NCBI RefSeq assembly: GCF_004103715.1
Contig: NZ_CP035282.1
Location: 3,558,501-3,622,500 of the forward strand
Direction of reading: 5' to 3'
Source of the DNA: Acidilutibacter cellobiosedens
Lineage (GTDB): Bacteria; Bacillota; Clostridia; Tissierellales; Acidilutibacteraceae
Length of the DNA: 64,000 bases
Within the stretch, counting starts at the first letter, position 1; every line of letters begins with the position of its first letter. Shown piece after piece: positions 1-64,000 of this stretch. Under the pieces are notes generated by a model. It was not told where the DNA came from and did no database searches. It saw only the letters and a program-made list of their open reading frames with translations. A program made the translations under genes and the position numbers.

Positions 1-1
1 G

Positions 2-478
2 GACAGAGAAGAAGTAAAAAAAGTATTTAAAGAGATATTGAGCCTTACAGAAAATAAAACAAAGAAGGGAGCAGTAAAAAGAGCAGAACAATATATATTA
101 AACAATTGGGACGGAATAGAGATAAGAGCAGAAGAAGGGATAGGAATAATAGGATGTAGTACGGAAGGACACGTAAGCCATATATTTTCAAGCCGTTTGA
201 GCAGCAGACCAAAAGGATGGTCAAAAATAGGAGTCGGTAAAATGTCGAAGTTATTAATTTACAAAGGGAACGGAGGGAAAGTATATGATTTAGTAATGGC
301 GCAAAAGATGAAAAGGGAAAAAGAAGAGAAAGAACAGATACAAGATGAATTAATAAAAGAAGCAAGAAGTATTGCGAACAGGTATAATGATACTTGGGAC
401 ATTAGGCCGACAGCAATAGTGAGAGGAGAAAAGACAGGATTATATAACGAAATAAGAGCAATAATGGGTAGAATTTAA
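2..478 (+). CDS. ISLre2-family (UPF0236) transposase, C-terminal part; 5' end outside the window
   Basis: The reading frame is open to the left edge, so only the last ~158 codons are present. The segment GCSTEGHVSHIFSSRLSSRP followed by GWSKIGVGKMSKL matches the conserved C-terminal block of ISLre2-type transposases as I know the family; the tail is rich in Lys/Glu. A TTG at 38 could be taken as a start, but it lies inside the conserved domain, so the true start is upstream of the window. The element's right end probably lies within the next few hundred bases; the stretch near 840-860 (CCCTACAGTAACTTGACTC) looks like the terminal sequence I associate with this family, but I cannot verify this. 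Confidence 0.85.
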   Translation, partial: DREEVKKVFKEILSLTENKTKKGAVKRAEQYILNNWDGIEIRAEEGIGIIGCSTEGHVSHIFSSRLSSRPKGWSKIGVGKMSKLLIYKGNGGKVYDLVMAQKMKREKEEKEQIQDELIKEARSIANRYNDTWDIRPTAIVRGEKTGLYNEIRAIMGRI

Positions 479-611
479 GTAAAGTAAAATAAGAGGTAAG
501 AATAGTTGTAGCAAAAAATAAAAGTTATATAATAGAGTTATAAAGTTAGCATATTAGTTAGAAAACCATAGAGATAAAAGATTTGGCGTAGCGGGCCATT
601 GATATGGAGTA

Positions 612-689
612 GCCTGCATGGTAACCTGTAAAGGAGGGTGGTACGTTTATCTATGGGTTACCCCCTTTATGTACACAAACCATGCAGGC
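612..689. repeat. Long imperfect hairpin downstream of the ISLre2 transposase
   Basis: GCCTGCATGGT at 612-622 is exactly complementary to ACCATGCAGGC at 679-689. Inside these arms GGTAACC/GGTTACC and AAAGGAGGG/CCCCCTTTA also pair, so most of the 78 bases can fold. It lies between the transposase stop and the putative element end and is probably part of the IS non-coding tail. The rest of the 479-955 gap is AT-rich, and I see no convincing gene in it. Confidence 0.6.
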
Positions 690-955
690 AGAGGCTCCAT
701 GTCAATAGCAAATCGGCAACGAAGTAATAAAAAATTTTATACCAAAAGAAATAAAAGGAGAACTTATTTTACAAACATAGGGAATAATTGTATAAAACAA
801 TTTATTTTTTAAAATATGGATGATATCTATATATTTTTTCCCTACAGTAACTTGACTCTATCAATGGGATTGCTTTTGATTGCCAAAAATTTTTAAATGA
901 TATATAATAAATTTATAGGTAAGACTTAAAAATTAAAGAGAAATAGGAGGGAAAA

Positions 956-1222
956 ATGCCGACAATAAGTATGTTTTATGGAATTATAGTTAGAATGTAT
1001 AGAGAGCTTGGAGGAAGACACCATGTACCTCATATACATGTTTTGTACTGTGAAAATGAAGCAATATTTGATTTTGACGGAAACATAATTGACGGCAATA
1101 TCCCAAGAAAACAGCAACAATTAACCATTGCCTGGATATTAATACATCAGGAAGAATTGAAAGCTAACTGGCAGCTTTTATTAAATGGTGAAGAATTTTT
1201 TAAGATTGAACCCCTAAGATAG
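956..1222 (+). CDS. DUF4160 domain protein (88 aa)
   Basis: A small protein beginning MPTISMFYGIIVRMY, followed by HHVPHIHVLY, the histidine-rich signature of DUF4160. The start ATG is preceded by a good ribosome binding site (AGGAGG around 946-951). The gene sits 15 bases ahead of a DUF2442 gene. DUF4160 and DUF2442 genes are commonly adjacent in bacteria and have been suggested to form toxin-antitoxin-like pairs. No biochemical function is established that I can rely on, so the pairing is the main clue. The stop codon is TAG, one of several genes here that show TAG is an ordinary stop. Confidence 0.85.
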   Translation: MPTISMFYGIIVRMYRELGGRHHVPHIHVLYCENEAIFDFDGNIIDGNIPRKQQQLTIAWILIHQEELKANWQLLLNGEEFFKIEPLR

Positions 1223-1237
1223 AAATGGAGGCGCGCT

Positions 1238-1480
1238 ATGTATCCAAGACCTAAAGAAGTTGAATATATTAATGAGTATAAATTACTTGTAACTTTTGAT
1301 AACATGGAAAAGCGTATATTTAATGCAGAAGAACTGTTAAATGACAAGTGGTTTGTTTCATTAAAAAACAAAGGTATATTTAAGAATGCAAGAATTAAAT
1401 ATAAAACGTTGGAATGGCCAAACGGTGTGGACATATGTCCAGATGATTTATATGAATTAAGCAAGCCTTTCATTAATTAA
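1238..1480 (+). CDS. DUF2442 domain protein (80 aa)
   Basis: The sequence YPRPKEVEYINEYKLLVTFD and the C-terminal pattern LEWPNGVDICPDDLYE are typical of DUF2442. The gene begins 15 bases after the DUF4160 stop, with GGAGGCGCGCT just upstream of its ATG, so the two are almost certainly co-transcribed. Its normal family length is about 80-90 residues, so it appears complete. The likely role is partner of the preceding protein; which of the two might be toxic cannot be decided from sequence. Confidence 0.85.
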   Translation: MYPRPKEVEYINEYKLLVTFDNMEKRIFNAEELLNDKWFVSLKNKGIFKNARIKYKTLEWPNGVDICPDDLYELSKPFIN

Positions 1481-1560
1481 AAATACTGTGTGAACGCTGA
1501 CTTCATGCAGTACGAAAGAATATTCCGAACTGCATCTATTTTGTACTAATGACACAAGTT

Positions 1561-1609
1561 ATCAGACCGAAGAAGATAAACTGTTTGTCTTTTTCGGTCT
1601 GATTTTTTA
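1561..1609 (+). terminator. Intrinsic terminator after the DUF4160/DUF2442 pair
   Basis: ATCAGACCGAA (1561-1571) pairs with TTCGGTCTGAT (1593-1603), an 11-bp stem followed by a T-run. Confidence 0.85.
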
Positions 1610-1700
1610 TGTTATACTAATTTATAAACGAGTAATATAACAAATAAATAAACAAGAATTTGAAGTACATATTATCTATATAACAGGAGGCGAATAAATA

Positions 1701-2213
1701 TTGCTTGTATTAGTAAAACTCAGCAACGAATATCGTACTCATTTAAATGAAATGATGGATGAATGGTTCTTGGCAAAGGAAAAGATTGTCCCTTATTCAA
1801 TTAGACGAATAGACTATAAAGATTTTGAAAAATATCTTCAAGGCTTTGAAGAGGAGGAACATGGTGTTCCCGGCTTTGTTCCCGCTACAACTTTTTTTGG
1901 GTTAGATACGGAGCGAAATATATTTATAGGTGCTGTGAATATTCGTCATCATCTTAATGAGTCGCTTCTTCTAAATGGAGGTCACATTGGAGATGGCGTC
2001 AGACCATCCGAAAGACGAAAAGGATATGCTACAAAGATGATTGCATTAGCATTGGATGAATGTAGAAAATTAGGAATTGATAGAGTGCTAATGGTTTGTG
2101 ATAAAAGCAATATTGGTTCTGCTAAAAGCATCATAAACAACGGCGGTGTTTTGGAGAATGAAATTGAAATTGATGGCAATGTTGAGCAGCGATACTGGAT
2201 ATCTCTTATATAA
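1701..2213 (+). CDS. GNAT-family N-acetyltransferase
   Basis: A 170-residue protein with the GNAT fold pattern: substrate-binding N-terminal half, then GGHIGDGVRPSERRKGYATKM (the acetyl-CoA pyrophosphate loop, an R/Q-x-x-G-x-G/A variant, around residues 94-114) and a C-terminal GSAKSIINNGGV helix typical of the RimJ/RimL-like branch. The TTG at 1701 is used as start because AGGAGG lies at 1685-1690, ten bases upstream, and no in-frame ATG follows until residue 18. It stands alone between a terminator and a broken methyltransferase. The substrate cannot be told from the sequence. Confidence 0.85.
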   Translation: MLVLVKLSNEYRTHLNEMMDEWFLAKEKIVPYSIRRIDYKDFEKYLQGFEEEEHGVPGFVPATTFFGLDTERNIFIGAVNIRHHLNESLLLNGGHIGDGVRPSERRKGYATKMIALALDECRKLGIDRVLMVCDKSNIGSAKSIINNGGVLENEIEIDGNVEQRYWISLI

Positions 2214-2315
2214 ATGCATTGGTTCTCATTGTGTGGATGTAGTAGAATAATATCACTTTTCAATCCTTGTATTATTTGTATATGTATAGATAAAAATATT
2301 TATTTATAGGGAAGG

Positions 2316-2855
2316 ATGAATACTTATGGGAGATATGTTAAAATTTGTAAATGAGCAAGAAAGAGTAAAAAGCATCCCCCTTTTGACTTAACAATGTGGA
2401 TCTTGATTGCTGGCTGGTGCGGCAGTATTCTGATTTCTTATTATTTCCGAAGCAAGGATGTCAGTGAAGAAATTCGAAATAAGCTTATGCCTCACTGTTT
2501 CTATTATATTGGAATTGTATTTTTAATTGGAGGAACATTATTTAGAGATTTATCAGTGTAGACACTAAAAAGAGCATTTACTTTGAATGTACAGACAGAC
2601 AAAGAACAGCAGCTTATTCAAATCGGTCCCTATCGTATTATCAGAAACCCTGCATATACCGGAAGTATCATAAGCTTGTTAGGTATATCTTTTTGTTTAA
2701 GGAGTGTTTATTCACCTTTGATAGTTTTAGCTTTATGTCTGCTGTGTTATGGGATACGAATAAGAAAAGAAGAAACTGAGTTAGCAAATCATTTTGGAAA
2801 AGAATTTCAGGAGTATGCAGAAAGAACGTGGAGGCTGTTTCCTCTTATTTATTAG
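2316..2855 (+). pseudogene. Isoprenylcysteine carboxyl-methyltransferase (ICMT) family protein, broken
   Basis: The C-terminal part from 2583 has the ICMT/PEMT family hallmarks: GPYRIIRNPAYTGSI, then hydrophobic segments and a charged EETELANHFGKEFQEY motif near the end. The same frame is open back to 2394 (MWILIAGWCGS, two membrane segments) except for a TAG at 2559-2561, at a place where family members have Trp before T-L-R/K-R-A-F-T; TGG to TAG is the simplest explanation. Farther upstream, candidate starts at 2316 and 2326 run into stops within about 22 codons, so a frameshift is also likely. These are normally small integral membrane methyltransferases. Probably inactive. Confidence 0.75.
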
Positions 2856-2924
2856 TCGTAACTATTTCAATTTAATTTTTTATAATAAAAAGTTAAATTG
2901 AACAAACGATACATATGTTTCACC

Positions 2925-2960
2925 AAAATAAGTCAATTACAATTGTAATTGACTTATTTT
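2925..2960. terminator. Perfect 36-base palindrome, probable bidirectional terminator
   Basis: AAAATAAGTCAATTACAA is followed immediately by its exact reverse complement, ending in TTTT. It lies just after the broken methyltransferase. Confidence 0.7.
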
Positions 2961-3165
2961 GTATGCCCGACATTGGACGATAAAAGTCCGTTATAGGGCC
3001 TGGCAGTCGCAATCAAAAGAAGGTGTAAAAGTAATTTTCTTTTTACTTACATAAATTTTACACATTCTTTATAATAATGTGATATTAGATCTTAGATTTC
3101 ATTGATATTATTTATTTGATTACCAGTAAGATTCAATATAAAAAAGGAAGGGATGAAAAATAAGA

Positions 3166-5187
3166 ATGAAAAATCAAAAATCAAAAACTACATCCATTTT
3201 AGCGAAAGTACTGATTTGTGTTATGGTGCTCGGCATTGCACAAACTGTCTTGGCAGCTACCGTTCATTACAATGACGGCAGTACCGTAGGTAGCAGCGCC
3301 GAATGGCAGGCATGGACTGAGGAATGGAAGAGCGTAGCCGTGGACTTCACGAAAGTTTCCCTCACCCCAGGCACTAATGAAACCGAGCTCAACTTTGCTT
3401 GGTACAGCAAGGACGATGGCAAACCAGCCACTCCTGTGGTTCATTTTGGAACCAGTAAAACCGATCTGCAGTCTTTCACCGGGACTTCATCTACCGTAGA
3501 TACCAGCCTTACCAACAAAGTGGCATATGTCTATAACCACGTGGTCATTACCGGACTTAAGGAAAACACCACTTACTATTACACTGTTGAAAAAAATGGC
3601 GTTCAGACTGATCCTGCGACCTATAAGACCGGCAGCTTCTCCACCGTACGTATGCTGTACGTAGGTGATCCTCAGATCGGCGCTTCTAAAGGCCAGCCTC
3701 AGGGCAGCGACAAACTGGTGGCCGACAGCGGCGTAGCCAACACCGCTGCTCGAAACGACAGCTTTGGCTGGAACAGAACACTAGAAATTGCCACCGTTCA
3801 GAACCCGGACCTTAACTTTATGATTTCCGCCGGTGATCAGGTCAACAAGACAGGAAACCCAAAGGAAGAGGAATACGCAGGCTATCTGTATCCTGAGGTA
3901 CTTTCTGGTTTACCTGTGGCCACTACCATTGGCAACCACGATTCCTTGAATCCCGACTATACTTATCACTTCAATAACCCCAACGCCACGAACTACGGCG
4001 TCACCCAAGCCGGCGGCGATTACTATTATTCTTATGGCGACGGCCTGTTCATCGTTTTAAATACCAACAACTATAACGGTGCCGAACATGAAAAAGCCAT
4101 TGCCGAGGCTGTGTCCTCAGATCCCGACGCTACTTGGAGAGTGGTAACTATCCATTAGGATATATATGGCTCCGGCTATGACCATTCTGACACCGACGGC
4201 ATGATTCTCCGTACCCAACTTACTCCCATCTTCGACAAATATGACATCGATGTGGTGCTCCAAGGTCACGACCATACCTACAGCAGGTCCAAGCTACTCT
4301 ACAGTGACGGCCTCACCCACGACAATTACTCTATGCCTTTGAATGCAGAAGGCACCGACTACGACTGGGATCATGCTCAGAACACGGCCACTGGCGAACT
4401 CTACACCTTATGGCCTGAAAAGGACAAAGCTGAGCAGGCTGCTTCCAAGAAAAAATTTGTGGACGGCAGCAAGTGCTACACAATCGAGACCACCGCAGGC
4501 AACACGGTCATCGATCCCAAGGGAACCTTGTATATGACTGCCAACTCCGCCTCCGGTTCCAAGTTTTATGAACTGATTTCCTCCCAGCAAGACTTCATCG
4601 CTGCCAGGAGCCAAAACTGGCTGCCCAGTTACTCCGTTATCACCATGACCGGCGACAGTTTTTCTATCGACACATATCAGATTCTTGATACCGACAAGAC
4701 GGAAAAGATTGACAGTACCTTCACCATTCAGAAAACCGGCACTACCACATCTTCTGACACCGCTCTTACCCGTGCTGAAGCCGTCACCCGCCTTTACAAC
4801 ACAGCCGGCGCTCCTGACGTATCTGCAGCGGCTTCCTTCACCGATGTATCATCAGACACTTCATATACCAAAGCTGTGACCTGGGCCAAATCCAATAACA
4901 TCTTGAAAGGCGTGGCTTCTGGCATCTTTGCACCCGACCAGAAACTCACCCGTGCGCAACTTGCTACTATATTATACCGCTATGCGCAGGCAAAGGGCAT
5001 CTCTACATCTGTATCTGGCACGAAGTTTTCTTCCAGTTCCGATGCAGCCTCCGTTCCCGCTTGGGCTAAAACAGCTCTCCAGTTCTCTATGGATGCCGGG
5101 CTATTAAATGGCTCTACTGTAAACGCAAATGGAGACGTTACCGCCACTGCCATGGACTTTGCCCTAACCAAGTTGGGCGAGCAATAA
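3166..5187 (+). pseudogene. Secreted metallophosphoesterase with SLH domains, interrupted by an in-frame TAG
   Basis: Codon 1 is ATG with AAGGAAGGG upstream. A signal peptide (about residues 1-31, ending VLA-A) is followed by a fibronectin-like purple-acid-phosphatase N-terminal domain and a calcineurin-like phosphoesterase core: YVGDPQIG, SAGDQVNK, TIGNHDS and, after the stop, VVLQGHDHTYSRS. A TAG at 4156-4158 cuts the core between VVTIH and DIYGSGYDH; the same frame continues without another stop to 5187, and Gln (CAG) would fit. The C-terminus carries S-layer homology repeats (LTRAEAVTRLY, FAPDQKLTRAQLATILYRYA) for cell-wall anchoring. Base composition is clearly richer in GC than the neighbours, suggesting transfer. 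If TAG is read through it would be a ~673-residue enzyme; otherwise two inactive halves. Confidence 0.85.
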
Positions 5188-5260
5188 TTTTCTTTTGTAC
5201 CAATAAGGAAAAAAAGTTTCTCTAAAGGTGGACTCGTCTGCGGAGAAACATCTTATTTTC

Positions 5261-5294
5261 AGACGGCTGGGCAGCCTTTGCCACCCAGCCGTCT
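5261..5294 (+). terminator. GC-rich hairpin after the metallophosphoesterase gene
   Basis: AGACGGCTGGG (5261-5271) pairs with CCCAGCCGTCT (5284-5294). The T-run is weak (AGTATTCTTTC), so termination is likely but not certain. Confidence 0.6.
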
Positions 5295-5320
5295 AGTATT
5301 CTTTCACAGAAAGCGAGGAG

Positions 5321-6057
5321 ATGCACATGGAACGCAAAAATATCAAACGTTTTGGACTGCGATGGGGACTGCCTGTTCTGCTGGCACTGGTTCTGATTCT
5401 GCTGGTGGTCCGACTTAATCAGGTAGAAAAAACGGAGATAATTTCCCGGGCTGGCCAGACATTTGAAACCGGTGTGGTCACGGAAATTCTTGAGGACAAT
5501 ATGCAGGAGGATGGCACCCGGGTCGGTCAGCAGACGGTGGTAGTTCGGATGACCAGCGGCGTGAAAAAAGGTCAGCTGCCTCCGGCGTTACCGGCTGGAA
5601 CGTATTGGATATTGAGAATCTGCTTACGCTCTGGGAAACCAATGAGATTCAGGTGGGCGAGCTACTGTTCTCCGGTCTGCTCATTTCTTCCTTGGGTTCG
5701 GTGATAGACATCGCGGTGTCCATTGGCAGCGCTATGTACGAACTGTGCGTCCAGAACCCAAATATCCAGCGGCAAGAGCTGTTCCACGCTGGTATGCGGA
5801 TCGGCCGGGACATGATGGGTACCGACAGCAACACTCTAATTCTGGCTTTCGCCGGCAGCAGCATCTCCATGTTGGTGCTGGATTACGCTTACGATCTTCC
5901 TTGGTTGCAGATTATAAACTCCAACAACATCGGTATTGCCATCATGCAAGGCTTATCCGGCAGCTTCGGCATCATTTTGAGCGTACCTGCCACCGTACTG
6001 CTGGCGTCATACATCTACACGGGAAAAAGAAAAGCAGGAAATGCCAAGGAAGATTAG
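5321..6057 (+). pseudogene. YibE/F-like membrane protein with internal deletion and frameshift
   Basis: The first piece (5321 to about 5577) has one N-terminal membrane segment and the extracellular region typical of YibE/F proteins. After GVKKGQ the frame changes, and from about 5583 the other frame reads GVTGWNVLDIENLLTLWETNE, GSVIDIAVSIGSAMYELC and later membrane segments to the end (GKRKAGNAKED). Family members are roughly 350-400 residues; here the central membrane portion is missing, so a deletion with frame loss around 5575-5585 is the best reading. The gene shares the high GC of the preceding phosphatase gene and probably arrived with it. Its normal function is poorly known. Confidence 0.75.
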
Positions 6058-6149
6058 TGACGCGGCATCTTTTTTATCCAGTTAGCCCGAAAATAGAGCA
6101 AAAGGGCTTACCCCTCGTGATTCGAACCCAACAAAATATTTTATTTAAA

Positions 6150-6179
6150 GAAGCCAATTCTTAAGGGTTGGCTTCTTTT
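6150..6179 (+). terminator. Intrinsic terminator
   Basis: GAAGCCAA (6150-6157) pairs with TTGGCTTC (6168-6175), followed by TTTT. It overlaps the first codons of the next open frame, which argues against a start at 6168. Confidence 0.75.
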
Positions 6180-6494
6180 GATTTATATAGTAAAATAGCA
6201 AATATATTGCAATTGGTACTGTATGCTGTCGTTCCACTTTTAGGATGTATGGTAACTACACTTTGGTCTATCCGAAAGTGTAAACGGAATGTACTGCAAA
6301 TCAGTATTATAGTGTGTTTAGGTACAAGCATATTTGCCGATTGCTTAGCTCATTGGACACCTAGATTGTACGAATTATCCGCGCTTGGACTATGGATGGT
6401 CACTTTTATTGTATTTACTTGTTTTTTTGTCAGAGAAGTCTATCTTCTGATTAAAATTAGAAAGGATGGAAAAATGTATAGAACTATCGCTTGA
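6168..6494 (+). CDS. Small hypothetical membrane protein, N-terminus uncertain
   Basis: The frame encodes up to 108 residues with three hydrophobic segments (LVLYAVVPLLGCMVTTLW, then IIVCLGTSIFA, then WMVTFIVFTCFFV) and a basic C-terminus. The formal TTG start at 6168 lies within a terminator hairpin and has no ribosome binding site, so the gene may start at an internal codon such as ATG 6249 or may be a truncated remnant. It overlaps the following ABC ATPase by 29 bases, so it was probably translated with it. I do not recognise the family. Confidence 0.5.
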   Translation: MASFDLYSKIANILQLVLYAVVPLLGCMVTTLWSIRKCKRNVLQISIIVCLGTSIFADCLAHWTPRLYELSALGLWMVTFIVFTCFFVREVYLLIKIRKDGKMYRTIA

Positions 6495-7353
6495 CCGATT
6501 GACAAAACAATTTGGCCCTAAAATTGCTGTTGACTGTATCACTGCCAGCTTATCTCCGGTGGTTTATGGGTTGTTGGGAGCGAATGGAGCGGGTAAAACC
6601 ACTCTGATGCGTATGCTATGCGGGATACTGGAGCCTTCGTCCGGTGAAATCCTATTTAATGGGCAAAACATTATAGATATGGGACCTCGGTATCGAAATA
6701 TTCTCGGCTATTTGCCGCAAGATTTTGGTTATTATCCAGATTATATGGCACAGGAATTTCTGATGTATATTGCAGCACTGAAAGGTATACAACGTCGAGC
6801 AGCCAGTAAGCGTTCAGAAGAATTGTTAAACATTGCAGATTTGAGCAACGTATCTGGAAAGAAAGTTAAAACATTTTCAGGTGGAATGCGCCAGCGTCTT
6901 GGGATTGCACAGGCTCTCTTAAATAATCTTAAAGTATTGGTTCTGGATGAACCAACTGCTGGACTTGACCCCAAAGAACGTGTTCGTTTTCGTAATTTGA
7001 TTGCTGACTTTGCCAGCGATAGAATTGTTCTGCTGTCCACGCATATCGTATCGGACATTGAGGCAATTGCAGATAAGGTGTTTCTCATGAAAAAGGGAAT
7101 CTTTTTGCTCCAAGGCACTATCCCGGAGTTGGTTCAAAAAGCTGATGGAAAGGTCTAGAAATTAACGATTTCTGCACAGGAAGCAAGAAAATGGGAAGGA
7201 ACTGTTACCGTTGCAAATCTGCGACATAACAAAGAACAGGTCGTTCTTCGAATTATATCCGCAACACAGCCAGCGCCGGATGTTATGCCTTGTGAAGCTA
7301 CTTTAGAGGACTTGTACCTGTACTATTGCCCAACCGAGGATGGAGCGAAATAA
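6466..7353 (+). pseudogene. ABC transporter ATP-binding protein with in-frame TAG near the C-terminus
   Basis: The N-terminal 230 residues hold a complete nucleotide-binding domain: Walker A GANGAGKT, Q-loop LPQDFGYYPDY, signature FSGGMRQRLG, Walker B VLVLDEPTAGLDP and the switch His in LLSTHIVSD. A TAG at 7156-7158 follows ADGKV, where relatives have Trp, and the same frame continues through KLTISAQEARKWEG to LEDLYLYY and a TAA at 7351-7353, the usual C-terminal extension of this exporter type. The catalytic domain is intact, but the permease partner downstream is only a fragment, so the transporter is probably dead. An antibiotic or peptide exporter is the likely ancestral role. Confidence 0.8.
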
Positions 7354-7356
7354 AGG

Positions 7357-7626
7357 TTGAAAAGCAATTTTTCCTCGTTACTGGCAAGTTTAGCGGTGGT
7401 ATATGTTCCAATGGCAATCGCTCAGTTTATCCCGTTGTGGGCACAAAAGTTACTCGATTTACTTCCTTTTGTGGGGAATTCTACTGATATATTCCGTACA
7501 AACGCATATCACCTGTTTGGAAAAATAGTATGGTCGCCCTACTTGCTGATAATCGTCCCTGTATGTATAGGTCTGCTGTGCATTCCCATTACTATCAATC
7601 GTTGGTCACAGAGAATAAAGGTATGA
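7357..7626 (+). pseudogene. ABC transporter permease, C-terminal fragment
   Basis: About 88 codons with two membrane segments (SSLLASLAVVYVPMAIAQFI and SPYLLIIVPVCIGLLCIPI) joined by LDLLPFVGNSTDIFRTNAYHLFG, then a basic tail. This looks like the last part of the membrane subunit that normally follows this type of ATPase. The N-terminal part is absent: the frame opens only three bases after the ATPase stop and has no ribosome binding site, so a deletion has joined the two genes. Confidence 0.65.
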
Positions 7627-8097
7627 CGAAAGGCAAAGCCCTTAGCATGATAAAAAACATAGTGGGAATAATCTTCGCACTCATTCGAGAATCTATCCTG
7701 ACTTGCAGGATATGTTCGATAACGCCAGGGCTGATGGAGTATATACCTAATAGTGGAGGCCAGGTGTTGTTGTAAATGTAGTTGAAGAAGCTGCAGATAG
7801 CAGTTATAGAAAAAGAGGAGAAAAAGCATCATATATGGACAGAATAAGTAAACAAGCCGTATAGTACAACCTGAACTTAAAAAATGTAAAGGGATATAGA
7901 GTTAAATAATGTAAGTAACATTTACTTAAATAACTAAGACGGAAATGGTATAATAAGAAAATGAAGAACAATATAGTTTTTAATATTTTGTAAAAACAAA
8001 TCTCTATTTAATTTATGATGATTTCTGTCTTTCAAATTAATTGATGATATTGAACAGGCGGACAAAGAATGTGGTAGTTTCGGATGTAATTTAGATT
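7627..8097. other. Stretch without a supportable gene
   Basis: AT-rich with short overlapping frames. One frame near 7680-7760 reads IYPDLQDMFDNARADGVYT, which looks like a scrap of a coding sequence with stops on either side; I cannot assign it. No terminator or RNA gene is evident. Confidence 0.4.
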
Positions 8098-8111
8098 AGG
8101 AGGTGTATCTT

Positions 8112-9083
8112 ATGACACGAAAAATTACGGTATTTTTAGTGAGTTTAGTGCTGTTAGTGAGTTTTACCGTCCCCGCGTTTTCAAGTACGGATTTCGGTGA
8201 TATTTTATATCATTGGGGGATACCTTTCATTGTAGAAATGAAAAATCTTGGCATTGTGAGAGGCTATGAGGGCGGCAATTTTTATCCGGATAATACTATA
8301 ACTCGGGCAGAATTTTCGGTGTTGCTGTCAAGACTAATTAAAATTCCGGCGTCATATGAGCCTGCAAGCAAATTCTATGATGTTGGCGGTAGAGATTGGT
8401 TTAATCGTGAAGTGGTATTTTTAGCAGACAATGACATATTAAATGACGAACCAGAAGGTTTTGGAATGAAACCGATGTTTAGACCGAATGACAACATAAC
8501 TCGTGAAGATATGGGGATTATTCTTAATAGATTTGGCAATAAGTATATTCTCCAATGGGGCAATGCCGTTGGAACCGATGTTAATGTATATAACGATGTT
8601 GGGGATATTTCTCCTTACGCATTGGAAAGTGTGCAAAAGGTTATTGATAATGAGTTGATGACAGGTTATGGTTGTGTTGCTGATGGCGATTTTATGTGGA
8701 AACCTAAAAAAGAAGTAACTCGTGCAGAAGCAACGAAAGTTATTGCAGAACTATACCATAAATTGAATGCTATTTCTAATTATACAATCGAAATTCCCGA
8801 TGAAATAAGGGACATTGTAACTACAAAAACTTATGTTGACAGCTGGAATGGCAGTGGCGAAGCCATAATATCTGTTTATCATAAAGGGACCAATGAGAAA
8901 AACCACGAAATGGGATTTGTTTTCGATATTGTAAGACATAAGCATAACGAGCTTGATAAAATTACTGATATAGCAGAAAATATCGGTGGTATAACGCCTT
9001 TCGCTTACGATGATAATTATTACTATTCCTTGGAAATTCCAACTGACGTGCAATTTGATATAAATGTGCTCTTCGGCAAGTAA
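8112..9083 (+). CDS. S-layer-homology domain surface protein
   Basis: A signal peptide (MTRKITVFLVSLVLLVSF, cleavage near FSS) is followed by three SLH repeats: GNFYPDNTITRAEFSVLLSR, then MFRPNDNITREDMGIILNRF and FMWKPKKEVTRAEATKVIAE. SLH repeats bind secondary cell-wall polymers, so the protein is expected on the cell surface. The last ~100 residues (from TIEIPDEIRDIV) form a domain I do not recognise. The frame is open from a GTG at 8103, but AGGAGG at 8098-8103 is correctly spaced for the ATG at 8112, which is the start chosen. It is monocistronic, with a terminator right after it. Confidence 0.85.
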   Translation: MTRKITVFLVSLVLLVSFTVPAFSSTDFGDILYHWGIPFIVEMKNLGIVRGYEGGNFYPDNTITRAEFSVLLSRLIKIPASYEPASKFYDVGGRDWFNREVVFLADNDILNDEPEGFGMKPMFRPNDNITREDMGIILNRFGNKYILQWGNAVGTDVNVYNDVGDISPYALESVQKVIDNELMTGYGCVADGDFMWKPKKEVTRAEATKVIAELYHKLNAISNYTIEIPDEIRDIVTTKTYVDSWNGSGEAIISVYHKGTNEKNHEMGFVFDIVRHKHNELDKITDIAENIGGITPFAYDDNYYYSLEIPTDVQFDINVLFGK

Positions 9084-9122
9084 AATACCTACATCCATTT
9101 CGTCAGTATCAGATAGTGAAAA

Positions 9123-9150
9123 AGTCCTCCATGAAGAGGACTCTTTTTTA
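9123..9150 (+). terminator. Intrinsic terminator after the SLH protein
   Basis: AGTCCTC (9123-9129) pairs with GAGGACT (9136-9142), followed by CTTTTTTTA. Confidence 0.9.
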
Positions 9151-9370
9151 TTGACCTGAATAGCCAGGTCCCTGGTACCGCTAAACATATGTCACGAGTC
9201 GAACCGACACTTATTTTTTCTTTTTCTATTCAGCTTTTTAGACTATAATATTTATTTTGGGAGGTACGAAACCATCTGATGTCAACATGCAAACGCAAAG
9301 ACAACCTGTTTTGTATGCCCATTCTAAAGTCTGCATTTAAAACGAATTAAGTATAAATTACAGTATACTA

Positions 9371-9961
9371 TCAATAATTCAAATAAAAATCAATAATATT
9401 GTCTACGAGACTTTCACGCTGCTGTTGGTTATGAAAATCAATTCCAATTTCTTTCTTAAGTAATGTACTGCGTAAAAACAATGACTGAAGCGTCAAAAGC
9501 ATAAAATATGTCCTTTGTTTTACCTCCTGATCATCTATATCATCGGAGATGGCTTGCCGTACCAACGGCAGATAGGCCGCTAATGTTTGAGAAGTATTAT
9601 CATTTTGATTAATAGTGGTTAAATCGGTAATGATGGAAATTCGCGATATGTTTTCATGAGTCTCAAGAAATGAGCAGGTATATTTCACCATTATACGCAA
9701 CTTTTCTTCCGGAGTCATTTTCGGAAGATTCTTATAAACATCTCCAGTTTTCTTGATTATATCACTGATTATTTTCTGAACACACTGTGCAATAAGATTT
9801 TCTTTTGTTTGGAAGTGATAATTTACCAACCCAGCTCCTATCCCAACCCGATTGCATATATCACGAACAGTAATTTCATCAATATTACTTCCTTTTTCAT
9901 TGATCAACTCTATAGTGGCTTTAATAATATCTTCCTTCACGTTTTTTCTCATAACTATCAT
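9371..9961 (-). CDS. TetR-family transcriptional regulator
   Basis: An N-terminal helix-turn-helix of TetR type: EDIIKATIELINEKGSNIDE, ITVRDICNRVGIGAGLVNYHF and FQTKENLIAQC (residues ~9-62). The C-terminal ligand/dimer region is all-helical and not informative about the ligand. An internal ATG (codon 4) could also be the start. It begins 7 bases after a broken membrane-protein gene on the same strand and probably regulates that operon. No clear operator was found by eye upstream of the pair. Confidence 0.85.
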   Translation of the reverse strand: MIVMRKNVKEDIIKATIELINEKGSNIDEITVRDICNRVGIGAGLVNYHFQTKENLIAQCVQKIISDIIKKTGDVYKNLPKMTPEEKLRIMVKYTCSFLETHENISRISIITDLTTINQNDNTSQTLAAYLPLVRQAISDDIDDQEVKQRTYFMLLTLQSLFLRSTLLKKEIGIDFHNQQQRESLVDNIIDFYLNY

Positions 9962-9967
9962 CCTCTA

Positions 9968-10330
9968 TCATCTTATTATTAAGTGGCCAAATCGAGCTAT
10001 AACTGACTTTACAAGCATCGCTATGGCCAAAGTAATCAAAGCCGTTTGAGGATTATCCAATTTAGGAACATTCCACTTGAATAGCTGTACCATAAAAGCT
10101 AATATGGCAATTATTCCAAAGATATATCCCAAGATTGACAATGGATGAGCTGGAGCTGATGCAATGAACTTGCCTACACTCAACGTACATAATAGCATCC
10201 CGATAATTCCAAGTACAATTGTCGCCGACCTTGCTCCCTGTATAAATAGAATCCTTTTTCTTGATAGTCAAATAAAAACTAAAATTGTTATTATTGCTAT
10301 TTCAAAAACAAGAATAGAAGAATTTTTCAT
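9968..10330 (-). pseudogene. Small membrane protein (120 codons) with in-frame TGA
   Basis: Read from ATG 10330 (AGAGAGG upstream), the frame gives MKNSSILVFEIAIITILVFI, a TGA at 10268-10270, and then LSRKRILFIQGARSATIVLG plus two or three more hydrophobic segments (GYIFGIIAILAFMVQLF, ALITLAIAMLVKSVIA). The frame is otherwise intact to the stop just before the tetR gene. TGG to TGA is a simple explanation for the interruption. I do not recognise the family. A four-helix membrane protein beside a TetR regulator is often a drug- or stress-responsive pair, but that is inference. Confidence 0.65.
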
Positions 10331-10496
10331 AAATCAAAACCTCTCTTTCAATAATTGAATTTTGTTTTGAACGCTATTCAATTATATCTTGTTTACATTA
10401 TATTGTCAATATCGCTCCGTAACAATCAGCTAACTTTTTACATATAACTTAAATAACTGATATAAATAATTTATCAAAGGAAACAATTGATTTGTA

Positions 10497-10554
10497 TTAA
10501 TTAACTCCCTTTTATATTTATATGATATTATAAATATAAAAGGGAGTTAATTAA
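10497..10554. repeat. 26-bp perfect inverted repeat with 6-base loop upstream of the NUDIX gene
   Basis: TTAATTAACTCCCTTTTATA (start of the left arm, 10497-10522) is exactly complementary to 10529-10554, with TGATAT as the loop. The right arm ends four bases before the GGAGG of the next gene. It could be a terminator for upstream transcription, a regulatory leader hairpin, an operator, or a small mobile hairpin. Confidence 0.8.
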
Positions 10555-10570
10555 ATGGAGGTAATAATAT

Positions 10571-11101
10571 ATGTCGGAGAGAGAAATATGGGATGCGTAT
10601 GGTTCAAATGGAAACAAATTAGGTTATGATTTATACAGGGATGAAAGCTCCTTAATTCCAGAAGGAGTGTATCATATTGTTGCCGAAGTATATACGATTA
10701 CGCGGGATAAGGAGGTTTTAGTAACGCAGAGACATCCTGACAAACCGTGGCCTTTAAAGTGGGAAATAACAGGCGGTTCAGTCTTGAAAGGCGAAACCCC
10801 TATAAAGGGAGCTTTGCGTGAATTAAAAGAGGAAACCGGCATTCTTACTCAGGAATCCGATTTGCGGTTCGTTTATTCTTACCTTATGAAAGGGATTCCG
10901 GCAATTTATTACTGTTACATGATTGTTATAAACAAAAATAATACGGAAATCAAACTACAACGTGGTGAAACGATTGATTACCGTTATATTGCATATGATA
11001 AGTTCAAAGAGTTTATTCAAACAGAAAAATTTGTGGATACGATAAGAGATCGCTTTAACATTCATGCGGGATTGTTTGACAATATCGTTTCTTCAATCTG
11101 A
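10571..11101 (+). CDS. NUDIX hydrolase
   Basis: A 176-residue protein with a full Nudix box, GGSVLKGETPIKGALRELKE followed by ETGI (G-x5-E-x7-R-E-x2-E-E-x-G pattern, residues ~76-99), which binds the metal and hydrolyses nucleoside-diphosphate-linked substrates. The N-terminal region (EIWDAYGSNGNKLGYDLYRD) resembles the isopentenyl-diphosphate-isomerase-like NUDIX group. The start ATG has GGAGG eight to twelve bases upstream. The gene is preceded by a striking 26-bp hairpin that may control it. The exact substrate cannot be read from the sequence. Confidence 0.9.
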   Translation: MSEREIWDAYGSNGNKLGYDLYRDESSLIPEGVYHIVAEVYTITRDKEVLVTQRHPDKPWPLKWEITGGSVLKGETPIKGALRELKEETGILTQESDLRFVYSYLMKGIPAIYYCYMIVINKNNTEIKLQRGETIDYRYIAYDKFKEFIQTEKFVDTIRDRFNIHAGLFDNIVSSI

Positions 11102-11293
11102 AAGAGACTGTTAGCTTATATATTTAAGCATAATTCAAAATTGATTAATTAATCTTTTTTGTCTAACTCTTCAAGCTCAAGATAATAAAAAAATTTAAAC
11201 CCCTGTAATTTAAGTTTTTCCTCTAATTATGATATACTTAACACTGACTATTTATAAACTGTTTACAAGATCAAATTTCAAGGGAGGAATACT

Positions 11294-11728
11294 ATGATTG
11301 TAATGGTAACAAAAGATAATTTAGTACAGGCAGCTACGATACACTCTGTGTCTTGGCAAGACTCCCATAAGGCATTTTGTTCCGAAGAATTTATTGCATT
11401 ACATAATGTTGAGCATCAAATTAAATATATCCAAAATGAAATGAATCAGGGAAAAATTTTTTATATGTTTATTACTTCAAAACCTGTTGGAATTGTTTCC
11501 GTATGCGATAATTTGATTGAAAATCTATATATTTTGCCTGAAGAACAACATAAAGGGTACGGTACAGAACTTTTGAACTTTGCAATTGCGAAATGCGATG
11601 TCCCAGCTTTATGGATTTTAGATAATAATGAAAAAGCATATAATTTATATTCAAAACATGGGTTTATATTGACTGGAAATGAAAATAAACTCTCGGACAC
11701 AGTCAAGGAAATTGAAATGAAAAAATAA
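11294..11728 (+). CDS. GNAT-family N-acetyltransferase
   Basis: A 144-residue single-domain acetyltransferase. The motif LYILPEEQHKGYGTELLNFA (residues ~79-98) is the acetyl-CoA-binding loop and helix, followed by ALWILDNNEKAYNLYSKHGF, the usual C-terminal strand and helix. The start ATG is preceded by AGGGAGGAAT. The next gene (LUD domain) follows after ~75 bases on the same strand. Substrate unknown. Confidence 0.9.
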   Translation: MIVMVTKDNLVQAATIHSVSWQDSHKAFCSEEFIALHNVEHQIKYIQNEMNQGKIFYMFITSKPVGIVSVCDNLIENLYILPEEQHKGYGTELLNFAIAKCDVPALWILDNNEKAYNLYSKHGFILTGNENKLSDTVKEIEMKK

Positions 11729-11804
11729 GATGAATATGTAATATATCTATCTTAATCAAACATTAAAACTGAATATCACTAAGTAATTAGGAGAACATAA
11801 ACAA

Positions 11805-12422
11805 ATGGATGAAAAAATCAAAAATGTAATATATAATTTACAGCAAAACAACATGGCCGGATACTTTGTAGGGAATAAAAATGAATTGATTGACTTGCTT
11901 ACCACATTGATCAATCCTGGCGATACAGTTGGCTGCGGCGACTCCGTTACATTAGAATCAACTGGTGTATTCGATTTCTTAAGAAATGGAAATTATGTCT
12001 TTTATGATAAGCATCGTCCTAACTTAACAGCAGAAGAAAAGCGGAAAATCTATTTAAGTAATTTTTCTGCGGATACCTTTATAACTGGTACAAATGCTGT
12101 TACCGCTGACGGCAAATTATTTAACATTGATGGAAACGGAAGCCGAGTTGCACCTATATTATACGGGTCGAAACAGGTTATAGTTGTAGTAGGAATTAAC
12201 AAACTGGTAAATACAGTGGAAGATGCAATTTTACGAACAAGACAGATTGCAGCCCCATTGGATGCTAAACGCCTTGGGAAAAAAACACCCTGTACTTCTC
12301 TTGGCAGATGTATAGATTGTAGACATAAGCAAAGAATTTGTAACGATTTTGTTTTGATTACCGGACAATTTGTCAAAAATAGAATTAAAGTAATTATAAT
12401 AAATGAACCCTTTGGTTTTTAA
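11805..12422 (+). CDS. LUD-domain (LutB/LutC-like, DUF162) protein
   Basis: A 205-residue stand-alone LUD domain. Typical features are GDTVGCGDSVTLESTGVFDF near residues 38-57, TGTNAVTADGKLFNIDGNGS (residues ~94-113), and the C-terminal CTSLGRCIDC cysteines. LUD proteins belong to the lactate-utilisation / 5-formyltetrahydrofolate-cyclo-ligase-like fold; single-domain versions are widespread in Clostridia with no firmly known reaction. RBS AGGAG lies upstream of the ATG. A strong terminator follows, so this is the end of the transcription unit. Confidence 0.85.
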   Translation: MDEKIKNVIYNLQQNNMAGYFVGNKNELIDLLTTLINPGDTVGCGDSVTLESTGVFDFLRNGNYVFYDKHRPNLTAEEKRKIYLSNFSADTFITGTNAVTADGKLFNIDGNGSRVAPILYGSKQVIVVVGINKLVNTVEDAILRTRQIAAPLDAKRLGKKTPCTSLGRCIDCRHKQRICNDFVLITGQFVKNRIKVIIINEPFGF

Positions 12423-12488
12423 TTGCGGGAATATTTTTTAATTCTGACTTGGCAAAAAAATAAATCAAGTAATTAATCTATAATAGTA

Positions 12489-12537
12489 GATAGCCCTATT
12501 TTTTAGCATTGATTAAAAAAATAGGGTTATCTTTTTG
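12489..12537 (+). terminator. Intrinsic terminator after the LUD gene
   Basis: AGATAGCCCTATTTTTT pairs with AAAAAAATAGGGTTATCT (one wobble), followed by TTTTT. Confidence 0.85.
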
Positions 12538-12650
12538 GATTACATCATATCTGCGGTATAAAACAGACTAAAAACTGAGCAAAATATTTATAGCAACCTT
12601 TTTCAGTCACTTACGTGTAATAATATGAAAGGCACAAAGGCGGTGAGGTT

Positions 12651-13193
12651 TTGGATGAGTATTCTTTAATTCTATCAGCACAGAATGGTGAAAAAGAGGC
12701 ATTTCAAAGTCTCATCACCTTCTACTATCCATATGTTTCAAAATTTCTTTTAAAAATGTGTAATAACACAGTGCTGAGTGAGGACTTGACACAAGACACA
12801 TTTTTAAAATTAGTACAGGGAATAGATAAATTCGATATTTACGGAAAGGCATCCTTCTCAACTTGGGTGATAACAATTGCCAAAAACTGTTATCTTGACC
12901 ATTTGAGGCGAAACAAACAAGAGATGATAAGCATAGAAGAACAGAATATGGCATCTCAATTCAATCTACAAGACGTTGTGCTTAACCATTTACAGGCAGA
13001 TGAAATACTAAAAGCTCTGGAAAGTTTACCCCCTGAACAGGCCACTGCCATCAGGTTGAAATATATAGAACAACAAACGCTTGAAGAAATTGCCCAGCGG
13101 TTTTCCTGTAAACCGAAAACAGTGAAAAGCCGCATCCACAATGGCATGGTTAAACTTAGAAAAATGCTGAAAGGAGATTTCTATCATGGATAA
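12651..13193 (+). CDS. ECF-type RNA polymerase sigma factor
   Basis: A 180-residue sigma-70 protein with region 2 (SLITFYYPYVSKFLLKMCNN, LSEDLTQDTFLKLVQG, FSTWVITIAKNCYLDHLRR) and region 4 (LPPEQATAIRLKYIEQQTLE, EIAQRFSCKPKTVKSRIHNG). The start is TTG with GGCGGTGAGG upstream. It heads a five-gene operon in which each of the first four genes overlaps the next (8, 4 and 8 bases), so translation is coupled. ECF factors normally work with an anti-sigma factor; the following small membrane protein is the best candidate. The operon content (PAP2, DedA) points to an envelope-lipid stress response. Confidence 0.9.
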   Translation: MDEYSLILSAQNGEKEAFQSLITFYYPYVSKFLLKMCNNTVLSEDLTQDTFLKLVQGIDKFDIYGKASFSTWVITIAKNCYLDHLRRNKQEMISIEEQNMASQFNLQDVVLNHLQADEILKALESLPPEQATAIRLKYIEQQTLEEIAQRFSCKPKTVKSRIHNGMVKLRKMLKGDFYHG

Positions 13194-13455
13194 AAACATA
13201 AATAAGCTGCTTTGCGTGCTTGACAATGAAATCGACAGAAAATGCTTTGAAATCAAACAAAGGAAGAGGAACAAAATATTACAATCAGTATTTATTATCA
13301 CTTGTGTTTTATTCATTATCGTACCTATGATGTTTGTTTTTTTCGGAATCAGCCTTTGGACGTTTTGCGTCCCGGCAATACTTTTCTTTACTATTTGTTT
13401 TTGCCTTCTATCACCTATTGTATTTAGCAATAAATCGGGAGGGTCAGAATTATGA
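13186..13455 (+). CDS. Small two-helix membrane protein, candidate anti-sigma partner
   Basis: 89 residues: a charged cytoplasmic N-terminus of ~35 residues (DNEIDRKCFEIKQRKRNK), then two membrane helices (SVFIITCVLFIIVPMMFVFF and FCVPAILFFTICFCLLSPIV). It overlaps the sigma gene by 8 bases and the next gene by 4 bases. No family is recognised. Its position and topology (cytoplasmic N-terminus with membrane anchor) fit a membrane-bound anti-sigma factor, but there is no HxxxCxxC zinc motif, so this remains a guess. Confidence 0.65.
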   Translation: MDKNINKLLCVLDNEIDRKCFEIKQRKRNKILQSVFIITCVLFIIVPMMFVFFGISLWTFCVPAILFFTICFCLLSPIVFSNKSGGSEL

Positions 13456-14402
13456 ATCGTTTTGATATTTTTGCTGAAAAATTCAATTTTAAAAGGGCAG
13501 TTATCATCTATCTGATTGCTGCGATTCTTACCGGAATCTTATCGGCCGGTTTTTTAGCCTATACATTTCGTGATAAGATCACTTTTGTATATAAGTATCA
13601 CCGCATCAATGAGAAAGCAAATGATAATAAAATCGGGTTTGAAAACTTGGAACCTGAATTAATCAATCTGGCTAATTCGTCATCGGATATTGTAGATATT
13701 CTTATTTTAAATAGGCAAAATCAAATACTGTTCAGTGCAAAGAATTCGAATTTATCAAAAAATGGAATCTTAGACTTAGCAGAAATTTCAGGTAAAAAAA
13801 GTCATTTTCTTGCTGATCAGAAAAATTCCAATGTGTATTTCCGATTGATGAAAGGCGATAAACTTAAATTTTCGATGGCTATGCTTGGAATTGAAAACGA
13901 AGTAGAACAGGAATATGCGGACTACTATTTCTACGAAAAGAATTATAATGTCAAAAAAGTATATTTGCTTTCTTATATTACTGATAAATTGAGCGGAGAC
14001 AAAGTTTATTTTATCAGCGATATTCGACCCATTGTAAATGGTGAATTCTATGTAAAAATCGTAGCTGTTCTTGCAATATTGTTTTTCATGCTCTATTGGG
14101 TCTTGTTAGCTTTTTGGGTTTACGCTCAGGCACTCAAATCGAAGCTTAACTCAGCTATGTGGGGAATCATTACTCTGTTTACTAATTTGGCCGGATTGTT
14201 CGTTTTTCTCATATACAGGCAAGGACACCAAACCTGTTATAAATGCGGTGCCCTGCAAAATAAATCAAACTTATATTGTACCTTCTGCGGTACAAGACTT
14301 GGTTTTGTTTGTAAGAAATGCAATACGATCGTAAGTGAAAAAGATAACTATTGCAAAAATTGCGGCAGTGTACTAAAGGGAGAGCGGAAACAGAATGAAT
14401 AG
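13452..14402 (+). CDS. Membrane protein with C-terminal double zinc ribbon
   Basis: 316 residues. One membrane helix near residues 17-37, an extracytoplasmic region of ~160 residues that looks like a sensor domain, then two helices (VKIVAVLAILFFMLYWVLLA and AMWGIITLFTNLAGLFVFLI). The cytoplasmic C-terminus has four CxxC pairs: CYKCGALQ, CTFCG, CKKC and CKNCG, a double zinc ribbon. It is the third gene of the ECF operon and is translationally coupled on both sides. The domain order suggests a signal-sensing protein for this operon; it could also act as the anti-sigma factor. I know of no defined function for this family. Confidence 0.75.
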   Translation: MNRFDIFAEKFNFKRAVIIYLIAAILTGILSAGFLAYTFRDKITFVYKYHRINEKANDNKIGFENLEPELINLANSSSDIVDILILNRQNQILFSAKNSNLSKNGILDLAEISGKKSHFLADQKNSNVYFRLMKGDKLKFSMAMLGIENEVEQEYADYYFYEKNYNVKKVYLLSYITDKLSGDKVYFISDIRPIVNGEFYVKIVAVLAILFFMLYWVLLAFWVYAQALKSKLNSAMWGIITLFTNLAGLFVFLIYRQGHQTCYKCGALQNKSNLYCTFCGTRLGFVCKKCNTIVSEKDNYCKNCGSVLKGERKQNE

Positions 14403-15003
14403 ACGAAAAATATGGTTCGTAATAGTACCAATCATTTTGTTTGTAATGCTGGCAATATGCCTTAAGGCAGAAATTGTTACTCGTTTTGAAGGGTGGGCTT
14501 ATGAAGAAGCATCGGAAAATATGTCATCTGCTTTAACTCTGGTGATGAAAGGCATTACACACTTAGGCGATCCGGCCGTTATCATTATATTTTGCCTTAC
14601 ATTATTTATCAGATCGAAAACAAGAAAAAACATAGCCCTACCTGTTTCAATAGCAGTAATGTCTTCTGCTGTGCTCAATATTACACTAAAACATATTTTT
14701 GCAAGAAGCCGTCCAAATATTTTACAATTAATAAGCGAAACAGGTTACAGTTTTCCCAGCGGTCATGCAATGAACAATGCTTCCCTTTATGTCATGTTGA
14801 TTTTGCTGATTTGGAAGTATGACGAAAGTACTTCCCTGAAGATAATCTTCTCCTCAATTTGTATTATTCTTACAGTCCTGATTGGATGGAGTCGAATTTA
14901 TTTAGGTGTACATTATGCAAGTGATATTTTGGGTGGTTGGCTGTTTGGATTTGCATTATCAACGTTTGTTTATTTCCTATGGAATAATAAGTTATCCAGA
15001 TAA
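14395..15003 (+). CDS. PAP2-family membrane phosphatase
   Basis: 202 residues and about six membrane helices with the three PAP2 catalytic motifs: KHIFARSRP (K-x6-R-P), SFPSGHAMN (P-S-G-H) and SRIYLGVHYASD (S-R-x5-H-x3-D). Such enzymes dephosphorylate lipid pyrophosphates such as undecaprenyl diphosphate at the outer face of the membrane. It overlaps the zinc-ribbon gene by 8 bases. With DedA next to it, the likely job is lipid-carrier recycling, possibly giving resistance to bacitracin-like or cationic agents; that is inference from context. Confidence 0.9.
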   Translation: MNRRKIWFVIVPIILFVMLAICLKAEIVTRFEGWAYEEASENMSSALTLVMKGITHLGDPAVIIIFCLTLFIRSKTRKNIALPVSIAVMSSAVLNITLKHIFARSRPNILQLISETGYSFPSGHAMNNASLYVMLILLIWKYDESTSLKIIFSSICIILTVLIGWSRIYLGVHYASDILGGWLFGFALSTFVYFLWNNKLSR

Positions 15004-15046
15004 GAGCATAAAATACAGCTTATCTAAGAAGGAAGGAAATTAGAAT

Positions 15047-15679
15047 ATGCAGAAATGGATTATTAACTTTATGAATCAGTTCGGATACTTTGGCGTTGCA
15101 CTACTCATTGCAATTGAAAATATATTTCCTCCAATCCCTTCCGAACTGATTTTGATTTTCGGTGGTTTTATGACCACATACACCAGTATGAATATCTGGA
15201 TGGTATCATTGTTTGCTACCTTTGGTTCTGTGGCCGGTGCAATTATTCTCTATGCTATTGGGCAGCTGCTGTCCATAGAAAAAATGGAGTATATCATTGG
15301 AAAATGGGGATATATTTTTGGACTTAAAAAGGAAGATGTGAAACGAGCAGAAAACTGGTTTGTTCGACGTGGTGCTTCTGCCATTTTTTTCTGTAGATTC
15401 ATTCCTATTGTCCGAAGTCTTATCTCCGTTCCTGCAGGAATGTCACGTATGCATAAAGGTACATTTCTTCTATACACTGCTATCGGTACCGCTATTTGGA
15501 ATGTGGTCTTAGTATGCCTCGGTGCTTTTGCCGGAGCTGAATGGGAACGCATTAATAAATACATGAATGTCTATTCCTATATAGCGTTTGCTGCTATGGT
15601 AATCATCGGAATTATTTTTACTGTTTGGCTTTTAAAGAAAAGAAATTTTAACAGTAAATCAAACAATCAAGGAAAGTAG
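15047..15679 (+). CDS. DedA/SNARE-associated family membrane protein
   Basis: 210 residues with the DedA signature: ENIFPPIPSELIL near the N-terminus and RFIPIVRSLISVPAGMSRM (residues ~121-139), two re-entrant-loop motifs, plus four or more membrane helices. DedA proteins include undecaprenyl-phosphate and phosphatidylethanolamine translocases. It begins 43 bases after the PAP2 gene with AAGGAAGG upstream, and it closes the ECF operon. The combination of a PAP2 phosphatase with a candidate lipid-phosphate flippase fits undecaprenyl-phosphate recycling. Confidence 0.9.
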   Translation: MQKWIINFMNQFGYFGVALLIAIENIFPPIPSELILIFGGFMTTYTSMNIWMVSLFATFGSVAGAIILYAIGQLLSIEKMEYIIGKWGYIFGLKKEDVKRAENWFVRRGASAIFFCRFIPIVRSLISVPAGMSRMHKGTFLLYTAIGTAIWNVVLVCLGAFAGAEWERINKYMNVYSYIAFAAMVIIGIIFTVWLLKKRNFNSKSNNQGK

Positions 15680-15808
15680 AACAACTTAAGGTAAACAATA
15701 AAAATAAGAATTAAATTTTCTACCAAAATATCAAACAGATTTCTTAAGTGGTAAAAAATAACATGCTATGCACAACATGAGCCTGGCTGGCAGACATTTA
15801 TTCTTAAT

Positions 15809-16522
15809 TCATTTTTCTTGATGCAGTTCCTCGACCATTCTATACCCCACTCCTACTTCCGTTAGAATATATTTAGGTTCCGCGGGGTTTTCCTCCAACT
15901 TTCTACGAATATTTGCCATGTTGACGCGAAGCGTATGACTATCATTGGTATATAAGCCCCATACCTCTCTCATGATATAATCATGAGTAAGCACTTTCCC
16001 TGCATTTCTTGACAGCAATGACAGTATTTTATACTCAACGGGTGTCAAATGAACCCTTCTCCCGGAAAGAGAAACCCTTCGCTTGCTGTAATCAATTTCA
16101 AGCTCTCCAATAGTTATCTTTTCCATGCCATTAGATTCTCCTCCAGTACTTTTAGGGCTGTGCCGTATTGCTGTCCGTATTCGGGCAAGCAGTTCTGAAG
16201 TCCCGAAAGGTTTAACAATATAATCGTCTGCGCCCAAATCAAGAGCTTCCACTTTTTCACGTTCGTATCCGCGGGCCGAAACCACCACAATAGGTGTTTT
16301 GGACCATTGACGTATATTCCTCAACACCTCAATACCATCTATATCAGGCAGTCCCAGATCCAGCAGTATGACGTCTGGAGAGTAAGAAGCAGCCATAGAT
16401 ATTCCTTCTTTTCCCGTACTCACTTTTGTAACTTGATAACCATTAGCATTTAAAATTGCTGAGATAAAATTGCATATAGTGTCCTCGTCTTCAATGATAA
16501 GAATCAGAGGCTTTATATCCAT
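15809..16522 (-). CDS. kdpE: KdpE-type response regulator
   Basis: 237 residues: receiver domain with acidic pair EDED near residue 11, phosphoacceptor Asp in VILLDLGLPD (residue ~55), conserved Thr/Ser and Lys in VVVSARG and VKPFG; then an OmpR-type winged helix (LTPVEYKILSLLSRNAGKVL). Sequence and position next to kdp genes identify it as KdpE, which activates the potassium-uptake operon when phosphorylated by KdpD. Here it is intact while its sensor kinase KdpD is reduced to a stub and the pump genes are broken, so it has no obvious cognate partner. Confidence 0.9.
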   Translation of the reverse strand: MDIKPLILIIEDEDTICNFISAILNANGYQVTKVSTGKEGISMAASYSPDVILLDLGLPDIDGIEVLRNIRQWSKTPIVVVSARGYEREKVEALDLGADDYIVKPFGTSELLARIRTAIRHSPKSTGGESNGMEKITIGELEIDYSKRRVSLSGRRVHLTPVEYKILSLLSRNAGKVLTHDYIMREVWGLYTNDSHTLRVNMANIRRKLEENPAEPKYILTEVGVGYRMVEELHQEK

Positions 16523-16524
16523 GT

Positions 16525-16723
16525 TTATTCACTTCCTTTCAGCGGGAGGCTGAATCGAAATACTGAACCGCCTTCTTTTCTATTTTCAGCTTCCATTCTG
16601 CCGTTATGGGCTTTTATAATAGTCATGCATATAGACCAGTCCAATCCCCATTCCCCTGGAAGAGTCGGGACTTTTATTTCCATTGGGAATATAACTCGTA
16701 AAGAGATAAGGAAAATCCTCCTC
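16525..16723 (-). pseudogene. kdpD: kdpD remnant: only the C-terminal ATPase end, frameshifted
   Basis: Reading from 16723 gives EEDFPYLFTSYIPNG and DSSRGMGIGL, the end of a histidine-kinase ATP-binding domain (G2 box). One extra G around 16636 shifts the frame to the one reading SICMTIIKAHNGRMEAENRK and GGSVFRFSLPL, which ends two bases before kdpE. The rest of KdpD (about 800 residues) and all of kdpC are missing: the remnant is joined directly to the end of kdpB (TGAGGAGG). Confidence 0.8.
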
Positions 16724-18180
16724 ATACAATGCTGCATACGGTCAGCAGCATATCAATAAGCTTAATCGCAATGAAAGGTGCTGCAATTCCTCCCAAACCA
16801 TAAATCAGCATGTTCCTTTTCAACAATTCTCCTGCAGGCACTTCACGGTATTTTACACCTCTCAGAGCCAGCGGAATGAGTGCGATAATAATCAGCGCAT
16901 TGTAAATGATAGCAGACAAAATAGCACTGGTGGAACTTGTAAGCCCCATGAAGTTTAAATCCGTAAGCAGGGGATAAATTCCAAAGAACAATACCGGAAT
17001 AATCGCAAAATACTTAGCTACATCATTTGCTACGCTGAAAGTGGTAAGGGAACCTCTCGTCATCAGTAGCTGCTTACCAATCCGTACGATATCAATTAGT
17101 TTGGTAGGGCTGGAATCTAAATCCACCATGTTTCCTGCCTCCTTGGCTGCCTGGGTTCCGGTATTCATAGCTACAGCTACATCTGCCTGAGCCAGTGCCG
17201 GAGCGTCATTGGTGCCGTCACCGGTCATTGCAACCAAATGTCCTTTAGTCTGATAGTCCCGGATTAGTGTCAGTTTAGTTTCCGGCGTTGCCTCTGCCAG
17301 AAAATCATCCACACCAGCTTCCACAGCTTCGATAGCACGCCCACTCATTGCCAATACATTAGCCTGATTCAAACGGCTCATGCCTGCAATACCTATAGAT
17401 GAAAGAAGTGCGCCGATAGTGGTAGGAGCAAGGCAAACCAGAAGGGCAATAACATTAGTAATAGAAATAGAAGAACCCGTTCCTGCCTGAGTGCTTGCAA
17501 ATCCCGAGAAGGGCAATAGCGTCGCTGTTACAACAAGGAATATGATGGTAAGAGTCACCAACAGAATTTGCAGGGCAATTTCATTGGGCGTCTTCTTTCT
17601 GGATGCGCCTTCCACCATAGAAATCATTTTATCGAGAAAGCTTTCCCCAGCCTCTGCCGTCACTTTGATAACCAGCCAGTCAGATACCAATGTCGTTCCT
17701 CCGGTAACTGCGCTTCTATCGCCTCCGGATTCTCGTATTACAGGAGCAGACTCACCGGTAATTGCACTTTCATCCACCGAAGCGGCTCCATCAATTACCT
17801 CGCCATCCATGGGAATTTGCTCTCCAGTTTTTACGTAGACAATATCGCCTTTCTTTAAATCTGCGGATAAAACTTCCGTATATTCCTCCACATTATCCTC
17901 CGACTTTAATTTTTTTGCCTTTACATCCTTTCGTGCCTTACGCAAAGTTGGCAAATAGCACCGTAAACCACAAAATAAGAGAAATAGCCAAAATATAACT
18001 ACTATTTTCATCTTTGATTCCGGCAAAAGACAGAAAATAAAGGGCTGTCGTGAGTATTGCGCCTATATATACAACCAGCATGACAGGATTCTTCACCTGT
18101 ACACGGGAGGAAAGTTTTACAAATGACTGTTTCAACGAATCCATAAATATATTTTTTTTATTGAAACTTTTCTTTTCCAT
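16722..18180 (-). pseudogene. kdpB: kdpB, potassium-transporting P-type ATPase B subunit, with two internal deletions
   Basis: ATG 18180 follows AGAGGTGATT. The N-terminus ([40 protein letters not shown]) runs to LFANFA, where the frame changes to one reading [16 protein letters not shown]; the segment between (normally E-A-x-A-E-G-R-G-K-A-Q-A-D) is lost, with ACTTTGCG at the junction suggesting a microhomology deletion. Farther on, [12 protein letters not shown] joins directly to [15 protein letters not shown], which removes the DKTGT phosphorylation site and the nucleotide-binding domain (about 200 residues). The actuator motif TGESAPV, hinge [17 protein letters not shown] and C-terminal helices remain. 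Without the phosphorylated Asp it cannot pump. Confidence 0.9.
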
Positions 18181-18195
18181 TTCAATCACCTCTTT

Positions 18196-18690
18196 TTATC
18201 GCATCGTAAAGTAGTCCGCAATCGGACCAAGGGCTACCGCCGGTAAAAAACTCAATGCACCTATGATGAAAATAACTCCGATTAAGAGTCCGACAAACAT
18301 AGCATTGCTGGTAGACAATGTTCCTTCACTAACGGCTACCATTTTCTTTTTCGCCATACTTGCCGCCGTATTAAAAGCCAGATGCCAGCTTGTGCCTTCC
18401 ATTCCTTCCGGATTAAACGGCAGAAAACCCTGCAGCATTTGCAGAATCCAAAGGAATACAAAACCAATTGCGCTGAACAAAAGAGCCGAAAGGGCATACT
18501 TCTTTGCCCCCATTTCCTCATCACTCTTAACCCCCATTACTTTATAGATTCCTTTTTCCACGGGAGCAAGCACACGTGTTAAAAATACCTTTTGCCCAGT
18601 CATTATCTTATAAATATATATGCCCAATGGAATGGACAATACAATCAATATTACAATATAAAATATATCCTGCAATATAATATAACTCAT
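18196..18690 (-). pseudogene. kdpA: kdpA, potassium-binding subunit, with large in-frame internal deletion
   Basis: 164 residues instead of the ~560 usual for KdpA. The N-terminus ([41 protein letters not shown]) joins directly to the C-terminal portion ([38 protein letters not shown]). About 390 residues with the selectivity-filter repeats are missing, yet the frame is kept, so a product could still be made but could not bind potassium. Start ATG 18690 overlaps the kdpF stop. It lies 16 bases upstream of kdpB. Confidence 0.9.
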
Positions 18691-18776
18691 AATTTTTCAC
18701 CTCGAAATAATACATAAAATAAATAGATCAGTAAAGCAAGACCGATTAACCCCACGATTATTAATACAACTCTCAT
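18687..18776 (-). CDS. kdpF: KdpF small membrane peptide
   Basis: A 29-residue peptide ([20 protein letters not shown] then YVLFRGEKL) made almost entirely of one membrane helix. Its stop overlaps the kdpA start (ATGA), and ATGAGGACATGA with GAGAGGGATGAGG lies upstream. Size, hydrophobicity and position identify it as KdpF, which stabilises the KdpABC complex. It appears intact although the rest of the operon is broken. Confidence 0.8.
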
Positions 18777-19138
18777 GTCCTCATCCCTCTCCTAACTTTT
18801 CTAACCGTACCATTTACTATAAGCCGATTCTACATAATAAAAATTTTGCGTATAACTTCTCCCCATAGCTTACCATTTTTCTCCTTAATTATTATGTCCA
18901 AATTGCAATCCGGCAATATCTCCTGCTGCATTTAAAATGATATCAGAAAAAAAGTCAATGATGTGTCAATTTAGCAGGATAAGATGTCAAGAAAACGGCA
19001 AGATTTTATATCTGCCACTTTTTAAAACGTTTTTCTCATGAATCAAAATGTTGTGAATAACCAGCATAACCATTCGTAACATTCTGAGAACACAGACACA
19101 AATAAAAGAAAGAATATTGTATACTGAAAAAAAGCATA
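18777..19138. other. Intergenic region upstream of kdpF
   Basis: Divergent intergenic region of about 360 bases expected to hold the kdp promoter and the promoter of the nucleoside phosphorylase gene. No open frame of note. I looked for a ydaO-type (c-di-AMP) riboswitch, which sometimes precedes kdp genes, and saw no convincing match. Confidence 0.4.
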
Positions 19139-19155
19139 ACGGAGGTGTATTAATT

Positions 19156-19991
19156 TTGATATATCAGGATTTAATTTCCGGTATGGAGAAATTCGGCTCA
19201 ACAAAACGAGATATTTGTATACACGGGATAGGAATATCACCGGAAAAGGTACATGAAAATGTGATTATTGCACCTTGGTGGGAACCTTCGCATATTTCAA
19301 GTATCGGAACGGCAGAATATTTAAGTACATCGGATTTTTCAAGCATAAAGGTTTGGGATATCACTTCCGATACAACCAAAATGACTTACATCAAAACCTG
19401 AATCGGAGCCCCTGTATTGATGGATGCGCTTTTAACTTTAGGGGTCACATCATGTCAACAAATCATTTTCATTGGTTCCGTCGGGTCCTTGGATGATAAT
19501 ATCGGCATAGGTGATATCGTTATTCCCGAATATTCTGTTTGTGGTGACGGAGCCAGCCGCTATATATCTTCAGATTCACTTAACAATGGTGATGTCTTCG
19601 GAGAAAAAATATATTCGAATATAGATTTATTCAATAAATCTAAAACAGTAACCGAACGCATTTGCAAGGAAAAAACGTGAAGTGGCACTTAGGAAAAACA
19701 TTTAGTATAGATACAGTGTTTGCTCAATTTATACATCTTGATGAAATATTGAATATAGGATGCAATACCATAGAAATGGAAACGGCTTCGGCTTTTAGAG
19801 CTGCAAGACTTATGAATGTCCCGATTATGGCTCTTTTTAGTATCCCAGATAATGTTATGGTGAATAAATCTCTGATAAGCGGCCGAACTCAAAAAGAAAT
19901 GGAATATAAAAGATATGTGCGTCATGAGCTTTTTCCGAAAATTATATTGGATATTTTTGAGAATAAAATTGAGGTATCTCTTTCGACCTAA
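19156..19991 (+). pseudogene. Purine/uridine phosphorylase family protein, broken by TGA and a frameshift
   Basis: TTG 19156 has GGAGGTG about ten bases upstream. The sequence has the phosphorylase-superfamily pattern (DICIHGIGISPEKV; IIFIGSVGSLDDNIGIGDIV, residues ~104-123; IEMETASAFRAARLM, the substrate-binding Glu-Met-Glu). A TGA at 19399-19401 interrupts YIKT-IGAP, where Trp (TGG) would fit. In the A6 run at 19670-19675 one A is missing compared with what is needed to continue from CKEK into VKWHLGKTFSIDTVF. Such enzymes cleave nucleosides to base and ribose-1-phosphate. Two independent lesions make it inactive. Confidence 0.8.
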
Positions 19992-20000
19992 AAACCATAG

Positions 20001-20213
20001 GCAAAAGACGGTGTTGCTTTAAATCATATTGACAAATTGGATAAAGAAGGCAATTCTGCAGAATTGACAGGTGGTTTGAGTATCGATGATATGTTTGACA
20101 ATGTAGTGAAATCCCAGACACTTCAGGTGGATGTTATAAACGGAGCAACGCTTACCTCGAAAGTTCATCTCAAAGCCCTTGAAAATGCGTTAAAACAAGC
20201 GCAGATGGATTAA
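20001..20213 (+). pseudogene. FMN-binding domain protein, C-terminal fragment
   Basis: Seventy codons ending in QTLQVDVINGATLTSKVHLK then ALENALKQAQMD. The SGAT-like motif (NGATLTS) is the site where FMN is covalently attached in NqrC/RnfG-like FMN-binding domains (normally S/D-G-A-T-x-T/S-S). There is no start codon or ribosome binding site at the 5' side; the coding pattern begins abruptly after the phosphorylase remnant, so the N-terminal part has been deleted. Confidence 0.65.
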
Positions 20214-20242
20214 TTCGTTTTATGGATATTTCAAAACGTTCC

Positions 20243-20290
20243 ATCCCCTCACTCAGTACGGAAATAAGTGAGGGGATTCTTCTATTTTTC
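20243..20290 (+). terminator. Intrinsic terminator after the FMN-binding fragment
   Basis: ATCCCCTCACT (20243-20253) pairs with AGTGAGGGGAT (20267-20277), followed by a T-rich stretch. Confidence 0.85.
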
Positions 20291-20394
20291 ATTTGGCTTT
20301 TGAAAATTTTATATCCAGGAGTTTAAGTTTATATGATACGTATAAAGACACAAAAAAGGTATTTGGTGAGAGATATTAATTGTATCTGTATTTC

Positions 20395-20440
20395 TTGACA
20401 AAAATAATTTTTCATCTTATAATGTAACTAGTATTACATT
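20395..20440 (+). promoter_or_regulatory. Consensus sigma-A promoter with an overlapping dyad
   Basis: TTGACA (20395-20400), 17 bases, TATAAT (20418-20423). Directly overlapping is AATGTAACTAGTATTACATT, an imperfect inverted repeat (ATGTAA/TTACAT) placed like a repressor operator. Genes downstream are a tiny open frame at 20460 and the MFS transporter at 20664. Confidence 0.75.
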
Positions 20441-20459
20441 TATAAAAACAAGGTATGAT

Positions 20460-20594
20460 ATGGATAATCATGAATGGCCAATAATCAATTATATGCTTTC
20501 CAAGGAATCTTTACGTCCACGGGATGATGTTATTCTCCTACCCATATTGATAACTTTAAAGGGAAAACTGATTTTCCATGAAGTATTCAGGTAG
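20460..20594 (+). CDS. Possible 44-residue ORF of unknown function
   Basis: ATG 20460 begins MDNHEWPIINYMLSKESLRP and ends in HEVFR; it follows the strong promoter. There is no good ribosome binding site (AAGGTATG at best). It may be the N-terminal scrap of a regulator, but I do not recognise it. Low confidence that it is translated. Confidence 0.25.
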   Translation: MDNHEWPIINYMLSKESLRPRDDVILLPILITLKGKLIFHEVFR

Positions 20595-20663
20595 TGCTAA
20601 AAGGAGTTCAAAAGACTATAAATTAGGATAAAAGTAAAAATTGTATTAGGAGGAGATAGTGTT

Positions 20664-21806
20664 ATGTGGAATGTTATTTTATTAGGACTTGTCAGTTTCT
20701 TTTCAGATATCAGTGCGGAAATGGTTTATCCAATTATTCCACTTTATTTAACCTCTGTGTTCGGTGCAACCCCAGCACTTGTGGGAGTTATTGAGGGCAT
20801 TGCCGAGAGCCTTGCCAGCCTTTTGAAAGTGTTCAGCGGCTACGTCACGGACAAATACCACAATAAAAAACCCGTTGCCTTTATTGGCTATGCCACAGGG
20901 TTAATTTATAAGGTTGCTCTCATTTTCGCCAATTCATGGGTCGGCATTTTGGGCGCAAGGGCCATTGATCGCATCGGAAAAGGCATCCGAACCGCTCCAA
21001 GAGATGTTATGGTAAGTGAAAGTGCAGATAAAGAACAAATGGGAAAAGCATTTGGTATCCATAAGGCATTGGACATGGCCGGTTCATCTATTGGTATCTT
21101 TATCAGCTTTCTACTGCTAAAAAACGCCGGCGAAAATTTTGCATATAAAAAATTGTTTGCAATTTCTACTATTCCGGCATTTTTGGGACTTATTATGTTC
21201 TTCTTCATTAAAGAAAAAAACGAGCATAGTGCCGTTTTAAGAAGAAAGCCGTTCTGGCAAAATATAAAACAACTGGACAGGAAACTTAAACTATATATTA
21301 TGGTGGCCTTCCTGTTCACCCTTGGAAATTCCTCGAATACATTTTTACTGTTACGGGCAAAAAGTGTCGGGTTCGACGATACAAGTGTGATATTATTATA
21401 TTTCATCTTTAATCTTACCGCGTCCATTCTTTCCATTCCTCTTGGAAAGTTATCGGATAAAATAGGAAGGAAAAAATTGCTCGTTTCAGGTTATTTTGTT
21501 TTTTCTTCTGTGTATCTGGGCTTTGCTTTTGCCTCCAGCCAATCTGTTATAGTTATCGTCTTTGTACTTTATGGCATTTATACTGCCATGATTACCGGAG
21601 TAGAACGAGCATTTATTGCAGAAATATCCCCTGAAGAATTAAAGGGAACAATGCTGGGAATGCATTCCACTGTTGTAGGGATCGCTTTGTTGCCAGCCAG
21701 TGTCATAGCCGGATTGTTGTGGAATGGATTCGGAGCATCAGTGCCTTTTTTATTCGGCTCAGGCATGTCGCTGCTCGCGGCTTTGATACTGCTTTTTTTT
21801 ATGTAA
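20664..21806 (+). CDS. MFS-family transporter
   Basis: 380 residues with 11-12 membrane helices and the MFS pattern after helix 2: GYVTDKYHNKKPVAFIGYA, and in the second half LSDKIGRKKLLVSGYF. The N-terminus LGLVSFFSDISAEMVYPIIP is typical of a drug-efflux-like MFS subgroup. Start ATG has AGGAGGAG upstream. It probably uses the strong promoter at 20395. The substrate is unknown. The C-terminus (LAALILLFFM) ends soon after helix 12, so it is complete or nearly so. Confidence 0.9.
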   Translation: MWNVILLGLVSFFSDISAEMVYPIIPLYLTSVFGATPALVGVIEGIAESLASLLKVFSGYVTDKYHNKKPVAFIGYATGLIYKVALIFANSWVGILGARAIDRIGKGIRTAPRDVMVSESADKEQMGKAFGIHKALDMAGSSIGIFISFLLLKNAGENFAYKKLFAISTIPAFLGLIMFFFIKEKNEHSAVLRRKPFWQNIKQLDRKLKLYIMVAFLFTLGNSSNTFLLLRAKSVGFDDTSVILLYFIFNLTASILSIPLGKLSDKIGRKKLLVSGYFVFSSVYLGFAFASSQSVIVIVFVLYGIYTAMITGVERAFIAEISPEELKGTMLGMHSTVVGIALLPASVIAGLLWNGFGASVPFLFGSGMSLLAALILLFFM

Positions 21807-21939
21807 ATAAAAAAATACCTTATAATCCCACTCAATGGGTTTAAGTAATAATAATAAATAGAGATTTTTAACCAAAATTATGATAAAATTTAGGAAATAT
21901 GAGAGTGAAACGAATTTATATAATGGGAGGGAAGGCAGT

Positions 21940-22542
21940 ATGAAAAAAGCAGCGGTCATGATATATCCACAGTTCTGTATGCAGGAAATTAGCTGTCTGA
22001 CAGAAATATTCAAATGGTATGATAAAGAAATAACAGTATTTTCTTCATCATTAAAACCTGTTAACAGTGAAGATGGATTCACATTTTTACCGCACAAAAC
22101 ATTCGATGAATTTCAAAAGGAGGAATTTGATTGTGTTATTCTCCCTGGAATTTGGGATTTCAGAGAAGCGTTAAATGATGAAAGAAACATTACGTTTCTT
22201 AAACAATTTAAAAATGATGAAAACATAATTATAGCAAGTATTTCTAGTTCTCCTATACTACTTGCAAAGGCAGGTATCTTAGATGACAAAAAGTTCTGTT
22301 GTGGGTTATTTGAAGAAGTTATAGACGAATATACCTTTATTCCAAGAAACAATTTACAGCGTAAACCTCTCTGCACAGATGGTAATCTTGTTACGGCAAT
22401 TGGATTCGCATTCAAAGAATTTGCTATTGAAGCAGCTAAAAAAGCAGGAATTAAATGCAGTGATAATATATTCGAAGGAATAACAAAAGAATATACTGAA
22501 GAGGAATTAACTTTTCATATCACAGAAGAATTTATCGATTAA
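21940..22542 (+). CDS. DJ-1/PfpI-family protein
   Basis: 200 residues: MKKAAVMIYPQFCMQEISCL at the N-terminus, DCVILPGIWDFRE (residues ~64-76), and IIASISSSPILLAKAGIL, the nucleophile-elbow position where DJ-1/PfpI proteins carry Cys; here the residue is Ser (ASISSSP), so a cysteine-based activity is doubtful. The frame is open from an ATG at 21880, but GGGAGGGAAGG lies just upstream of the ATG at 21940, which is the better start. Function may be a glyoxalase- or chaperone-like role or a regulatory one; the sequence does not decide. Confidence 0.8.
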   Translation: MKKAAVMIYPQFCMQEISCLTEIFKWYDKEITVFSSSLKPVNSEDGFTFLPHKTFDEFQKEEFDCVILPGIWDFREALNDERNITFLKQFKNDENIIIASISSSPILLAKAGILDDKKFCCGLFEEVIDEYTFIPRNNLQRKPLCTDGNLVTAIGFAFKEFAIEAAKKAGIKCSDNIFEGITKEYTEEELTFHITEEFID

Positions 22543-22638
22543 ATATGTGAAACAATCAGCTTCCTACATAGAATTATATTAATCCAAAAAATAAACCGTT
22601 TGTGTATAAAAATGGTGATTGTTAAGGAGATGTAAATA

Positions 22639-23153
22639 ATGCAGATATTTGAATTAACGAAAGAGAATGCACCACTGGTAGCTAAATTTATGGCCAAAAT
22701 AAAACCCGAATGGTGGGATTATGATGGTGCAATAGGACAGTTAACAGATATTAATACTGTATTTGGTACAGTTGGTTAGTTCATCGGCAAAGATAAAGAA
22801 CACTTAAAAGGTTGGATGTTATGCAGAGAATTGCGTTGTTACAATTCAATTGAACTTGAATGTTGGGAATATGACGATAACGGGGTATTTTCTTTAGAAC
22901 ATAAATTAAAAGATTTATTCGATACAGCCTGTGAATATGCAAAGTCTAAAGGTTATTTGACCTTCAGAACCGCAATGGGATTCAACACAGTTTAACATTC
23001 ATAATAGGCCTTTAGGTGATATATCAGAAGAGATTAAAAATTTAAGGGATGATACATTGGTTGCTTGATTATGGCTTTAAAGTTGTAGGAATCCAACCTG
23101 ACGCCTTAGGTAAAAATTATCACTGCATTTATTTAACTAAAATTTTAAATTAG
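22639..23153 (+). pseudogene. GNAT-like protein, broken by TAG and frameshifts
   Basis: ATG 22639 follows AAGGAGATG. The frame reads MQIFELTKENAPLVAKFMAK, hits TAG at 22777-22779 (TVG-FIGKDKEHLKGW, where Trp or similar would fit), then continues to ELECWEYDDNGVFSLEHKLK. After GFNTV the frame is lost, with several stops, and a last segment (VVGIQPDALGKNYHCIYLTK) marks the former C-terminus at 23153. The order of motifs is that of a single-domain acetyltransferase. Clearly non-functional. Confidence 0.7.
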
Positions 23154-23218
23154 TCTGATGATTTAAATTGTGTAGATTGTGAGCATAACAAGAGACGGTA
23201 AATCCATAGCATTATTAA

Positions 23219-23257
23219 AATAAAGGCAGGAAATTTCCCAATCTTCCTGCCTTTATT
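23219..23257. terminator. Bidirectional terminator between convergent genes
   Basis: AATAAAGGCAGGAA (23219-23232) pairs with TTCCTGCCTTTATT (23244-23257); A- and T-runs on both sides. Confidence 0.85.
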
Positions 23258-23280
23258 ATTTCTCATAATTTTATTCTCAA

Positions 23281-25941
23281 TTATACAGCTTCGTCTTTTA
23301 AAATATCTACGATGTCTCCCTTTCGAAGCATCCTTCCTCCCATTACGTAGGAAAGTATGATTGATAGCAAAATTACTCCACCGAAAATCAAAATCGGTAA
23401 AACCGGTAAAAAAGGCAGAAATTCTTTCAGATATATCATATTAACTTTAAGAAACACACCAATCACAATTAGGTTTAAAGGAATGCTTAACACAATGGGC
23501 ATAATACCGAAAAGTATTCCTTCTAACAGTAACATCCGTTTTATTCCCTTAGGTGAAATTCCCACTGACCGCAGCATGGCAAATTCTTTTTTGCGTTGTC
23601 TTAAATTACCCGATACGGTAGCGAACACATTGGAAATACCGATTAATGCAAGAAAAACTGCTACGCACAACATTACAGTTTTCAGCAGGTTTCTGGAATT
23701 TGTATCCGTTTGACGCATTTCAAGAACGTTCCATATAGAATAATCTCCTGAACCATACCACTTATCACAAATTTCTATTATTTTATCCGTTACCGGCTGA
23801 ATAAAATCTTCCGATTGAACAACTATAGGAGCAAAAACTCTCTTTCCACGCAAAGCACGTACTTCCTGAAAATTTTCGATAATTTTCAAATACGTACTTC
23901 TGGGCATAACCTGTATAAGCTGATATCCTCCGTATCGGTCACCAACGGCCGGCATTTGATTAGTCAAAAATCCGATTTCAGTCTGGAAAGAAAAGTCACT
24001 GGTATCCTCCGGATATGTTTTTTCCTCTTCATTCAACTTATCGCCGACGTTAAGTTTTAAAAACGGAATACGGACTTCATTACGGAGGTCACTGTGCATA
24101 TCGTCCTGTACTTCATTGACAACGATGGTAAGTGGCCTTTTGGTATCATAAAACATAGATGAATCCGCACCGATTTGCTTACAGTATTCTGCAAAACTTT
24201 GATCATCCAAGGCAATCAGATTAGTTTGAATGCGGAACTTCCCCTTTTCTTCATACACGGAGAATTTCCCGCTGTCGGCAATCCGTTTAAGCCCTCCTAT
24301 CCCTCTAAGCTCGTATGACTCCATATCCGTTGATAACCATAAACCGGCAGGAACCTCACTGGCAAATAATACACTTTTTGCTCCTTCAACGGAACGTATC
24401 TGATTTTCAAATTCTGGTTCTGTCATATTACCATCTTCTGTATAAAGTGAGATATTCTGCTGTTGTTCTTTTAATTTATCAAAATAAAATATTTTATTTT
24501 TTGCGTCGTTTACAGCCATGAAATTCAGGAATCCACTGAATAACAAGAATGATAAGGTAAGAGAAATAGATGCTGTGCGGTACGATTTTCTTCGGATATA
24601 CAAAGCATTTTGAGCAAGTTCTCCTTCGATTCCGAAAATTTTTGAAGCAATGTTATGTTTCTTCACCTTTTTTATCTTTATATCCTCGCCTTGTCGAATA
24701 GCATCAATAGGCATAAGTCGGCTGATTTTTCGTGCCGGAATCAGTGCAGACAGCCATACAGTCAAAAGAGCCAGTAAAACAGAGGGCAATGCCGCCGGAA
24801 GTCCAAAGGTAAAAACGATGTTATAGTCCCTCAGGTTTTTTACAGAATTGATATAGGAAAATAAACCATAATCCAGTGCCCAACCGATAAATAATCCTAC
24901 CGGAACGGGTATAACCGATAAAACAAATCCTTCAAATATGACCGAGTGTTGTACCTGCTTAGGTGAAGCACCTATACTCTTCAACATTCCAAGCTGCTTA
25001 AGCCGTGCATTTGCCGACATTGCAAAAGCATTGTTAATGATGAACACAAATACTCCCGCTACTAACAAAACAATAACCGTAATCATAACGGGCTGTGATA
25101 ACATCCATAGTTTAAAATCCGTCCTTTGTTTCGGTGGGAAAATAAGGTATTTGGCCAGAAGACTATCATTGGTTCTCACCATGTATTTACCGTATTCATC
25201 AGGTTTAGAACATACCGACTTAGCAATGTTGTTAATATCTTCATAAGTACTTCTCGGATTTTTAAAACGCATATAAACGGTAAGCTGATCCTCCGGTAAG
25301 ATATTTGTTTCATTCAAATATCCATAGGCCATATAATAAGGTGTCATGGAATTTGTGGTAATATCCAGCTTTGCAACAACAGTATAGATACGTTTAACAG
25401 TAGGAACAAAAAGTTCTTCGTCTTTAAACGGAGCATTAAAATCTATTTGCTTACCATTCAACTTTCGGTTGCCTAAATCGAGAGTAAGACTGTCTCCTAT
25501 CTTTAAGTCAGGGTGATTTTCAAAATATTGTTTTGAAAGAGCAATTTCGTTTTCCGATTTAGGGATTCTTCCCTCCAGAATGGCCGTATGCTCTGGCATA
25601 TCCTCCCAGTAACTTTGACTTAAACCCCGCATTGCCAGATAGGGGCGTCTTGGATCATCAATTTTAGCGATTTTCCATGTACCCTTTATCATCACTCTTT
25701 CCACATTAGGGTGAGCAGTAACATATTTCAATTTGTCACCGGGAGTATTGTCAAACAATTCGGCATGCCAATTACCGTTTTCCAAAATAAGCAAACGAAC
25801 TTCGTCGGTATAAAAAGTATATAAGGCACCACTCAAGGCGGAAAGAAGGATAGTTGCAATCAAAATGGCAATCATGATGGCAATACTGCTTTTCTTGTTG
25901 TGCTTTATATAGTCAAGAGTATATTCTTTAAGAATATTCAT
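23281..25941 (-). CDS. FtsX-type ABC transporter permease (886 aa)
   Basis: A long permease with an N-terminal membrane helix (SSIAIMIAILIATILLSALS), a large extracytoplasmic region, a first FtsX core at residues ~285-410 (with NAFAMSANARLKQLGMLKSI, the coupling region), a second extracytoplasmic region, and a second FtsX core at residues ~755-880 (NLRQRKKEFAMLRSVGISPK). It overlaps the ATPase gene by 4 bases. Together with that ATPase and the two-component genes upstream it forms a four-gene operon of the type used to sense and expel or detoxify antimicrobial peptides; the actual substrate is unknown. Confidence 0.9.
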   Translation of the reverse strand: MNILKEYTLDYIKHNKKSSIAIMIAILIATILLSALSGALYTFYTDEVRLLILENGNWHAELFDNTPGDKLKYVTAHPNVERVMIKGTWKIAKIDDPRRPYLAMRGLSQSYWEDMPEHTAILEGRIPKSENEIALSKQYFENHPDLKIGDSLTLDLGNRKLNGKQIDFNAPFKDEELFVPTVKRIYTVVAKLDITTNSMTPYYMAYGYLNETNILPEDQLTVYMRFKNPRSTYEDINNIAKSVCSKPDEYGKYMVRTNDSLLAKYLIFPPKQRTDFKLWMLSQPVMITVIVLLVAGVFVFIINNAFAMSANARLKQLGMLKSIGASPKQVQHSVIFEGFVLSVIPVPVGLFIGWALDYGLFSYINSVKNLRDYNIVFTFGLPAALPSVLLALLTVWLSALIPARKISRLMPIDAIRQGEDIKIKKVKKHNIASKIFGIEGELAQNALYIRRKSYRTASISLTLSFLLFSGFLNFMAVNDAKNKIFYFDKLKEQQQNISLYTEDGNMTEPEFENQIRSVEGAKSVLFASEVPAGLWLSTDMESYELRGIGGLKRIADSGKFSVYEEKGKFRIQTNLIALDDQSFAEYCKQIGADSSMFYDTKRPLTIVVNEVQDDMHSDLRNEVRIPFLKLNVGDKLNEEEKTYPEDTSDFSFQTEIGFLTNQMPAVGDRYGGYQLIQVMPRSTYLKIIENFQEVRALRGKRVFAPIVVQSEDFIQPVTDKIIEICDKWYGSGDYSIWNVLEMRQTDTNSRNLLKTVMLCVAVFLALIGISNVFATVSGNLRQRKKEFAMLRSVGISPKGIKRMLLLEGILFGIMPIVLSIPLNLIVIGVFLKVNMIYLKEFLPFLPVLPILIFGGVILLSIILSYVMGGRMLRKGDIVDILKDEAV

Positions 25942-26621
25942 TTCCTCACCGCCTCGTCGGAAATAATTATTCCATCTTCAATTGTAATGATACGATCAGC
26001 CTCCAGGGCAAGTTTTTCATCATGGGTAATAAGCAGTACGGTTTGTTGGAAATACTTATTGGAAAGCTTGAGCAATTCCAAAGTTTCCTCAGAGTTCTTC
26101 CGATCAAGATTTCCGGTAGGTTCATCTGCCAACAGAATAGCAGGGCGGTATATAAGTGCTCGCCCTATAGCCACGCGCTGCTGTTGACCGCCGGAAAGCT
26201 GCCACGGAAAATGATTTAACCGATCAGATAAGCCAAGGGTATCCACGATTTCCGCAAACCGTTGTTCATCCGGTTTCCTGCTGTCCAGAAGTATGGGAAG
26301 TAAAATATTCTTGCGTACATTCAGTGTAGGAATAAGATTATAAAACTGATAGATCAGCCCTACCTTGCGGCGGCGAAAAACAGCAAGTTGTTCTTCATTT
26401 AACGTAGCAATATCAATATCCTCAATAAAAATTTTCCCTTCCGTAGGACGATCTACACCTCCTAACAGGTGCAGCAACGTCGATTTTCCGGAGCCAGACG
26501 GACCGACAATTGTTACGAATTCACTTTTTTGTACCGAAAGGTTTACATGGTCAAGAGCCGTTACCATAAGTGTACCGGAGCCATATTTTTTTGTTACATT
26601 TTCACATCTCAACAATTCCAT
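25938..26621 (-). CDS. ABC transporter ATP-binding protein (MacB/LolD type)
   Basis: 227 residues with Walker A GPSGSGKS, Q-loop LIYQFYNLIPTLNV, signature LSGGQQQRVAIGRAL, Walker B ILLADEPTGNLD and switch His in LLITHD. This is the type that partners FtsX-domain permeases, and the permease gene overlaps its end by 4 bases. Start ATG has AAGGAGGTAG upstream. The Q-loop and signature are canonical, so it should be active. Confidence 0.93.
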   Translation of the reverse strand: MELLRCENVTKKYGSGTLMVTALDHVNLSVQKSEFVTIVGPSGSGKSTLLHLLGGVDRPTEGKIFIEDIDIATLNEEQLAVFRRRKVGLIYQFYNLIPTLNVRKNILLPILLDSRKPDEQRFAEIVDTLGLSDRLNHFPWQLSGGQQQRVAIGRALIYRPAILLADEPTGNLDRKNSEETLELLKLSNKYFQQTVLLITHDEKLALEADRIITIEDGIIISDEAVRK

Positions 26622-26691
26622 AAAACTACCTCCTTTATGCCATCATGGTATCAGCCTTAAATGACATTCCGGTGACAAAAGACAAAAAACA

Positions 26692-27873
26692 TCAAACATA
26701 AAACTTTACAATAAACCTCCCGCCGCCTTTGGGAGAATTTTCTGCTCGAAGAGTCCCTTTTTGTCTTTCAATGATAGATTTGGAAAGCGCCAATCCAATA
26801 CCTACACCGTCCTTTAAGGAATTTTTCCCTTTATAGAAACGCTCAAACAAATGAGGTAGGTCATTCCTGTCAAAACCTTTACCACTGTCCTCTATAATGA
26901 TTTCCGTATAGAGTGGATTCTGTGAATAATTAATAGAAATATTCCCCCCATCCGGCGTGTATTCACTGCAATTCTTGATAAGATTCAAAAGAGCTTCTGA
27001 CACCCAATTCATATCCCCCATGAACTTCACATCAGATTCATGAGGAATAATAAGCTGCTGGCCCTTTTTCAAAATCATATCCTCTACCGGCTCAGAAGCA
27101 AGAGCCAGTACAGCAAAAACATCCACATGTTCCTGTTTGAATTCCATTGTACCTGCATCCAACTTAGATAAAGTCAATAGTGAAGAAACCAATGTTTCCA
27201 GGCGATTAAGTTGGTGATTAAGCTTTTCAATATAAATTCTGTCTTCATCTGTAGGATTTTCCGACAAAAGTTGAGTCATTAACGACATAGATGTAATAGG
27301 AGTTTTTAGCTGATGGGAAATATCGGTTAGATTATCGGCAAGAGATCGACGTTCCCGCACAGCATTTTCCTTTGTTTGACGTAGTTCGTTCATCGTCTTA
27401 TACAACTCATCTTCCAGAAGGGAAAAGTCATCTTCCTGACGTAATAGTAATGCTTCCTGTCCGAGATTGATGGCTTTCAGATAATCAGTCAATCCTTCAA
27501 TACGTTCTTTTTTCTTCTTTAAGGAGAAGTAGCCTATCACTATCACCAATGTGGCCGGGACGATTGCCAACAAGATACCATATACCGTCATTCTGAAAGT
27601 ATTTTGGCTTCGAAATACATTCAATGAATAATTATATTTCTTAAGAATTGCATCACCGTCATTAAAATCCGAAAAATTCGCTTCTTTAAGTGCCCGAATC
27701 ATCATGGCTTCCATCTGGGGATCAGTTTTTACAGCAAAACCAAGTATCTGAGCCACATTTTTATATTCCTGCCTTGCAATGATGTGTGAAGATATCAAAC
27801 CCATCGCAATTCCCATGATTATAAAAGTAACGATAATTGCCACTGTCCTATTTAAAAATTGGTTCCGTTTCAT
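26692..27873 (-). CDS. Sensor histidine kinase
   Basis: 393 residues: two membrane helices (TVAIIVTFIIMGIAMGLI near 9-26 and TVYGILLAIVPATLVIVIGY near 97-116) around a short extracytoplasmic loop, a helical linker, phosphoacceptor box ISHQLKTPITSM (His near residue 188), N box NLIKNCSEYTPDG, G1 IEDSGKGF and G2 GVGIGLALSKSI. It overlaps the response-regulator gene by 4 bases and lies 70 bases upstream of the ATPase gene. The ~70-residue sensor loop is larger than in the intramembrane BceS kinases, so the mode of sensing may differ. Confidence 0.92.
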   Translation of the reverse strand: MKRNQFLNRTVAIIVTFIIMGIAMGLISSHIIARQEYKNVAQILGFAVKTDPQMEAMMIRALKEANFSDFNDGDAILKKYNYSLNVFRSQNTFRMTVYGILLAIVPATLVIVIGYFSLKKKKERIEGLTDYLKAINLGQEALLLRQEDDFSLLEDELYKTMNELRQTKENAVRERRSLADNLTDISHQLKTPITSMSLMTQLLSENPTDEDRIYIEKLNHQLNRLETLVSSLLTLSKLDAGTMEFKQEHVDVFAVLALASEPVEDMILKKGQQLIIPHESDVKFMGDMNWVSEALLNLIKNCSEYTPDGGNISINYSQNPLYTEIIIEDSGKGFDRNDLPHLFERFYKGKNSLKDGVGIGLALSKSIIERQKGTLRAENSPKGGGRFIVKFYV

Positions 27874-28535
27874 AACGAATCCTCCATTCTATACCCAATG
27901 CCTCTTATTGTTTTAATACAAGTAGGATTATTCAGTTTTTCCCGCAGGCGTTTCATGGTAACTGTAAGAGTATTGTCATTAACAAAGTTCCCTTCTGTAT
28001 CCCACAATTTATTTAATAGCTGTGAGCGGGTCAAGGTCTGATTTTTATTTTCCAGCAAGACAGTGAGAAGGCGGTATTCCCTGGCAGTGAGCCCAATTTC
28101 CTTTCCGTTACAGAAAACTTTGGTTTTGTCCTTATGTACTATAATGTTCCCACAGCCCAGCACGGATTGATTGATAACTTTTGTTCTTCGCAAGACCGCC
28201 TTGATTCGAGACAACAATATGGAAAGCTGAAAAGGCTTGACAATGTAATCATCGGCACCCATATCAAGACCTTCTACAATATCTTTCTCTTCATCCCGAA
28301 CAGTCAAAAAAATAATCGGTATATCCCTCTGTGCTTTTGCATAGTGACAAAATTCACTGCCGGTTCCGTCCGGTAAATTCCAATCTAAAAGAACTAAGGA
28401 AATGGAATCTGATAATTTCTTCTTACCTTCTTCAAGGTTCAGAGCGCATACAGGCTTAAATCCGTTTTTATACAGTGCCGTTTGTAATGCAAACTGAATG
28501 GTTTCATCATCTTCTATAATTAATATTTTTTTCAA
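27870..28535 (-). CDS. OmpR-family response regulator
   Basis: Receiver domain with acidic pair EDDE, phosphoacceptor Asp in LVLLDWNLPDG, Thr in IFLTVRDEEKD and Lys in VKPFQ, then an OmpR winged helix (GLTAREYRLLTVLLENKNQT). The frame is open from an ATG at 28559, but the protein family starts with K-K-I-L-I-I-E-D, so the TTG at 28535, preceded by GGGGGTG, is the likelier start. First gene of the four-gene exporter operon; no dyad operator was evident by eye upstream. Confidence 0.9.
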   Translation of the reverse strand: MKKILIIEDDETIQFALQTALYKNGFKPVCALNLEEGKKKLSDSISLVLLDWNLPDGTGSEFCHYAKAQRDIPIIFLTVRDEEKDIVEGLDMGADDYIVKPFQLSILLSRIKAVLRRTKVINQSVLGCGNIIVHKDKTKVFCNGKEIGLTAREYRLLTVLLENKNQTLTRSQLLNKLWDTEGNFVNDNTLTVTMKRLREKLNNPTCIKTIRGIGYRMEDSL

Positions 28536-28780
28536 TCTTATAACACCCCCAGTCACCATAAATTTCTATTGGAAGTTCAGTTTTCAGACACTTGAATATC
28601 TTCTGTTGACTGAATGTTATACTCCCTGATTAAATCTGCAACGATATTCTTTTTCCCATAATACTTTTATTTTATCATAGAAATCTCTTATATATTTCAA
28701 TTTACAGCCTTATTTCACAGGCTCAAAATAATTCACTCCGCTTATTCCCAATATCCTATTTCATCAACCTTATGAATACC

Positions 28781-29179
28781 CTATAATAATTTCTTTCTTA
28801 ATAAAATTGCATTTGGTTCTTCCCAGCCTAATTTTTTATAGAAAGGAACAGCTGATTCTAAAGCATCTGCAATAATCAATTCACAATTATTACTCCGTAA
28901 AATATCTTCAACATGCTTAATGAGTTTCTTTCCAATTCCTTTAAAACGAGCTGATTCATAAACAGCAATTTTCGCTATATACCCCCTAAATCCAAAGTCA
29001 TACGCAAATATGCAACCTAATATGCAGCCGTCTTCTTCATATACAAACGAAAGAGAACCTGAAGATTTCAAAGCCTTATTTAATGTACCATCATCCCAAC
29101 ATTCGTGCCAAAAATAAGGTATAGATTGTATAATATGTTTTACTACCGGCAAATCCTCTTCATTCATTACCCTAATCAT
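28781..29179 (-). CDS. GNAT-family N-acetyltransferase
   Basis: About 132 residues: IRVMNEEDLPVVKHIIQSIP at the N-terminus, AVYESARFKGIGKKLIKHVE (acetyl-CoA loop) and IIADALESAVPFYKKLGWEE at the C-terminus. The frame opens at ATG 29194, but GGAGGGTGAGAAT lies directly before the ATG at 29179. Monocistronic; the substrate cannot be inferred. Confidence 0.88.
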   Translation of the reverse strand: MIRVMNEEDLPVVKHIIQSIPYFWHECWDDGTLNKALKSSGSLSFVYEEDGCILGCIFAYDFGFRGYIAKIAVYESARFKGIGKKLIKHVEDILRSNNCELIIADALESAVPFYKKLGWEEPNAILLRKKLL

Positions 29180-29421
29180 ATTCTCACCCTCCATACAATT
29201 TTTTAATATTGCTTAAATATCCGAAGGAATACTGTAAACTCCTCTTTTCAGATCCGATATCGCAAATAGTACTATTATTATATCAGTATACCAGATTCCT
29301 CCCATCAAAAACTTTTATTTCTTTTTCGACAACATTTTTAAGTATTATTTAAAAATTATGTTACTATAAAAATAATAAAGATTATTTATATTTAAGAAAT
29401 ATAATAAGGAGGGTGTCCCCT

Positions 29422-29889
29422 ATGAATGAATTTGATGCTGCTTGTGAACTGATACAAAAACAACTTGGTCATGACGTACAGATATCTTTAGCAACATGTA
29501 ATAAAAATAATGTAAGTGTACGTATCGTAGATGGATATTATAAAGATGGATGTATATATGTCGTAACTCACACATCATCCCATAAGATGAAGCAAATATC
29601 GCTCAATTCAAATGTAGCTGTCTGCAAAGATTTATTCCAAGGTATTGGAAAGGCTGAAAATTTAGGAAATCCAAAAGAAATAAAAAATCAGGAATTGGCA
29701 AAAGAACTTAGAGAAGTCTTTATCATTTTTTATGATCGTCATGTAGATGAAGACGATCCGGGGACTTGCATATTAAAAATTAATTTGACTGAAGCCGTTG
29801 TATTTGACGATAATAATAAATATTCCATTGATTATCTTAATAAGACCGCAAAAAGATATGACTTCCATAATGATATTATTACAATATAA
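29422..29889 (+). CDS. Pyridoxamine-5'-phosphate-oxidase-like FMN-binding split-barrel protein
   Basis: About 155 residues: ISLATCNKNNVSVRIVDGYY (residues ~22-41), IYVVTHTSSHKMKQISLNSN and VAVCKDLFQGIGKAENLGNP are the strand-loop pattern of the split-barrel flavin fold. AAGGAGGG at 29406-29412 is best spaced for ATG 29422 rather than the in-frame GTG at 29413. Most proteins of this type in Clostridia are of unknown substrate (flavin- or F420-dependent, or haem-related). A strong terminator follows. Confidence 0.85.
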   Translation: MNEFDAACELIQKQLGHDVQISLATCNKNNVSVRIVDGYYKDGCIYVVTHTSSHKMKQISLNSNVAVCKDLFQGIGKAENLGNPKEIKNQELAKELREVFIIFYDRHVDEDDPGTCILKINLTEAVVFDDNNKYSIDYLNKTAKRYDFHNDIITI

Positions 29890-29911
29890 TACATAACACA
29901 ATTATCATGCC

Positions 29912-29950
29912 AAAAAAACACGAGCACCTTAAAGGTACTCGTGTTTTTTG
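29912..29950 (+). terminator. Intrinsic terminator after the split-barrel gene
   Basis: AAACACGAG-C-ACCTT pairs with AAGGT-A-CTCGTGTTT; A- and T-runs on each side make it bidirectional. Confidence 0.85.
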
Positions 29951-30009
29951 TATTAACTCCGTTTACGTTATATGTCAGATTAATTTTCCCATTTAAACTC
30001 CAGTAAAAT

Positions 30010-30897
30010 TTACCATTCTATAACTTCTAAAAGAGGCATTCCCTCTCCTTTAGAAGAATCCGATTTTTTAAGTTCTTCGCTCTTTTCTTTCGTTTGCTCG
30101 AGAAGTTTTTCCTGTAATTCCAGACCATATTTATATTGAGAACTATAACCAATACCAAGCAGTGCCTTATCATATCGAGAGAAGGTCATCAAGGCAATCT
30201 CCCCATTTTCACCTATGATATCGATGGAAATAGTCGGGTCGTTACCGCTATAACCTTGCCCATTATATTCAGCCGACTTGACTGCACCGTGAACGACATT
30301 ATACTTCTTTGCCAGATCTTTTGCCAATATAACATATTCCTGGGGGTTTTTATCGAGATTTGCATCAAATGATACTGAAACATCTTCCTTCAGTGTTCTG
30401 CTGTAACCTATATCAAACAGTTCTCCGGTCACGGAGTCCACACAAAAATAATAGCTGCGCTCACCTTTAATCAGTACATCAGCATACCAATTTGAACGAG
30501 GAAGGTTCTCTGTAGGCAAGTGATAACCCATTTCAATTACCTGCCCTTCCAAATCCAAGCCAAATATTTTCCAAAGAGCTTTTGCTCCTATTTCTGCGGC
30601 ATCTTCCCTTGTCATGTCCTTATCGGTTGGTTTTTGATTACGGTAATACTCAAGATCAATTGGTTTTATCGTATAATTTGCTTTTTTGTAACCTTCCGGT
30701 AAGCTATTTTGTGCCGTATTGGACAAACTATCAGCATGAACCGTATAACTTGTAGGAATTAAATCTGTCTTCCCCATTTCATCCTTCACAGCTATCTGTG
30801 TAAATCCCTGAAATAAAAATGTGCTTATTCCGATAGTTACTATAGCTGACAATATAATCTTTTTGGATCTTTTTCCCTCCGACCTATCTTCTTTCAT
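30010..30897 (-). CDS. Membrane-anchored extracytoplasmic protein of unknown function
   Basis: 295 residues: basic N-terminus, one membrane segment (KIILSAIVTIGISTFLFQGF, residues ~13-32), then an extracytoplasmic domain in which MTREDAAEIGAKALWKIFGL, WYADVLIKGERSYYFCVDSV and TGELFDIGYSRTL resemble the strand-helix-strand unit of PepSY-like domains (residue blocks ~94-165). The C-terminus is a charged helix (LLEQTKEKSEELKKSDSSKG). It is the third gene after a response regulator and kinase on the same strand (79-base gap) and is probably expressed with them, perhaps as a modulator of the kinase. I do not recognise a named family. Confidence 0.75.
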   Translation of the reverse strand: MKEDRSEGKRSKKIILSAIVTIGISTFLFQGFTQIAVKDEMGKTDLIPTSYTVHADSLSNTAQNSLPEGYKKANYTIKPIDLEYYRNQKPTDKDMTREDAAEIGAKALWKIFGLDLEGQVIEMGYHLPTENLPRSNWYADVLIKGERSYYFCVDSVTGELFDIGYSRTLKEDVSVSFDANLDKNPQEYVILAKDLAKKYNVVHGAVKSAEYNGQGYSGNDPTISIDIIGENGEIALMTFSRYDKALLGIGYSSQYKYGLELQEKLLEQTKEKSEELKKSDSSKGEGMPLLEVIEW

Positions 30898-30975
30898 ATT
30901 AATCGCTCCTTTATAGTTTTATTTGTGATCACAATAAGTAGTATAAATGAACATAATTATAGAATAATTATCAAG

Positions 30976-32376
30976 TTATTTCGAAGTTGTAAAAGTTATT
31001 TTTGCTGTAGTTCCTTCTCCGGGGTGGCTGATGAATTTAAGCTCGGCATCGTGACATAAAGCAATCTGTTTACAAATGGCAAGACCTAACCCCGCCCCGT
31101 TATCCTTGTGATTTCGTGACTTCTCTGCCCGATAAAAAGGCTCTGTAATGTGGTTGAGTACTTCGGCCGTCATGCCTTTTCCGTCATCCCGGATACAAAT
31201 TATTTTCTTACCATTTTCTTCAGTAGCACGTATTATTATATGTCCTCCCTTACTGCACGCCTTTATCGCATTATCAATTAAATTTACAAGTAAACTTTCC
31301 AATAAACACGCATCCCCCCAAATAATATCTATTTCACAAATAAACTCTATTTTAATTTCTTTTTCTATAATCTTATTATGTAGGGTTGTCTTGACATATT
31401 GAAAAAGTCTTGATATTTCTTGTTCTTTCCACACTATCTGATCATTTTTGAGATTTGCCAGTTCAAGTAATTGACAAGCCATTGTTTGCATATGGCGGCT
31501 TTCCGACATAATATAATTTATTGCAAACAACCTATCGGATTCGGTCATAACGGCTTTTTGCATATATTCTGCATATCCATAGATTGCGGTCAAAGGTGTA
31601 CGGAGTTCATGAGCAAAATTATCAATAAACTGCTGCTTCTTTTCTGCCTCAGTGATAAGTTCTGTCATTTGATGCTGAATCTTCTCTGCCATGCTATTAA
31701 AACTTTGTGCCATTTCCGAAATTTCGTCATGACCGGATACCGGAAGTCTTGTTTCATACGCACCATCCGCTATACTTCGGGAAGTTTGAGATATCTGTGC
31801 AAGAGGTTCAAATATTCGATTAAACAGTAAAAGAAGACCTAAAGAAAGAAAACAGGAAAGAATGAATCCTATAATAAACAACATATTTTTCATTTGTTCC
31901 CATGAAGTAATTTCATCTGTCATATCATAAAGATAAATTATCGTATAAGAATCATAGGGATCAGGAAGCTTCCCCGAAACAATTACATAGGTACCGCCCT
32001 CTGATTTCTGTATCGAAACAATACGGTCTCCATTCTTCGGAGGTTCCAATAAATTGTCCTGTAATTCTATTTCAAATCGATTTGAATATACAAGACGGCT
32101 ATCCTTATAAAGTGCTAATCTGGCTTTTTTATTCTCAGACAGATAACTATAGGGTTGGAGCAGAGAATCCAAAGATCCTTCAATATTATTTCCCCGGCTT
32201 TCCACAGCATGAAAATCCTTTACAAGAGCAGATGTTATAAAATAATGTTCTCCTAAGCTTCTTTCTTTGGCACTATTGGCAGTATCTTTAAACGTAATGG
32301 CAGAAATCACTAATATCCCGAAATTAAAAGAAAACAGAAAAAGTATAAGTGTTGCTAAAAATGTACGGTATTTCAT
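30976..32376 (-). CDS. Sensor histidine kinase with HAMP domain
   Basis: 466 residues: N-terminal helix (FLATLILFLFSFNFGILVIS), extracytoplasmic sensor region of ~135 residues, second helix (FIIGFILSCFLSLGLLLLF, near 163-182), HAMP (FEPLAQISQTSRSIADGAYE), phosphoacceptor box FAHELRTPLTAIYGY (His near residue 258), N box NLIDNAIKACSKGG, G1 RDDGKGM and G2 GAGLGLAICKQ. It overlaps the regulator gene by 4 bases. The signal sensed is unknown. Confidence 0.92.
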   Translation of the reverse strand: MKYRTFLATLILFLFSFNFGILVISAITFKDTANSAKERSLGEHYFITSALVKDFHAVESRGNNIEGSLDSLLQPYSYLSENKKARLALYKDSRLVYSNRFEIELQDNLLEPPKNGDRIVSIQKSEGGTYVIVSGKLPDPYDSYTIIYLYDMTDEITSWEQMKNMLFIIGFILSCFLSLGLLLLFNRIFEPLAQISQTSRSIADGAYETRLPVSGHDEISEMAQSFNSMAEKIQHQMTELITEAEKKQQFIDNFAHELRTPLTAIYGYAEYMQKAVMTESDRLFAINYIMSESRHMQTMACQLLELANLKNDQIVWKEQEISRLFQYVKTTLHNKIIEKEIKIEFICEIDIIWGDACLLESLLVNLIDNAIKACSKGGHIIIRATEENGKKIICIRDDGKGMTAEVLNHITEPFYRAEKSRNHKDNGAGLGLAICKQIALCHDAELKFISHPGEGTTAKITFTTSK

Positions 32377-33026
32377 TGATTTACCTCCAAACGATAACCC
32401 AATTTATAGACGGTTTTTATTACATCATCCCACCCTAATTTTTTTCGCAGTTTCTGTATATGAACATCAACCGTTCGGGTATCACCTTCATAGTCGTAGC
32501 CCCATACAAGTTCCAATAATTTTTCTCTTGATAATGCAATATTACGGTTATTTACAAGTACCTCTAACAATTCATATTCTTTCGGGGTACATTCTATAGG
32601 TTGCCCCATATAAAATACTTGGTGGCTGTCAAAATCAACCCTCACATCTCTCAGTTCAAAGCAACTCCTGTTTTTTTGAGTTCGACGTAATACCGCTTCT
32701 ACACGAGCTAAGAGTTCCAACATTTCAAAAGGTTTCACCAGATAATCGTCAGCCCCCATTGAGAAACCTTTTATGCGGTCCGATAAACTACTCCGTGCTG
32801 TTAAGAAAATAGTGGGAACTTTATCTACTTTTTCAAAAACTTCGAATCCATCAAGTTCAGGTAACATAATATCTAAAATTATCAGGTCATAGGTATGATC
32901 TTGTATTTCAGAGACGGCAGTTTTCCCATCAAAAACAGAAGTACAGTGATGCCCTACGAGCTGCAAATTCCTTTTAATTAACTCATTGATTGATATTTCA
33001 TCCTCAACAATTAAAATTGATGCCAT
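32373..33026 (-). CDS. OmpR-family response regulator
   Basis: 217 residues: MASILIVEDEISINELIKRN at the start, phosphoacceptor Asp in LIILDIMLPELDGF, Thr in IFLTARSS, Lys in VKPFE, then winged helix (CTPKEYELLEVLVNNRNIAL, DVHIQKLRKKLGW). First gene of a three-gene unit with the kinase and the anchored extracytoplasmic protein. ATG has AAGGGGTGAATC upstream. Confidence 0.93.
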   Translation of the reverse strand: MASILIVEDEISINELIKRNLQLVGHHCTSVFDGKTAVSEIQDHTYDLIILDIMLPELDGFEVFEKVDKVPTIFLTARSSLSDRIKGFSMGADDYLVKPFEMLELLARVEAVLRRTQKNRSCFELRDVRVDFDSHQVFYMGQPIECTPKEYELLEVLVNNRNIALSREKLLELVWGYDYEGDTRTVDVHIQKLRKKLGWDDVIKTVYKLGYRLEVNQ

Positions 33027-33180
33027 AATGATTCACCCCTTTTTTAATATAACATCATTTTATTATAGAGTTGTAAAGTGAAAAGATAATTTTATTATAC
33101 CGAATATATGATATAATACATACACAGATTATTTATACAAATAGATACGATGTTGATATATTACAGACTCAAATAAAATT

Positions 33181-33209
33181 TTGAGAAAAGTTATTTTTTG
33201 GTTTATAAT
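33181..33209 (+). promoter_or_regulatory. Promoter of the PHP-helicase gene
   Basis: TTGAGA (33181-33186), 17-base spacer, TATAAT (33204-33209), 50 bases upstream of the ATG at 33259. Confidence 0.7.
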
Positions 33210-33258
33210 ATTTATAATATAAGTTAATTCAATTTGATAAGAATGTAGGTGTATTGTT

Positions 33259-36200
33259 ATGTTTATTGCTGATTTTCATATTCATTCAAAGTATTCAAGA
33301 GCAACAAGTAAAGAATGTATACCTGAAATTCTTGAAATGTGGTCACGACGTAAAGGTATCAATCTCCTTGGAACAGCGGATTTCACACATCCAGTTTGGC
33401 GTGAAGAATTAAAGGAAAAACTCACTCCTTCAGAAGAAGGTCTATATGTTCTTAAAGATGATTATCGCAAAGAAGATAATATTGGAGGAACAGATTTTAA
33501 GCCTCGATTCATTATATCTGGAGAAATCAGCTCAATATACAAAAAAAACGGAAAAGTGAGAAAAATCCACAATCTAATACTTCTCCCCGGATTGGAGGAA
33601 GCTGAATTAATATCTCATCGTCTCGAGGCCATAGGTAATCTACACTCTGATGGAAGACCCATATTAGGTCTTGATAGTAAGGATTTGCTTGAAATTGTAC
33701 TTGATATATGCCCGGAAGCCATATTTATTCCTGCCCATATATGGACTCCTCATTTTTCTTTATACGGTGAGTATTCAGGGTTTGATGATATAAGAGAATG
33801 TTTCAAAGATCTAACGGACAATATCTATGCTGTAGAAACGGGCCTTTCTTCAGATCCCCCCATGAACTGGCGTCTCTCTGCACTTGATAAATTTACTTTA
33901 GTTTCTAATTCAGATGCTCATTCTCCTGCTAATTTGGCCAGAGAAGCTAATATCTTTGATACGGACCTTTCTTATTCAAATATATCACAGGCTTTAAAGA
34001 ACCGAAATACAAAGGAATTTTATGGTACAATAGAATTTTTCCCAGAGGAAGGAAAATATCATTACGATGGACACAGAAATTGTAAAGTATGCTTAAAACC
34101 TGCAGAAACCGAAGCTTTATCGGGTATATGCCCAGTGTGTGGAGGTAGACTTACAGTAGGGGTACTTCATCGAGTTGAAGCCTTGGCAGACAGAGCTGAA
34201 GGGTTCGTCCCTCAGACAGCCAAACACTTTGAAAGCCTCGTTCCCCTTCGGGAAATAATTGCATCTTCATTAGGCTTTACTACTGCCAGCATTAAGGTAA
34301 AAAGAAGGTATGAAAATCTGATACAAACTTTAGGTACTGAATTATTCATCCTTCGGGAAGCATCCTTAAGCGATATAGAATTAGCTGCTGGACCTCATAT
34401 TGCAGAAGGTATTCGCAGGTTGCGAGCTGGGCAAGTGGAAATACATCCCGGTTACGATGGAAAATATGGACAAATTAATGTAATGAACAAGAATGAAATA
34501 AATCTAATTTCCGGCCAAATAAGCCTTTTTAAAAATGAAGATAATAATGACAGGAATAATGATAAAAATAACGATATTCAAAAACAATCTTTAATTAAAA
34601 AAGAAAGGGTTTCGGAACCTTACTCAGCAAGCTCTATTGAACCTCTTCCTTCCAGCAACCCTTACAGATTAAATCAAGAACAATGGGAAGATGTTTCATC
34701 GCCGGAACCTGTAATCGTAGTAATGGCTGGCCCCGGAACGGGAAAGACAAGAACATTGGTATACCGTATAGTATATCTAATTGAAAACTGCGGTATTTCT
34801 CCTTCAGAAATAACCGCCGTTACTTTTACCAATAAAGCTGCTAATGAGATGCGCAGTCGTTTAGAAAAACATTTTAAGAACAAAAACACAGTAAAAGCCA
34901 TGAATATAGGAACATTTCATTCCATATGTCTAAAAATTTTATCTGAAGAAAAAGGGAATGGAAAAACTACAATTATTGATGAATATAATTCAATTTCTAT
35001 AGTTGAAGATATACTGAAAAATCTTCAACTGAAGATCTCCCCACGGGATGCTATGAAGGAAATTTCTCTGATGAAAAGCGGAACAATTTCAGGAGAAGAA
35101 AATAAGAAAGAGCTTAAAATTCCATTGGAAGTATATGATTTATACTGTTCGCAGCTTAAACAGTATGATGTTATGGATTATGATGATATCCTTCTTGAAG
35201 CACTCAAAAAGTTTAAAAATACAAATTTAAGCAATTCTTTCTCCTATCTTTTAGTAGATGAGTTTCAAGATATTAATGAAATTCAGTACCGTTTAATTAA
35301 AGAATGGGCAAGTAATAATATCTTCGTCATAGGGGACCCCGAGCAATCAATTTATGGCTTTAGAGGTTCAGATTTTCGATATTTTGATATATTTAAAGAG
35401 AATTTTCCTCATGCCAAAAATATCAGGCTTACCCAAAATTATCGTTCGACTCCTGAGATCATACATTGTGCCAAATCGGTAATTTCCAAAAAAATAAAGG
35501 GGGAACCTTTTAGTTTTCTGGAATCCAAAAGAGAAAAAGGTACAAAAGTACGACTTCTAAAAACCAATAATGAATTTTCCGAAGCATTGTTTGTCGCTAA
35601 GGAGATTAACCGCATAGTGGGCGGTATTGATATGATAGATACACAGAAGATATCGGAAACTGACAGGAAGAATTCCAAAGTAAAAAATCCAAGAAGCTTT
35701 GCTGACATTGCCATATTATATCGTACTAATCACCAGGAGAATATTATAGAGCAGTGCCTTATAAAAGAAGGCATACCCTACGTAGTTGCAGGAAAAGATG
35801 AGTTTCTTTCAGAAAAGGAAGTTCGTGCCGTAATTGCTTTCTTCCAGTTTTTACTCAATCCAAAGGATATTTTTTCCTTAAAGACATACCTAAAAATATC
35901 AGGCATATATTCAACGGAATTAATTCAAGAAATACTAAAAAATTATGTTTCAGCTAAAAAGAATATACCGTCTCTTATTAAAATAATAGAAAAAGTTCAG
36001 CCGTCTGATGATTTAGTAAAATCTTGGAATTTTATTGAATTACTAAAGAAATATGAACCTTTACTCCATAAAGAAAAACCCGTGAAGCTAATAGATTCTT
36101 GGATTAATGATAATAACCTATCCGGCATAGATTGTCTAAAACTGCTCTTAAATACATCCGTCTTTCACAATAATATGTCCTCCTTTATTCAAACCCTTAT

Positions 36201-36579
36201 ATTAGGGCGTGAAAGTGATATAGTCCGTAGCAGCAGCAAGATTTATTCTTCTGATGCGGTTTCATTAATGACGATACATGGATCAAAGGGCCTTGAGTTT
36301 CCAGTTATATTCATATGTGGAGTAAACGATGGTCTGATTCCTCTGAAAAATTCCGGTCGTGACTTCAATTTAGATGAAGAAAGGCGACTTTTCTATGTAG
36401 GTATGACAAGGGCACAGGATGAACTTATCCTTATAACTTCCCATGATAGGCCGTCTCCCTTTATTTCCGATATACCTGAAGACTCCATTATAAAGGAGAA
36501 TACTTCCACAAACAAACACAGACTGTTTTTTGCAAGAGGAAATTCCTCACTTTTGCAAATTTTTTTCCTCACCCCATAG
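33259..36579 (+). CDS. EndoQ-like PHP nuclease fused to UvrD/PcrA-type helicase, C-terminus replaced by IS21 sequence
   Basis: Residues 1-~265 form a PHP domain of the EndoQ/COG1379 type: ADFHIHSKYSRATSKE, GTADFTHP, ISGEISSIYK, FIPAHIWTPHFSLYG and VSNSDAHSP carry the metal ligands. A four-cysteine zinc ribbon follows (CKVC ... CPVCGG, ~275-300), then GVLHRVEALADR. A low-complexity Asn/Asp-rich linker (~425-445) leads to a UvrD-type helicase: AGPGTGKTRT (~490), VDEFQDINE, GDPEQSIYGFRGSD, QNYRS, TIHGSKGLEF and RRLFYVGMTRAQDEL. EndoQ cleaves DNA 5' of deaminated bases. The native sequence stops at 36523; the codons up to 36579 are read from an inserted IS21. Removing the IS and one 7-bp repeat restores 1100 codons ending SKQLSIFDI. 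Confidence 0.9.
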   Translation: MFIADFHIHSKYSRATSKECIPEILEMWSRRKGINLLGTADFTHPVWREELKEKLTPSEEGLYVLKDDYRKEDNIGGTDFKPRFIISGEISSIYKKNGKVRKIHNLILLPGLEEAELISHRLEAIGNLHSDGRPILGLDSKDLLEIVLDICPEAIFIPAHIWTPHFSLYGEYSGFDDIRECFKDLTDNIYAVETGLSSDPPMNWRLSALDKFTLVSNSDAHSPANLAREANIFDTDLSYSNISQALKNRNTKEFYGTIEFFPEEGKYHYDGHRNCKVCLKPAETEALSGICPVCGGRLTVGVLHRVEALADRAEGFVPQTAKHFESLVPLREIIASSLGFTTASIKVKRRYENLIQTLGTELFILREASLSDIELAAGPHIAEGIRRLRAGQVEIHPGYDGKYGQINVMNKNEINLISGQISLFKNEDNNDRNNDKNNDIQKQSLIKKERVSEPYSASSIEPLPSSNPYRLNQEQWEDVSSPEPVIVVMAGPGTGKTRTLVYRIVYLIENCGISPSEITAVTFTNKAANEMRSRLEKHFKNKNTVKAMNIGTFHSICLKILSEEKGNGKTTIIDEYNSISIVEDILKNLQLKISPRDAMKEISLMKSGTISGEENKKELKIPLEVYDLYCSQLKQYDVMDYDDILLEALKKFKNTNLSNSFSYLLVDEFQDINEIQYRLIKEWASNNIFVIGDPEQSIYGFRGSDFRYFDIFKENFPHAKNIRLTQNYRSTPEIIHCAKSVISKKIKGEPFSFLESKREKGTKVRLLKTNNEFSEALFVAKEINRIVGGIDMIDTQKISETDRKNSKVKNPRSFADIAILYRTNHQENIIEQCLIKEGIPYVVAGKDEFLSEKEVRAVIAFFQFLLNPKDIFSLKTYLKISGIYSTELIQEILKNYVSAKKNIPSLIKIIEKVQPSDDLVKSWNFIELLKKYEPLLHKEKPVKLIDSWINDNNLSGIDCLKLLLNTSVFHNNMSSFIQTLILGRESDIVRSSSKIYSSDAVSLMTIHGSKGLEFPVIFICGVNDGLIPLKNSGRDFNLDEERRLFYVGMTRAQDELILITSHDRPSPFISDIPEDSIIKENTSTNKHRLFFARGNSSLLQIFFLTP
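36517..36523. repeat. Target-site duplication, left copy (CACAGAC)
   Basis: CACAGAC directly precedes the TG end of the IS21 and recurs at 39027-39033 directly after the CA end. Confidence 0.85.
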
Positions 36580-36632
36580 GTGGGGAATTTTTGATCATTG
36601 CAGCCATCTTTCAACTTTTTATTCTGCGGTTA

Positions 36633-37358
36633 CTAAGCCGAAATACTTGATTCTCTCATCCTGTTGCTCTCCCCGGGGAAAAGCAGCAGGTGACAGTGGT
36701 GTAAAACTCTATCCAGTATTGCGGCTGTCATATCTTTATCATAAAAAACATTTATCCATCTTGAAAATTCAATATTAGTGTTTATAATCAGTGTTCTTTG
36801 TTCATAGCATTCGGATATAAGTTCAAACAACAGCCGGGCTCCTGTTACATCAAGGGGTACATATCCCCATTCATCACATATAATCAGTTCCGCTTTCATA
36901 ATCTTTTTCATAAAACTGCTTAAGGTTCCTTCTTTCTTTGCTTCCGACAGTCTGTTAACTAATGCTGCCGTACGGTAAAAACGGGTTTCCATCCCTTTTT
37001 TACAAGCTTCTACTCCTAATGCTATGGATAAGTGAGTTTTCCCTGTACCTACATTTCCGTACATTATGATATTTGTTTTGCTTTCACAAAACTTTAACTC
37101 CTTTAAATACTCCGGTGTAACACCTGGAGGCAGGCTTATTTCATCAAACTTGAATCCGTTAAATGTTTTTATACTATAGAATCCTGCCTTGCTTATTAGT
37201 TTATCTATTCTTGCTGTTTTTCTGTGTTCTATTTCTTCCTGCAGTAGTTTAAGTAAAAATTCCTGATGATTTTCCCCTTCCGTTGTCTGTGCCTGTTCTG
37301 CCAGGTTTTGACTTAATCTGAGACGTTTACAGCATTCTCTGATTTCTTTATCTAACAT
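36633..37358 (-). CDS. istB: IS21 helper ATPase IstB
   Basis: 241 residues of the DnaA/DnaC-like IstB family: Walker A MYGNVGTGKTHLSIALG (residues ~100-113), Walker B ELIICDEWGYVPLD, and arginine-rich C-terminal part (DRVLHHCHLLLFPGESNRMR). It overlaps the end of istA by 7 bases, the usual IS21 arrangement. IstB is an AAA+ ATPase that regulates target choice and activates the IstA transposase. It appears intact. Confidence 0.92.
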   Translation of the reverse strand: MLDKEIRECCKRLRLSQNLAEQAQTTEGENHQEFLLKLLQEEIEHRKTARIDKLISKAGFYSIKTFNGFKFDEISLPPGVTPEYLKELKFCESKTNIIMYGNVGTGKTHLSIALGVEACKKGMETRFYRTAALVNRLSEAKKEGTLSSFMKKIMKAELIICDEWGYVPLDVTGARLLFELISECYEQRTLIINTNIEFSRWINVFYDKDMTAAILDRVLHHCHLLLFPGESNRMRESSISA

Positions 37359-38883
37359 GTCCTTTTACCCCATTTTTTCAATGCCTTATCATACTTTGAT
37401 AAATCTGTTTTCGTAGGTTTCAGTCGGGGTATTCTGCTTTCTGTTTTCATCGGAGGTAATTCCCTTATCTCACTGCATAAATGCCTGTGCATGCTTATCA
37501 GGCTGTCTACATCCACTGCATCATAACATAGTACTTGGGTTACTGTTTGTGCTGCATTCTCAAAACCATTTTTCTCTGTTAATGAAGCTATTACGGATAG
37601 TATCTTCCCTCTCTCGCTTCTTTTACATTTATCCAGGTATTTCTTCATATCTTCCGGCATAATGTTATAGATACCACTATATTTTAGTGCCCCAGGACGT
37701 TTGGCAAGCTGCCTCAGATAGGGAAGCCACTTCATGCTTTGCTGTTTATGATCTCCGTATAATCTTTTGTGCCGAACAATTTCGTTTTGATTTTCATCCA
37801 TAGGTATCACATATAAAGATGTAATTTTGATTACAACACGGGTATTTGCGTATTTTGGTGAAACGGAATATTCATGTAATCCATTGTTTAAATAAAATCG
37901 CCCATATCCGTTTGTATGTACTATATGATATCCTGCTGTATCAAACTCTGTTGCAGGCAGCGGTAAAAAATTCTTTTTATCTTCTTCAAACAATTTACTG
38001 ATAAAATCTGCTTTCCTGTAATGCTCCCTGTTTCCGTCTTCATTACATTTGACAAGTAATTCCTCGTTATATTTCCTTAATTCCTGAAATCTCGGAATGG
38101 GGACTAACATATTTCTCCTGTGGTATCCTACTTTTGATTCAACATTCCCCTTTTCATGCCCTGCCTCAGGATTACAGAATACAGTATCAAAACCGTAATG
38201 TTCCCGAAATCTCATGAATTTTTCAGTCAGGTTACGGCTTCCTTCTTTCAGTATTTTGGTTACAATCGTCTTCGTATTGTCAAACCATAACCGGGTTGGA
38301 ACACCTCCTATATATTCGAATATTGCTTTCAATCCTTCCAACAAACATTCAATATTTTCTCCATAGAATAACTGAAGATATCCCTGATTACTGTATGGGA
38401 AAGATACATTCAGATATTTTCCGTCATGAAGTACGCCATTTTCATAAAACTGTGCATCCCCGAAATCAACCTGTGCTTCACCCGCAGGGTGCTCCAACGG
38501 CAAATATCCTTCTTTTTCGGTATGAAAAATTTCCTTTTTCTTTAATGTTACAAAAGCCGCTACTGTCCGGTAAGAACAGTCAAAACCTTCGATTTCTTCT
38601 TTCAGTCTGTTATAGACCCTGGTGGCTGTATGACGTTGTTTCTTTTTGCTTTCTTATCATTCTCCAGCCATTGGGTAATAATTGACTTGTAAGGATCAAG
38701 TTTAGAAAATTCCATATTTGTTTTAACTGCAGGAACAGGCTTGTTCCAATCATTTTTATTAATATACTCCCTTATTGTTTTTCTGTCATAACCGGTTTCA
38801 CGGGATATTTGAGATATATTTTTCCCTTCCTCAAAGTAAAGTTTTCTGATATCATATATTTGTGCCATTGTTAGCATCTCCAT
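37352..38883 (-). pseudogene. istA: IS21 transposase IstA with a one-base frameshift
   Basis: The N-terminal frame (38883 to ~38645) gives a helix-turn-helix (MAQIYDIRKLYFEEGKNISQ, ISRETGYDRKTIREYINKND). It then loses frame at an A5 run (plus-strand T5, 38643-38647): six As would continue from NDKKAK directly into KKQRHTATRVYNRLKEE, which is open in the second frame. The second frame carries the DDE core (HPAGEAQVDFGD, TRLWFDNTKTIV, and the Glu region GHEKGNVESKV) and the C-terminal domain. As written the transposase is inactive, unless the base is a sequencing error or the ribosome slips at the A-run. Confidence 0.85.
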
Positions 38884-39026
38884 TTCCTCCTTGCAATCTA
38901 ATCAATTACAAGGATAATATATTGGTCAGATGTCTGCAATGGCATTTGCAATATTGGGGAAATTACCTCTGCAAAAGTGGGGAATTCTACTTTGCAATAT
39001 TGGGTAATTTTATTTTACAGCAAACA

Positions 39027-39033
39027 CACAGAC
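39027..39033. repeat. Target-site duplication, right copy (CACAGAC)
   Basis: Second copy of the 7-bp duplication; rejoining the flanks through one copy restores the helicase reading frame. Confidence 0.85.
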
Positions 39034-39068
39034 CTCAATCTAAACAGCTCAGTATTTTTGATATATAA
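39034..39068 (+). pseudogene. Severed C-terminal end of the PHP-helicase gene
   Basis: After the second copy of the target duplication the frame of the helicase resumes: the codon split across the junction is Pro, followed by QSKQLSIFDI and TAA at 39066-39068. QLSIF matches the QL-S/D-L-F type of beta-sliding-clamp-binding motif often found at the extreme C-terminus of repair proteins. The join 33259-36523 plus 39034-39068 totals exactly 3300 bases. Confidence 0.8.
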
Positions 39069-39085
39069 ATAGACGTAAAAAAGAT

Positions 39086-39162
39086 GGCATAAGGTGGCAT
39101 AGGGACGTTTTGATTGCCATACAGGAAATATGGCAATCAAAACGTCCCTATGCCTTTATGCC
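39086..39162. repeat. Large perfect hairpin (REP/MITE-like)
   Basis: GGCATAGGGACGTTTTGATT (start of the 25-base left arm, 39096-39120) is exactly complementary to 39130-39154, loop ACAGGAAAT. An outer pair GGCATAA (39086-39092) / TTATGCC (39156-39162) extends the stem after a small bulge. It sits between the restored helicase end and the nucleotidyltransferase gene. It could act as a bidirectional terminator, but lacks a clear T-run; the GGGACGTTTTGAT core resembles short dispersed hairpins seen in clostridial genomes. Confidence 0.8.
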
Positions 39163-39170
39163 TTTGGTGT

Positions 39171-39953
39171 TTATTTCTCAGATAGCTTCATTATTTCGTT
39201 CATCATAAATTTACTAAAAGATACTTTAACATCATCCTTTACATTAACTTGACTCATTACCCGATAATCGTTTAAAGCTTCTTTTATCAATAAATGATAT
39301 TTATCATCAATATTTTTTAAGGCCCATTTCCCGCCCTGTTCCTTTGATAAAATTTTATTATCTTGCAAATAAGCCAATACTCTGCATAAATTTAATGTAA
39401 TGTAGGTAGTATTTTTTAATATTTCTTCATCAGCATTTAAAATATCGCCTTTGATGCTGTCAATATAAAAGTCTCTTGAGACTTCTCCAAAAACTTCTTG
39501 AATTGGTTCGCCCCACAGCACAATTCCGCAATTACGTATTACCGTAAAATGGGCTGCTAAATCTTTATCCTTTTTCAGCTCATCCCCACACATCACCATC
39601 TGACTTAACAAATATGTTTTTAACCAATCCTTTGAAAAATGTAATTCATAAGGAGTAGGATATTGAAAATTCAAACAGTACTTTTTCAATACTATACTCA
39701 TTTCTATTCCCTTTGGAGGACAAAAGGGCCAAATCTCCTTCAAACAATTAAGTATTTTTAATTTTGTCGGACTATCAATTTTAGATTATATTACCGCTAT
39801 AAAATCAATGTCGCTTTTTTCTTCATGAAAGCATCCAAATGCTATAGAGCCATGTACATAAATTCCAACCAAATTGTCACCCAAGATAGTTTGATATTCA
39901 CCGTGTATTACCAAATACATGACTACATTATTGATAATAAAATGACTTGACAT
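39171..39953 (-). pseudogene. Aminoglycoside nucleotidyltransferase-like (AadA/DUF4111 type) gene with in-frame TAA
   Basis: From ATG 39953 the frame reads VVMYLVIHGEYQTILGDNLV and GIYVHGSIAFGCFHEEKSDI then DFIAVI, the nucleotidyltransferase active site (G-S-x8-D-x-D pattern). TAA at 39786-39788 interrupts it; the frame continues to KEIWPFCPPKGIEMSIVLKK and the DUF4111 C-terminal domain (RNCGIVLWGEPIQEVFGEVS, LNLCRVLAYLQDNK, GGKWALK). Total 260 codons, the normal length for AadA-like enzymes that adenylylate aminoglycosides. The first ~15 codons overlap one copy of the 24-bp repeated site, so the original N-terminus may have been replaced by integration. Probably inactive. Confidence 0.8.
39901..39924 (+). 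repeat. Site A of a three-copy 24-bp sequence (putative recombinase att-like site)
   Basis: CCGTGTATTACCAAATACAT followed by GACT. It matches site B (42052-42075) at 21 of 24 positions in direct orientation and site C (50172-50195) at 20 of 24 in inverted orientation. It lies in the first codons of the nucleotidyltransferase gene. Confidence 0.5.
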
Positions 39954-40002
39954 TCCTATCAATGTTCTCTCAATCTCAGTCCTTGCTTTACTTTTTACAC
40001 CT

Positions 40003-41952
40003 TTATTCTATAACTTCTTTTATTTTATTATCATTAGGAACTATCTCAACTCCATTTTCAAACCAAATTAACTTAGGTTTGTACTTACCAATTGTAATAG
40101 ATAATCCAAATTTATATTTATACTTTCCAGTACTGTCGGTGAAAACCTGCAATTTTTTTATATCTTCACTAATATCTTGATTCCACCATGTCTTAACTTC
40201 AATTACTAATATGTTATCATCATTATTTCCTCTCTTATGTAAAATTAAATCAGGATATACTCCATTTTCGTGTTCAGGCAACTGTTTTACTTCACCAATA
40301 TTCCTATTATACTCATTATCTAGATTATACTTAGCAAATTCGCTATCAAATCTTAATACTTCCTCTAAATAAATGCCTAAACGAAATACAATTGCCCTCT
40401 TACTAACATGATTTTGACGATTTTCATTTATATTATTTCTTATTAGGTATTCATCTCTTTCATATAACTTATCAAGTGCTTGCAATACCTTTTGTTGCAA
40501 TCTTTCCCTTAAATCCACCTTTTTAATGTATCTTCCCTCTATAACATTTCTTTCAATAGTTTTTAATTCACTACTTTTAATCGATTTTGATTCTTCATCA
40601 AAATACGCCTGGTAAATCTTAAAATCCTTCCTTTTATTTTCAACACATTTTTTTGAAATAATTTCAAGAATTCTCGCTTTGTCTATTTCTGATGTTTCTA
40701 TGCCAAAAATTATTCCTTCTAAACAATCAAAGGGGTATTTTAGGTCTCTACTCTCATTTGAATCATAATCAAAGAACGTATTTTCTATACGTAATCTATA
40801 CTCCTCTTCAAACTCCCATTCTTTTGTTTTTGTATAATAACGTTTATTAAATAGTTCCCAATAGATTTTTCTCCATTCATCTTTATCTCTCTCTATTTTG
40901 TCTAAAACATTGCTCCTTTTATTACCGTCTGTAAACCAATATTTTATTTGATTTCCATTTAATCTCCCAAGCATTTCGAAAAAGTTAATAGTAGTATAAT
41001 TGCTACCATAAACTACCTTTTCTAACTTTGTATTAATATAATATTTATGAACACCATTACTATCAAAACTACACGGTCTTTCAATCGGAATATATGAATC
41101 ATTTTTATCTTCAGTTGTTTTAAAAATCATACATATACCCCTATGTTTATCAGCGTAATTTCCCCACATAGATGAGTTAGAATAATTTCCAGAAAAACAT
41201 GCCATATAACATTGTGGATGAATCAGATTTTCTATCTGTTGTAAATAATTAAATGGGAATTCGTAAAAGAGATAATAAAAATCCATTCTTTTCTCGTTGT
41301 TAGTTATATCTATTAAAACTTTGCCATGTAAAAACATTTCCTCTAATATACTACTAGAAATTTTAAGTAAAACTTCCTTTTTATCTGTTTCGTCAACTTG
41401 AATTCTTAAATATGAATTTAAAAGTTTGTCCATTTGCTCAGAACTTGGTGCATATTTTTCAAAATTACCCCACTCTGATTTTTCCATAAAACCATGCAAA
41501 CAATGGTATTTCATAATTATTTTTAAACCATCATTATGTATTATAGATAAAAATAACCTCAAATCATCTCTTGTAGCCTTAATATTATTATTCCCCAACG
41601 TGGAAATAATCTTGTCAACGGTTGATGATTTAATAAATTCATTGGTTATCTCACGACTTAATTCTTTATATGATTCCGTAGGTAACATACTCTCAACTAA
41701 AAATATAGGAATTTTACGTAATTGCTGTTTTTGGGCTCCTAAACGATACATTGAAAAGGCACTTTCCAGACAAATAATATAATTCTTAAATAATCCTTTC
41801 CATGCAATAATATCACCCTGCCAATACATGTTAATATAACCTTCTAGTGGGTCGTTTAAATCCTCCCTTGGTGAAAAGTGAATTGTTTGATTTTCTAATT
41901 CATGATACTGCTCCAGTATGCTTCTTGCAGATTTAAATCTATACAATAACAT
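40003..41952 (-). CDS. DUF2971 protein with C-terminal PD-(D/E)XK-like nuclease domain (649 aa)
   Basis: The N-terminus LLYRFKSARSILEQYHELEN and TIHFSPREDLNDPLEGYINM, with CYMACFSGNYSNSSMWGNYA then DKHRGICMIFKT near residues 247-278, is the two-part DUF2971 signature. Residues ~530-649 are a separate domain: FRLGIYLEEVLRF, then YPDLILHKRG and, ~15 residues later, LVIEVKTWW, i.e. P-D ... E-x-K as in PD-(D/E)XK nucleases. Between them is a charged region (ELKTIERNVIEGRYIKKVDL). DUF2971 proteins are found in defence islands; the fusion with a restriction-like nuclease suggests an abortive-infection or DNA-cleaving defence protein, but no function is proven. The gene stands alone between two copies of a 24-bp site, near hsdR and a serine recombinase. 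Start ATG has GGGGGGAAAAAG upstream. Confidence 0.8.
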   Translation of the reverse strand: MLLYRFKSARSILEQYHELENQTIHFSPREDLNDPLEGYINMYWQGDIIAWKGLFKNYIICLESAFSMYRLGAQKQQLRKIPIFLVESMLPTESYKELSREITNEFIKSSTVDKIISTLGNNNIKATRDDLRLFLSIIHNDGLKIIMKYHCLHGFMEKSEWGNFEKYAPSSEQMDKLLNSYLRIQVDETDKKEVLLKISSSILEEMFLHGKVLIDITNNEKRMDFYYLFYEFPFNYLQQIENLIHPQCYMACFSGNYSNSSMWGNYADKHRGICMIFKTTEDKNDSYIPIERPCSFDSNGVHKYYINTKLEKVVYGSNYTTINFFEMLGRLNGNQIKYWFTDGNKRSNVLDKIERDKDEWRKIYWELFNKRYYTKTKEWEFEEEYRLRIENTFFDYDSNESRDLKYPFDCLEGIIFGIETSEIDKARILEIISKKCVENKRKDFKIYQAYFDEESKSIKSSELKTIERNVIEGRYIKKVDLRERLQQKVLQALDKLYERDEYLIRNNINENRQNHVSKRAIVFRLGIYLEEVLRFDSEFAKYNLDNEYNRNIGEVKQLPEHENGVYPDLILHKRGNNDDNILVIEVKTWWNQDISEDIKKLQVFTDSTGKYKYKFGLSITIGKYKPKLIWFENGVEIVPNDNKIKEVIE

Positions 41953-42051
41953 CTTTTTCCCCCCAAATAAATAAAATTAACCACCCTTCTAATATATTAT
42001 GTTATACTGATGTTATAGGGTTAAGTCTGGCCTATGCTCACTTATGGTACG

Positions 42052-42075
42052 CCGTTTATTACTGAATACATGACT
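42052..42075 (+). repeat. Site B of a three-copy 24-bp sequence (putative att-like site)
   Basis: CCGTTTATTACTGAATACAT followed by GACT. It shares ACTGAATACATGACTC plus the flanking GCCGT with the inverted site C near the recombinase. With site A it brackets the DUF2971 gene as direct repeats. Confidence 0.55.
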
Positions 42076-42095
42076 CTATATTTATTAATTATTTT

Positions 42096-42351
42096 GGCAC
42101 TTATATTGTGCGATTTTTATTATAGCGCTTTTTTGGCACTTATAGTATGAGATTTCTTTAATGTATTAATTTTTGGCACGCATAGTGTGAGATTAAGCGT
42201 TTTTGGCACATAATGTACGATTTCTTAATTTTTATGATTTCTGGCACGTATAGTGTGCGATAAAGTGTTTTTGGCACTTATATTGTGCGAATTAGTTCTT
42301 GGAACTTATGCTGTGCGATTAATGCTTTTGGCGCTTATTTTGTGTTATTCT
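42096..42351. repeat. Array of eight degenerate ~22-bp repeats, each an imperfect dyad
   Basis: Unit GGCACTTATAnTGTGCGATT with conserved GGCAC ... GTGCGA arms. Copies start at 42096, 42135, 42175, 42205, 42243, 42273, 42301 and 42330; spacings 39, 40, 30, 38, 30, 28, 29. Most copies are preceded by TTTT. Each unit has GCAC/GTGC dyad symmetry. Spacers differ in length and sequence, unlike a CRISPR array. The array starts directly at the rlmH remnant's stop codon and ends near site B. Possible roles: transposase-binding repeats at a Tn7-like transposon end, iterons, or a cluster of regulator sites. Confidence 0.8.
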
Positions 42352-42590
42352 ATTTGTGGTAAGGTGCATTGTTAATGATACGGTAAGCCCTGTAAATTTG
42401 TTCATAAATAATAATTAATAATATATTAATATCAATATCCATCCGGGAAATAGATAATACATAGTCTGCTTCGATATCATCCTCACCCAAAAATATAGTA
42501 ATATGACTATTACCACTTACACCTATTTGCGCAACTTTCTCCGCTAATTGTTCTGAAGATAGTTGCTCACCATGTTTATCGATTTTAATT
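42350..42590 (-). pseudogene. rlmH: rlmH C-terminal remnant
   Basis: Reading leftwards, IKIDKHGEQLSSEQLAEKVA, SHITIFLG, ADYVLSISRMD and EQIYRAYRIINNAPYHK with a TAG stop. The last block is the strongly conserved C-terminus of RlmH, the 23S rRNA pseudouridine-1915 methyltransferase (~159 residues). Only about 80 codons remain, a few residues are missing after SHITIFLG, and the region before EQIYRAYRI is diverged. Its 5' part is cut by the IS3 element. As rlmH is essential-like and usually single, this is probably a second copy brought by a mobile element (rlmH is the known integration site of staphylococcal SCC elements). Confidence 0.75.
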
Positions 42591-42690
42591 TACTGGTGTT
42601 AGAATATAAATAGTACAAGTCAAAATGAGAAAATCCAAAATAAATATAAATTATGGTACAATGTATGTATCATAGAAGGAGGAACTCATT

Positions 42691-42975
42691 ATGGCTAAAC
42701 AATATGATAAACAATTCAAACTGGATGCAATCCAGTATTATCAGGATCACAAGGATCTTGGCCTTATAGGTTGTGCTGAAAACCTTGGTATCAGCCAGCA
42801 GAGCCTTTCCAGATGGAAGAAGGGACTTGAACAAAGTGGAGAGATTGTGTGCCGTGGCTCCGGGAATTATTCTTCCGACGATGAAAAAGAAATAGCATGT
42901 CTTAAGCGTGAACTTCGTGACACAAAGGATGCCCTTGATGTCTTAAAAAAAGCTATAAGCATTCTGGGAAGATAA
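42691..42975 (+). CDS. IS3 OrfA (helix-turn-helix transposase subunit)
   Basis: 94 residues: KQYDKQFKLDAIQYYQDHKD, CAENLGISQQSLSRWKKGLE (helix-turn-helix) and a C-terminal leucine-zipper-like helix (IACLKRELRDTKDALDVLKK). Start ATG has GAAGGAGGA upstream. The A7 run at 42945-42951 followed by G, near the end of orfA, is the classic slippery sequence for the -1 frameshift producing the OrfAB transposase: the -1 frame reads SYKHSGKITEAIYHEV straight into OrfB. Confidence 0.9.
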   Translation: MAKQYDKQFKLDAIQYYQDHKDLGLIGCAENLGISQQSLSRWKKGLEQSGEIVCRGSGNYSSDDEKEIACLKRELRDTKDALDVLKKAISILGR

Positions 42976-43886
42976 CAGAAGCTATTTATCATGAAGTTTC
43001 TGAAAAGACGGAGGCTGCCAAAAAAGAAAATCGCCGGGTTTCCGTCTCCGGAATGCTGAAAATTTTAGGCGTTTCACGCTCTGGATACCTTGCCTGGCAG
43101 AAACGTGTGCCCTCTGATACACAAAAGCGCAAAGAGGCTGTTAAAGTTAAAATCAAGGATATATACGATGATTCAAAGCAGAATTATGGTGCACCAAAGA
43201 TTACCCAAAAGCTTCAGCAGGAAGGTGAAACCATCTCTGAACGTACCGTAGGCAAATATATGAAGGAAATGGGTATTAAAGCTCAGTAGATAAAGCCATG
43301 GACTGCAACAGCCAAAGATTCCGATTTTAGTACGAAGCTTCATAATATTCTTGATGAGAAATTCAACCCTGACCGTCCAAATGCAGTATGGTACAGCGAT
43401 ATTACTTATATCTGGGCAACAAGAGGATTCGTCTATCTAATAAGCATTATGGATCTATATTCCAGAAAAATCACTGCATGGATGCTTTCAAAAACGATGG
43501 AAGTTTCCTGCGTAATAAATACAATAAACAAAGCTAAAGCGAGGAGAAATACAGACCTGCCACTTATTTTACATAGTGACCGCAGAAGCCAGTATGTTTC
43601 CAATGAATATATAAAAGCTGCTGCTAAAATGCAGAGAAGCTATTCAAAAAAGGCTTTTCCATGGGATAATGCCTGTATTGAATCGTTTCATGCAATAATC
43701 AAACGTGAGTGGCTAAATCGATTTAAAATTCGTAATTATCAACAGGCATACAAGCTTGTATTTGAATATATTGAAGCCTTTTATAATACAAAACGAATTC
43801 ACAGTCATTGCGACTATATGTCACCGGATGATTTCGAGAAGCTGTATGCTAAAGTACAGAATGACAGCTTACTATTAGCTGGTTAA
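42952..43886 (+). pseudogene. IS3 OrfB integrase with in-frame TAG
   Basis: Frame 0 from the slippery A7: VSVSGMLKILGVSRSGYLAW, the HTH_21-like YGAPKITQKLQQEGETISER, then TAG at 43287-43289 just after GIKAQ (usually Tyr or similar), then the rve integrase core: VWYSDITYIWATRGFVYLIS (first Asp), LILHSDRRSQYVS (second Asp; relatives have HSDRGSQY, so Gly to Arg), and CIESFHAIIKREWLN (Glu). A stop and a change in a conserved Gly make it unlikely to be active. Confidence 0.85.
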
Positions 43887-43930
43887 TATGAGGATATTTT
43901 TCTCATTTTAATTTGTACTAAATCTTGACA

Positions 43931-46142
43931 TATGACCAATACTTCCCTCGCACTCTCGCCATACTTTGTAAAATAGTTTTTTTTCATTACATTATTAGCC
44001 CTTTCTCTTCTTGTGAGAGGAGGCATGTCAAAGGCTATGTGGCAAATCAAATCAAAGGGGTCTAAATCTTTTCCTACCTCATCTTTCAGTTCTTCAAAAA
44101 ATACTCCTCGTTCTTCTAATTCCTTTATGATTGCCTCTTTTCTATCTTGCTTCATTCCATTTTCTAAGGAATTCATCAAGGGTTTTAAATTCATTTTTTA
44201 AGTTTTTCCTGGTGTAGGAAACCAGTGATTCAGTTATCAATTTGCCATTTTTATCGTAATAATAAACCCTCTCATGTATTACCTTTACAGGAACATCATC
44301 TACATAGTACTTGGCCGGAGTTTCATTTATATTCCCGCCCTCTATAATATCGTGAGGAATATCACCTTTGTTACCATCTTCAGTATTATAGTCCTCGTCT
44401 GGTTTTCCTACTCCACCTATACCTTCTTCCTCGTCTTCTGTAGGAATGTCTCCTTTCGTAGTTTTAACGCTTACAGGGTCTCCATCGAAGTCTGGGTCTG
44501 CAAATAATTTAGTAACTCCTCTGAAGTCTATAATGGTAAAATATTGCTTTCCATAATCTTCTCTTATTCTTGTACCCCTACCTATGATTTGTTTGAATTC
44601 AATCATACTATTGATATTAGCATCTAATACAATGAACTGGCAAGTCTGAGCATCTACTCCAGTTGTCATTAGTTTGCTTGTTGTAACCAAAACAGGGTAT
44701 TTGCTTGCAGGGTCAATAAAATTATCCAGTTCAGCCTTTCCTTCTTCGTTATCCCCTGTAATTCTCATGACATATTTGGGATTCTCCGCTACTAAATCCG
44801 CATTTTCATTGACAAGTGCCTGTCTCATTCTTTCAGCATGCTCAATATCTACACAAAAGAAAATTGTCTTTGCAAACCTGGAATTATTCTTTTTTAAGTA
44901 ATCAGACACTTTTTTGGCAACAATCTCTGTCCGGTTTTCAATGACTAAGTTTTTATCAAAATCCTTTATATTATATTCTCTATCTTCAATTTCAAAGCCA
45001 TACTTGTCCCTTTTCCCTTTTTCGGGCCTATAACCTTCTACATCTCTATCCAATATTACTCTTATAACCTTGTATGGAGCAAGGAAACCATCTTCGATTC
45101 CCTGCTTTAATGAGTAGACGTAAATAGGTTCACCAAAGTATTCTATATTAGACACGTCCTTTGTTTCCTTAGGTGTTGCCGTAAGCCCTATTTGGGTGGC
45201 AGGAGAAAAGTATTCCAAAATTTCCCTCCAGGCGGAATCCTCTTTGGCACTTCCTCTATGGCACTCGTCAATAATAACTAAATCAAAAAAGTCTGGTGAG
45301 AATTGCTTATATACATTTTTAAATTCATTTTCACCTGAAATTCCTTGATATAGTGCCAAATAAATTTCATGGGCTTTATCTATCTTTCTGTTAGTGATTT
45401 TCGTCATTTTATCGCCGAAATATTTAAAATCATTTGCCATCGTCTGGTCTACCAATATATTTCTATCGGCTAAAAATAGGATTCTCTTTTTAGCCCTTGA
45501 TTTCCAAAGCCTATAGATAATTTGGAAGGCTGTATAAGTTTTCCCAGTACCAGTAGCCATAACAAGCAGAATTCGCTTTTGTCCTTTGGCAATCGCCTCT
45601 ATCGTTCTGTTTATAGCAATTCGCTGGTAATATCTAGGAGTCTTTCCATCTTGCTCAAAATAATATTCCTGTGTAACGATTGCTTCTTCTTTCTCAGTGA
45701 TTCCTTTTGCACTTTTATATCTATTCCACAATTCCTCAGGAGATGGGAACCGGTTAAGAGGTATTTCTCTTTCTTTTTTCCCTTCTTTAATAGTTCTGTC
45801 GTGTTCTAAAAATGCATCTCCATTACTTGAAAAGGCAAAAGGAATATCCAGTATTTCAGCGTAATCCAATGCTTGCTGCATACCAGCCCCTACTGGATGC
45901 TTATTGTCTTTTGCTTCTATGATAGCAAGAGGTATATTGGATTTATAATATAGTATATAATCTGCTCTTTTCCTTTCTCCTCTTGTAACCAATTTTTTTC
46001 TGACGATAATTCTTCCGTCGGTAAAGGTAACTTCTTCTCTAATTTGTCTTTCTAAATCCCATCCTGCATTTATTAAAGCGGGGGTTATGTATTTAGAACA
46101 TATATCCCTTTCAGATAAATCCTTCTTGTTCACCAATATCAC
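43931..46142 (-). pseudogene. hsdR: Type I restriction enzyme R subunit (HsdR), frameshifted and truncated
   Basis: Residues ~1-120 hold the nuclease domain ([20 protein letters not shown]), followed by a superfamily-2 motor: [29 protein letters not shown], and helicase C motifs ([25 protein letters not shown]). The C-terminal EcoEI-R-type domain begins [18 protein letters not shown], then a TAG arises from one extra base near 44144; the following frame continues [20 protein letters not shown] and [20 protein letters not shown] before being cut by the IS3 at ~43931. The R subunit needs HsdM and HsdS, which are absent here, so it is an orphan remnant of a type I restriction system. Confidence 0.9.
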
Positions 46143-46522
46143 CCCGGTCCTAATATTTAAATCCTAAACATAGATGCCACACTTAACAATATTTTATCAT
46201 AAATGTCCAAGAATTAGAAATTTGAATAATAGATAGCATTGAAAATGTAAAAAAGGCATTTTAAAAATGCCTTTTTTACAATAAATACCTTATTCAATTA
46301 TTATATTAATCCTTAATGCAGGTATAATGATGGAATAATAGAGTAATAAATCATAATGAACTATTTCAAGTATTTTGTTAATATTTTTGCTTCTTTACAA
46401 ATTTTATTAAATTATTACAATTTATACAGAATTATTTTTTGCTCTTTATTATCTTTTTTCTTTGTATAGACTAATTTAATGACTTTAACTTCATTTGCCT
46501 GTTTTAATAAGGTAACAATTAG
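46143..46522. other. Intergenic stretch with a terminator-like hairpin
   Basis: AAAAAAGGCATTTT pairs with AAAATGCCTTTTTT around 46249-46278, a bidirectional terminator. The rest is AT-rich without a supportable gene. Confidence 0.7.
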
Positions 46523-47074
46523 TTATAACTGTTGTTTATCCAATAGTTCTTTTAATATTATTTTAGATTCTGAAGGTAGTATTTTAACTAAGTGCTTCAG
46601 TCCAATGTTGTATATAAGGGCAATTATCATATTTTCTCGTTCTCTTAAGTCTGCCAGCGCTTGTCCATCAAAAAGTTCCAGTTTATTCTCATATGGAGTA
46701 TACTGTGCCCACTGTTCACAAGTGAGCCTCTGTGGTTCTTCCACTGGTATTAGTTCTTCCCTATCCTCTTCTGGCTCGAAATACTGTAGTGCATTTTCTA
46801 CCCATTTTATAAAGTCCCTATATCCCGGGATTTTACCGTCATTTTCTGCTATTTGCTGCTTAACAGTATCTTCTGCAATTTTTCTGATGTCTTCTTTTCC
46901 GGTAAAAACCCTTAAAACAGCACTTTCGGGCAACTCAATAATTTTTAAAACTTGTTTTACATTAAAACCCATTCCTTTAAGCCTCTTTACAATTTGCAGT
47001 GTACAAGACATTTCTGCTATTAATTCTGCTTTTATAAAATGTTCTTGCAGAGTATTTTCAAAAGTACCCTCCAT
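46523..47074 (-). CDS. Hypothetical protein (183 aa)
   Basis: I do not recognise a family with confidence. The N-terminal half (AELIAEMSCTLQIVKRLKGM, VKQVLKIIELPESAVLRVFT) resembles the C-terminal helical part of Rpn/PD-(D/E)XK transposase-like nucleases. The second half (PQRLTCEQWAQYTPYENKLE, LFDGQALADLRERENMIIAL) resembles the N-terminus of Uma2-like nucleases (a Y-x-x-x-D/E-G pattern), so it may be a remnant joining two such pieces. ATG has AGGGGTGTAAAGAG upstream. It lies in the accessory segment between hsdR and the recombinase. Confidence 0.55.
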   Translation of the reverse strand: MEGTFENTLQEHFIKAELIAEMSCTLQIVKRLKGMGFNVKQVLKIIELPESAVLRVFTGKEDIRKIAEDTVKQQIAENDGKIPGYRDFIKWVENALQYFEPEEDREELIPVEEPQRLTCEQWAQYTPYENKLELFDGQALADLRERENMIIALIYNIGLKHLVKILPSESKIILKELLDKQQL

Positions 47075-47339
47075 ATCTCTTTACACCCCTTTTCTTTCTT
47101 ATTTTTTATATATATCACCGCTCATAGTATGTTTAATTTATACTCCAATAACTCTGATAGAATTTATCGAATAGCCGAGAAAATAGTAATGTATACATAG
47201 TATCCAATGATAAAATCAAAATCTTTGCCCTGCTTTGATATTGAAAAGTTTTTTCTAATTGGTATTCTTAATTCCTCTAGGCTTTTCTTTATCTCCCTTG
47301 CATAACATGCTAAATAGCATAGTAGATAGGAATATTATT

Positions 47340-47762
47340 TCATTTCTCCATTTCTGTACACAAATTATGAAAATTAGATTGGAGAATCTGTTCTCGGAGA
47401 ACACTATCGATTTCAACCCTCCACTCTTTATTAAAGTAAATATCATTCATTGGTTTTTCAAATGCTTTAATAGCATGGGCAATCCGTTCTCTGTTATTTT
47501 TCAGTTTACATTTATAGAAATTGATTTTAAAGTAGAAAATAGCATTTTCAATTCGATGATAGGTATATATAGAATCTTCAAGGCCAAGCAATTCTCTAAT
47601 TTGATTTAAATTGAACGTTATTTCTTCGCCTAGTTCAATTTGATGCCTTCCAATAAATAAAATAGCAGTTAAAATTTTTAAATTGAAATTATTCGCATCA
47701 ATCAAGATATTACTTTTGTCCCATACTTTTTTGAAAAAAGTTTCAAAATTCGTACTATCCAT
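47340..47762 (-). CDS. Hypothetical protein (about 140 aa)
   Basis: Start chosen at ATG 47762 (MDSTNFETFFKKVWDKSN) because AAGGGGTGTTT lies just upstream; a longer frame opens at 47792. A region IELGEEITFNLNQIRELLGL and SIYTYHRIENAIFYFKINFY looks like a helix-rich fold. No known family or motif is recognised. It sits between the 183-aa hypothetical gene and the recombinase, so it is probably cargo of the same mobile element. Confidence 0.55.
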   Translation of the reverse strand: MDSTNFETFFKKVWDKSNILIDANNFNLKILTAILFIGRHQIELGEEITFNLNQIRELLGLEDSIYTYHRIENAIFYFKINFYKCKLKNNRERIAHAIKAFEKPMNDIYFNKEWRVEIDSVLREQILQSNFHNLCTEMEK

Positions 47763-47986
47763 AATAAACACCCCTTCAAATAAATAAGACATATTATATC
47801 ACAAAAAAATAAGGGCTTTTTTTAGTCTAAAATGGTATTCTATTCTCTCTTGGAAAAACAGACTCACAAGTAAAATAAAAATAGTATAAAAAGTCCAATC
47901 AAATGGCTAATTTCATATCATTCTCAGGATTCTCATGTTATTCTAAATAAAAATTTTTTAGTGAAAAAATAAATAGCCCTTACCCT

Positions 47987-50109
47987 TTAGGTAAGAGCAT
48001 TTTTATTTTGCAGTATTTTTTTTAAGAAATACTTAAATTTAAATTCCTCATATGTTTTATCAACATCTTGCATCACTTCATCAAGTGTCTTTTCTGACAC
48101 TTGCCCGGTTTTCTCAAAACTTTCATCAATAAATTGTTCTATGAACTCATCATTAAATTTATCTATAGCAGCATCCATTTCTTCAAAATACTGTTTAAAT
48201 TTTACACTATGATTATGTTTTTGAGTTTCTGCTATATATTCTTCAGCATCTCCAAAATATCTTTCTAGCAAATTAAGTTCCTGCCGACCTTTAGTTTTAA
48301 GATACTCGTTAAACTCATGGAAATCCTGTACACCCAAAATTTTACATAATCCATATACACTGCTGTATTGATTATATATAACTTCTTTCAGTCTTAGCCG
48401 TTTAGGGCCAAATTTCGCATTTGAAATAGTATCTATTACAATTTTGCTGTAAATCTTTTCAAGCAACTCTCTTTTTTGTAGAAGAGTTAAAGAATGAAAA
48501 TATTCTTCTATATTCTCAAAGTCCTCCTGCTCTTTTGCTTCTGAAAGTAATGCTTCTCTTCGTCTTTCTGCTTGTAGTATCTTTTTTTGTTGTTCTTCCT
48601 TTAATTTTTTAACTTTTTCTATTTCTTTTTCTGTATCTTTTATCATCTTTTCTATACGATTGTATTTTAAAGAACCTATTTCTTCCTCTAACTGTCTATC
48701 TATTAGATTATCCAGCCTTGTAAGAAGCCTACTTTCATTTTTCTCAAGATTTTTGATTTCGTCTTTAATTTTGCCTACTTCTGCATCATAAAGCATTTCT
48801 TCTTTTGTTCCATTTCTTTCTTTTAAGTAGTTTTGATACTCTTTAACAAGTAAAAAAGCCTCTTTCAGCCTTTTGAAGAAATCTTCTTTAATCAGGTTGA
48901 ATACTCTTTCCTCTTGAACGCTATAGTATCCATCACAATAATCTTTTCCTGCGTTGAATGTACTGCATTTGTAATACACTTTCGCAGGTTTTCTTGTACC
49001 GTCAGCCAATATGGGAGATGGTTGTAAACTTGAAGTCATTTTACCACCACAATTCGGACAGTGAAGTATATTTATAAACATCTTTTTATGTGCATCAAAA
49101 TATTCCTGTTTTGTAATTGCAGACATTGCTTCTGCCATGTCCAAGTTTTTTCGTATTTTTCTTCTATCACGCAATCTTTCAAGTGTTTGTAAAAAGAATT
49201 CTTCTGTTATAATAGGTTCATGATTGCCGACTGGTAAGTCATGTAAATCTATATCATAGATAGTTGTTTTTTCCCAAATTCTTACGCCTGCATCTGTCTT
49301 TTTCTTTTGTTTTCTCTTAGCCCAAAACAATCGCCCACAATACAAAGGGTTCTCCAGAATTTTTTGGACAGTAGCAGTTGCAAATTGTTTACCTTGCCTT
49401 GTTCGATAGCCATTGAGATTAAGGTATTGTGCAACATTTTTTATACTGTGTTTCTCATCTGTAAAGAGATGAAATATAAGTTCTATAATTTGTTTTTCAT
49501 TTTCATCTATTACTAATCGTTTTTTTATATCCTTCTTTTTTGTTTTTTTATCTTGTTTGAAATCATTATTTTCTTGTTGACTTGTAGAATAAAATTCGTA
49601 TCGATAACCATGCGGTGCGGGGCCACCAAAGTAGTTTCCGGCCTGCACTGATTTTTCTAAACCAGCCTTAACACGTTCTCTCAACTGGTCGATGAAAAGT
49701 TCATTTAACATACTATATATGCTAACCATTATCTTGGCATTTTGAGAATTTATATCCCCATGAATGCCCCATCACAAGTAAACAAACGCAAATTATTCTC
49801 TTTGAGAAGTTTGAAAATCTCTAAAGTGTGACTAATAGAACGGCTTATACGGGATAAATCATAGCAACAAACGCCTTCAATATTGTTATCAGGTTCCTGC
49901 AGTCGTTTTAATAATTCTTTTAATTCGTCTCTTTCTTCAATTGTTATGCCAGAAATTCCTGCGTCACAATAATAAACAAAATCCTCTCTTTTGTAACCTT
50001 GTGATATAAGCAAGGCTTCACATCGTTCTTTTTGCACAGCAAGTGAATATCTATCCTCACTTGCTTGCTTCTCTGATGAAACTCTTGGGTAAATTGCTAT
50101 CTTACCCAT
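47987..50109 (-). pseudogene. Large serine recombinase with a one-base frameshift
   Basis: The N-terminal frame (50109-49750) is a resolvase domain: IAIYPRVSSEKQASEDRYSL (catalytic Ser near residue 11), DAGISGITIEERDELKELLK and CYDLSRISRS. After GAFMG the frame is lost at a G4 run (plus-strand CCCC 49756-49759); five Gs would give GAFMGDINSQNAKIMVSIYS and continue in the frame ending at 47987. That part has the Recombinase domain (GLEKSVQAGNYFGGPAPHGY), a zinc ribbon (LHCPNCGGKM ... CSTFNAGKDYCDG) and a long coiled coil (~residues 400-480). It is of integrase type, ~706 residues in all. Promoter-proximal to it lies att-like site C. Confidence 0.88.
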
Positions 50110-50170
50110 TTTGACTCCCTCCGTTCTGTGTTATGACTTCCTATTTCTAAGCATAACACATGAATTTTCG

Positions 50171-50196
50171 GAGTCATGTATTCAGTAAATCACGGC
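50171..50196 (-). repeat. Site C of the repeated sequence, next to the recombinase (att-like)
   Basis: GAGTCATGTATTCAGTAAAT then CACGGC; its reverse complement matches site B at 23 of 26 bases, including 16 in a row. It lies about 60 bases before the recombinase start codon, the usual place for an integrase attachment site. Confidence 0.6.
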
Positions 50197-50241
50197 TCCT
50201 GCTTTATAATTTTAAGAATATTATTATAATGCAATGTTTTA

Positions 50242-51240
50242 TTACCTTTCCATAGCATTTCTGGCCCAATTGGAATCTCTATATATCGCTCTACCTACTC
50301 CGATCAAATCTGCCTTTTTTTCTCGAAGAATGGCTTCTGCTTCATCTGCTGTCTTAATCCCACCGGTCAAGATTACGGGAATAGAAACAACCTCTTTGAT
50401 TGCTTCGGATTGTGGTGAAAAATAGCCCGGTTCATTTACACCGGGTATAGTATATCTACACATTCCTCCTGAAATATCCAGCATATCAACTCCGGCTCTT
50501 TCAAATATCTCAGCAGCGGTTTTAATATCCTCTGTTGTAATTCCGCCTTCCATATGATCTGTCGCACCGAAACGCAAAAGAATAGGAAAGTCTTCTCCGA
50601 CCGCTTTGCGAACTGCCCTTATGATCTCTGAATGAATTTTCACCCTGCCTTCAATGCCCCCTCCATATTCATCAGTCCTCTTATTTGTAATAGGAGATAA
50701 AAACTGGTTTAATAAATATCCATGAGCAGAATGAAGCTCTACACCATCAAATCCGGCATTTTTTACTCTAACCGCAGCGTGCTTAAAATCATCTATAATT
50801 CTTTCAATATCATTTTTTGATAACTCTTGAGGTATTGCCGTATCTTTTCTCGACGGATTTTTCACTGGTGAAGGCCCCACCGGCTCCATTCCTATAACTT
50901 CTCTTAAAGTTTCACTTCCGGCATGATTAATCTGCATAACTGTCTTGGAACCATTCCCATGAATAATGTCGGCCAACTTCTTTAAATCTTCCACTAAATA
51001 ATCCTCGGCAACGGAAATCTGGTTATGGTTTGCCTTCCCCTGCTGAGAAACATAACTGTGTTCAATAATAACAAGAGATATATATCCTCCCCTCGACTTT
51101 TCGTCATAATAATCTAAAATATCTTGGCTGATCCTTCCGTCTTCATCAGATTTTGCTGTCGCCATAGGCGGCATAACTAGTCTGTTTTTTAATTGAAATT
51201 TACTATACGTAAGTGGTTCACCCAAATAAAACATCTTCAT
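50242..51240 (-). CDS. NADH:flavin oxidoreductase (old yellow enzyme family)
   Basis: About 332 residues: FMN-binding TIM barrel with FQLKNRLVMPPMATA near the N-terminus, MQINHAGSET, GFDGVELHSAHGYLLNQFLS (catalytic His pair region H-x-x-H variant, residues ~165-185), and C-terminal VGVGRAIYRDSNWARN. It lacks the extra C-terminal Fe-S/FAD domains of 2,4-dienoyl-CoA reductase, so it is a short OYE. The frame opens at 51255, but AAAGGAG precedes the ATG at 51240. These enzymes reduce activated alkenes; the substrate is unknown. Confidence 0.9.
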   Translation of the reverse strand: MKMFYLGEPLTYSKFQLKNRLVMPPMATAKSDEDGRISQDILDYYDEKSRGGYISLVIIEHSYVSQQGKANHNQISVAEDYLVEDLKKLADIIHGNGSKTVMQINHAGSETLREVIGMEPVGPSPVKNPSRKDTAIPQELSKNDIERIIDDFKHAAVRVKNAGFDGVELHSAHGYLLNQFLSPITNKRTDEYGGGIEGRVKIHSEIIRAVRKAVGEDFPILLRFGATDHMEGGITTEDIKTAAEIFERAGVDMLDISGGMCRYTIPGVNEPGYFSPQSEAIKEVVSIPVILTGGIKTADEAEAILREKKADLIGVGRAIYRDSNWARNAMER

Positions 51241-51337
51241 TTTCTCCTTTCCCATAAATGGTATTTTAAAGATTCATATAAAATAGTAATTTAGGCCAAA
51301 TTTCAAAACGGCCTACTGTTTCAATACATTTTAATAT

Positions 51338-51907
51338 TTATCCCTTAATTGTAGAACAATTTTTTCTAAAGCATGAGTCTATGTGATCATTGACAATACC
51401 TGTAGCTTGCAGGTGAGCGTAGACCGTAATAGAACCTAAAAATTTAAAACCCCTTTTCTTCAAATCTTTGCTTATTAAATCTGATAAATCCGAAGTCGCC
51501 GGTATTTCCGATATGTCTTGGTAGCTATTGATAACAGGTCTCCAGTTTACAAAATTCCAAATATAATTATCAAAACTGCCAAATTCTCTTTGTATCTCTA
51601 TAAATCTCCTTGCATTAGTGATAGAAGATTGGATTTTCTTTTTATTTCTGATAATTCCCGGATTTGTAAGCAATTCTTCAATCTTTTCCTCATCATAACA
51701 AGCTACCTTCTCTGGGTCAAAATTATCATAGGCCTTTCTGTAATTTTCTCTTTTCCTTAAGATAGTTATCCAGCTTAAACCAGATTGAGCTGATTCCAGC
51801 AACAAAAATTCAAAATGTTTTTTATCATCATGAACAGGTACTCCCCATTCCTCGTCATGATATTTTATATAAAGTTCATCTGATTTGCACCAATCACATC
51901 TATTCAT
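51338..51907 (-). CDS. tag: DNA-3-methyladenine glycosylase I
   Basis: 189 residues: RCDWCKSDELYIKYHDEEWG at the start (Cys and His for the zinc snap), FEFLLLESAQSGLSWITILR, YDEEKIEELLTNPGIIRNKK, and C-terminal YAHLQATGIVNDHIDSCFR with the second zinc Cys/His pair. It removes 3-methyladenine from alkylated DNA. AGGGGG precedes the ATG at 51907, chosen over the in-frame ATG at 51925. Monocistronic. Confidence 0.93.
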   Translation of the reverse strand: MNRCDWCKSDELYIKYHDEEWGVPVHDDKKHFEFLLLESAQSGLSWITILRKRENYRKAYDNFDPEKVACYDEEKIEELLTNPGIIRNKKKIQSSITNARRFIEIQREFGSFDNYIWNFVNWRPVINSYQDISEIPATSDLSDLISKDLKKRGFKFLGSITVYAHLQATGIVNDHIDSCFRKNCSTIKG

Positions 51908-52070
51908 CTTATATTTCCCCCTCATCTTTTCAGAAATGAAAAGAATACAATTTAACTTTAAAATCCGAGAATAAAGAAGAGCTCTTTATGAAATGAAAAT
52001 ATTCTTAAATTAATTATAACGGTATTTTTTTCAAAAAACAATGGAATCATTATCATCATAATGTGGATAT

Positions 52071-52125
52071 AAAAAAGCAGATAATCTTATCTCTAATAAG
52101 GCTATCTGCTTTTTTATCTATCAAT
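52071..52125. terminator. Terminator downstream of the DUF4491 gene
   Basis: AAAAAAGCAGATA (52071-52083) pairs with TATCTGCTTTTTT (52113-52125); inner pairs (CTTAT/ATAAG) extend it. Confidence 0.85.
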
Positions 52126-52444
52126 TTCTAATCCTGCTTTGTGGAGATTTATATATCATTTGGTCTCTCTTTGGATTCTTTGGAAACCATCCTTTTTTTA
52201 CCCTTCTCTCTTGTTCAAAAAGCTCTCGAATGCTCCACAGTAACGAAAATCCTAATATAGATAAAAGTGACGATAAAATCAACATATCAGAAAAAAACGA
52301 TAAACAAACACATAATAAACCTGTTATCAAGAACAACGGCCATACTCTTGAGCCTATGTAATATTCTGCCTTTATAACAACCGGATGTAAGATTCCAATA
52401 ATTAAAAACGTCCCGATTCCTATAATCACTCCATAGTAATTCAT
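52121..52444 (-). CDS. DUF4491 family membrane protein
   Basis: 107 residues with three membrane helices (YGVIIGIGTFLIIGILHPVV, PLFLITGLLCVCLSFFSDML, LSSLLSILGFSLLWSIRELF) and a basic tail containing ERRVKKGWFPKNPKRD, the hallmark of DUF4491 proteins. Function unknown. ATG has GAGAGGGGATAAT upstream. Stands alone between tag and the hcp operon. Confidence 0.8.
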   Translation of the reverse strand: MNYYGVIIGIGTFLIIGILHPVVIKAEYYIGSRVWPLFLITGLLCVCLSFFSDMLILSSLLSILGFSLLWSIRELFEQERRVKKGWFPKNPKRDQMIYKSPQSRIRN

Positions 52445-52673
52445 TTATTATCCCCTCTCCTTTTCACTACTCTCACTTATTATTCAGAGTTTTTCGTTTA
52501 AATTCTCTATCTGTTTTTGAAGCTAAATTTATTTTCACCATTTTTATTAGTATATATGCTTAAATTAGATATATTTCCTTTAAAATAAGTATATTTTCCA
52601 TTTTTTATTTCTATCATAAAAGGTACAAATAACCAACATTTAAAACTATTTGTTATTATATCATATAATTCAA

Positions 52674-52723
52674 TAAAAAATGGGATTTCCCGTTATCTAA
52701 TCTTAGAACATCAGGAAACCCCA
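52674..52723 (-). terminator. Terminator of the hcp operon
   Basis: On the minus strand TGGGGTTTCC (52723-52714) pairs with GGAAATCCCA (52690-52681) with one G-U pair, followed by TTTTTTATTG. Confidence 0.8.
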
Positions 52724-52754
52724 TAAAAATATATTTAAGAAATCTTATTCTCAA

Positions 52755-54320
52755 TTAACCAAGAATATTTTTTAAATCTTCTTCCGGCGTAGATACAGGT
52801 GTCAAACTATAATTATTTACTAAAACATCAAGAACTCCTGGAGATATAAATGCCGGAAGTGACGGCCCAATATAAATATTTTTGATGCCAAGAGATAAAA
52901 GTGATAATAGGATACAAACTGCTTTCTGTTCATACCAGGATAAAACTAAAGTCAACGGTAAGTCATTTACATTACATTTAAATACTCCCGCTAAAGCAAC
53001 GGCTACACGAATAGCACTATAAGCGTCATTGCACTGCCCCATATCCATTAGTCGAGGTAATCCGTTGATGCTGCCCAAATCCAAATCATTAAAACGGTAT
53101 TTACCACAAGCAAGAGTTAAAATAATGCTATCTTTAGGTGCCTTCTTAACAAATTCGGTATAATAATTACGTCCGGGTTTTGCACCATCACATCCTCCGA
53201 CTAAAAAAATATGCTTAATATCACCGTTTTTTATTGAATCAACCACTTTATCGGCAACGGATAACACTGTACCATGCCCAAAACCTGTAGTCACTTGAGT
53301 ACCGCCGTTAATGCCTAACATAATCTTATCTTCCTTGTATCCTCCTAACTCCAGCGCTTTCTCTATAACCGGAGTAAAATCTTTATCTTCTCCTATATGA
53401 ACCATATTTGGATAAGCTACTACTTCAGTAGTAAAAATACGGTCTCGATAACTATCCTTTACAGGCATTAAACAGTTCGTAGTAAATAGTACAGGAGCAG
53501 GGATGTTTGCGAATTCCTTCTGCTGATTCTGCCATGCAGTACCAAAATTCCCTTTTAAATGAGAATATGCTTTTAATTTTGGATAAGCATGAGCCGGAAG
53601 CATCTCTCCATGAGTATAAATATTAATACCTTTCCCCTTAGTCTGTTCCAGTAATAAATACAGATCACGGAGATCATGTCCGGAAATTACAATAAAGGGC
53701 CCTTTTTCAATCTTCAATGGAACAGTAGTAGGAATCGGATTCCCGTATGTTTCAGTATTGGCTTTATCCAACAGTTCCATACATTTAAGATTTACCTTCC
53801 CGGTCTCCATCACAATAGGAAACAATTCATCCATTCCTAAATCATCTCCAACAGCCCGTAATCCTTTGTAAAAGAACTGATTAACCTCATTGTCCGTATA
53901 TCCTAATACCAATGCATGAAAAGCATAGGCTGCCATTCCTCGAAGCCCAAAGAGAATAAGGGATTTAAGAGAGCGGATATCTTCACTTTCATTCCACAAT
54001 TCTTTCATATCATACTCAACACTACTACACTGTGAAGTCAGCTTTTTCCTTTCTCGGCGGACCGCATCAATCTGACGCTGTACTGCATTATTATCAAAAT
54101 TTACATTGGTAACAGTAGTAAAAAGTCCTTCAATCATAGCACGATGAGTGGATGAAGTAGGTTCACTAACATCTGCCACACGAGCAAGACCTATAAGAGC
54201 TCCGGTTAATTCATCCTGTAAAATAGCGGTATCCTCTTTTTTGCCGCATACACCTTGTGTTCCGGTACAACCTTTGCAACCTGCAGTTTGCTCACATTGA
54301 AAACAAAACATATTTGACAT
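52755..54320 (-). CDS. hcp: Hybrid-cluster protein (hydroxylamine reductase)
   Basis: 521 residues. N-terminal cysteine cluster CFQCEQTAGCKGCTGTQGVC for the [4Fe-4S] centre; hybrid-cluster ligands include GHDLRDLYLLLEQTKGKGIN with IYTHGEMLPAHAYP, LFTTNCLMPVKDSYRDRIFT, and the C-terminal region ILTLACGKYRF with LPRLMDMGQCNDAYSAIRVA. Such proteins reduce NO or hydroxylamine and protect anaerobes from nitrosative stress. It is the last gene of a three-gene operon with a cupin and a 4Fe-4S protein (2- and 13-base gaps); a Crp/Fnr regulator is divergently transcribed. Confidence 0.95.
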   Translation of the reverse strand: MSNMFCFQCEQTAGCKGCTGTQGVCGKKEDTAILQDELTGALIGLARVADVSEPTSSTHRAMIEGLFTTVTNVNFDNNAVQRQIDAVRRERKKLTSQCSSVEYDMKELWNESEDIRSLKSLILFGLRGMAAYAFHALVLGYTDNEVNQFFYKGLRAVGDDLGMDELFPIVMETGKVNLKCMELLDKANTETYGNPIPTTVPLKIEKGPFIVISGHDLRDLYLLLEQTKGKGINIYTHGEMLPAHAYPKLKAYSHLKGNFGTAWQNQQKEFANIPAPVLFTTNCLMPVKDSYRDRIFTTEVVAYPNMVHIGEDKDFTPVIEKALELGGYKEDKIMLGINGGTQVTTGFGHGTVLSVADKVVDSIKNGDIKHIFLVGGCDGAKPGRNYYTEFVKKAPKDSIILTLACGKYRFNDLDLGSINGLPRLMDMGQCNDAYSAIRVAVALAGVFKCNVNDLPLTLVLSWYEQKAVCILLSLLSLGIKNIYIGPSLPAFISPGVLDVLVNNYSLTPVSTPEEDLKNILG

Positions 54321-54322
54321 AT

Positions 54323-54703
54323 TTACCCCTCCATTTTTATTTGATTTTTTTGATTACTTTTTTCAAACGGAAATATAACAGTCAACATCATCTTAAACAT
54401 TTCCTTAGCAAAAACTCTGTGAGGTTTATTGGCAGGCATAACCAATGTCTCCCCTTTTTTTACCAGATGCTCTTTACCATCTACTACAAATAGGCCGTTA
54501 CCTTCTAAAACAGTCACCATAGCATCACCATCTGAATCATGAGTACTAATTTCCTCGTTTTTATCAAAGGCAAATAATGTAATACTTACGTACTCATTCT
54601 GTGCCAATGTTTTACTGACAATTTGTCCTGGTTGAACCTGCACTTGATCTGCCAATGATAACACTGTTTCATGCAAAATATTTTTAATAAAAACTTCTTC
54701 CAT
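54323..54703 (-). CDS. Cupin-domain protein
   Basis: 126 residues: VSITLFAFDKNEEISTHDSD near residues 37-56 and GETLVMPANKPHRVFAKEMF near the C-terminus, the two halves of a cupin barrel (G-x5-H-x-H replaced by S-T-H-D-S-D). Small cupins of this sort are common in hcp operons. Its stop is 2 bases before the hcp start. Role unknown; ligand binding or metal-dependent sensing is possible. Confidence 0.85.
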   Translation of the reverse strand: MEEVFIKNILHETVLSLADQVQVQPGQIVSKTLAQNEYVSITLFAFDKNEEISTHDSDGDAMVTVLEGNGLFVVDGKEHLVKKGETLVMPANKPHRVFAKEMFKMMLTVIFPFEKSNQKNQIKMEG

Positions 54704-54716
54704 AATAACCTTCCTC

Positions 54717-55388
54717 CTATTCTTCTAAAATTTGACCATCTATAGATATAATTACAACCTGCCACGGAATCATTTTTTTACTGTTAATAAGTGCTTTCTT
54801 TACCGCATTTTCGATACCGCCACAACATGGTACCTGCATACGAACTACCTTAACACTTTTTATATTGTTATTCTTAAATATTTCTGTTAACTTTTCAGCA
54901 TAATCGCCTTCGTCTAACTTGGGACATCCAATTAAAGTAATGTGATTCTTAATAAACTTACGGTGAAAATCACCATAGGCAAATGCAGTACAGTCCGCAG
55001 CTATAAGCAAGTTCGCATTATTAAAATAAGGTGCATTTACCGGAACCAATTTAATTTGTACAGGCCACTGCATAAGTTTGCTTTGTACGGCTTCAAAATT
55101 ATCGACAGATTCAGGCTTTGGCTGGATTGCCTTTGCCATACTGCCGGGACAGCCTCCAATGCGGTGATTAACCGCTTCTTCGTTATATGCCAAAGCTTCC
55201 CGCTCTTCAAAGGATATAGCCCCAGTCGGACAAACGGGTAGACAATTTCCCAATCCGTCGCAGTAATCATCACGGATAAGTTTCGCTTTACCATTTATAA
55301 TTGCAATAGCTCCTTCATTACAAGCATCAGCACACATTCCACAGCCATTACATTTCGTTTCATCAATTTTTATAATTTTACGAATCAT
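54717..55388 (-). CDS. 4Fe-4S ferredoxin-domain protein of the hcp operon
   Basis: 223 residues: DETKCNGCGMCADACNEGAI (CxxCxxCxxxC) and DDYCDGLGNCLPVCPTGAIS (second cluster, CxxxxxCxxxC spacing), then a domain with IGGCPGS, LLIAADCTAFAYGDF, LIGCPKLDEGDYAEKL and VPCCGGIENA, which could hold or bind another metal centre. It is probably the electron donor of hybrid-cluster protein. The frame opens at 55430; AAAGGATG supports the ATG at 55388. First gene of the operon; the divergent regulator starts 98 bases away. Confidence 0.88.
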   Translation of the reverse strand: MIRKIIKIDETKCNGCGMCADACNEGAIAIINGKAKLIRDDYCDGLGNCLPVCPTGAISFEEREALAYNEEAVNHRIGGCPGSMAKAIQPKPESVDNFEAVQSKLMQWPVQIKLVPVNAPYFNNANLLIAADCTAFAYGDFHRKFIKNHITLIGCPKLDEGDYAEKLTEIFKNNNIKSVKVVRMQVPCCGGIENAVKKALINSKKMIPWQVVIISIDGQILEE

Positions 55389-55456
55389 AACCGTTTCATC
55401 CTTTCTCTTTCCTTGATTTTTCGATTTCATTATATTATAATAAAATCATTAAATCT

Positions 55457-55470
55457 GTTGTTTTTACAAC
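55457..55470. promoter_or_regulatory. Candidate Crp/Fnr-type operator between hcp operon and its regulator
   Basis: GTTGT-TTTT-ACAAC, a perfect 5-4-5 inverted repeat (TTGT-N6-ACAA core) in the divergent intergenic region, 15 bases before the regulator ATG. Confidence 0.6.
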
Positions 55471-55485
55471 GTAAAAGGAGAAAAT

Positions 55486-56154
55486 ATGAAAGAATATTTA
55501 AAAGTTTTAAAAATCGTTCCTCTTTTTAAGGATATAAATGAAGTGGAAATAAACACAATGCTCAAATGCTTAAATGCCCATAAGAAAAGCTACAAAAAAA
55601 ATGAAATCATACTGATGGCAGGTCAATCGGTTACCGAGGTCGGAATTGTACTGTCAGGATGTGTACAAATAATGCGGGAAGACATATCAGGAAATCGTAC
55701 AATTTTAGCTCGATTTGAGAAGGGCAATCTTTTTGCGGAGGCCTTTGTCTGTTCCAATATAAAAACACTCCCGATTACTGTATCTTCCATATCAGAAAGT
55801 GTCATCCTGTTTGTCGATTACCATCGGATTATCACTACATGTTCTTCTGCTTGTGTTTTCCATGCTAAATTGATTAAAAATATGATGGCAATTTTAGCAG
55901 ATAAGAATATTATGCTGAGCGGAAAAATCGAGCACCTGTCCAAGCGAACTACAAAAGAAAAGCTGTTGTCCTATCTCTCAGAACAAGCAGCTATAAAGGG
56001 CAATAATGAATTTACAATTCCATTTAACCGACAGGAACTTGCCGATTATCTTTGTGTTGACAGGAGTGCTATGTCAAATGAACTGTGTAAACTGCGCGAT
56101 GAAGGTATTCTCAGTTTCCACCGCAATAACTTTATGCTCTATAAATTCAGGTAA
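55486..56154 (+). CDS. Crp/Fnr-family transcriptional regulator
   Basis: 222 residues: cyclic-nucleotide-binding-like fold (IVPLFKDINEVEINTMLKCL, EIILMAGQSVTEVGIVLSGC, ARFEKGNLFAEAFVC) and a C-terminal winged helix (FNRQELADYLCVDRSAMSNE, LCKLRDEGILSFHRNNFML). AAAGGAG precedes the ATG. It has no obvious Fe-S cysteine cluster at the N-terminus. Divergent from the hcp operon, it probably controls hcp in answer to nitrosative stress, as HcpR-type regulators do in other anaerobes; this is inference from position. Confidence 0.9.
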   Translation: MKEYLKVLKIVPLFKDINEVEINTMLKCLNAHKKSYKKNEIILMAGQSVTEVGIVLSGCVQIMREDISGNRTILARFEKGNLFAEAFVCSNIKTLPITVSSISESVILFVDYHRIITTCSSACVFHAKLIKNMMAILADKNIMLSGKIEHLSKRTTKEKLLSYLSEQAAIKGNNEFTIPFNRQELADYLCVDRSAMSNELCKLRDEGILSFHRNNFMLYKFR

Positions 56155-56267
56155 ATAATAGTTAAAAAAGACTTCTATCTAAGCATTAATCCATTAAAGA
56201 AACCATTTTTAAAACCTGCCTTATGAAAATTTTACATTAGGCAATCATAATTTCCCTATGGGTTATA

Positions 56268-56304
56268 AAAAACCTCTATATGCTTTACTGCATGCAAATA
56301 GAGG
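56268..56304 (-). terminator. Terminator of the nitroreductase gene
   Basis: CCTCTAT (56273-56279) pairs with ATAGAGG (56298-56304); on the minus strand it is followed by TTTTTTATAA. Confidence 0.75.
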
Positions 56305-56311
56305 TAAATAG

Positions 56312-56830
56312 TCAAAATGTTTCATAACGTACTGTTTCTGTAAGGGGTTTGCGTTCTGTATTGTGTCTGTCAGGAGATTTTCTCTCTTCATCGGAATATC
56401 CAATGCCCAATATGTTTATAGGCTCAACTCCTTCAGGAAGTGCAAACTCTGCCTTAATTACATCCGGTTTGAAATAACCTACCCATATAGAATTAAGCCC
56501 AAGATCAGTGGCTTCCAGAATCATATGAGTTGCGACAATTGAAGCATCAATTTCTGCTGTATCCTTTCCATCAAAAGCTCTCTTCCAGCTAAAAGAATGA
56601 TCGGCACAAACCACAAAAGCAAGCTGTGCTCCGTATACATTTCCGGCTTTTTTAAGCTTTTCTAATCCTGCTTCCGTTTTAATGACCAATATCCTTTGAG
56701 GCTGCAGATTGGCAGCAGTGGGAGCTACCCTGCCGGCTTCCAAAATCTTTTCAAGTTTTACCTGTTCCACTTTTTTGTTATTAAAATTTCGCGTGGAATA
56801 ACGCTTTTTTGCAAGTTCAATGAAATCCAT
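56312..56830 (-). CDS. Nitroreductase-family protein
   Basis: 172 residues: MDFIELAKKRYSTRNFNNKK with the FMN-binding RYSxR motif, EAGRVAPTAANLQPQRILVI, DASIVATHMILEATDLGLNS, and PINILGIGYSDEERKSPDRH at the end. GAGAGGATG supports the ATG at 56830 over the in-frame ATG at 56848. Oxygen-insensitive nitroreductase fold, FMN-dependent; the natural substrate is not evident. Monocistronic. Confidence 0.92.
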   Translation of the reverse strand: MDFIELAKKRYSTRNFNNKKVEQVKLEKILEAGRVAPTAANLQPQRILVIKTEAGLEKLKKAGNVYGAQLAFVVCADHSFSWKRAFDGKDTAEIDASIVATHMILEATDLGLNSIWVGYFKPDVIKAEFALPEGVEPINILGIGYSDEERKSPDRHNTERKPLTETVRYETF

Positions 56831-56994
56831 ATAAATCATCCTCTCCACAAATGTTAAATTTTATAGATCAAATTCAATATAATCTTCATCTTTTTCACGA
56901 AATCTGGTTTTCTTCGGAACAAACCTGTTACTGTCAGGCGCATAGTATACAAACTTTATACAAAATCTGTATATTATATTTATTGAAAAAATTA

Positions 56995-57216
56995 TCATCT
57001 AAGTAATATCACATATGCAGAACCGCTAAAATTAGGTATTAAGTTATCTTTAAAATTTTCTTCTTCAACAGGATCTTCAATATATTCTGTTTCAGCAGAT
57101 GGTTCAGTATAAGGATTGATTGGCTCATAAACGGTTTTTGTTTTTGGTATAATTATCAATACATATAATCCGATTATTAAAGAAATCAATAAAATTACAT
57201 TTTTAACTTTTTTCAT
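56995..57216 (-). CDS. Small hypothetical membrane-anchored protein (73 aa)
   Basis: One N-terminal membrane helix (VKNVILLISLIIGLYVLIII) followed by an acidic extracytoplasmic tail (PINPYTEPSAETEYIEDPVE then EENFKDNLIPNFSG). A purine-rich ribosome binding site (AAAAGGAGAAATC) precedes the ATG. No known family. Confidence 0.6.
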   Translation of the reverse strand: MKKVKNVILLISLIIGLYVLIIIPKTKTVYEPINPYTEPSAETEYIEDPVEEENFKDNLIPNFSGSAYVILLR

Positions 57217-57410
57217 AATTTATGATTTCTCCTTTTAGATTTATTTAAAAAGCATTTATAATTAATAACATTATATACATATCTCATTAATAAATGCAAT
57301 AAAAGAAAAAGCTTTCCGGCTTAAAATAAACAATAATTTAATGAAAACACAATAAATTTATGGTATAATAACTAAATGGTTTTTAAATATCGAAAGGAAA
57401 GGTAAGTATT

Positions 57411-59000
57411 ATGATAACTGTTAATAATGTAAGTTTAAGATATAAAGATCAAAAACTTTTTGAAGATGTAAATTTAAAGTTTACTCCCGGCAATTGCTAT
57501 GGTGTAATCGGAGCCAACGGTGCCGGAAAGAGTACTTTCTTAAAAATATTATCCGGAGAAATAGAACCCAATACAGGAGAAGTAAGTATTTCTCCGAATA
57601 CCCGTATGTCTGTCTTGAGGCAGGATCATTTTCAATACGAAAATTTCAATGTATTGGATACGGTAATAATGGGAAACGCAAGGCTTTATGAGATAATGAA
57701 GGAAAAAGACATAATATACGCAAAACCGAATTTTAACGATGAAGATGGCATAAAAGCGGCTGAATTGGAAGCGGAATTTACAGAACTGGACGGGTGGACG
57801 GCTGAATCGGAAGCTTCATCTCTCCTTCAAGGATTAGGAATAGATATAGAATTGCATAGTAAAAAGATATCCGAGCTATCAGGTAATGAAAAAATGAGAG
57901 TGCTTTTAGCCCAAGCTTTGTTTGGAAAACCCGGAATACTTATTTTGGATGAACCGACAAATTATCTCGACATTAAATCTATTACATGGCTGCAAAATTT
58001 TATTATCGATTTTAAAGGTACCGTAATCGTTGTATCTCATGATAGACATTTCTTAAACGAAGTCTGTACCTATATGGCGGATATTGATTATGGAAAAATT
58101 AAATTATATGCCGGTAATTATGATTTCTGGTACGAATCCAGCCAGTTGGCCCTTCAAATGATGAAGGATCAAAATAAGAAAAAAGAGGAAAAAGCTAAGG
58201 AACTTCAAGAATTTATCGCAAGATTCAGTGCTAATGCTTCTAAATCAAGGCAGGCTACTTCCCGTAAAAAATTGTTGGAAAAACTAACTATAGACGAAAT
58301 ACAACCTTCAAACAGAAGATATCCTTTTATTTCGTTTCAAATAGATAGGGAAGTAGGAAATGAAATACTCTCCGTAGAAGGATTATCTAAAAGTATAAAT
58401 GGTGTTGAAATTTTAAAAAATATCAGCTTCAGAGTTGTCAAGGGAGATAAGATTGCCCTTGTAGGGGAAAATGATGTTGCAAATTCCACATTACTTAAAA
58501 TATTGGCAGGTAAAATGGAGCCGGACAGTGGAAGCTATAAGTGGGGAATTACTATTAGCAGGTCCTATTTCCCAAATGATAATTCCAAATTTTTTAATGA
58601 TGTGGATTTGAATCTTATAGATTGGATGAGACAGTTCTCGGAAGAAAAGTCCGAAAACTATTTGAGAGGTTTTCTGGGAAGGATGTTGTTTTCCGGCGAT
58701 GAAGCTTTGAAAAAGGCAAAAGTTCTGTCAGGCGGAGAAAGAGTAAGATGTATGCTTTCGAGAATGATGCTTAAAAACGCCAATTTTCTCATACTGGATC
58801 AACCCACCAATCACCTCGATTTGGAATCAATTACCGCATTAAACAATGGATTAAAGGATTATAAAAGTAATATGATATTTACTTCTCATGATCATCAATT
58901 TATACAAACTATAGCAAACAGGATAATGGAAATTACTCCTGAAAGATTTGTCGATAAAAATATGACATATGACGAATATTTAGAAAAGATGAACATTTAA
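57411..59000 (+). CDS. ABC-F ATPase (YbiT/YkpA-like) with degenerate second ATP site
   Basis: 529 residues, two nucleotide-binding domains joined by a charged linker and no membrane segments. NBD1: Walker A GANGAGKS, signature LSGNEKMRVLL (Gly to Asn), Walker B LILDEPTNYLD. NBD2: Walker A position GENDVANSTLL lacks the usual G-K, signature LSGGERVRCML is canonical, Walker B LILDQPTNHLD has Gln for the catalytic Glu. As I recall, related clostridial proteins also carry degenerate second sites, so this may be ancestral. ABC-F proteins act on the ribosome. AGGAAAGG precedes the ATG. TATAAT-like box at 57363. Confidence 0.88.
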   Translation: MITVNNVSLRYKDQKLFEDVNLKFTPGNCYGVIGANGAGKSTFLKILSGEIEPNTGEVSISPNTRMSVLRQDHFQYENFNVLDTVIMGNARLYEIMKEKDIIYAKPNFNDEDGIKAAELEAEFTELDGWTAESEASSLLQGLGIDIELHSKKISELSGNEKMRVLLAQALFGKPGILILDEPTNYLDIKSITWLQNFIIDFKGTVIVVSHDRHFLNEVCTYMADIDYGKIKLYAGNYDFWYESSQLALQMMKDQNKKKEEKAKELQEFIARFSANASKSRQATSRKKLLEKLTIDEIQPSNRRYPFISFQIDREVGNEILSVEGLSKSINGVEILKNISFRVVKGDKIALVGENDVANSTLLKILAGKMEPDSGSYKWGITISRSYFPNDNSKFFNDVDLNLIDWMRQFSEEKSENYLRGFLGRMLFSGDEALKKAKVLSGGERVRCMLSRMMLKNANFLILDQPTNHLDLESITALNNGLKDYKSNMIFTSHDHQFIQTIANRIMEITPERFVDKNMTYDEYLEKMNI

Positions 59001-59180
59001 TTTCCTGGGAAATATTTTGTTTATTATGGCAAATAAATTTTAATACTCTAAACTTCAAACCACCGGCACAATATTTTTGTTTCCCTGTGGCAGCAAGAAT
59101 AATTGCAAACAGGTATAACAGCGTTGAGTAATTTAACACTTTTAACTCCGTTATTAACCAATTTTTTTATTATAACAGTA

Positions 59181-59216
59181 AAAAAATAACAGTACTAATT
59201 TATACTGTTATTTTTT
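59181..59216. terminator. Bidirectional terminator between ABC-F gene and motB
   Basis: AAAAAATAACAGTA (59181-59194) and TACTGTTATTTTTT (59203-59216), 14-bp stem. Confidence 0.9.
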
Positions 59217-59291
59217 AGTTATAATAAAAAATGAGCTTGAGTTTCTTTAAAATTTGTATTTGCAGTCTATTATTTAAATAAAAAGTAAATT

Positions 59292-59966
59292 TCATTTCGT
59301 CTCGATGATAAAGTCCACACGCCTGTTTAAAGCCCTCCCCATTGCAGTATTGTTATCGGCAATTGGGTGAAATTCACTATAACCAACTGCAGAAAATTTA
59401 TCCGCTCCAAGCGAAGATACCTCTAAAAGTCGTTTAAGAATATTAACAGCCCGACTCGTAGATAACTCCCAGTTGCTGTTGAACTGTTCATTGTGTATGG
59501 GACGGTTATCCGTATGTCCTTCTATCCGGACCATATTAATAGAATCTTTATAATTTTCCAGTATATTGGAAATATTGTTAAGTATTTTCTCAGCCTTCGG
59601 GTCAATAGTAGCCTGTCCGGAATCAAAAAGAGCAGAATCCCTCATACGTATCAAAACCACACCTTCCCCTTCGTCAATAACACTTATTTGTGTAGAAAAC
59701 TCAGACTCCTTAATATAAGAATTTATATCTTCAACAAAACTATCAAACTTCTGCTGTGTCGCCACAGTCTGCTCTTGAGCTGAAGCAGTCGCAGGCCTGT
59801 TTGCTGCTGCCTTGGAGGTTACTACTCTATCTGCTATGGCAAATGAAAATAAAATTACGAATATTGCAAGTAAATCAGTCATCATATCACTATAGGAAGT
59901 TAACCAACCTGGTGACTCGTCATCAGAATCATCATCAGAATCATCATATCTTCCACTCATTTTCAT
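59292..59966 (-). CDS. motB: Flagellar motor stator protein MotB
   Basis: 224 residues: an acidic N-terminus (DDSDDDSDDESPGW), one membrane helix with the ion-binding Asp (YSDMMTDLLAIFVILFSFAI, Asp near residue 32), a plug/linker, and an OmpA-like peptidoglycan-binding domain (MVRIEGHTDNRPI, NWELSTSRAVNILKRLLE, GRALNRRVDFII). Lies 6 bases after motA. Together they form the MotA5B2 stator that converts ion flow to torque. Confidence 0.95.
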   Translation of the reverse strand: MKMSGRYDDSDDDSDDESPGWLTSYSDMMTDLLAIFVILFSFAIADRVVTSKAAANRPATASAQEQTVATQQKFDSFVEDINSYIKESEFSTQISVIDEGEGVVLIRMRDSALFDSGQATIDPKAEKILNNISNILENYKDSINMVRIEGHTDNRPIHNEQFNSNWELSTSRAVNILKRLLEVSSLGADKFSAVGYSEFHPIADNNTAMGRALNRRVDFIIETK

Positions 59967-59972
59967 AATTGG

Positions 59973-60782
59973 CTAAGCCACCTCCTTTATCTTAAACTTA
60001 TCTTCTTGTTGACTTCTCAAATCCTTTCCACCCTTTGACATCATATAGAAAGTAAGCCTTTCTCTGATTACCTTCGGGTTCTGACTTTCTTCAATAGCCA
60101 TAAGGCCTTCAATAAACAACTCTTTCCTTGTTACCTCGTTTGCATTCATAACCTTTAACCTTTTAGACATAGGCAAAAAAATAACATAAGCAAGAAAAGC
60201 TCCATAAAAAGATGTGACCAATTCAATAGCCATTAAAGGCCCTAATTTAGTTGGGTCCTCTAAATTTATGAGCATAGGAATAAGGCCGACATACGTCCCT
60301 ACAAGGCCAAGAGATGTTACTTCACTTCCTATCATGTCCAGCATTTCCCACCCTTTCTTATGTCTCTGCTTCATAAAATAAATCTCCGTTTGTAAGGATT
60401 CCATGAGCTGATCCTTATCGGCACCATCTATTATGAGCATTATACCTTCCTTTAAAAATTTATCATCGGTAATTTCATCAACCGTATCTTCAAGGGCAAG
60501 AAATCCTTCCTTCCTTGTAATTTCAGCAAGGCTTACTATGGTGTCAATGTCTTTTTCTACATCAAATTTTTCATTGATAAATGCTTTCTTCATAACCGGC
60601 CTAAGGGTTTTTAGCCTGTCCACTGGAAATGATAAAACAACAGCTCCCACCGTACCACCTATTGTAATACAAAACGAAGGCAAGTTTAAAAATGTTCTAA
60701 TATCACCTGATGCCATAATTGAAATAGCTATACATCCTACACCAATTATTAATCCGATCCATGTCGATTTTGATCTTGACAA
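59973..60782 (-). CDS. motA: Flagellar motor stator protein MotA
   Basis: 269 residues with four membrane helices (TWIGLIIGVGCIAISIMASG; FCITIGGTVGAVVLSFPVDR; VTSLGLVGTYVGLIPMLINL; IELVTSFYGAFLAYVIFLPM), the conserved cytoplasmic loop EGFLALEDTV and the stator Pro residues (GTYVGLIPM and FLPM). GGAGG precedes the ATG. First gene of the motAB pair; a SigD/FliA-like promoter lies upstream. No other flagellar genes are in this window. Confidence 0.95.
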   Translation of the reverse strand: MSRSKSTWIGLIIGVGCIAISIMASGDIRTFLNLPSFCITIGGTVGAVVLSFPVDRLKTLRPVMKKAFINEKFDVEKDIDTIVSLAEITRKEGFLALEDTVDEITDDKFLKEGIMLIIDGADKDQLMESLQTEIYFMKQRHKKGWEMLDMIGSEVTSLGLVGTYVGLIPMLINLEDPTKLGPLMAIELVTSFYGAFLAYVIFLPMSKRLKVMNANEVTRKELFIEGLMAIEESQNPKVIRERLTFYMMSKGGKDLRSQQEDKFKIKEVA

Positions 60783-60957
60783 TATAAAACCTCCTTCTCA
60801 ATTGGCTTACCCTACTCTTATGTATCCATGACTGTTCTTCAGTATCCTGCTATAGAAAAACGTATCATACATATTATTGCTGTAGTATGCCTCATTAAAA
60901 TTTCACTTTCACAAAATCCAAAATTGGATTTTATCCTTTAATTAAGTTTCTATTTAT

Positions 60958-60984
60958 ATATCGGATATCTCACAATTAACTTAA
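60958..60984 (-). promoter_or_regulatory. Candidate SigD (sigma-28) promoter for motAB
   Basis: On the minus strand TAAG, 14 bases, TCCGATAT (60965-60958), 7 of 8 matches to the GCCGATAT -10 box and 3 of 4 to TAAA. It is ~175 bases upstream of motA. Confidence 0.5.
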
Positions 60985-61104
60985 CCCGTTTTACTAAATT
61001 TTTAATGAAAAGCGCCAAAAGTTTATATTTAAAAATCCTTTACATCTTTTGAGCGATATTGTATAATAATATAAATAATTGATTTTAAAGGAGATGAGAG
61101 TTTA

Positions 61105-61143
61105 GTGTATCAGTGTGGAATTCTTTTAAATTGTTTAGCTTAA
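61105..61143 (+). CDS. Leader peptide (12 codons) upstream of the second ABC-F gene
   Basis: GTG-started MYQCGILLNCLA with TAA at 61141-61143; AAAGGAGA at 61087-61094 is ten bases upstream. It precedes a leader of about 240 bases that ends in a strong terminator just before the ABC-F gene, the layout of ribosome-stalling attenuators of resistance genes. Confidence 0.55.
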   Translation: MYQCGILLNCLA

Positions 61144-61329
61144 ACCAAGGGAGAAGTCTGCCCTTTTTTAAGCAAACAAATTTAATAAGAATTCACGAGA
61201 TATATTAAAACTCTTTTTTATAACTTAAAGGGAAGTCTTAATTTGCCCTAATGTCTGACATTACTTGGGTTTCAAAAAAAGCTTTCTTAATATGATGTTT
61301 CAATTTATGACAATATAAAACTATGACTT

Positions 61330-61367
61330 TAAGGAAAGAGAATATTAATATTCTCTTTCCTTTTTTA
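61330..61367 (+). terminator. Intrinsic terminator/attenuator directly before the ABC-F gene
   Basis: AAGGAAAGAGAATATT is followed immediately by its exact reverse complement (61331-61362) and a run of Ts. It ends a few bases before AGGAGG (61371-61376) of the gene, so read-through is needed for expression. Upstream, AAGGG ... CCCTT motifs at ~61148-61172 and ~61228-61252 could form competing structures. Confidence 0.75.
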
Positions 61368-61384
61368 TTTAGGAGGGAATTTAT

Positions 61385-62932
61385 ATGAGTGTTTTAAATG
61401 TTGAAAATTTAAGTTTTTCTTTTGGAGATAAACCGGTATTAAAAAACATATCTTTCGCTCTTCAAAAGGGAGAACACGCAGGGTTAGTCGGAATTAACGG
61501 TGCAGGAAAGACCACATTCTTTAATATTTTAATGGGAAATTTGGTTCCGGACGAAGGGTCCGTTTATAAATCGTCATCTATAAATATCGGATATCTTGAT
61601 CAACATTCTGAATTCAACAAGGAATATAGTATCAAAGATTGGCTGAAATCTGCTTTTGATAAATTATATCTTATTGAAAGAAAAATGATAAAAATTTCAG
61701 ATAGTATGTCTTGTACAAATTCAGATTCAGAGAAAATGAAAAAACTACTTAATGAATATGGAAAGTTCCAAGACAGGCTTGACAGAAGCGATTTTTATAA
61801 AATAGACAGCTTAATAGAAAATGTGGCAAGAGGCCTGGGACTGTATCAATTAGGGATGGATACTTCCGTGGATAAATTGAGCGGAGGCCAGAGAACAAAA
61901 CTAAAGCTCGCAAAGCTTCTTTTAATGAATCCTGACCTTCTTCTGTTGGATGAACCTACTAACTATCTCGATAAAGAACATATAGATTGGCTTGCAGATC
62001 ATCTCAACAATTATCCTAACAGCTTCATAGTCATATCTCACGATACGATTTTTCTCAACAATATAACAAATGTAATATTTAATATTGAATTTGGATATTT
62101 AAAAAGATACCCTGGAAATTATAAAAAATTTCTAATGCTGAAAGATGAAGAAACCAAAAGATATACAGACATGTATAACAGACAACAAAAAGAAATAAAT
62201 AAGATGGAGGAATTCATAAATAAAAATATCGTCAGAGCATCAACTACTAAACGAGCTCAAAGCAGAAGAAAACAGTTGGAAAAGATGGAGAAGATAGAAA
62301 AACCTTTGAAAATTTCAAAACCCCATTTCAACTTTCAGGAAGCAAGAAATTCCGGAGAATTGGTCTTTAGATGTACTAACATGAACATAGGATATTACTA
62401 TCCTATTATTAAAAATCTAAATCTCAAGATAATGAGAGGAAACAAAATTGCTGTTGTAGGATGTAACGGTATCGGAAAATCAACTTTACTAAAAACAATC
62501 ATGGGAATAATCCCTCCCCTAACAGGAAAAATAGATATGGGAAACTATCTTTACCCCGTATACTTTGAACAGGAAACAAAGTCCACGAACTATACTCCTT
62601 TAGAAGAAATATGGAAGGACTTCCCTCAAAAAAAACAGCAAGAAATAAGAGGAGTCTTGGCTCAATGCGGTTTAAGACAGGAACATATTCTGCAAAAAAT
62701 TTCATCTTTAAGCGGTGGAGAACAATCAAAGGTAAGACTATGCAAATCAATGATGACTCCCAGTAATTGGCTTTTATTAGATGAACCTACCAATCACCTC
62801 GATTTGGATGCCAAAAATGCTCTAAAAGAAGCTCTAATCGATTATAAAGGAACTATACTTTTAGTTTGTCATGAAAAAGAATTCTTTGAAGATTGGGTAA
62901 CGGATATATGGAATATGGAAAAATATATCTAA
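61385..62932 (+). CDS. ABC-F ATPase, probable ribosome-protection/resistance type
   Basis: 515 residues, two canonical nucleotide-binding domains: GINGAGKT, LSGGQRTKLKLAKL and LLLDEPTNYLD in the first; GCNGIGKS, LSGGEQSKVRLCKS and LLLDEPTNHLD in the second. The inter-domain linker (residues ~255-310) is rich in Lys/Arg (STTKRAQSRRKQLEKMEKIE), as in ABC-F proteins that reach the ribosomal peptidyl-transferase centre. No membrane segments. AGGAGG lies 8 bases before the ATG. The leader peptide and terminator upstream indicate control by attenuation, a feature of antibiotic-inducible ABC-F genes. Which drug, if any, cannot be read from sequence. Confidence 0.88.
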   Translation: MSVLNVENLSFSFGDKPVLKNISFALQKGEHAGLVGINGAGKTTFFNILMGNLVPDEGSVYKSSSINIGYLDQHSEFNKEYSIKDWLKSAFDKLYLIERKMIKISDSMSCTNSDSEKMKKLLNEYGKFQDRLDRSDFYKIDSLIENVARGLGLYQLGMDTSVDKLSGGQRTKLKLAKLLLMNPDLLLLDEPTNYLDKEHIDWLADHLNNYPNSFIVISHDTIFLNNITNVIFNIEFGYLKRYPGNYKKFLMLKDEETKRYTDMYNRQQKEINKMEEFINKNIVRASTTKRAQSRRKQLEKMEKIEKPLKISKPHFNFQEARNSGELVFRCTNMNIGYYYPIIKNLNLKIMRGNKIAVVGCNGIGKSTLLKTIMGIIPPLTGKIDMGNYLYPVYFEQETKSTNYTPLEEIWKDFPQKKQQEIRGVLAQCGLRQEHILQKISSLSGGEQSKVRLCKSMMTPSNWLLLDEPTNHLDLDAKNALKEALIDYKGTILLVCHEKEFFEDWVTDIWNMEKYI

Positions 62933-62935
62933 AAA

Positions 62936-62971
62936 TTTGGCTAACTTATAAATATTTATAAGTTAGCCAAA
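62936..62971. terminator. Bidirectional terminator between convergent genes
   Basis: TTTGGCTAACTTATAAAT and its exact reverse complement make a 36-base palindrome. Confidence 0.85.
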
Positions 62972-62980
62972 TAAATATAT

Positions 62981-63988
62981 TTATAAATATTCATCAAATT
63001 CCTTTAAACTTCTCCTTATATTGCCTTTATACCCTCTTACACTGTGGGCAGTAATCATAGAATTCAATATCGCCTCTTCACATGCTTCTGCCACCGCTCT
63101 AAAGGCCAAATCAATTTTGTTTTCTTTTATCATCTTTATGTTAAATATATCATCTCTCTCATCACTATTTATAATATTTGCCGTTGAAAATCCAACGACA
63201 ATTTCTCCGCTGCCATTTCCCATATAAGATCCTAGCTTTGATAATCCTATACTGGTCCTTTTGCATATCCTTTTTAATTGTCTGCTGGATACAGGTAAAT
63301 CTGTAGCTACAATCATTATTATTGAGCCTTTATCCATTTCTTCCTCCATTGCCATTTTATACGATATCTTTTTTCCAATATTATTGCCATTTATAATAAA
63401 ATCCTCAAGAAGTCCGTAATTGGATTGTACCAATACTCCTACAGTATATTTTTTCCCGTCTAAATCTATGGTTCTGGATGCAGAGCCTATTCCTCCTTTT
63501 AACTGATGACAACTCGTCCCTTTTCCTGCTCCTACATCTCCTTCTTCAAAATCTTCACAGGCAGAATTTATTGCCTCAAACACATGATTCTTATTTACTG
63601 CCCTGTTTCTTATATCATTTAATCCCGAATCGTTACATTCACATATTATCGGATTTATAGATTCAATTATAGTCCCATCTTTTTTACACTCTTGAATCAT
63701 ATATTCTACAATCCCATCATAAACAATTCCCACATTCAATGTATTTGTCAATGCTATGGGAGTCTCCAAAGTCCCCAGCTCATCTATCTGGATAAGCCCT
63801 GTGGTCTTTCCGAAACCGTTAAAAACATAAGCTGCAGCAATTAATTTATTTTTAAATATATTTTTCTCAGATAGTATTACTACAGTAACACCTGTTTTAT
63901 TCCTATCGTCATCTATAGTACAATGCCCCACCTTTACCCCTTTTACATCTGTTATCTTATTTAATTTTCCTTTAGCTAAATTGCCCAT
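62981..63988 (-). CDS. P1-family (DmpA/S58) peptidase
   Basis: 335 residues: ITDVKGVKVGHCTIDDDRNK at the start, VFNGFGKTTGLIQIDELGTL (residues ~54-73), EGDVGAGKGTSCHQLKGGIG then SASRTI (around the self-cleavage site, Gly-Ser), and VATDLPVSSRQLKRICKRTS. These N-terminal-nucleophile enzymes cleave themselves and act as aminopeptidases or amidases. The chosen ATG at 63988 has no visible ribosome binding site within the 12 bases to the window edge and the frame stays open, so the true start might lie outside. Confidence 0.88.
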   Translation of the reverse strand: MGNLAKGKLNKITDVKGVKVGHCTIDDDRNKTGVTVVILSEKNIFKNKLIAAAYVFNGFGKTTGLIQIDELGTLETPIALTNTLNVGIVYDGIVEYMIQECKKDGTIIESINPIICECNDSGLNDIRNRAVNKNHVFEAINSACEDFEEGDVGAGKGTSCHQLKGGIGSASRTIDLDGKKYTVGVLVQSNYGLLEDFIINGNNIGKKISYKMAMEEEMDKGSIIMIVATDLPVSSRQLKRICKRTSIGLSKLGSYMGNGSGEIVVGFSTANIINSDERDDIFNIKMIKENKIDLAFRAVAEACEEAILNSMITAHSVRGYKGNIRRSLKEFDEYL

Positions 63989-64000
63989 TTTTATATTATA

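Follow-up and report, generated by a model that had tools for sequence, protein, structure and literature searches.

The window analyzed here, i.e., the whole stretch of 64,000 nucleotides from Acidilutibacter cellobiosedens, contains on its minus strand an uninterrupted open reading frame of 649 codons (40003..41952; ORF listing). The intact 649-aa product consists of two independent families in one chain, a DUF2971 domain and a PD-(D/E)XK nuclease, which were identified by Pfam, PADLOC and PHROGs matches. The long DUF2971 domain occupies residues 1-470 (40543..41952, minus strand) and is delimited by the structure model, phrog_1762, relatives in IMG/VR, an hhalign comparison and the fold of a homologue. 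Within this domain lies a helical insert, residues 48-243 (41224..41811, minus strand), which appears in the model as helices from 48-70 to 220-243; the insert is approximately 195 residues long, is characteristic of the long form, and is not present in short DUF2971s (alignment A8). The nuclease domain, which belongs to the PD-lambda-3 component-A family, occupies residues 487-640 (40033..40494, minus strand; PADLOC PDLC03986, alignment A2).

The neighborhood of this fusion gene is decayed mobile DNA. The sequence-only reading had placed the gene beside an orphan hsdR and a serine recombinase; both genes are present, but neither is whole. The hsdR gene, of EcoAI type (43883..46142, minus strand), is frameshifted and truncated: its two ORFs, 44142-46142 and 43883-44194, are in different frames, the first matching positions 1-640 of the 768 in NF046051 (E 0) and the second EcoEI_R_C, and it stops where an IS3-like element begins. 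The large serine recombinase (47987..50109, minus strand; Pfam Resolvase, Recombinase and Zn_ribbon_recom) is split into two ORFs. The degenerate element between hsdR and the fusion gene (42691..43886, plus strand), which we presume to be of the IS3 family, consists of an HTH-like ORF and a transposase fragment, as judged from its ORFs and sequence. An intact type I restriction-modification set was not found at the window, where hsdR is broken, and no hsdM or hsdS was found among the 10 window proteins scanned with Pfam. An IS21-type istAB pair and an aadA-like C-terminal fragment also lie near the fusion gene.

A further fragment, at 42350..42586 on the minus strand, encodes the C-terminal 78 aa of an RlmH protein (PDB 1to0, E 4.5e-8) that is foreign to the genome's own rlmH: it is 36% identical to the intact rlmH elsewhere in the genome, and this rlmH 3' fragment terminates at the start of an array of direct repeats. 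SCC elements, whose recombinases are of the large serine type, insert at the 3' end of rlmH. If that biology applies here, the neighborhood would be the debris of an SCC-like cassette; a search of the window that allowed up to 2 mismatches gave no second copy of the 15-base rlmH end.

The fusion gene itself might be regarded as one more relic in this decaying mobile DNA, with its function lost. In agreement with such a reading, hsdR, the serine recombinase, the IS3-like element, the aadA-like gene and the rlmH fragment are all broken or partial, the G+C content at the gene (0.277 at 40000-41499) is the lowest of the 1.5-kb steps of 30000-55499 (0.28-0.38 in the others), and stop codons occur in some relatives of the nuclease half in other genomes. 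However, all 649 codons are open and the conserved residues of both halves are retained, and we consider this explanation very unlikely.

The imperfect direct-repeat array (42092..42357, plus strand) has the core GGCACNTATANTGTGC and lies only upstream of the fusion gene. When the 18-base core of the repeats TTTTGGCACTTATANTGTGCGAT was searched with up to 3 mismatches, 7 matches were found in the window, 6 of them at 42096-42318, where 0.2 would be expected; the repeats are thus real and not due to chance. With up to 2 mismatches, the 23-base form has 5 matches in the entire genome, all within the array. The proposal that repeats of about 24 bp bracket the gene was not borne out, since the six copies are all upstream and none is downstream; because the array occupies one side only, the candidate role of the repeats as transposon brackets was ruled out. 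A blastn search against 72,556 plasmid records yielded a single 26-base match (E 4), and no match with up to 1 mismatch was found in 248 other genomes of the order. The array may represent operators, similar to the RptR case, or it may be the end of an insertion sequence.

The fusion is known from one genome, in the decayed neighborhood described above. Among 249 genomes of the order (up to 4 candidates scored per genome) and 398 genomes of the phylum (up to 3 per genome), only the window's genome has both halves in one frame, and every homologue inspected has a single half only. No plasmid fusion was found in 72,556 records: 20 records had a match, ten to the N-terminal half (one of them only partial) and ten to the C-terminal half, none with both and none covering 80%. 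Likewise, no fusion was found in 50,697 phage records, which gave 1 match. The 391 genomes of the class were searched with the N-terminal alignment only, and a pattern search of genome contigs returned 2 loci, both of which are short DUF2971s.

For the C-terminal half, the evidence agrees with the sequence-only reading, which had proposed a PD-(D/E)XK nuclease with the signature YPDLI...VIEVK. The PADLOC model PD-Lambda-3_A (PDLC03986) matches residues 487-623 with E 9e-11, and the putative D ... E-x-K active site of PD-(D/E)XK nucleases is present as D568, E585 and K587. This motif, P567-D568 ... E585-x-K587 (40192..40254, minus strand), has P, D, E and K invariant in 8/8 aligned C-terminal domains, that of the window included; D545, E547, R550, K556, H572, N580, D597 and K600 are invariant in the same eight. 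A Pfam scan of these sequences gave matches to 11 families, every one of them weak, of which we take seven to be restriction-type or PD-(D/E)XK-like (Mrr_cat, VRR_NUC, XcyI, BsuBI_PstI, TnsA, PDDEXK_9 and HSDR_N_2). The structure model of residues 503-649 has pLDDT below 50, and the nuclease alignment, used as a profile against the PDB, retrieved no relevant match.

Stand-alone genes for this nuclease, encoding approximately 140-210 aa, are carried by plasmids, by one phage contig and by several genomes, and the window's genome itself encodes a second, stand-alone relative. For example, the 160-aa protein of locus L014 covers the PD-Lambda-3_A model nearly end to end; none of 4 genes beside the stand-alone relatives at L014-L017 has a PADLOC match at E <= 0.01. 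At L176, an acetyltransferase-like domain (judged by eye) continues in the same frame after the nuclease relative, which indicates that the nuclease module is able to fuse. In IMG/VR, no relative of the C-terminal domain was confirmed.

The N-terminal half is a member of DUF2971, as had been read from the sequence; however, the signature does not lie at the N-terminus, since the match to Pfam PF11185 is in the middle of the protein (residues 262-387) and, at 21.0 bits (E 8.7e-4), falls one bit short of the gathering cut-off of 22 bits. Profile comparison with hhalign of 21 long and 61 short DUF2971s gave a probability of 99.8 and E 1.2e-27 over 156 columns, and as far as sequence comparison goes, we are sure that the long form belongs to DUF2971. 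All 61 short relatives match PF11185 at E <= 1. In addition, phrog_1762 of PHROGs matches the DUF2971 half with E 3e-31, and so do models of the PADLOC candidate PDC-S31, three at E 3e-15 or better (the best 2e-17) and a fourth at 6e-4; PDC-S31 is matched by 21/21 members of the long alignment, i.e., the window protein and 20 relatives.

These relatives come from a search of IMG/VR with the N-terminal-half alignment, which gave 27 loci, of which 21 (L019-L039) span nearly the whole half. Two pairs, L022/L023 and L036/L039, are near-duplicates; alignment A3 omits L023 and retains L039. The ORFs at the 21 loci are 463-524 aa long and all stop short of any nuclease, and screening of the available flanking DNA with a nuclease HMM turned up no such gene. 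When four short members were used as queries, relatives were found at 145 places in IMG/VR. Pfam labels DUF2971 as of 'unknown function', and PADLOC gives it no description. In the open-access literature, DUF2971 was found in one genome re-annotation only, and PF11185 and PDC-S31 were not found. Within that literature, the combination of DUF2971 and nuclease, as well as the fold assignment given below, is new; the parts are of known kinds.

The fold of the DUF2971 half was approached through structure models. In the model of the fusion protein, residues 1-470 have pLDDT mostly near 90, and 63-80 in parts of the insert. As a homologue that lacks the helical insert, we modeled the 284-aa short DUF2971 of locus L042 (viral contig IMGVR_UViG_3300034139_000017), which was folded with 61 sequences (pLDDT 91.3, pTM 0.87), and 545 PDB candidates from Foldseek were realigned to this model by VIA-align. 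Among the best 50 of the 545, ranks 1-21, 23 and 24 are ADP-ribosyltransferase (ART)-fold proteins, where we presume ART identity for entries whose titles omit it. The top match is Tpt1 (7yw4; rmsd 3.0, 114 aligned of 120) with Z 8.8, which is just above the best Z of 7-8 that models without a clear match typically reach. Seven DarT entries have Z 6.1-7.5, and Tpt1 and DarT are followed by pertussis S1, SopF, the Chromobacterium effector CteC and PARP1. The first non-ART entry is adseverin at rank 22 (Z 3.5), and ranks 23-24 are PARP1 and diphtheria toxin. Taken by itself, Z 8.8 would count as weak by the guidance given with the tool; the argument is the uniformity of this list. For the model of the window protein, VIA-align placed DarT1 with NAD+ (8baq; Z 5.7, rmsd 3.8, 139 aligned), which is the sole entry on the confident part of that model among the 50 matches listed.

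Other routes did not reach this link. Foldseek found no match in the PDB at E <= 0.001 for either model; for L042, no ART appears among the 50 matches listed before rank 35 (E 4.4), and the top places are taken by unrelated proteins. A search of BFVD with the DUF2971 model gave nothing significant, and phmmer and hmmsearch, run on PDB sequences with the window protein and with the long alignment as queries, gave no relevant match. A DarT-like alignment was prepared from 9 sequences chosen from 16 loci; it includes L155 minus its N-terminus, and omits L157 and L161 (picked ORF not DarT-like), L165 (divergent in appearance) and L167-L170 (partial, weak or wrong ORF). Against this alignment, the short DUF2971s scored 13.8 in hhalign, where 60 shuffles had a mean of 13.6 and a maximum of 19.9 and the reversed control scored 14.1; the long DUF2971s scored 19.5 (probability 0.3) in an unrelated-looking stretch, a comparison made without a shuffle control. 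DarT HMMs matched the window protein (E 0.0016 and 0.0025) and 0/20 other members of the long alignment, and Pfam PF14487 (DarT) had no match at E <= 1 in the window protein or any of the 61 short DUF2971s. The sequence route to the ART link was dropped, the profile comparison with the DarT-like set being at the level of chance. Since neither Foldseek alone nor that comparison is significant, the claim is a structural one: on the basis of the models, we assign DUF2971 a predicted ADP-ribosyltransferase fold with moderate to strong confidence, which is a statement about the fold and says nothing of catalysis. The window's own DUF2971 domain would share the fold of the homologue that was modeled without the insert.

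In the long DUF2971s, N33, D34, W263, Y266, K375, W379, E382, E384, R386 and G417 are invariant (21/21), and 61/61 short DUF2971s likewise keep the matching residues of this conserved core (N-D, W..Y, K, W, E-x-E-x-R and G). The putative catalytic E382-x-E384, followed by R386 (40801..40809, minus strand), has E, E and R unchanged in both sets. We take E382-x-E384 to be the ART motif, similar to (E/Q)-x-E, in which a late strand begins with the catalytic Glu; in the model of the window protein, strand 384-390 begins at E384. In ARTs, the catalytic Glu opens such a strand, as in DarT (...QAE(F/L)L...) and PARP (...NEYIV...). The DarT profile reads AE at the catalytic place. In the two PDB chains aligned with it, 8baq and 7omu, this place is AA, which looks like an exchange of the catalytic Glu made for crystallization. 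At the place of motif I, where ARTs have His or Arg, 20/21 long DUF2971s have R5, and the short ones have K (52/61) or R (7/61).

The sequence-only reading had guessed at a sensor joined to a nuclease. In its present form, this explanation would make the DUF2971 half ART-like but catalytically silent, so that its part is to bind NAD+, ADP-ribose or a phage product, and all effector action falls to the nuclease. The nuclease relatives do exist as small stand-alone proteins, a passage of PMC10952713 lists PD-lambda-3 with such a nuclease domain, and the helical insert could act as a sensor. However, long DUF2971s also occur without the nuclease, as in the 21/21 IMG/VR ORFs that end before it, and the invariance of E-x-E, K, W, N-D and W..Y (82/82 sequences) suits an enzyme. 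We consider a silent domain unlikely, if by no means negligible, and the sensor role found no support in a domain that looks like an ART-fold enzyme with an invariant putative active site.

Each half of the protein is also found by itself, in a small number of restriction operons and on mobile DNA. On an Arcobacter plasmid (L009), the order is hsdM - HsdS-like ORF - DUF2971 - Fic - hsdR, where the HsdS-like ORF (403 aa, annotated as hypothetical) resembles annotated HsdS weakly (E 5e-4). In a genome of the same class as the window's (L048), a 391-aa DUF2971 ORF overlaps an HsdS-like ORF by 4 bases. At L080 in IMG/VR, DUF2971 is followed by a second ORF and then by an hsdR of EcoAI type, which is also the type of the window's hsdR; L081 is 96% identical to L080, and the second ORF looks SIR2-like by eye. 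At L076, an hsdM-like ORF comes next after DUF2971. The nuclease alone is placed between hsdM and hsdS at L018 and L174; the HsdS of L174 is resembled by those of L018 (E 1e-7) and L048 (E 1e-10). Using phmmer with eight Hsd queries on flanks that were often just 1.5-3 kb long, we counted Hsd neighbors at 2/26 long DUF2971 loci (L009, embedded, and L011, approximately 2 kb away), 2/19 nuclease loci and 3/80 short-DUF2971 loci. According to a passage of PMC12988326, which credits Payne et al. 2024, PADLOC PDCs are putative candidates found by 'guilt-by-embedding' within known defense systems. As judged from sequence and gene order, a defense role of the fusion gene is plausible.

Alternatively, the gene could be a cargo enzyme of prophages or plasmids that modifies host or rival targets, in superinfection exclusion, anti-restriction or host takeover. 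Phage baseplate genes are frequent neighbors of the long DUF2971s in IMG/VR: phrog_2258 accounts for 12/98 neighboring proteins and phrog_4011 for 7/98, where the 98 were drawn from 121 at 23 loci, the 23 dropped being mostly the shortest and L023 and L039 being unused. Furthermore, AcrIF11, an ART, disables CRISPR according to part of PMC12421852. However, the baseplate context is biased because IMG/VR selects phage DNA, and defense is indicated both by the embedding in restriction operons and by the PD-lambda-3-type nuclease to which DUF2971 is joined; we regard a non-defense role as quite unlikely.

Beyond the computed two-domain anatomy, DUF2971 kinship, ART-like fold of the homologue and conserved putative active sites in both halves, we infer the catalysis, substrates, activation and defense function of the fusion protein as follows. 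On the reading that we favor, the gene would encode a single-chain, probably abortive, anti-phage enzyme that combines an NAD+-using ART-fold DUF2971 domain with a PD-lambda-3-type PD-(D/E)XK nuclease, a proposal to which we give about equal credence for and against. The DUF2971 half would be a DarT/Tpt1-like ART-fold domain that uses NAD+, and the helical insert may keep it inactive or sense infection. Upon infection, this half would ADP-ribosylate a macromolecule, most likely a nucleic acid, and the C-terminal half would cut DNA, so that phage replication stops and the infected cell is probably killed or arrested. Toxins embedded in type I loci offer an analogy, according to which the relatives may act when a phage disables restriction; such a link would be lost in the window's genome because the neighboring restriction gene is broken.

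In a broader form, the widespread DUF2971 proteins of prophages and plasmids would be an unrecognized branch of ARTs, serving as effectors in the manner of DarT, sometimes from within restriction loci, and fused here with a PD-lambda-3 nuclease such that nucleic acid is both ADP-ribosylated and cut during infection. We consider this generalization possible, with our judgment leaning somewhat against it. In either form, the fusion suggests a function for the DUF2971 family, and if DUF2971 is an NAD+-using ART, the invariant E-x-E offers an immediate test for many prophage and plasmid genes.

Among known families and systems, the fusion protein belongs to the same family as DUF2971 (PF11185) and PDC-S31, as judged by profile comparison and shared invariant residues, and differs from them in two additions, the helical insert of approximately 195 residues, which is common to the long subfamily, and the C-terminal nuclease, which is found in 0/21 long IMG/VR relatives. 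The tRNA 2'-phosphotransferase Tpt1/KptA is the best structural match of the DUF2971 homologue (114/120 residues at the Z of 8.8 qualified above), and is absent from the Pfam matches of the 61 short DUF2971s at E <= 1; presumably, its conserved residues differ from those of DUF2971.

DarTG2 is a toxin-antitoxin system with a DNA ADP-ribosyltransferase toxin in a type I restriction locus. In the text available from PMC12255303, E. coli DarTG2 is placed between hsdS and hsdR, in an island that defends against phage and is under a repressor binding three direct repeats. The predicted ART fold is common to DarT and the DUF2971 homologue (Z 6.1-7.5), the position hsdS-[X]-hsdR is the same as that of DUF2971 at L009, and direct repeats also lie upstream of the fusion gene. 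In contrast to DarT, DUF2971 has no detectable sequence kinship with it and is here fused to a nuclease; no macrodomain antitoxin (DarG) was found among 9 neighbor ORFs scanned with Pfam.

PD-lambda-3 (Vassallo et al. 2022) stems from the E. coli screen of PMC9519451, and is described as an abortive infection system in an excerpt of PMC13190303; the listing in PMC10952713 mentioned above gives its domain as PD(D/E)XK. The nuclease of the fusion protein matches the 159-position PADLOC model of component A with E 9e-11; unlike in PD-lambda-3, it is joined to DUF2971, and no partner gene was recognized. The fusion physically ties DUF2971 to the nuclease family of a proven anti-phage system.

Relatives of the DUF2971 half include those in the IMG/VR loci L080 and L026. 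In L080 (1-1869), which carries the short form, the DUF2971 gene is immediately adjoined by an ORF that was judged SIR2-like by eye (GAGFSRNWGG), and downstream of both lies an hsdR gene that matches the hsdR gene of the window with an E-value of 8e-201. The two adjoining genes possibly represent a predicted ADP-ribosyltransferase and NADase pair within a restriction locus. L026, which carries the long form, contains tandem DUF2971 genes of unequal lengths (347 aa and the long 482 aa) at 4896-7437.

As for the C-terminal half, the genome of the window contains a second nuclease of the PD-lambda-3 A type (G000:C1:2139730-2140152), which is a stand-alone gene with an apparently short N-terminus and, judged by eye, has a small toxin-antitoxin-like gene pair nearby. 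In locus L176, a nuclease of this type is followed in frame by a domain that looks acetyltransferase-like by eye (991-1914, minus strand).

Among the other genes in the window, the one at 33259-36579 appears, judging its translation by eye, to encode a UvrD/PcrA-like helicase with a fused PHP-like N-terminal region, and the end of this gene adjoins the IS21-type element. An aadA-like nucleotidyltransferase gene (39171-39743, minus strand) retains only its C-terminal part, with matches to AadA-type profiles starting at around position 77.

The direct-repeat array at 42092-42357 has the imperfect palindromic core GGCAC-N6-TGTGC and may be an operator array or an insertion-sequence end. Its copies are the sole such sites found in the genome when up to two mismatches are allowed, and a search of 249 genomes of the order with up to one mismatch found no similar sites beyond this array. 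The array ends at the stop codon of a 78-aa C-terminal fragment of RlmH (42350-42586, minus strand). The intact rlmH of the same genome is located about 79 kb away and is 36% identical to the fragment. The fragment and the broken large serine recombinase together suggest the remains of an SCC-like cassette.
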